A DNA stretch of 22,302 nucleotides from the IMG/VR virus record IMGVR_UViG_3300027847_000800, positions 1-22,302 of that record, one strand, 5' to 3'. The translations under genes were made by a program, and so were the position numbers. This document shows, piece after piece, positions 1 through 22,302 of this stretch (position 1 is its first letter; each line of letters opens with the position of its first letter). This DNA is from a virus. Under the pieces are notes generated by a model. The model made no database searches. It saw only the letters and a program-made list of their open reading frames with translations, and was not told the origin of the DNA.

Positions 1-517
1 CATCCATTGCAGATTTTCCCATTGCGATGTTGTCAGCACCAGAAACATCAGCTCCACCTAACGCTGAAAGACCAATCGCAATGTTTTGATCTGCAACTCC
101 GTCAGAAGCGGCTAATGCAGAACGTCCTATAGCGATATTGTCTGCACCATCTGGTGAAGCACTTAGTGCCAATCTTCCTATAGCTACGTTATCTGTTCCA
201 GTTGTTAAAGCATCACCAGAAGTTAGTCCCATTCCAATATTATTAGAACCAGCAGTTACAGCAGTTAATGCAGATTCACCAATTGCAATATTACCTTCAG
301 CTTGACCCGCACCACCACAAGCAAGTACTCCTGCACCTAATGCTAGTTGACCAATTGCTATATTCAGACAAGCGGTAGTACCAGCACCGAGTGCGTTTGT
401 TCCCAATACTACGTTACATTTTCCTGTAGTTATAGCATCACCAGCAGCACATCCAATTATAGAGTTTCCTACACCAGTAGTAACACCAACTGCAGCTCCC
501 CCTCCAATTGCAACGTT
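1..517 (-). repeat. Coding repeat array, NxAIG units
   Basis: The region encodes at least eight recognisable N-x-A-I-G type units in the partial fibre gene. At DNA level the units share words such as GCTATAGG and TCTGCATTA but are not identical, so this is an old or diverging protein repeat and not a recent tandem duplication. Confidence 0.7.
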
Positions 518-565
518 CCCCAATGCATCTTGTGTATCTACACCTGAAACTGTTCCTTTTGCCAT
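1..565 (-). CDS. Tail fibre-like protein with YadA-head-like NxAIG repeats, N-terminal part (partial)
   Basis: An open frame starts at ATG 565-563 and runs without a stop to the window edge, giving the first 188 residues of a longer protein. The start follows AGGAAA at 571-576. From residue 17 the protein consists of repeated units of the form N-x-[AI]-[IM]-G followed by [SLR]-A-L, for example NVAIG, NIAIGQLAL, NIAIGESAL, NIAIGRSAL and NIAMGKSAM, spaced roughly 20-30 residues. This resembles the left-handed beta-roll head of trimeric YadA-type adhesins and similar repeats in phage fibres. A pair of units (AAGDAITTGKCNVVLG and TSGDALTTGTDNVAIG) looks like an internal duplication. Four cysteines lie between residues 39 and 83. 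It is the last gene of the fibre cluster and may share the late promoter at 1121-1128 with the 148-residue gene. A receptor-binding or fibre-shaft role is inferred; the C-terminus is not visible. Confidence 0.8.
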   Translation of the reverse strand, partial: MAKGTVSGVDTQDALGNVAIGGGAAVGVTTGVGNSIIGCAAGDAITTGKCNVVLGTNALGAGTTACLNIAIGQLALGAGVLACGGAGQAEGNIAIGESALTAVTAGSNNIGMGLTSGDALTTGTDNVAIGRLALSASPDGADNIAIGRSALAASDGVADQNIAIGLSALGGADVSGADNIAMGKSAMD

Positions 566-570
566 TTTTA

Positions 571-576
571 TTTCCT
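571..576 (-). promoter_or_regulatory. Ribosome binding site of the partial fibre gene
   Basis: AGGAAA on the minus strand sits five bases before the ATG at 565. It supports this start for a gene whose frame is open to the window edge. Confidence 0.6.
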
Positions 577-581
577 AAAAT

Positions 582-607
582 ACTGGTGCTGAATGAACAA
601 CACCAGT
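582..607 (-). terminator. Hairpin between fibre genes, possible weak terminator
   Basis: A perfect seven-base inverted repeat (ACTGGTG / CACCAGT) encloses a 12-base loop in the 67-base spacer between the 148-residue gene and the partial fibre gene. On the transcribed strand it is followed by ATTTT and then the ribosome binding site. The T-run is short, so full termination is doubtful. It could be a partial terminator, an RNA-processing or stability element, or chance. Confidence 0.35.
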
Positions 608-632
608 TATATTATTATTATGTTACTTACTA

Positions 633-1079
633 TTATGCAACGTCATCTAAAAGTGCTGCAACAATACAATCAGCTGTTCCTGTGGATGTAATTGCATGAA
701 CAGCAGCTACTGTTGTAAGTGTAAGTCTTGCATACCAACTTTCACCAGGCCCAACATAGATATTTCCTGTAGCGGCTGCAGCAGTTCCAGCAGCAATATT
801 AATATAAACAGATGTAGTCGCATGAGTGTTCTGTATGAATATAAACTTGACTGTATCCGCAGTATGAACTGCCGTAGGTGCTGTATCATCATCGACTGCT
901 GTATAATCTGTAAAATACCCAGCAATTAAATCAGTTGAAGCGGCACTTACGGAAGTGAATTTGTAATACCATTTCTCGGTTGAATCGGCAGGAGTAACGG
1001 TCATTGCTCCTGAGATAGTTTTAGCAATCTCGTCTGGTAATACGGTAAATGTTCCTGAGACTGTTGCAGCATCTGCCAT
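633..1079 (-). CDS. Small beta-rich virion-type protein, unknown function
   Basis: A 148-residue protein beginning MADAATVSGTF. It is rich in Thr, Ala and Val with very few Lys or Arg, as is usual for phage surface proteins. The C-terminal half reads as alternating beta strands (VKFIFIQNTHATTSVYINI, then a GPGESW turn), a pattern seen in small structural proteins encoded beside marine phage fibre genes; that comparison is from memory. There is no signal peptide or membrane segment. The start is well supported: AGGAG at 1088-1092, eight bases before the ATG. A perfect T4-type late promoter lies 41 bases upstream (1121-1128). It sits between two fibre-like genes, so a fibre-associated, adaptor or decoration role is plausible but not shown. 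Confidence 0.75.
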   Translation of the reverse strand: MADAATVSGTFTVLPDEIAKTISGAMTVTPADSTEKWYYKFTSVSAASTDLIAGYFTDYTAVDDDTAPTAVHTADTVKFIFIQNTHATTSVYINIAAGTAAAATGNIYVGPGESWYARLTLTTVAAVHAITSTGTADCIVAALLDDVA

Positions 1080-1120
1080 TTTGTTTTCTCCTAAAGTTTA
1101 TTTAAAGTTCTTATTATTAT

Positions 1121-1128
1121 TATTTATA
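1121..1128 (-). promoter_or_regulatory. T4-type late promoter (TATAAATA)
   Basis: A perfect match on the minus strand to the T4 late promoter -10 box, which is used by host RNA polymerase with the phage sigma-like factor gp55. It begins one base after the stop codon of the 395-residue gene and lies 41 bases before the ATG at 1079, leaving room for a short leader with the AGGAG site. It probably drives the 148-residue gene and the partial fibre gene. Confidence 0.7.
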
Positions 1129-1129
1129 T

Positions 1130-2317
1130 TTAATTACTTATTGCACTAGCTTTAAAACCAGCAACTATTGAATATCCTGCACGATTTGCCAAGTAAACAT
1201 ACCAACCACTCGCATCAGCTGTTATTCCTACACCAACATTTCCATCTGTCATATCCGAAGCTGCAGAATAACCATCTTCATCTAATACTTCAAAGGTACT
1301 AGCAATATTACCAGCATCAGCGATAGTATGAAGATAACAATCTGCTGGAACTGCTTTTTCTGCACGAACAAAGAAATTTGCTATTCGATAAGCGTCATTC
1401 GTAGCGGTTACGTGCCTCACTGAAACTTGTAACTGAAATGCTGCAGTAGTGCTGTTGACCAAATCTGAACTTGATAACAACAGATTGTGTGTATCATCTG
1501 TTACTGTAATTCCTGTTCGTTGTACTTCTCCATCAGCTGCTGTAACATAAGAACCAAAATGTCTTATTGCAATTTGATGACCTGTGGCAATGTTTACTGT
1601 TTTATCAAGTGTAATTCGTTGTTGGTCTCTGTAATAATCGGTGTCTTCGACTAACAACAACCCATTGAGATAAACCATAGCATGATTTACAACAGTCAGA
1701 TTTGGAACAGTTAGACTAAAAACTACATCGTAAGTTACATCAGCATCAGAGTCTCCACCAAATGAGAGTGCATTTCCATCAATATCTGTTAGAACAACAT
1801 TACCTGAATCTGTTACAGTTAAAACTTTGTATCTTCCAGCTGCGATTGTATCTGTTCCAGTAGCAGAAATAACACTAATCACATCTCCAACAACTAATCC
1901 GTGAGAACCTTTAATAAGTGTATCCGCCGATGTATCGTAATCTCCGTCTGTTACTCTTGATGTTGCGTGTAAAGTTGTTTCTGCTGCTATTACTGCATGA
2001 TCAATCTCTTGCATTGTTTGGGGTAAAGTTGGATTCTGAAACGCATAAGAAACAACTTCTATAATATCAGTAGAGGCAACGGCTGTATTAAAAGTTATTG
2101 TATTAGTTCCTGAAAGAACATAATCTCCCCCAGCACCAGAAGCCCCTTCTCTAAGCATTGCTCCGTTGAGATACACAAAACACGCTTGTTGGTCAAATGC
2201 TTCTGACGGATTCAGAACAGTGCCACCAGCTGCGGCAGAACCTAAATGTGTGCTCCGGCGCAAATGTTGTTTTGCGTTGTCTAGACCCCGAAATCCCGAT
2301 ATGTATTTAATTCCCAT
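1130..2317 (-). CDS. Tail fibre-like protein with duplicated YLNG modules
   Basis: A 395-residue protein. Two copies of a fibre-type beta module can be seen: residues about 47-92 (FVYLNGAMLREG, GDYVLSGTNTITF, then DIIEVVSY) and residues about 213-256 (AMVYLNGLLLVEDTDYY, RITL, then HQIAIRHFGS). The [VY]YLNG-x-L-L...DY pattern recurs in phage tail fibres. Between them, residues about 137-181 hold a SHGLxxGDxIxVxxATGTD segment also found in the neighbouring 672-residue fibre. The C-terminal third (after about 260) has no recognised domain. Start: AGGA lies nine bases before the ATG, 19 bases after the preceding stop. The frame ends at 1130, immediately before the late promoter of the next gene. 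It is most likely a fibre or fibre-tip component; the exact role is unknown. Confidence 0.75.
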   Translation of the reverse strand: MGIKYISGFRGLDNAKQHLRRSTHLGSAAAGGTVLNPSEAFDQQACFVYLNGAMLREGASGAGGDYVLSGTNTITFNTAVASTDIIEVVSYAFQNPTLPQTMQEIDHAVIAAETTLHATSRVTDGDYDTSADTLIKGSHGLVVGDVISVISATGTDTIAAGRYKVLTVTDSGNVVLTDIDGNALSFGGDSDADVTYDVVFSLTVPNLTVVNHAMVYLNGLLLVEDTDYYRDQQRITLDKTVNIATGHQIAIRHFGSYVTAADGEVQRTGITVTDDTHNLLLSSSDLVNSTTAAFQLQVSVRHVTATNDAYRIANFFVRAEKAVPADCYLHTIADAGNIASTFEVLDEDGYSAASDMTDGNVGVGITADASGWYVYLANRAGYSIVAGFKASAISN

Positions 2318-2336
2318 TTACTTTAATCCTATGTAA

Positions 2337-2699
2337 TTAAGCATCGAAAAGAACTGATAATATTGCATCAGCACCTGAAGCAGTATCCGACACGACTGAT
2401 ATATCATCGTTGCCCACCAAAACTATTTTACCTTGAACGATTTCTACAGCATCCCCTGCTGGAATAGTGAGTGTTTTAGCAAGGTGTGTCGTTTTACTTC
2501 CAGCTTGTTGATAGTGAACTACGTCCACTGCAATAGAAGTTGTCAAAATGTTTGAAATCATCAAACCAACCATGATTACTGCTTTACCAGAAGTCAATCC
2601 TTGTATTCCACCACCAAACGAACCAGAACTTTGACTTACAAGATAGTATGCCGTAGTTCCTATGGCTTGTGCTGTATGATTTTTAAATTGTGTTGCCAT
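2337..2699 (-). CDS. Small beta-rich virion-type protein, unknown function
   Basis: A 120-residue protein, MATQFKNHTAQAIGTT at its start. The second half carries a pattern of beta strands, LTIPAGDAVEIVQGKIVLV followed by GNDDISVVSD and a hydrophobic end (ILSVLFDA). Small proteins with an IPxGxxxEIxxGKIVL core are common next to fibre genes of marine T4-like phages and are usually listed as structural or hypothetical (recalled, not searched). There are no Cys residues, no signal peptide and no membrane helix. An AAAGAGAT site precedes the ATG, and a near-consensus late promoter (2737-2744) lies 37 bases upstream. It is followed after 19 bases by the 395-residue fibre-like gene, so the two probably form one unit. 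A fibre adaptor or capsid/tail decoration role would both fit. Confidence 0.72.
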   Translation of the reverse strand: MATQFKNHTAQAIGTTAYYLVSQSSGSFGGGIQGLTSGKAVIMVGLMISNILTTSIAVDVVHYQQAGSKTTHLAKTLTIPAGDAVEIVQGKIVLVGNDDISVVSDTASGADAILSVLFDA

Positions 2700-2736
2700 T
2701 TTTTAATCTCTTTATTAATTAAGTGTTTCTAATAAC

Positions 2737-2744
2737 TATTTATC
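2737..2744 (-). promoter_or_regulatory. Probable T4-type late promoter (GATAAATA)
   Basis: A seven-of-eight match to TATAAATA on the minus strand. It overlaps the stop codon of the tail fibre gene (TAA at 2740-2742) and lies 37 bases before the ATG of the 120-residue gene. This is the same geometry as the perfect boxes at 13468-13475 and 1121-1128, which is why the mismatch is accepted. Confidence 0.5.
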
Positions 2745-4758
2745 CCAATGCAATTGCGATAGCAGTAGCGAATGTTTCGGTTGATATATTCTCATATGTT
2801 GTTCCGACAGTAACACCTTCTATTTTTGAATTATCGGTATTATATCGTAACGCTCCTGTTGTAGCAGCAGGTACAGTTGCGGATGCTGTAGAAGCAGGTT
2901 TTTGTGCAGACGTTCCTTTTGGAAGTACAAGTTGTCCTGTATCGTCTATATTGAATGAAGCATTAACTTCCCAATAGTTATCAGTATCATCCCATTTGAT
3001 TTTATGAACACCAGTATCGCCCGGAACATATATTCCTGCGTCATCTACAAGTGCATCTGTTTGAGGCCCGACCCACGAAATTGTTCCTGTAGAGTTACTA
3101 ACAATATTAGTACCGTCTTTATCAGCGAGAGTAAAAGTATTGCCATCTGTCACAGTAACTTTTACAATATTTTCAGCAAAAGTTTCGGTTTGAGAAGATG
3201 TTAGACCAGTTCCAGTTGCTGTTACTAGAAAAATAATGTCATCAGAAGATAGTCCATGACTAGCAGATGTTACAACTGGTGGTGTAGCAGCAGTATATGT
3301 TGCTCCGGCGGTTACAGCACTTTGTGTTCCGAGAACTAATGTCTTGTCTTTTACTACTGTGGTTGTTGTATTGATTTCGGAAGTTGCACCAGATACAGAA
3401 AGGTTTCCAGTAACAACAAAATCACCGGCGATTGTTAGGTCATTTCCTATTGTCGCGTCACCGGCTTGTGTAACACTAAAAATATCAGCAGAAGAGTTTG
3501 CAACTTGAAAAATCTTGGTGCCGGCAACAGCGGAATCACTTCTCATGTAAAGAGTTGGCCCTGTAGATGCACCATCACTTACAAATGAAACTAGGTTACT
3601 TGAGTGTGTTCCAGCAGAGTTTATCGATAATGCTGAACCAGTAGTCAAACTTCCTGATGTTATATTGAATGTGTTCTTTGTTGTGTGAGAAGAAACAATA
3701 TCGAGTGAAGCGTTTCCTGTTGCTTTAGTGGATGTGATTTTCACACCGTATCCCGCATCCGATAAAACATTAAGAACTGTCGAACCAGCAGCATCAGCGT
3801 GTTCTTGTCTGAAATCAACAACGTTTCTTGTATCAGTAGCAGCACCAGTTGATTCGACTCTGAGAGCAGAGCCAGTTGTTAATGCAGAACCAGTAACATC
3901 GATAATTGTTCCAGTTGTCATTACCGAATCAACTACAACAGCATTTGCGGTAGTATGAGCTGAATCTATCTCAAATGAAGGAAGTCCAGTTGCAAGGGTA
4001 GAATCGACGAAAATACCCCGACCACCATCAGACTTAATCGATAATGCGGTGGTTGCAACGGCTGCAGGAGCATCATTGGTAATTTGAACTAATTTTCTTT
4101 CGGTGGTATCTGTTGATGTCGATGAAACAGTAAGTGGTGTTCCAGTAGTAAGACCATTGTTTATAATGGTAGCAGTATTTCCTGCACCAGCTGCAGATGT
4201 TACTGAAAATACATTCGCAGTAATACCAGAAGCAGCAGTGATTGTTTGTTGTGAGTTGAAAATATGTGCGAAGTTTTTTGCAGTAGAACCAAGCATAGAT
4301 CCTACGGATACTCCACTTCCAGCAGAAACGTTTGTAGTTGGAATAACATTAGTTGAAAGAGTAGCATTTACGGATACAATATCATCACTTGTACTACCTA
4401 TGACAGTATTCCCATTAACTGTCATATCTGTATCAACAGTCAAATCAGCCGCAAATTTTGAAGTCAAAGTTGCGTAAATTCCACCAGTTGTGAGGATTGA
4501 CGCTTTTGTTCCATCCGATGCAGCGGCCAAAGCAGAGGTTATGTTCAGTGCTGTTGTAGTGGTATCGTGTGTAACCGAAATAGTATTCAAAGTGGCCGCA
4601 TTAGCAACATAACTTGAATCGTCATCACGAAAAACTATTGTATTAGCAGTGATTGCGTTTGTACCTTGATTGAGAGTGGTATTCACTTCGTTGGTACGGA
4701 TTCTCCAAGTATCAAACGTATCCGTTACTGCTACATTACTTCTATTTACGCCTGCCAT
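2740..4758 (-). CDS. Tail fibre protein with tandem beta repeats
   Basis: A 672-residue Thr/Ser/Ala-rich protein with a modular fibre layout. The N-terminus (residues about 11-32, VTDTFDTWRIRTNEVN) matches the attachment segment of many phage fibres. A long repetitive shaft follows, including a 90-residue tandem repeat (copies from residues 238 and 328, and a degenerate one from about 402) with shared LTTGSAL and SDxGxG blocks. Residues about 446-470 hold the common fibre motif LSVSGATSEINTTT followed by VVKDKTLVLG. Residues about 498-545 form a SHGL-type module. The end (about 633-672) has GALRYNTDNSKIEG, a frequent fibre C-terminal signature. AAAGAGAT precedes the ATG, which overlaps the 83-residue gene by 13 bases. 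A perfect late box lies 94 bases upstream. The protein probably trimerises and contributes to host recognition; no chaperone gene is obvious. Confidence 0.85.
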   Translation of the reverse strand: MAGVNRSNVAVTDTFDTWRIRTNEVNTTLNQGTNAITANTIVFRDDDSSYVANAATLNTISVTHDTTTTALNITSALAAASDGTKASILTTGGIYATLTSKFAADLTVDTDMTVNGNTVIGSTSDDIVSVNATLSTNVIPTTNVSAGSGVSVGSMLGSTAKNFAHIFNSQQTITAASGITANVFSVTSAAGAGNTATIINNGLTTGTPLTVSSTSTDTTERKLVQITNDAPAAVATTALSIKSDGGRGIFVDSTLATGLPSFEIDSAHTTANAVVVDSVMTTGTIIDVTGSALTTGSALRVESTGAATDTRNVVDFRQEHADAAGSTVLNVLSDAGYGVKITSTKATGNASLDIVSSHTTKNTFNITSGSLTTGSALSINSAGTHSSNLVSFVSDGASTGPTLYMRSDSAVAGTKIFQVANSSADIFSVTQAGDATIGNDLTIAGDFVVTGNLSVSGATSEINTTTTVVKDKTLVLGTQSAVTAGATYTAATPPVVTSASHGLSSDDIIFLVTATGTGLTSSQTETFAENIVKVTVTDGNTFTLADKDGTNIVSNSTGTISWVGPQTDALVDDAGIYVPGDTGVHKIKWDDTDNYWEVNASFNIDDTGQLVLPKGTSAQKPASTASATVPAATTGALRYNTDNSKIEGVTVGTTYENISTETFATAIAIALG
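3556..4047 (-). repeat. 90-residue tandem protein repeat in the fibre shaft
   Basis: Copy one starts at 4047 (ALSIKSDGGRGIFV) and copy two exactly 270 bases later at 3777 (VLNVLSDAGYGVKI). Matching blocks follow in the same order: STLATG / STKATG, SAHTTANA / SSHTTKNT, and SALTTGSALRVES / GSLTTGSALSINS. A weaker third start (TLYMRSDSAVAGT) occurs 222 bases further on at 3555. Most synonymous positions differ, so the duplication is not recent. Confidence 0.75.
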
Positions 4759-4997
4759 TTGTTATCTCTTTCGATGTGATCTTGTAGTAGTTGTCGTATT
4801 TCAGTAATTTCATCACGAAGCGACAAACATTGTTGTATCTGTTCCTTCATAATATTTATATCATTTAATTTATTATGAATTTCCATTTTCTTGTGATATT
4901 CTTCTCTATTTGCCATAAGGCTTGCTCTGTCGTTTGACAATAGAGCATTGTTGTTTAAATCTCTTACTAATCCTGACTTATCTGTTTTGACTAACAT
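4746..4997 (-). CDS. Small coiled-coil protein, unknown function
   Basis: An 83-residue protein. The N-terminal part (LVKTDKSGLVRDLNNNALLS) resembles a short head seen in small proteins between structural genes of marine T4-like phages, which read roughly as 'L-[IV]-[RK]-D-x-x-T/N-x-A-L-L'. From about residue 30 onward it is charged and helical with heptad spacing (IMKEQIQQCLSLRDEITEIR, then QLLQDHIE), suggesting a coiled coil. Such proteins could serve as linkers or assembly factors; no function is established here. The ATG lies one base after the TAG stop of the giant upstream gene, and its 3' end overlaps the fibre start by 13 bases, so the three are probably translationally coupled. It has one cysteine and no membrane segment. 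Confidence 0.78.
   Translation of the reverse strand: MLVKTDKSGLVRDLNNNALLSNDRASLMANREEYHKKMEIHNKLNDINIMKEQIQQCLSLRDEITEIRQLLQDHIERDNKWQA
4853..4860 (-). promoter_or_regulatory. T4-type late promoter (TATAAATA) inside the 83-residue gene
   Basis: A perfect late -10 box on the coding strand, inside the coiled-coil gene, 94 bases before the ATG of the tail fibre. It could give the fibre its own late transcript apart from the giant upstream gene. Because it lies in coding sequence (Ile-Asn-Ile codons), chance occurrence is more likely than for the intergenic boxes. Confidence 0.45.
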
Positions 4998-4998
4998 A

Positions 4999-7900
4999 CT
5001 AGAAATCCAGTGCTATTGCTTTCATGTCTTTAATTTTAGGAATCACCGTACTCGATGACGCTGCCAAAACAATTTTTAATGAGAATGTTTTAAACTTATC
5101 ATATGTCTGACCGCCAGAAATATAAGTGATAGCACCATCAACAGATTTATAAGAATACTGATTTATTATACTCTCATTTGCAGAAATTAAATTTGAATCT
5201 GTTTCTTGTGTCATCAAGACGTATGGTTTTTCTTCAAAATCGCCAGGATCTTCAGCGTTCCAAACTCTGTAATAAACCTTGATTTCCGTATCTTTTGGTT
5301 TGTAAGCATTTAGAATAACTCTTATATCCTGAGCATCAAATCCATCTTCTAGGTTTACTCTTCGTGTAATGTATCGTGACTTAGAGTTACCACCAGAAGC
5401 GTTCAATTCACTCTGAACAGTTGCTGTAGCATGGTTTGAACCAGTAACTGCATCAGATAATGTTAGAGTTGGTGTTTCGTAATATCCAGTACCACCATTA
5501 GTGACAGTTATTGCAGTGACAACATTCGCAGAAACGGTTACAGATGCTGTAGCAGTTGTTCCAGATGTTGGAGCAGAAAAGGTTGCAGTAGCACCAGAAG
5601 CGGGATATCCTGCACCACCGTTTGTGATAACGATATCAGAGTTCGCAAGTGAACCTAAGTTTACTTGGTTTTCTACTGTAATAAGATTGATTCTCGACAA
5701 ATCGATTGCTGGAGAAATCTTAGTGTCAGTAGTTGATATCGTAGCACGTAAGTAAAAGTTATTGGCAGCGTATGAGTTCAATCCAGTTGTACTCACAGCA
5801 GCTGCTGTCTTTTTCTGTGTAGAAAGTGTTATATTCTTATTTGCTGAGAAACTAGTAAATGTAGCGTCTATCTGTGCAGTTCTATTAGCATCAGATGCAA
5901 CAGTCTTCGACTCATCGATGCCCCTGAAGGAATAGTCGATAGAAGTGTTAGAGAACGTCAACTCACTCGTTGATAGCTTAAACACATCGTAGTTGATGCC
6001 AGAAGTGTTGCCAGACAAAGGTTCTGCAATACTAGACAGATATACCGCGTGTGTGCCTGTGTTGAATTCACATCTGTTCACTCTGAACATCATTTGTTTT
6101 TCAACGTTTGGTTGCCAAATAGAAGAGTTCTGAGGTTGATAGAAAGATGCAACAAATGGTTGTTGTGAAACTTTTATGTCTGTTGTATTCTTTACTGTCT
6201 CTCCTAAGTTTGCAATATGAACACTATAAGCATCAGAAGGTGTGGTCAAAACAATAGCGTATTCATCTGGATACAGATAAACTGGTGACTCAAAAGTAAA
6301 CCTTGTAAATGTTGCATCTGTTGCAACACTTGGTGCTGATGAGTTTGCAGTTGCATCCGATGGATTCAGTATTACTTCAGAGAAAGGAATAATCTGTGAA
6401 GAACTAGGAACTTCGTTGATTACTGGCCTCAGTTGAAGAGTGACCGGCATCGTCGCATCTACTGTAGAAAAGAATATGTCTATACTACTTGCATATATTC
6501 CATTTTCATGTTCACTCTTGTCAACTATGAATGTCTGTGAAAGTGGGTTTATCCAGTTAGTTGATGTGGAAACACGATTGATTGTATCCTGTGTTACGTT
6601 CTTTTCTTTTACGTTTTCTCGTTTTGCGTCCATCGGTCTTGTTGATGACATTCTTCCTGTGCGAGATTCAAGAAGACCCTGAACTCTAAAGATTCGTTCA
6701 GCAACCGATTCTGTGCTTGCAATGGTATCTGTCGAACTATCTGTTAGACGGAAAAGTCTTTCTCCGACTCTAAACGTATTCTCAGGAATAACCAGTTCAC
6801 CAGCAACCACACCATTTCTATCAGCTTGTAACGCGGTAGAAAATGTAGGATTATTTGTCGCTACTGCCGAAACGTTACCATTTGATTTAGCAGAACCAGT
6901 TCCTGTGAAAAGTTCACCAGTAGCAAACCCACCGGCTCCTGTAACGGTAACAGAAGTTGTTCCCGAACTAATGTATATCCCACTAGTAGCACCAACTACA
7001 GAAGTTGTTGTTGTTCCAAAGTCACCTGAAATACTATTTACAGTTATTGTAGCTGCAGTAGCATTTACTGATTGTAACGTTGCTGTCGCGGTAGTCGTTG
7101 AGTTTGAAAATGTAATACTTTCACCTATAACAGCATCTGGATCAACAAGATGAGTATTAGCAGATAAAGTAACTGTTTGAATGATATCACCAATTATTAC
7201 ACTTGATGAGTTTTGATAAAGTGAAACTCCTGTTGCTCCACTCGAACCAGTTACAGTTTGTTTATCTCCCCCTGTACCAAAAACACCAGAGTTAGCAGAA
7301 CCTGTGTTTGCTGTATAAGATAGAACATATCCCTGTTTTGTATTCGCACTTACTAATGTGTTATCGAAATAAGGATAGAACGTGCCGTTTGGTTTCACAC
7401 CCCTTGCAACAAATGATATTGTCTGTTGTCGAATGTAAGGAACTATGGTAATACTGACTGTTCTATTTCCCACAGCTCTTTTTATTGTCTCAGGTGGTGT
7501 AGATGAAATTATACCAGTTCGTGTTTTGTTTTTACTTGTGACATTTGTGTCTCTGGAAATAGTATTTGATGTTGTTCCTGTTTTACGACTCTTAATCAAA
7601 TTGTCGTTGTTTACCTGAACACCACTCCAAGTGAAACTCCAATCATCCCATTGTTTATCAAATCCGTTGTTGTTTCCCTGAACCCAATGGTCATTCAAAC
7701 CCTCAAGATTGATAAGAACAGTTGGGCGACCAGTTTCTGCAAACCAAACATCATTTGGTGGAGCAAGGGTCAACTGTCCGTTGAACTGAGTTGTTGAATA
7801 TGGATTGATTGTTTCTGTGTTACTCGCAAGTGGTTGAACAACAAGATTTGCAGAACTATAAGCAAGTGTAATCAAATCTCCTGTTTTTGCCGTATTCGCA

Positions 7901-10900
7901 CTTGAACCAGTTGTATCGATGTCAAACCTGAAAGAGTCAGCACTGAATGATGGTCTTAGTTCTTTCAACTCAAAGTCGATAGCTGCTTTGAAATCTTCAT
8001 TAGAAACGTCACCGATATTGTGACCGTTGAATGAGTCAACTACTATACCATTTTTGAATCTTTCTGTTCCACTCGCAGAATCTTTAATCGAAAGATCGTT
8101 AGCTTCTTTTTCTAATAGTGTGAGTGCTGTATAGTATTCTAATTGGTCTACTCTTTTCTCGATTTTGCCGATGTCTCTCATTGTGAATCGGCGATTGTCA
8201 ATATATTGAGTGTCACAATCAGAAGCATTGAAAGTAAATGCTGGAATATCCAGATTATAAAGAGTCATCGCATCTTCATCATCTGCTGGTAAAATTGGGT
8301 CTTCTGAAGAAATACCAGTTATTACTTGGAAAGTTCTGTCTTTTGTTAGTGTAAGTTTGTCTTTTCTTGGCAAGTAATAAACAACGTTTGCTGTTATACT
8401 TACATCTGCATCTGGTAAATCGTCATTAGCAAGAAGACCACCGGCACCAGTTGCACCATTTGCAACACCTTTAGTTGGGCGAAAGTCAATACAATCTCTC
8501 AGTTGTTTTGTTATACCAGTTGAGGGACTTGTGAAAGAAGGTATATCAGCGTAATCGTCACTATATGATTCCACCGAAAAGTAAGAGTTTGCAGCAGAAT
8601 GAGAGTAATAATCAAAAGTGATGAGAACGTTATTTGCTGGTGGTGTTTGACCAGCTTTCAGAGTAATCGAACCATGATCATAAAAATTATCCTTTTGACC
8701 ATTATTGAAAGAAAACCTTGAAGTAATATTATTAACGTGTGCTGTATTTCCCTGAGCAGTTGATACAATTGCAAACTGAGTTGCGGCATCACTTCCAGCA
8801 GCTGCAGCTTCGATTACGTTTGTTACTTGTAACACATCCGAAACTCCAAGACTTTGTGTTCCAGTGACAGCAGCAACTACTGCATGACCATTAGCTAATC
8901 TCTCATTATGTTGAGCGTCAGTTCCAGCAGTATCCAAAAGAACACCACTATGAGTGATACCCGAAGCAGCTGCAATAGAAGTTGCGTTTACTCTTGTTTT
9001 TGTTTTTGGAGATTTAGCAGCATAATCACAAGTTGCGTAAACTAAACCAGACAATGTTCCTCCACCAAAAGTAACACCATCTCGTCTTGGTGTTATTGTT
9101 ACTTGATTGGTAGCAGCAGTACAAGTGACAATCACATCTATAACTTCACCAGATGCAATAGCAACAGAATCTCCTGTTCCTGTAGCAGTTACACTTGCTC
9201 CATCAGTAGCAGCAACCAAAATATAGTTCGCTGCGGGATTTGATAGTGCAGTTCCTGCTCCAGCCAGACCCTCTGTTTCAAAAGTTGAACCAGTAGGTGA
9301 AGTAACAGTAGCACCAGTAGAAGTTGCAAATGAAAATGAAATAGCTATTTTTTCTTTTCTTTGATACTTGATTCCTTCAGCAGTGAAGGTTGTTCCATCT
9401 TGACTACCAATACCTTTGACATTATCAAACCCGATAGGAAATACTAATGAGTTTGTATCAGTATCAAATAGTTGTGTGTTACTTGTTGCATCTCCTGTAT
9501 CAACTTTACTTGTAAGGTCAATATCCATTCCGGGCGTGTTTGCGAGACCATAAGTAGAGTTTGCTATTGCAATTGACTCCATCTCTCTTGTAGAAGATGT
9601 GATTGACACTTGATTAGCAATATCGACACTAGTTGAAAAAGCAAGATTTATTGTAGCTCCAATTCCATTTTCATTTAAAATTTTATCACCCGAATCTGTC
9701 AGGGCACTTCCATCCGTGCTGTTTATGATTATATCACCATCACCAGTAGATTCTTCAAGTCCAATACCTATAATCACACCAGATAAGATAACTTCTCTTG
9801 TTTCGGAACCCAAAGTAATTTTTGCACCATCATAAGCACCAAGTTTAGTAGAAGTTTTTGCGGCTTCAAGAAGTATAGAAGTTTCTCCTGAAACATATCC
9901 TCCTATACCAACATTTGCTGTCAACGAACTCAATGCAGTATCGAAAATATACATATCAAAAATAGCGGTATTACTTGTAGCTACATTCGTAAATGCACCC
10001 GAATCATAATCAATTTGACGGATTCTGGTAGTTCCAATTTTCGTAGAGTTGTAACTATTTGCTGTAGTGCTTACGATATTTGATAACTGGACGCTGTGCA
10101 AGTCAAAACTTGTTGCAATAGCTTCGGGGTCAAAGTTCGATTCTTCAGAGTTACCAGCATTGAAGTTTGTGACTTTTACGTTATTTCCAAAGTTTGGATT
10201 GATAGGAAATGTTGTCTGTGTAAATACTTCTCTTCCTTTTTTGACATCAACATATTCTGCACCGATACTCTCGTATTCATAACCCTTGACGTATGCTTTT
10301 CCTGGCTCTAGTGCAGCGGAAACACGATTGTTATTGTGTAATACCTGAGATGTTCCATCACCCAAAGCAGTGGAAACAACCATCGATGTCGCGTTGGTTA
10401 TTGAAGAAACGTTTGCCGTCGCGGTGGAATCAGAAGAAAGATATATGTTATCTCCTACCACAAAGTCATTTTCAAAATCTGTGAGAACACCAGTAATAGT
10501 AGTATCAACTGACGCGGAAGTAACTCCTGTTGCTCCTTGATGGTCTATAACTTGAATAGGAAATGGTTTGATTGTGTAGTCACCCGATTCATCGTATGTT
10601 CTTCTTGCGAGTGTTTTTTCAATCTCACCATAAACTGGATATTTTACGTTCTTAGTTGGAGTTCCAGCAACTACTCTCATCAACTCAATAAAGTTAGAAT
10701 CTGCATTAGCAGCAACAGGGTCAGTTGATGTTGTTTGTTTTTTAGCAAGAACGAGTTCAATCTTGAAACGAGTTGCGCCCGGAGCATTTGCATTTGTTGT
10801 TCCAGAAGCGGAATCGAGAAGTGTAGTATCAGTATCACTATCGATAATAGATTCTGTTGTTGTTAATCCAAGTCTGTATGTGGGTTCGTTACTATATTTT

Positions 10901-11463
10901 TCAAGAACTAATGTTTGTGCGAGACAAAGAACAAAAAATCCATTTACAAAAAATACACCACGATTGATACTAACAATAGATGCACCACCAGTATGAGCAA
11001 TAGAAGCAACAGTTGCTGTTGTGGAAATCGAACCTTCTAGGTAAATCGTTGACCCAGCGGTAAAAGCTGTTCCAGATATGAATTTGACAATGAGTGTGGG
11101 AGCATCAGAACCGACTAAATCGATTGCAGCTATGACTTGAGCTCTTGTTACTCCTGCACCAACCGTTACACTTGTATCGGAAATAATACTAGATGAGAAG
11201 TCAGTTGCAGTATCAGCAGTAGTTAATTTCAGAAAGGTTACTTCTGTATCTAAAGTAACTTCTCCACCAAGAACTTTACTTCCATCCTTGAAGATATGGT
11301 CACCTAAACGAGATGACTGTTTCTGTAGAATTGTCTGTAACTGAGTAAGTTCTCTTCCTTGAACGGCAAAGCCGGGACGGAAAAGAACTCTTAGAAACTG
11401 TTTGTCCTCATCGTAATCGTCATAATAAGGAGTAACGTTAAAATCTGTAGTAACATTTGCCAT
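4999..11463 (-). CDS. Giant DUF4815-type baseplate/tail fibre-attachment protein
   Basis: A 2154-residue protein. Residues about 6-70 carry the DUF4815 signature of marine T4-like phages: NVTPYYDDYDEDKQFLRVLF, then RPGFAVQGRELTQLQ and GDHIFKDGS. Further recognised blocks are TKQLRDCIDFRP (about 985), a helical RDIGKIEKRVDQLEYYTAL segment (about 1090-1120), an aromatic DKQWDDWSFTWSG stretch (about 1265), VPYIRQQTISFVARGVKPN (about 1341-1361), NPLSQTFIVDKSE (about 1636) and a conserved end with RRVNLEDGF and EIKVYYRVWN (about 2030-2070). Two NGGxGY units occur near 1950-2010. The family is virion-associated; its position after gp8 suggests it takes the place of the T4 gp9-gp12 peripheral proteins, which is an inference. 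The start follows an 83-base spacer with only a weak ribosome binding site. The stop is TAG, one base before the next ATG. Confidence 0.85.
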   Translation of the reverse strand: MANVTTDFNVTPYYDDYDEDKQFLRVLFRPGFAVQGRELTQLQTILQKQSSRLGDHIFKDGSKVLGGEVTLDTEVTFLKLTTADTATDFSSSIISDTSVTVGAGVTRAQVIAAIDLVGSDAPTLIVKFISGTAFTAGSTIYLEGSISTTATVASIAHTGGASIVSINRGVFFVNGFFVLCLAQTLVLEKYSNEPTYRLGLTTTESIIDSDTDTTLLDSASGTTNANAPGATRFKIELVLAKKQTTSTDPVAANADSNFIELMRVVAGTPTKNVKYPVYGEIEKTLARRTYDESGDYTIKPFPIQVIDHQGATGVTSASVDTTITGVLTDFENDFVVGDNIYLSSDSTATANVSSITNATSMVVSTALGDGTSQVLHNNNRVSAALEPGKAYVKGYEYESIGAEYVDVKKGREVFTQTTFPINPNFGNNVKVTNFNAGNSEESNFDPEAIATSFDLHSVQLSNIVSTTANSYNSTKIGTTRIRQIDYDSGAFTNVATSNTAIFDMYIFDTALSSLTANVGIGGYVSGETSILLEAAKTSTKLGAYDGAKITLGSETREVILSGVIIGIGLEESTGDGDIIINSTDGSALTDSGDKILNENGIGATINLAFSTSVDIANQVSITSSTREMESIAIANSTYGLANTPGMDIDLTSKVDTGDATSNTQLFDTDTNSLVFPIGFDNVKGIGSQDGTTFTAEGIKYQRKEKIAISFSFATSTGATVTSPTGSTFETEGLAGAGTALSNPAANYILVAATDGASVTATGTGDSVAIASGEVIDVIVTCTAATNQVTITPRRDGVTFGGGTLSGLVYATCDYAAKSPKTKTRVNATSIAAASGITHSGVLLDTAGTDAQHNERLANGHAVVAAVTGTQSLGVSDVLQVTNVIEAAAAGSDAATQFAIVSTAQGNTAHVNNITSRFSFNNGQKDNFYDHGSITLKAGQTPPANNVLITFDYYSHSAANSYFSVESYSDDYADIPSFTSPSTGITKQLRDCIDFRPTKGVANGATGAGGLLANDDLPDADVSITANVVYYLPRKDKLTLTKDRTFQVITGISSEDPILPADDEDAMTLYNLDIPAFTFNASDCDTQYIDNRRFTMRDIGKIEKRVDQLEYYTALTLLEKEANDLSIKDSASGTERFKNGIVVDSFNGHNIGDVSNEDFKAAIDFELKELRPSFSADSFRFDIDTTGSSANTAKTGDLITLAYSSANLVVQPLASNTETINPYSTTQFNGQLTLAPPNDVWFAETGRPTVLINLEGLNDHWVQGNNNGFDKQWDDWSFTWSGVQVNNDNLIKSRKTGTTSNTISRDTNVTSKNKTRTGIISSTPPETIKRAVGNRTVSITIVPYIRQQTISFVARGVKPNGTFYPYFDNTLVSANTKQGYVLSYTANTGSANSGVFGTGGDKQTVTGSSGATGVSLYQNSSSVIIGDIIQTVTLSANTHLVDPDAVIGESITFSNSTTTATATLQSVNATAATITVNSISGDFGTTTTSVVGATSGIYISSGTTSVTVTGAGGFATGELFTGTGSAKSNGNVSAVATNNPTFSTALQADRNGVVAGELVIPENTFRVGERLFRLTDSSTDTIASTESVAERIFRVQGLLESRTGRMSSTRPMDAKRENVKEKNVTQDTINRVSTSTNWINPLSQTFIVDKSEHENGIYASSIDIFFSTVDATMPVTLQLRPVINEVPSSSQIIPFSEVILNPSDATANSSAPSVATDATFTRFTFESPVYLYPDEYAIVLTTPSDAYSVHIANLGETVKNTTDIKVSQQPFVASFYQPQNSSIWQPNVEKQMMFRVNRCEFNTGTHAVYLSSIAEPLSGNTSGINYDVFKLSTSELTFSNTSIDYSFRGIDESKTVASDANRTAQIDATFTSFSANKNITLSTQKKTAAAVSTTGLNSYAANNFYLRATISTTDTKISPAIDLSRINLITVENQVNLGSLANSDIVITNGGAGYPASGATATFSAPTSGTTATASVTVSANVVTAITVTNGGTGYYETPTLTLSDAVTGSNHATATVQSELNASGGNSKSRYITRRVNLEDGFDAQDIRVILNAYKPKDTEIKVYYRVWNAEDPGDFEEKPYVLMTQETDSNLISANESIINQYSYKSVDGAITYISGGQTYDKFKTFSLKIVLAASSSTVIPKIKDMKAIALDF

Positions 11464-11546
11464 TTATTTTTTAAATCCGTATTATTTTATATTTTTTGTA
11501 ATGGTTCAATTTGCCCGAAGCAATTATTTGTAACAAAAATAAAACT
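11464..11546. other. AT-rich spacer between gp8 and the DUF4815 gene
   Basis: This 83-base spacer is the longest in the window. It holds a small hairpin (TTGC / GCAA around TTCGG, at 11511-11523) with no T-run after it, and a TATAAAAT sequence (11484-11491 on the minus strand) that is only an approximate late box and lies 20 bases from the ATG. Neither is convincing as a terminator or promoter. Confidence 0.4.
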
Positions 11547-13433
11547 TTACAATCGCTCAGAACTCGATGATAAGCAGAACTCGATTATTAATTTTATATC
11601 TTCCGTCTGATCAGCTGCACGAGCAACAGGAGCACGATTTTCAATATAGATTATTTTACCAGAACCGATTTGCATCGCACCATTTGCTACATTTGTTAAT
11701 ACAGCATTACCGCCACTATATGTAATAGCAGCAATTGACGTAGATACTCCTGTAAAACTACTTGCAACGTTTGATGTTGTACATTGGAAAGAACCAGGCT
11801 TTCCATCATACCCTGCACTTGTGTTGGCTCCATTCGTAATATTGACAACTGTCATCGTACTTGCTGAAGCGTTGACATCAATAACATATCCTGTCGCACC
11901 ATTTGCACCAGTAGCGTTTTGACTAACTGTAATATCATTAGTAATCGCAGCTGTATTAGATGTAAATGTAAATGTTTTTGCTTGAGTAACAGCAGCATCT
12001 GTGATTCTTGTGTGTCCAGCATCTTGGTTAGGGTCAGTCAACAAACCAATTTTACGGAAATCATTTGTTGTTGTAAATTTTCCTGACTCATCCTGTGTAA
12101 GTTTTGTGTTTATCATTATAAAGAAACCACCCAACTCTGCAACAGGGTCATATCCATGTCCACCTTTTGGGGGAAGAATGGTTGTAATAGCTGCACTAGA
12201 TCCAGTTCCAAGTCCTTGTTGTTCTACTGACAAGGTTGCTGTCGTATAACTGTTACCACCACTTACTACTGTTACACCACCAACCGCATCCGTATCTGAA
12301 CTATTCGCAGTCAAGATAACTTCAGCACCATGACCATCTCCGTTTATTTTTGCAAATGGAGCAACATTGGCAGTTATTGTTCCAGATAATGCAGGAACAG
12401 TTGCGTCCAAAGTAAGTGTAGCATTCGGTGAAGAATAACTCATATCAGTGATTTTTCTCACATAAGAAGCACCACTAAAAGTAAAATAAATTGAAGAGTT
12501 ATTATAATAGTCTGTCGTTGTAAGAGTTGGATTGGCCATAGTGAGTGTTACGCTCTCACTGGAGTTTGTTATCGTCAGATTATTTTCAAAGTGATATCCA
12601 GTACCATCGGTATTGACAACAAAAACATCCAAAGCACCATCAACTGTATTGAATTCGATTGTCGCTTGGTCTGAACCATCATTTTTTGCTCCACTAGTAC
12701 CCAATCCACCAGCACTCCCTGTATTTCCGTATGCGTTAGCATCTCGTAATTGTTTTACAGGAATATAACTCGATGTCACAAACTTCAGAGCATCGGATGC
12801 GGAAATGGAATACATATACTTCCAAATATAACCATCAGCAAGTGCGGCAGGAGCTCCAGCATCAGTAGATACTGCTGTTGGTTCGACTGTCGAAACTTGT
12901 GGATAATTTGTACCACTTATTTCTACTTCTGCGTTATAAAGACACTTGTAAACATTGAAGTTGGTATTCATTACATACATTGGATACAAACTTGCGGTAG
13001 CTGTTCCAGTTCCAGATGTATTTGCTAATGTCTGTGATGTTCTCGTAGATAAAAGTTCACTTAAAACTCCAGTATCTTTGAACATCGAATAATGTTGACC
13101 AGTTGTCCAGTTATGTCGAGTAACAACGTGACTTACATCAGCTGAACCAACTTTTTTAGCAGCAATCATATCCTGCCAATGAGAATATGATGTATTTGAT
13201 GTTGAGTCAGAGGAAGGACTTGTATTTGTGCTTGGGTCTGGTATTGAGGTATCACTAAAAGACCCCGACCACGAATCAGATTTTCCAATGAAAAGATATG
13301 CGTTTGTTGAAAAAGCCGTAGAAACAGCAGTATTAGAAGTAGCTGTTCCTCCAATTAAAGCTCCCTCATCAAACATTTCAAAAAATTGTCGAGAGTTATG
13401 TATTCTAAAATTCTGTGTTACTAATGCAGGCAC
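11547..13433 (-). CDS. 8: Baseplate wedge protein gp8
   Basis: A 628-residue protein with the gp8 family hallmarks in order: HNSRQFFEMF near the N-terminus, an AYLFIGKSDSW segment, SHWQDMIAAKK (about 82-93), VVTRHNWTTGQHYSMF, YPMYVMNTNFNVYKCL, EPTAVSTD, DGYIWKYMYSIS (about 200-211), KGGHGYDPVAELGGFF (about 420-436) and a C-terminal IYIENRAPVARAADQTEDIK. In T4, gp8 is a dimeric wedge protein binding gp7 and gp6. T4 gp8 has 334 residues; the extra length here lies mostly between residues 215 and 415 and contains TDGTGY and SGGNSY beta repeats. The start codon is GTG, chosen because AAGGAG at 13442-13447 is eight bases upstream and no in-frame ATG lies before the conserved region. A perfect late promoter lies 34 bases upstream. 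Confidence 0.92.
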   Translation of the reverse strand: MPALVTQNFRIHNSRQFFEMFDEGALIGGTATSNTAVSTAFSTNAYLFIGKSDSWSGSFSDTSIPDPSTNTSPSSDSTSNTSYSHWQDMIAAKKVGSADVSHVVTRHNWTTGQHYSMFKDTGVLSELLSTRTSQTLANTSGTGTATASLYPMYVMNTNFNVYKCLYNAEVEISGTNYPQVSTVEPTAVSTDAGAPAALADGYIWKYMYSISASDALKFVTSSYIPVKQLRDANAYGNTGSAGGLGTSGAKNDGSDQATIEFNTVDGALDVFVVNTDGTGYHFENNLTITNSSESVTLTMANPTLTTTDYYNNSSIYFTFSGASYVRKITDMSYSSPNATLTLDATVPALSGTITANVAPFAKINGDGHGAEVILTANSSDTDAVGGVTVVSGGNSYTTATLSVEQQGLGTGSSAAITTILPPKGGHGYDPVAELGGFFIMINTKLTQDESGKFTTTNDFRKIGLLTDPNQDAGHTRITDAAVTQAKTFTFTSNTAAITNDITVSQNATGANGATGYVIDVNASASTMTVVNITNGANTSAGYDGKPGSFQCTTSNVASSFTGVSTSIAAITYSGGNAVLTNVANGAMQIGSGKIIYIENRAPVARAADQTEDIKLIIEFCLSSSSERL

Positions 13434-13441
13434 GGCTGATT

Positions 13442-13447
13442 CTCCTT
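13442..13447 (-). promoter_or_regulatory. Ribosome binding site that fixes the GTG start of gp8
   Basis: AAGGAG on the minus strand, eight bases before GTG 13433-13431. This is among the strongest Shine-Dalgarno sequences in the window and decides in favour of the GTG start. Confidence 0.75.
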
Positions 13448-13467
13448 GAGATTTCTATGTTCTGATA

Positions 13468-13475
13468 TATTTATA
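13468..13475 (-). promoter_or_regulatory. T4-type late promoter (TATAAATA) before gp8
   Basis: A perfect late -10 box on the minus strand. The stop codon of the 1429-residue gene (TAA, 13471-13473) lies inside it. It is 34 bases before the gp8 start, leaving a leader that contains AAGGAG. It probably drives gp8, the DUF4815 gene and the 83-residue gene. Confidence 0.7.
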
Positions 13476-16400
13476 CCGAAACTCTTTGGTCTATTTGATG
13501 TCTGTGAAAAAGGAATCCATTATTATTTTCATAAGGAACACCTTTATAACTAAATGGTTTTTCTAAATGTATTAACTGTCGTGTAGTATCTGACTCGTTG
13601 ACTGTAACAATCGAATCTTCAGTCATTATTCTGTCACCAGCGTCTGATGTTCCGTCTGTGCTGTCTAAAACAATATTGTCAGTAACATTATCTTCATCTG
13701 ATATGTACTTGGCACCAATCGTTACAAATTCAGAATCAGTAATGATAATCTCATCACCAGCAGCAGTTGTATTAATATCTATCTTTTCCAATTCTATTAA
13801 TATTGTTCCTATATTTGATACGGTTCCACTATAAGATGCATCCGTTGCAGGTAAACTGTCATCAAGTAGTAATGCTTCACCAGCATTAGCAGTTCCGTCT
13901 GTACTATCTAGGATGATCTGACTTTCGATTTCTAAAAATCTAGGTCTGGTTACTAAAGTATCACCAGCGGAAAATGAACTACTAAAATCCGCAGGTGCAG
14001 TAAACTCATATTCGTGTATTTGATAATCCCCAAACTCTCCAATATATTCATTTCTCATCAAACCACGAAATGGATCGATTCCACTTGATATTTCTTTTCC
14101 TTGACGGAATAGTTTTCCATTTGTTGTGATAGTTTCATTGGATATATCAAAATCTATGTTAGTTCTATCATCTGGTAATCCTGCTTCACTTAAAGTAAAC
14201 TCTAATCCTTCTTCTGTTTTAATTAATCCAGTGTTAGAATATTCACCTTGATATTTTGAATCACTATCTGATATTCCATCTTCCTGCAATGCAAATCCAC
14301 CATCTTCTAAGATAATATTTGCTTCGGATTCTGCATCTGTTACTCTGAAAAGTGTACCATTTATATCTTCTAAATTATTTCCAATAAAATCATCTAGATA
14401 AATCTCATCATTATCATGAAGGAAATGTTGTTCGGATGTTGTTATTTTGGTTCTAGCTTCTTCTGCGAGCATATAATCACCTGTCTCATTAAGAACTGCA
14501 CCATCTTCAGCATAAGTCTCTAGGTATAAGTATTTTTCGACTTCAATGTTACTTATATCTTTGACCGACATAAGAGAGAAAAATTCTGCGGGATTTCCAG
14601 AAGTTTGCAGAAGTTTATTCAGAAGTTCTATTACACTCTCAATAGATTCCGCTTCTATTCTGAGTCTACCAAAGTTTGAATGTTCTCCCACACCATAATC
14701 AACAGAAGAAACTGGAATACCGTCTTCTAGTAATATTGTTCCTTCTAGTGAGTCTTCTAATCTCATAGCAGGAACACCCAATGTCAATTGAATTTCGGTA
14801 GGTGATACTTTGAATTCAATTTCTATATTGAGTTCAGTAGTAACTTGAGTTTTAAGATCATCGAGAACAAAACTGATAAACTGCTGTCCCATCTCTCGAT
14901 ATATCGCTTTACCATCATCATCAATCGAATTGATATCATTAGCACCTCTATCAAACATTTGTGAGTTTAATAGAGTTACAATCGCAACTTCACCGAATAA
15001 TTTAAATCCAGCAGGGTGAAGAAGTTTCAACACATCTTCTTGCCAAACATCAATCGAATCTGTTGTTTGTAGAACGTAAGAATAATCTTGATAATAATTG
15101 TTATCTTGAACTTTTTTTCTAGAACTTGGTTGACCAGATTGATCAGCAAACACACCTTCTTTAGTCTTTGTTGGTGTAATCACAGGAGTCAATGTTGCTT
15201 GAGTGGATTGAACTGGTGCTGTCACAGAAGGATCAGTGAGATAACCATGTCCATATTCACTCACGGTAACCGCGGTGACAGTTCCACCCAATGTTCCAAT
15301 TGAGATTGAAGCATTGTTTCCGAGAAAACCACCATTTACTGTGTCTACTTCACCCCTATCAGTATAATAAGAGTTTTGTATAGTTGCAGTTGGTGTTGAT
15401 TCATATCCACTACCATGAGATGTGATAGCAATAGTATTGATTGTTCCAAAAGTTTGTTGTTCAAGTGTCATCGCACTCTTCATAGGAGTGTTCGCATTTG
15501 AAATGAGAGTTACTGCACCTTCTGTAGTTCCAGTTCCAGAAGTGGTAATAGTGAACACACTTGAATTAGCTACTGTTGTAGGAGTGAAAACTGCCCCATC
15601 ATCACCAGTTCCAGAAATTGTTCCAGAAGTAAAATCGTGTGTGATAGACAAACCAGATATAGTAGAATTTAGAGCAGTTCCTCCATCTACATCAATATTG
15701 ACATCTTCGCTGTTTATTCTACCCTCTCCCGAAATGGATGCACTATAAAGTGCCGAGTCTTCTGGAATTCCATCATCTTGAATCAATTCTCCTGTTCCTG
15801 TAGCGGTTTCTAGTTCTATTTGACCTATTCCATTTGGATTGATAAGATAGACAGTATTTCCATTTGAGAATGTTCCAAGAGTAGAATGACCAAAGACAGT
15901 TTTAGTCGAACTTTCGTAACGAGTAATGGTGAATTGTTTAGATGTGGAACCAAATGTTGCGTTGTCAGTTAGCATATCATCTTCTACTGGGTCAGAACTA
16001 AAATCATTGTTGATAGTAAAAAATTGATATACATTATGACCAGCACCAATAGTATTAGTTACAGTTGTTCCTGTTCTAGAATACGTTCCACTCAAAGCAA
16101 TTAATCCAGCAGCTGCAGTTGTATAGTTAGCATCATCAAAGTCAACATCGGATGAAGGGTTGGTAATTGTTTGGTCAAAAACCACCACATTAGTAGCACC
16201 AGAAATCGCCGCTCCAGTTGAATCGAATAGAAAAAGAAAATCTCCGTTTACTATTGCACCGAGCGAAGTATTTTCTCTCGACCTGTCGTATGTTCTCATT
16301 TCAGAATTATCGATAGAAATAATTTCTCCGACCTTTGTTGCGTCAGCAAAGGTTTCATCGTTTGCTACCAGATAACCAGAAACAACCGCGACTCCAAATG

Positions 16401-17760
16401 GTACTTCTTCGGTTACTCCTGTTATATTGAAAGTTTTTGTCTGGACTGCTTCAAACAATTGTGTAGTGAGAAGTTCAACTTGATAAGTATCTCTAACTGT
16501 TGCAACTACTGCTTCTGCCGTAACCTCAACGTTAGTATCAGTATTATCAAATGTAAATGCATCATCTAACTGAAAACCATTACCACCATCTGTTATGGGC
16601 ATCAATGTTACTTGGTCACCAGTAGTGGCCGTAACTGTAGCAGCTCCACCAAATCCAACAAGAGAGGCACCCTCTTCATTATTCAGTATTCCTTCAGCCG
16701 AGGAATCACCAGTATAAGAGATTCTTGTTTCTGGTAAACCATCTTCCTGTAACAGAAAACCCTGAAATCCTGTAATTGCGAGGTCTTCCAATTCCATATG
16801 AGTAGTATCAGAAACTATTGTGATGGAATCACCTATATCATATCCAGTTCCACCGTCAGTAATTTCTATATCAGTCAACATACCTAGAATAATTGCCGAC
16901 AGAGTATCACCCGAAACTAGGGTAGCTGAAAAAGTTTCTCCAATTGTAAAAGCCCCCGATTCATTTGTCAACACCAATTCTATAAGAGGAATAGTTCCAA
17001 GTTTTCTTGTGGTAACATTTGAAACGAAAGCTGTTGAGCCAGAGATCAATCCAGTAATCGTAAGACCGTTGAAGTTCAAATAATCAGCATCATAATCCAA
17101 CTGTAGTATTGTATCTTGATTCCAAATCCCATCGGATACTTTGAGTAAATCTGTTTTGGGATAATAGAAATCAAGACTTTCCTGAGCATATAATGCACGG
17201 AAAAGTGTCTGAAAAGATTTTTCACTTCCCTTTGACCTATAAAACTCCTTGAGATGCTTGATGAAATATTTTAGATCTACACTAGCATCATCTCTAATAT
17301 TAGGATATAGTTCTTTTTTGAACGCTTTGAGAAGACCAGATGAAGTTTCATCTGAATTGATTAGGTCTTTGAATGTCTTTGTTGCGTTGAGTGGTTTTCT
17401 ACTAATACTTGTGATTGTTCCATAAGCTGCAGAGGTACTTCCAATTATAATTTCATCCGCGGCAAAATTACCATCATTGGTTGGCTCGATGAAAACTTTA
17501 TTAATTCCAGTAAACGCTCCGTTTGCTTTGATTGTTCCTACTGTACCAGAAGTTTGACCAGTGACAGTTTCACCTATAGTAAATGTACTCCCATAGGTTG
17601 TTGAACCAATGGTAACAACCGAATAATATACGCAAAGAGTTTCCATAAATTCATAGTAATACTCCATGAACTTTTGGTATAGTGGAAAATCTTCACCTAT
17701 AAAAGAAGGTAACTGATTTTGTACCTGAGATACTGCTTTTGCTGTTACTTTTGCTGACAT
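13471..17760 (-). CDS. Large baseplate structural protein in the gp7 position
   Basis: A 1429-residue protein between gp6 and gp8, where T4 encodes wedge protein gp7 (1032 residues). Recognisable blocks are an N-terminal LPSFIGEDFPLYQKFMEYYY (about 18-37), then FIKHLKEFYRSKGSEKSFQT and FYYPKTDLLKVSDGIW (about 160-213), and YSYVLQTTDSIDVWQEDV with LHPAGFKLFGE (about 887-925). Similar blocks occur in large structural proteins of marine T4-like phages. The rest is beta-rich repeat: at least five [ED]-D-[GS]-[IL]-[PS] units (first residues 339, 662, 1012, 1160 and 1300) and several GGxGY units. Homology to gp7 is not visible, so the name rests on position. The ATG lies seven bases after gp6's TAA codon begins and has no clear Shine-Dalgarno, suggesting translational coupling. 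The stop is embedded in the gp8 late promoter. Confidence 0.8.
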   Translation of the reverse strand: MSAKVTAKAVSQVQNQLPSFIGEDFPLYQKFMEYYYEFMETLCVYYSVVTIGSTTYGSTFTIGETVTGQTSGTVGTIKANGAFTGINKVFIEPTNDGNFAADEIIIGSTSAAYGTITSISRKPLNATKTFKDLINSDETSSGLLKAFKKELYPNIRDDASVDLKYFIKHLKEFYRSKGSEKSFQTLFRALYAQESLDFYYPKTDLLKVSDGIWNQDTILQLDYDADYLNFNGLTITGLISGSTAFVSNVTTRKLGTIPLIELVLTNESGAFTIGETFSATLVSGDTLSAIILGMLTDIEITDGGTGYDIGDSITIVSDTTHMELEDLAITGFQGFLLQEDGLPETRISYTGDSSAEGILNNEEGASLVGFGGAATVTATTGDQVTLMPITDGGNGFQLDDAFTFDNTDTNVEVTAEAVVATVRDTYQVELLTTQLFEAVQTKTFNITGVTEEVPFGVAVVSGYLVANDETFADATKVGEIISIDNSEMRTYDRSRENTSLGAIVNGDFLFLFDSTGAAISGATNVVVFDQTITNPSSDVDFDDANYTTAAAGLIALSGTYSRTGTTVTNTIGAGHNVYQFFTINNDFSSDPVEDDMLTDNATFGSTSKQFTITRYESSTKTVFGHSTLGTFSNGNTVYLINPNGIGQIELETATGTGELIQDDGIPEDSALYSASISGEGRINSEDVNIDVDGGTALNSTISGLSITHDFTSGTISGTGDDGAVFTPTTVANSSVFTITTSGTGTTEGAVTLISNANTPMKSAMTLEQQTFGTINTIAITSHGSGYESTPTATIQNSYYTDRGEVDTVNGGFLGNNASISIGTLGGTVTAVTVSEYGHGYLTDPSVTAPVQSTQATLTPVITPTKTKEGVFADQSGQPSSRKKVQDNNYYQDYSYVLQTTDSIDVWQEDVLKLLHPAGFKLFGEVAIVTLLNSQMFDRGANDINSIDDDGKAIYREMGQQFISFVLDDLKTQVTTELNIEIEFKVSPTEIQLTLGVPAMRLEDSLEGTILLEDGIPVSSVDYGVGEHSNFGRLRIEAESIESVIELLNKLLQTSGNPAEFFSLMSVKDISNIEVEKYLYLETYAEDGAVLNETGDYMLAEEARTKITTSEQHFLHDNDEIYLDDFIGNNLEDINGTLFRVTDAESEANIILEDGGFALQEDGISDSDSKYQGEYSNTGLIKTEEGLEFTLSEAGLPDDRTNIDFDISNETITTNGKLFRQGKEISSGIDPFRGLMRNEYIGEFGDYQIHEYEFTAPADFSSSFSAGDTLVTRPRFLEIESQIILDSTDGTANAGEALLLDDSLPATDASYSGTVSNIGTILIELEKIDINTTAAGDEIIITDSEFVTIGAKYISDEDNVTDNIVLDSTDGTSDAGDRIMTEDSIVTVNESDTTRQLIHLEKPFSYKGVPYENNNGFLFHRHQIDQRVSV
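13849..16746 (-). repeat. Dispersed EDGIP-type repeats in the gp7-position protein
   Basis: Units encoded at 16732-16746 (EDGLP), 15763-15777 (DDGIP), 14713-14727 (EDGIP), 14269-14283 (EDGIS) and 13849-13863 (DDSLP). Around each, the pattern is roughly L-L-x-[ED]-D-G-[IL]-P, about seven residues, Y, then S-x-x-G-x-[IL], then E-x. Examples are SKYQGEYSNTGLI and ASYSGTVSNIGTI. The shared flanks show a repeat unit of about 30-35 residues and not just a short motif. Confidence 0.7.
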
Positions 17761-17763
17761 AAG

Positions 17764-19626
17764 TTAGTAAGTAGTTGATGAACCAGTTGATGTGCCGGTA
17801 GTTGTTGATGATGTTGTTTCTGTAGCTGTAGTCGTTCCAGTACTTGCATCATTCTGCATTGTGATAGAAATGTTTGTATTGGCAATTTCAAAAATCTGAT
17901 TTCTAATCGGTGTCAAATCATTCTGTGCTGGTGTAATAGTAAAATCCAATGTCGCACCCACATACGAATCTGGTTTGAATGAACTAATTGAAATATTTCC
18001 ATTTGAATATGCAACTGTTCCAGCAGTATTAGAAAGAATAACCTTATCCGACCCTGAAAGATAGAATATTCTCAGTGTTCCGTCCAAATCATCTATAAAA
18101 CAAGATGTATAGGATGTTCCTGCTGCATCGGTAAATGCGAAGGCGGAAGAGGTCACAGCACCTTCGTAAGTTGCGGAAGGATTAAATATTGGATTGTTGA
18201 AACTTATGGTATACGCATTATTTGCTGTTGTTGATGGTTCTAATCCCTTTTTAGCGGTTAGAGTAGTCAGGTTACTAATGACCGATGTTTCCGTATTGTC
18301 TATCAAAGTCGAAAGAGTGGAGTATCTAAAAGCAGCTCCAAACTTGAGTAAATTATTTGTCTTGTAGTCCTGAATGGTATCGATGACCAATTCTGCTACA
18401 GCACCAGATGCTAACGATGTTAGTCGAGAATCATATTTTACAGTTGTAGTAAAAATCAAGTCAATGATATCTGGATCAACAACTTCTGGTGTTATCGAAA
18501 CCATATTGTAACTTGATACTGCAGCCTTAATCAGTCCAATCTGTGAAGTAGAAAGAGATGATGCTCCAGTTGGTTTTGCTGAAATAAAAACTTTTCCGTA
18601 AGCAGGAGTAGCATTATCCTGACCACCCCAAACAGAAACACTATCCAAACCTGAAACATTTCCTTCTACGATTTTCTTGTAATCATCTGTTGTCACCGCA
18701 CGATTTTGTGTTTCGTATGTTTTTGGTGCGTTAAACTTGATACTCTCTACGGTTTCTTTATCCGAACCACCAGCAGCTGCATTTGATGTTACAACCGAAA
18801 CAGTTGAGTATCCGCCCACAGTCCCTGCAGCAGTAAAGGTGTTCGCACCATTTACGTCACCCCCCTCTGATATCAGTGCTTCAAGAAGAACTATATTTCC
18901 TGTAACTGGTTTTCTTCCCAGCACACCATCTCCAAATTCCACTCTAAACTGTCCATCAGTACTTTCATTCAAAAAATAAACATTGGATGTGGAGTTGATG
19001 GTTGTTATATCTGTTGCTTTTGTATAAGCGGACACATTAGTATCGGCCGCTGACTCTTGTATAGTAACAGTCAATGTATCAGTATCGGTATTCGCATTTG
19101 GAAGTAAAAACTTCTGGTCAGTATTTGCTGTATTGGCAGTATATCTAAACGTCAACGGAATCCCCTGAACCAATTCTACTCCAGATGCAACATAAGCACC
19201 AGCATCAGCAACTACTGTAGATGAACCAGAAGTACAGAATACATAAGAAGTTCCATTTACAGAAGAAGTAAATTGTGTGAACTTGTCGATTGTAACTGTT
19301 GCTGGTGCATCGTCTGGTGTGACTGTGATAGACACATTTGCTTTTGCTCCAGTTGTTGATTGTGGTGTGTATCCCAACATAGACGCTTTAGACACTACCG
19401 AATCTCTTAGTTGAGCAGAATCCAAAAAGGATTCACTTGCGAGCATATTGACATAGTATGCGTTATAATAAGTGTTGTATGCTAATACGTCTAACATGAC
19501 AGAGATTGCAGAACCACCGAAATCATGGTCTGTAAATTCTGACTGTGAACCAAAATAATCTTTTAGATTATTCTTAATTGTATCGAAATCAAGTTCTGCA
19601 ATATTAAGTTTTTGTATTTCTGCCAT
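17764..19626 (-). CDS. 6: Baseplate wedge protein gp6 (J-like)
   Basis: A 620-residue protein (T4 gp6 has 660). The N-terminal region (about 14-92) carries the family signature: FDTIKNNLKDYFGSQSEFTD, HDFGGSAISVMLDVLAYNTY and RDSVVSKASMLGY. Further on are FRVEFGDGVLGRKP (about 217-230) and the most conserved block TYETQNRAVTTDDYKKIVEG (about 299-318) followed by VWGGQDNATPAYGKVFIS. In T4, gp6 dimers form the continuous ring that holds the six wedges together; it is related to protein J of simpler phages. The start is preceded by AAGAGA, nine bases after the gp25 stop. Its last 29 residues are almost only Thr, Ser, Gly and Ala, a low-complexity tail not expected in the gp6 core fold. Identity is secure from both motifs and position. 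Confidence 0.94.
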   Translation of the reverse strand: MAEIQKLNIAELDFDTIKNNLKDYFGSQSEFTDHDFGGSAISVMLDVLAYNTYYNAYYVNMLASESFLDSAQLRDSVVSKASMLGYTPQSTTGAKANVSITVTPDDAPATVTIDKFTQFTSSVNGTSYVFCTSGSSTVVADAGAYVASGVELVQGIPLTFRYTANTANTDQKFLLPNANTDTDTLTVTIQESAADTNVSAYTKATDITTINSTSNVYFLNESTDGQFRVEFGDGVLGRKPVTGNIVLLEALISEGGDVNGANTFTAAGTVGGYSTVSVVTSNAAAGGSDKETVESIKFNAPKTYETQNRAVTTDDYKKIVEGNVSGLDSVSVWGGQDNATPAYGKVFISAKPTGASSLSTSQIGLIKAAVSSYNMVSITPEVVDPDIIDLIFTTTVKYDSRLTSLASGAVAELVIDTIQDYKTNNLLKFGAAFRYSTLSTLIDNTETSVISNLTTLTAKKGLEPSTTANNAYTISFNNPIFNPSATYEGAVTSSAFAFTDAAGTSYTSCFIDDLDGTLRIFYLSGSDKVILSNTAGTVAYSNGNISISSFKPDSYVGATLDFTITPAQNDLTPIRNQIFEIANTNISITMQNDASTGTTTATETTSSTTTGTSTGSSTTY

Positions 19627-19635
19627 GTATATCTC

Positions 19636-20025
19636 TTATGGTCTCGTAAAGACGGTTTCTAATTTTTGAGGTTGTGCTTCTGATGACACATTAAATAAAA
19701 CGGAAACAACATATCGATTCTTTTCTTCCTGTGCTTCTACGTTGACACCTATCACTTGAGCTCTAGGTTCGTGTCTTTCTACAGCTTCTAATACTTCAGT
19801 CTTAATTCTCTCTACTGTAATCGGATTCATTTGTTCAAACAACAATGCTCGAATGTTTGACCCAAAATTTGGTTGAAACAATCTCTCGTTGAAGTTTGTT
19901 TTCAAAATGGAAGTAATAGCTCCCTTGACAGCTTCACCGCCAGATTTTTTACCAACATCCCCACTCATGGGGTTAGCGAACATACTGAACGCCATATCTT
20001 TATAAGTTCTTGTTGAAATAGACAT
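19636..20025 (-). CDS. 25: Baseplate wedge protein gp25
   Basis: A 129-residue protein, close to T4 gp25 (132). The gp25/lysozyme-like W family signature is clear: AVKGAITSILKTNFNERLFQ (33-52) with PNFGSNIRALLFEQMN following, PITVERIKTEVLEAVERHEP (68-87), and a C-terminal beta strand pair NRYVVSVLFNV. Despite its family name, gp25 is a structural part of the wedge-hub junction where sheath assembly begins, not an enzyme. The start has an AAAGG site four bases upstream. It directly precedes gp6, an order common in marine T4-like phages, whereas in T4 gene 25 lies in another cluster from gene 6. No promoter is evident: the AATAAATA at 20034-20041 is too near the start. Confidence 0.95.
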   Translation of the reverse strand: MSISTRTYKDMAFSMFANPMSGDVGKKSGGEAVKGAITSILKTNFNERLFQPNFGSNIRALLFEQMNPITVERIKTEVLEAVERHEPRAQVIGVNVEAQEEKNRYVVSVLFNVSSEAQPQKLETVFTRP

Positions 20026-20045
20026 AGTACCTTTATTTATTAGAA

Positions 20046-21998
20046 TTAATCACCCGATATTAATGACAATAGAGGATCTATAGCAGCAGATCCGCCCATC
20101 ATCATAAAACCAACCGAATAGTCTAAACTATTGGGAGGCCCGTTTGTCGCGTTTGCAAGAGCATCCTTAATAGCATTGTTTCCACCAGATGTTGATGGAA
20201 TAACCAGAGAGTAAACACCCGCATCAGGCAATCCTGTTGTGAATATTCTTAGTATTCCTTGAATAGCATCATTCAACTCTTCCAATTCTTCGATCTTTGT
20301 ATCCAAATATGATGAAAGTTCATTTATTTGTTTAATTGCATCAGCCGCAAAATCTCTCATACTATCAGTAAATACGCTAACAGCGCTAACCAAAGATCCA
20401 AGTTCCGTGATAAGGTCTATTAATCTTACTGGTTTAAAATTAGGTGGAGGAGCCTGGCCTTTTTTAACTTCTAAAGTTTCGGTAATAAAACCCTGCACTA
20501 AATTTTTAGTTTTAAATCTTTCTGAGGGTATTCCACCACGAGCAGGTGCTCCAGACCCATGTTCTTCTATAACACTTTCTGTGCTAAGTACCGTCAATAA
20601 AACATTGCCTGGTTCTCTTACTACTTTCGCAACTGCTCCAGCTTCTGCGGGATTTAAATCATTAATCAGTTTATATCCGTTTTTACTAGCATCATTAATG
20701 ATTTCCATCGAATTTTGATCAACATGAGCGCCATCATTTTTAACGTATGCTACTTTTTGTAATAATGAATTTTGTCCGAAACCATCAAGTGCAAGTTTAT
20801 CAAGTCTAGATAAACAACTAATTGTAAGTTTTCTAGAAACATAAGGATTGCCTTTTGATGCCTCTAATGCATTTAATGTGACCATATCATCCGTTGTCTC
20901 TACTTTGGAAACATATCCCATCGCCCTATCGTCTGATATAAGTTCATCTGCAGAAGCAACTGGCCTTGATACCTTATCTGGAGTTTTCTGAGATGCTACA
21001 ACCAAATCTCCTACCTCAAACTCATCGGGAAAGTTATAATAATATCTTGAATCATTTGGAGCAGGAGCGGTTTCATTCCATATTCCAGTACCTTTCAATA
21101 ACTCTTTTAACTTCTTTCTATCCTCTGAAGTACCTCTTATTCCACAAATATTTGTCACGTTAATTTCAGAATTAAAAGTTTCCGTATCTTGGAGAGCAGT
21201 AACTACTGTTCCTAATACATCACCTATCTCTTTGATTCCTTTCGTGAAAAGACCATTTTCACCACCAAAAAAATTAACAAATAAGTCCAATACATCTTTC
21301 AAAGAAGCAACATCTTTTGTCAAGTCAGCAAATCCAATAATAACAATGACCGCCGCGACATCCGCACTATCCGAAAATTCGGGTTTTTTATCATCTTCAG
21401 GATCATCCATTGCTGCAATTATTGTCGCAATGACTTGACTTGGGGTCATCTTAGAAAGACCAAAAACACCATCTCTTAGTGACATCACATCACCATCTTT
21501 ACCTTTTGTCAAAAGTTCATCACCCAAACTTTTTCCTATAGGAACTTTGTATGTTGATTTATCGAATGTACCATTCTTTGCTGCTTCGTCTACGATTCCA
21601 TTTTTTGCTAAAGCTTCTTGAAATTGAGTTGCAAGACCAGCAGTCGCTGCAGCTGCATATTGAGCAGATAATGTAAGAGGAGACAGAGCAAGTAATACAG
21701 GATTCCCTTCAGCATCTGAGGGTGTCACTTCCATACCAGTAGGAGTTACCTCTAAAATAAAAAATCCTGTACCTACAAAATCTTTCATAAAATTGTCTAT
21801 TTCATCTGCTATAACAATAAGAAGTAATAGTTGAGGATTTGTTGCTCCAAGAAGCAAAACCTTCCCCAATTCTACAGCCACCTTGACAAATTGAAGATTC
21901 GCGTTCAATAATGCCGACGCCTTTCCAGCTGTAGAAGCTATTTTCTGTAGTTTATCATTTTGACCCAGCGTAATTTGAGCCCATTCGTAATCAGCCAT
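20046..21998 (-). CDS. Large virion-type protein upstream of gp25, unknown function
   Basis: A 650-residue protein I cannot place in a named family. The first 80 residues contain two hydrophobic stretches (LQFVKVAVELGKVLLLGA, about 35-52; QLLLLIVIADEI, about 56-67) ending in FVGTGFFIL. Residues about 95-125 are Ala/Leu-rich. The middle (about 330-410) includes FEVGDLVVASQKTPDKVSRP and a VSKVETTDDMVTL segment, suggesting a small beta domain. Residues about 546-584 form a helix or coiled coil (IKQINELSSYLDTKIEELEE), and the end has a distinctive VYSLVIPSTSGGNN and GFMMMGGSAAIDPLLSLIS. Similar genes precede gp25 in marine T4-like phages as far as I recall, so a baseplate or tail-hub role is inferred. 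AGGAA precedes the ATG, which overlaps the preceding small gene by eight bases. Confidence 0.75.
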   Translation of the reverse strand: MADYEWAQITLGQNDKLQKIASTAGKASALLNANLQFVKVAVELGKVLLLGATNPQLLLLIVIADEIDNFMKDFVGTGFFILEVTPTGMEVTPSDAEGNPVLLALSPLTLSAQYAAAATAGLATQFQEALAKNGIVDEAAKNGTFDKSTYKVPIGKSLGDELLTKGKDGDVMSLRDGVFGLSKMTPSQVIATIIAAMDDPEDDKKPEFSDSADVAAVIVIIGFADLTKDVASLKDVLDLFVNFFGGENGLFTKGIKEIGDVLGTVVTALQDTETFNSEINVTNICGIRGTSEDRKKLKELLKGTGIWNETAPAPNDSRYYYNFPDEFEVGDLVVASQKTPDKVSRPVASADELISDDRAMGYVSKVETTDDMVTLNALEASKGNPYVSRKLTISCLSRLDKLALDGFGQNSLLQKVAYVKNDGAHVDQNSMEIINDASKNGYKLINDLNPAEAGAVAKVVREPGNVLLTVLSTESVIEEHGSGAPARGGIPSERFKTKNLVQGFITETLEVKKGQAPPPNFKPVRLIDLITELGSLVSAVSVFTDSMRDFAADAIKQINELSSYLDTKIEELEELNDAIQGILRIFTTGLPDAGVYSLVIPSTSGGNNAIKDALANATNGPPNSLDYSVGFMMMGGSAAIDPLLSLISGD

Positions 21999-22167
21999 TG
22001 CGTTCCTGTTCCTTTACCTTTTTCTGTAACTCTCTTTTTGCTTCTTTCATGACTTCTATAGACTGAATGTTAAATTCTAATAATTTTTCAAGATACTCTT
22101 TCATTTTAGGTTCTTTTTTTCCTTCACCCCATTTTCCCCATTCGGGCGGTTTATTGGTTGTATTCAT
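21991..22167 (-). CDS. Small charged helical protein, unknown function
   Basis: A protein of 58 residues from ATG 22167 (MNTTNKPPEWGKWGEGKKEP, then a Lys/Glu-rich helix KEYLEKLLEFNIQSIEVMKE). An upstream in-frame ATG at 22200 would add 11 residues. I prefer 22167 because AAAGG lies ten bases before it and the longer form overlaps the preceding gene more. It overlaps the preceding partial gene by 17 bases in another frame and the 650-residue gene by eight bases, so it is part of a tightly coupled run. The tail end (LQKKVKEQERNG) is strongly charged. No family is recognised; an assembly helper or small virion component would fit, but nothing shows it. Confidence 0.65.
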   Translation of the reverse strand: MNTTNKPPEWGKWGEGKKEPKMKEYLEKLLEFNIQSIEVMKEAKRELQKKVKEQERNG

Positions 22168-22302
22168 AATATTCTGACCTTTTAGATTTAATGTTTTCAT
22201 AAAGAGAATCTATGTCCTCTATTGCTGATAGTATTTTTGCATATAGTTTTATTTTCTTTCCAGCAAGAAAATTGCAATGAGAATAGATTGTGTTTGCGTA
22301 AC
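22151..22302 (-). CDS. C-terminal end of an unidentified protein (partial)
   Basis: One minus-strand frame is open from the window edge to TAA at 22151-22153, giving the last 49 residues. The other two frames also reach stops, but this one has the composition of a real protein: helical, rich in Lys, Tyr and Ile (GKKIKLYAKILSAIEDIDSL, ending SKRSEYYEYNQ). It overlaps the next start by 17 bases, in keeping with the compact arrangement. Too little is visible to name it; a baseplate hub or other tail assembly gene is a guess from position only. Confidence 0.55.
   Translation of the reverse strand, partial: YANTIYSHCNFLAGKKIKLYAKILSAIEDIDSLYENIKSKRSEYYEYNQ

Follow-up and report, generated by a model that had tools for sequence, protein, structure and literature searches.

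Putative outer baseplate and fibre genes in a virus of the cyano/pelagimyophage type, and a small jelly-roll family found beside fibre genes

Results and discussion

The window studied here, a 22,302-base fragment of the IMG/VR virus record IMGVR_UViG_3300027847_000800 taken at its full length, probably encodes the outer baseplate and fibres of a virus of the cyano/pelagimyophage type. Inner wedge genes (gp25, gp6, gp7-like and gp8) run into a very large protein, VrlC, an 83-aa gene and a fibre island, in the order known from Listeria phage A511. The island includes a 120-aa jelly-roll protein whose family adjoins fibre genes in contractile-tailed and short-tailed phages. The explanation as a whole (baseplate, dock and 120-aa fibre cassette) is given a probability of about 0.68. 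Its newer points are the pairing of the 83-aa protein with VrlC, the TF..W motif in the following gene and the 120-aa family beside fibres, often behind ATAAATA in VrlC-type loci. The result is a testable parts list for attachment and fibre change, in which the dock (VrlC, 83-aa protein, TF..W motif) has a counterpart in A511. The small jelly-roll gene is exchangeable and accompanies fibres in contractile- and short-tailed marine phages. The parts list may help to annotate fibre genes missed by sequence search.

Gene content of the window

A check of the open reading frames (ORFs) bore out the gene layout of the original prediction, since all of its ORFs are present and lie on the minus strand. 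From the inner wedge to the end of the contig, the features are:

19636..20025, minus strand: gp25, inner wedge protein / sheath initiator (PF04965, E = 6.8e-16)
17764..19626, minus strand: gp6-like baseplate wedge protein (PF21379, E = 3.9e-19)
13471..17760, minus strand: wedge protein at the gp7 position, 1429 aa (PF23786, E = 5.2e-12; phrog_17744 baseplate wedge, E = 1.2e-43)
11547..13433, minus strand: gp8 wedge protein (PF09215, E = 7e-12; 9f4a, E = 1.4e-11; T4 gp8 1n7z, E = 1e-7)
4999..11463, minus strand: VrlC, DUF4815 outer-baseplate protein, 2154 aa (DUF4815, E = 3.2e-53; phrog_358, E = 0)
4746..4997, minus strand: conserved 83-aa protein adjoining VrlC (phrog_473, E = 2e-5; coiled coil by eye only)
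2740..4758, minus strand: first fibre, 672 aa, N-terminal motif TDTFDTWR (TF..W motif and homologues at the same place)
2737..2743, minus strand: ATAAATA site ahead of the 120-aa gene, sharing bases with the 672-aa gene's stop (motif search)
2337..2699, minus strand: 120-aa jelly-roll protein of a fibre-associated family (phrog_26609, E = 3.6e-8; phrog_1276, E = 7.5e-6)
1130..2317, minus strand: 395-aa fibre-like protein (N-terminus 62-65% identical to genes in contigs L010 and L013)
1121..1128, minus strand: TATAAATA site before the 148-aa gene (motif search)
633..1079, minus strand: 148-aa jelly-roll protein (AF2 model; IMG/VR relatives)
2..565, minus strand: partial repeat fibre or spike, N-terminal part, cut at the contig end (phrog_4636 tail spike, E = 2.5e-17)

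A small jelly-roll family beside fibre genes

The sequence family of the 120-aa protein corresponds to phrog_1276 and phrog_26609, whose annotation is function-less and which are read here as a fibre-cassette protein common to several tail types; S-SCSM1_27 and phiOC_p357 are annotated members. An iterated profile started from the window protein, which itself scores E = 5.5e-20, retrieved 102 ORFs in 78 of 175 sequences, the ORF set behind these family counts including three contigs (L001-L003) that are pieces of the window itself. Homologues occur in 17 phage records, and in 6/6 annotated records looked at a neighbouring gene is annotated as a tail fibre. The presence of the family in 12 of 16 records is not a frequency, since W09-W13 and Melnitz were chosen for holding it. 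A locus search that started from the 120-aa protein gave no confirmed relative, although relatives exist in loci obtained otherwise. The profile search found no member in HTVC008M, P-RSM4 and S-CREM2, so the family is optional.

Among VrlC loci with at least 2.5 kb of downstream sequence, 19 of 35 hold the family, seven of them in at least two copies, and up to six family ORFs lie downstream of one VrlC. Near-copies among the IMG/VR contigs (e.g. L037/L044, L049/L053, L051/L081) inflate raw counts, and three counts were redone after dereplication at 90%; here, 15 of 28 loci hold the family and five have at least two copies. An xLGN-type start is found in the gene after a family member in 33 of 74 cases versus 50 of 1772 background ORFs, a background which includes the genes after the family and thereby shrinks the contrast. 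This signal comes mostly from s148-type loci (22/36), with only 7/33 in VrlC-type loci, and the 395-aa protein that follows the 120-aa gene in the window is without such a start. One xLGN neighbour matches the tail fibre phrog_18673 (E = 4.4e-32). In the two near-identical contigs L037/L044, the 120-aa domain is fused to a fibre as its C-terminal part. S-SCSM1_27 (E = 1.6e-17) carries a virion-protein annotation and is flanked on both sides by tail-fibre virion proteins, in a phage for which the available text of PMC9602691 reports 45 virion proteins by mass spectrometry; this member lies with other fibres behind neck genes and not directly behind VrlC.

The AF2 model of the 120-aa protein is an all-beta jelly roll (pLDDT 87.5). 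Its fold matches include 7a02 (Z = 9.4), 7dou (Z = 9.1) and 8qpg (Z = 8.8), common jelly rolls being among the matches listed and rows of unrelated proteins scoring level with 7dou and 8qpg. A literature search at the level of titles and listings found nothing on small jelly-roll fibre cassettes.

Several interpretations of this protein may be considered. One possibility is that it is a receptor-binding knob, a C1q/TNF-like trimer on the fibre tip, and not a connector. The phiOC homologue lies beside a tail fibre and bears the label 'c1q globular head like', the copy in the fusion stands on the C-terminal side of its fibre, TNF/C1q-type rows appear in Foldseek (as weak matches only), and C1q domains occur on the fibres of contractile injection systems according to the available part of PMC12923769. 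Yet, another fibre gene follows the 120-aa gene in the window, in L010, in L013 and in several named phages, and Pfam C1q is not matched; a knob seems the less likely reading. Alternatively, the small jelly rolls could decorate the capsid or neck, with genes that just happen to be near fibre genes: the best fold rows of the 120-aa model are tied with the trimeric cement protein of KHP40 (7dou) and the turret of HFTV1 (8qpg), and behind the 148-aa gene a single gene type, with matches to both 'virion structural' and 'tail protein' PHROGs, comes next in 27 of 84 copies. Nevertheless, 53 of 75 copies of the 120-aa family have a fibre-marked neighbour (the marks were chosen after the neighbours had been seen), and both the fusion in L037/L044 and the position of the S-SCSM1 member argue against a decoration role, which is considered quite improbable. 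A fibre-associated connector is the reading tentatively favored here for the 120-aa protein.

The genes downstream of the 120-aa gene

Phage records yielded no match to the 395-aa protein; its homologues in L010 and L013 follow a 120-aa homologue, and its beta domain recurs in other ORFs, wedge-sized ones included. The 148-aa protein has 454 relatives in IMG/VR and none in 50,697 phage records. Its AF2 model is likewise a jelly roll (pLDDT 85.7), and 7a02 is the best PDB row for both small proteins. The two were rejected as one sequence family (hhalign probability 0.7%). The partial fibre also matches phrog_6002 and phrog_23837, 'virion structural protein', and has YadA-like repeats by eye.

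The original prediction saw two adaptor-fibre cassettes here. The proposal is well supported for the 120-aa gene by its place beside fibres in unrelated phages, its late-promoter-like site in many VrlC-type loci and the fusion to a fibre, but the equivalence of the second pair is weak because only 18 of 64 copies of the 148-aa gene adjoin a gene with fibre marks (again chosen after the neighbours were seen).

Late-promoter-like sites

Each of the two small genes has an ATAAATA ahead of it, which in the form GATAAATA starts 44 nt before the 120-aa gene and in the form TATAAATA 48 nt before the 148-aa gene. A count over the window shows no enrichment of the motif (5 versus 6.8 expected), and TATAAATA occurs three times versus 1.3 expected, a count reached in 15 of 100 shuffles. 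By position it is enriched, with a site at most 110 nt upstream of 5 of 12 genes versus 0.92 expected under shuffling that preserves base composition only. Another site lies 41 nt upstream of the gp8 gene, gp25 has its site at a distance of only 15 nt, and that of the 672-aa gene falls inside the 83-aa gene. Both pairs thus have the upstream site proposed for them as a late promoter, but such sites are not special to the pairs. A sigma-70 scan of the window gave 50 sites versus 63.6 in shuffles, that is, no excess. Upstream of 120-aa family copies, ATAAATA is found in 16 of 36 cases in VrlC-type loci (1.7 expected) and in 1 of 38 in s148-type loci (1.3 expected); the contrast is not clean, as a third small group that includes short-tailed phages and S-TIM5 shows 2/5 (0.2 expected).

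The T4 gp9-gp12 set

It had been claimed that nothing in the region resembles gp9-gp12. This holds within the 22,302 bases: the 13 gene products scanned gave no Pfam match to gp9/gp10, GP11, gp12 or Collar at E ≤ 1 (HMMER filters discard most matches above 0.1), and neither Pfam nor a profile of gp9/gp10 N-termini detected the gp9/gp10 N-terminal domain (PF07880). It does not hold for the group: of seven complete isolates, four (P-RSM4, Mosig, Melnitz and S-SCSM1) encode an N-terminal domain of the gp9/gp10 type ahead of gp8, and one metagenomic contig, G008, also has it. A homologue of the set outside the region, which the original prediction named as an observation against it, thus occurs in these relatives, while the same profile finds none in HTVC008M, phiOC and S-CREM2.

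These homologues could mean that gp9-gp12 sit elsewhere in the genome of this same virus and that the claim reflected a mere rearrangement. Nevertheless, the window spans gp25 to VrlC without a gp9/gp10-type domain, and GP11 (PF08677) and Collar (PF07484) were found in none of 20 relatives (15 IMG/VR contigs, mostly fragments, and 5 complete isolates) by a search that recovered them in T4 as control; a rearrangement seems improbable. The replacement of the adsorption apparatus was supported, VrlC and the fibre island occupying the place of gp9-gp12. Compared with the T4 outer baseplate, gp25, gp6 and gp8 are homologous and some relatives keep the gp9/gp10 N-terminal domain, whereas GP11 and Collar/gp12 are missing. 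Such a replacement is already on record as a state of the whole clade in the available text of PMC7029224 and PMC3037559; the absence of gp9-gp12 is ordinary for viruses of this type, an abundant ocean phage group, and is already known.

VrlC and the first fibre

VrlC carries DUF4815 in three stretches. It matches 1368 phage records and is 35-37% identical to the nearest of them among the matches listed. A profile of 18 proteins, the window's own included, covers the greater part of A511 gp106 (E = 3.7e-89) and matches the DUF4815 chain of PDB 9euf (E = 2.2e-82), a structure that we infer to come from a Herelleviridae baseplate. VrlC was rejected as a fusion of gp9-gp12, since this DUF4815 chain is its sole PDB match at E ≤ 1, T4 gp10 and other chains being absent; the suggestion that the giant merges connector functions gives way to its homology with gp106. 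No publication was found for 9euf, and the available literature on phages 812 and JS1 has nothing on the DUF4815 chain.

Listeria phage A511, other Herelleviridae and DUF4815/ORF65 of 9euf provide a comparison with double-layered baseplates. A511 gp106 is the pyramid protein of such a baseplate and is described as peripheral in the available part of PMC9863714. The order gp105-gp106-gp107-gp108 parallels gp8-VrlC-83 aa-fibre in the window, a wedge protein preceding and a fibre or receptor protein following. Differences are the size of gp106 (1151 aa versus 2154 aa for VrlC, which has large inserts and a conserved C-terminal part) and the T4-type gp6 and gp8 of the window. The succession gp8-VrlC-short protein is also found in HTVC008M, Mosig, Melnitz, phiOC and S-SCSM1, where VrlC has a virion-protein annotation. 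In the cyano- and pelagimyophages of the HTVC008M group, the available text of PMC7029224 describes VrlC as a core baseplate protein, with the same wedge order, and names the variable tail-fibre island that follows it the host recognition cluster; this text makes no mention of small jelly-roll cassettes. In the window the island lies directly behind VrlC, and the differences from this system are the 35-37% identity of VrlC to the nearest records listed and the end of the fragment inside a fibre, before gp14, the neck gene at which the cluster stops. The proposal, made in the same text, that VrlC does the job of T4 gp7 and not that of the gp9-gp12 periphery is very unlikely given the separate wedge protein between gp6 and gp8 (PF23786, phrog_17744) and the peripheral place described for gp106.

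A homologue of the 83-aa protein adjoins VrlC in 51 of 51 loci (40/40 after dereplication), and its family weakly matches A511 gp107 (E = 0.012). The gene after it has the TF..W motif in 37 of 47 cases (26/36 dereplicated). The 672-aa fibre of the window is without a Pfam match, and none of its PHROGs matches improves on E = 0.27; its homologues occupy the same place in L009 (77% over 417 aa), L013 (52%) and L010 (45%).

Proposed model

VrlC oligomers would rest on the layer of gp8, in the manner of gp106 in the double-layered baseplate, and together with the 83-aa protein would carry the first fibre, the TF..W N-terminus acting as a plug. The 120-aa jelly roll, probably a trimer, would cap or join a fibre shaft and link one fibre protein to the next; its gene would form a late cassette of its own, open to duplication and loss, and short-tailed phages would use the same family. 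The 148-aa protein may act likewise in the next cassette. The model is read from genes and predicted folds.

The distribution of the 120-aa family would imply its transfer between phage types. More tentatively, it is conceivable that unrelated tail types of marine phages share a mobile fibre-joint kit, in which a trimeric jelly-roll joint of ~110-120 aa, encoded by a gene of its own, can attach whichever fibre to whichever shaft. In myophages of the VrlC type, every joint would come first in its own late unit, with cassettes stackable behind a universal dock of VrlC, the 83-aa protein and the TF..W plug. The 'tail fiber attachment' ORF84 of S-CREM2 (available text of PMC10665884) was rejected as kin of the 120-aa protein, since the profile finds nothing in that genome; this 129-aa virion protein, encoded directly before a long fibre, is a parallel to it.

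Gene content of the window and distribution of gp9-gp12

The record is 22,302 bases long, and all of its tail genes lie on the minus strand. Genes were assigned with Pfam and PHROGs, and gp8 also by phmmer against the PDB; the coordinates and sizes in the original prediction were correct for the window ORFs.

Genes of the window in transcription order (all minus strand)
1, 69-aa protein
2, 650-aa protein (20046-21998)
3, gp25
4, gp6
5, 1429-aa wedge protein in the gp7 position (13471-17760)
6, gp8
7, 2154-aa DUF4815 protein (VrlC)
8, 83-aa protein (4746-4997)
9, 672-aa protein (first fibre)
10, 120-aa protein
11, 395-aa fibre-like protein
12, 148-aa protein (633-1079)
13, fibre cut by the contig end

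The Pfam scan of the window proteins gave no match to gp9, gp10, gp11 or gp12 at E<=1, and the window gp8 matched the BW3TFN model at E 0.001, below the cut-off of that model. For the 650-aa protein encoded upstream of gp25, PHROGs gave nothing at E<=0.001 and Pfam nothing better than E 0.13; tblastn matched it in 6 of 93 loci. The wedge protein contains GGxGY and LLEDG-type repeats, as seen by eye.

GP11 and Collar were found in none of 20 relatives (five complete isolates, the others being IMG/VR contigs between 17 and 172 kb long), whereas T4, the positive control among the 21 records searched, was detected. The gp9/gp10 N-terminal family was present in four of these relatives and in T4. 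A profile built from three of the positive relatives and T4 was searched against 24 records including the window: beyond its own members, it recovered S-SCSM1 and the metagenomic contig G008, with a marginal match of 38 positions in a further record (G001), and it had no match in the window. The domain is found in four of the seven complete isolates (P-RSM4, Mosig, Melnitz and S-SCSM1), where the gene lies upstream of gp8 and not after it, and the same profile did not find it in HTVC008M, phiOC and S-CREM2. For these reasons, the claim that gp9 is missing is true for the window but false for the group as a whole. Mosig has a second stretch resembling this domain (MT647606.1, 46842-47069), within a frame of 1246 aa that carries a tail-fibre annotation.

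This pattern agrees with what is said in portions of three publications: gp7, gp10 and gp12 are placed in a non-cyanophage core (PMC3037559), one table includes gene 9 among the genes shared by cyanomyoviruses (PMC2984593), and the region from VrlC to gp14 is described as a variable "host recognition cluster", with a double-layered baseplate predicted (PMC7029224). The absence of gp9-gp12 is not special to the window. The observation of a missing adsorption apparatus stands, but as a discovery it is ordinary, the group having already been described in the same state.

VrlC and the 83-aa protein

Of 50,697 phage records, 1368 match VrlC/DUF4815, including, by name, 376 Synechococcus, 61 Cyanophage, 24 Prochlorococcus and 282 Staphylococcus. 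The order gp8, VrlC, a 72-75 aa protein and then fibre, hypothetical or other genes is common to HTVC008M, Mosig, Melnitz, phiOC and S-SCSM1. A profile of 18 VrlC proteins matched a single sequence in the PDB at E 2.2e-82, namely ORF65, the DUF4815 protein in 9euf and related entries. It also matched A511 gp106 (E 3.7e-89, Z set to 1000). Homologues from Bacillus phages are named "Tail fiber/VrlC" and equated with gp106 in a passage of PMC11406892. According to sections of PMC9863714, gp106 trimers are pyramids that stand on the gp105/gp104 portion of the fibre network and, on adsorption, turn toward the cell; gp107 is a possible pyramid component and gp108 is the receptor-binding distal fibre. 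By analogy, VrlC of the window may form gp106-like pyramids.

The 83-aa family profile retrieved S-SCSM1_20 at E 8.7e-14; A511 gp107, whose gene directly follows gp106, gave a weak match (E 0.012). Since VrlC matches gp106 and the 83-aa family weakly matches the product of the next gene, the window series gp8-VrlC-83 aa-fibre parallels gp105-gp106-gp107-gp108 of A511. The 83-aa protein (4746-4997) and gp107 (L189, 23064-23285) have an RDxHSxAL-like stretch in common. It was also proposed, in part of PMC7029224, that VrlC stands in for gp7; the separate wedge protein at 13471-17760, which already fills the gp7 place beside VrlC, speaks against this. In eight loci (L036, L040, L042, L047, L050, L059, L073 and L084) the end of VrlC is encoded by an ORF of its own, 425-528 aa long, which appears to reflect either a gene split or contig frameshifts.

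Of the VrlC loci, 51 extend 300 nt or more past the gene (the window and five isolates are among them), and in all 51 a homologue of the 83-aa protein adjoins VrlC. In 47 loci the homologue is followed by a gene of 120 aa or longer, and 37 of these genes have the motif TF..W in their first 42 residues; when the loci are dereplicated at 90% on the VrlC C-terminus, the two counts become 40/40 and 26/36. The motif is missing from the following gene in HTVC008M, Mosig and phiOC. An RRG-type N-terminal motif replaces it in the next gene (at least 120 aa) of P-RSM4 (L006), L078 and L079, which suggests that the dock may accept a second type of plug. VrlC and the 83-aa protein would form a socket and the N-terminal motif of the next gene the plug.

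The 120-aa family and its fibre neighbours

An iterated profile search found 102 ORFs of the 120-aa family in 78 of 175 sequences (174 loci and the window); the profile found no member in T4, HTVC008M, P-RSM4 or S-CREM2. The protein has tblastn matches in 17 phage records. Six were inspected: HTVC019P (Autographiviridae), HTVC035P (with T7-like internal virion proteins), Roseobacter CRP-9, phage 023Pt_psg01, S-TIM5 (a myophage) and Melnitz (Kyanoviridae). In all six, at least one gene next to the homologue bears a tail-fibre or tail-fibre-domain annotation. The 112-aa member of S-SCSM1 (E 1.6e-17) is annotated "virion protein", and its two neighbours, likewise marked as virion proteins, are a long tail fibre and a tail fibre; 45 virion proteins were identified by mass spectrometry in this phage, as stated in a portion of PMC9602691.

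Of 35 VrlC loci that continue for 2.5 kb or more beyond the gene, 19 contain the family and seven have at least two copies (15 of 28 and five after dereplication). Arrays of up to six family ORFs per locus are found downstream of VrlC in L037, L044, L053 and L081. ORFs starting with RPxGYxxPxGLT, and glycine-rich where shown, repeatedly follow family genes (L037, L044, L049, L053, L081), and in the near-identical contigs L037 and L044 the family domain occupies residues 221-295 of a 311-aa fibre-like ORF.

By marks chosen after the fact, a fibre-marked neighbour accompanies 53 of 75 members of the 120-aa family, 18 of 64 dereplicated 148-aa copies and 146 of 1688 background ORFs. The prediction of fibre cassettes is a good one for the 120-aa protein, which may be either an adaptor or a knob, and extends here across tail types, but it is weak for the 148-aa protein. 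An xLGN-type start, a motif picked after inspecting the neighbours, is present in 33 of 74 dereplicated genes following the family vs 50 of 1772 ORFs: 22/36 in s148-type loci, 4/5 in others and only 7/33 in VrlC-type loci. It does not occur in the gene after the window's 120-aa protein. As independent marks, one xLGN neighbour matches the tail fibre phrog_18673, another neighbour falls just below the cut-off of the T7 fibre N-terminal domain and one has Peptidase_S74.

Late-promoter-like sites

The cyanophage late-promoter consensus is NATAAATA. The count of the late-promoter motif in the window is not above chance; ATAAATA lies at most 110 nt upstream of 5 of 12 window genes vs 0.92 expected. 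Within 120 nt upstream of family copies, it was found for 16 of 36 unique copies in VrlC-type loci vs 1.7 expected by base shuffling, and for 1 of 38 in s148-type loci vs 1.3 expected. This contrast favors the predicted late promoters, but it is blurred by the third group, the named short-tailed phages and S-TIM5 (2/5 vs 0.2 expected). The s148-type loci have an SU10-type adaptor and non-T4 head genes, as seen in the proteins scanned from a few of them.

The 148-aa protein and predicted folds

The 148-aa gene lies in the window between the 395-aa fibre-like gene and a repeat spike. It adjoins a 120-aa-family gene in 31 of 84 copies (both neighbours being present for 79) and is followed by one gene type matching virion-structural and tail phrogs in 27 of the 84; L094 and L128 have two neighbouring copies. 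IMG/VR contains 454 relatives of the protein, 63-68% identical for the 80 matches listed, and the 50,697 phage records contain none; the protein may be a marker of abundant viruses that have no sequenced isolate.

AlphaFold2 models are all-beta for the 120-aa protein (pLDDT 87.5) and nearly all-beta for the 148-aa protein (pLDDT 85.7). Both are predicted jelly rolls from their fold matches in the PDB: the Ena pilin 7a02 (Z 9.4), the KHP40 trimeric cement (Z 9.1) and the HFTV1 turret (Z 8.8) for the former, and 7a02 (Z 9.2) for the latter. For these models, the matches make up a broad jelly-roll set with tied scores, indicative of fold and not of function, and profile comparison found no kinship between the two proteins. 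The 120-aa model has 133 matches in BFVD at E<=0.001, topped by phage proteins of similar size and including virion proteins of S-TIM5 and S-SCSM1 and a 661-aa collagen-repeat protein.
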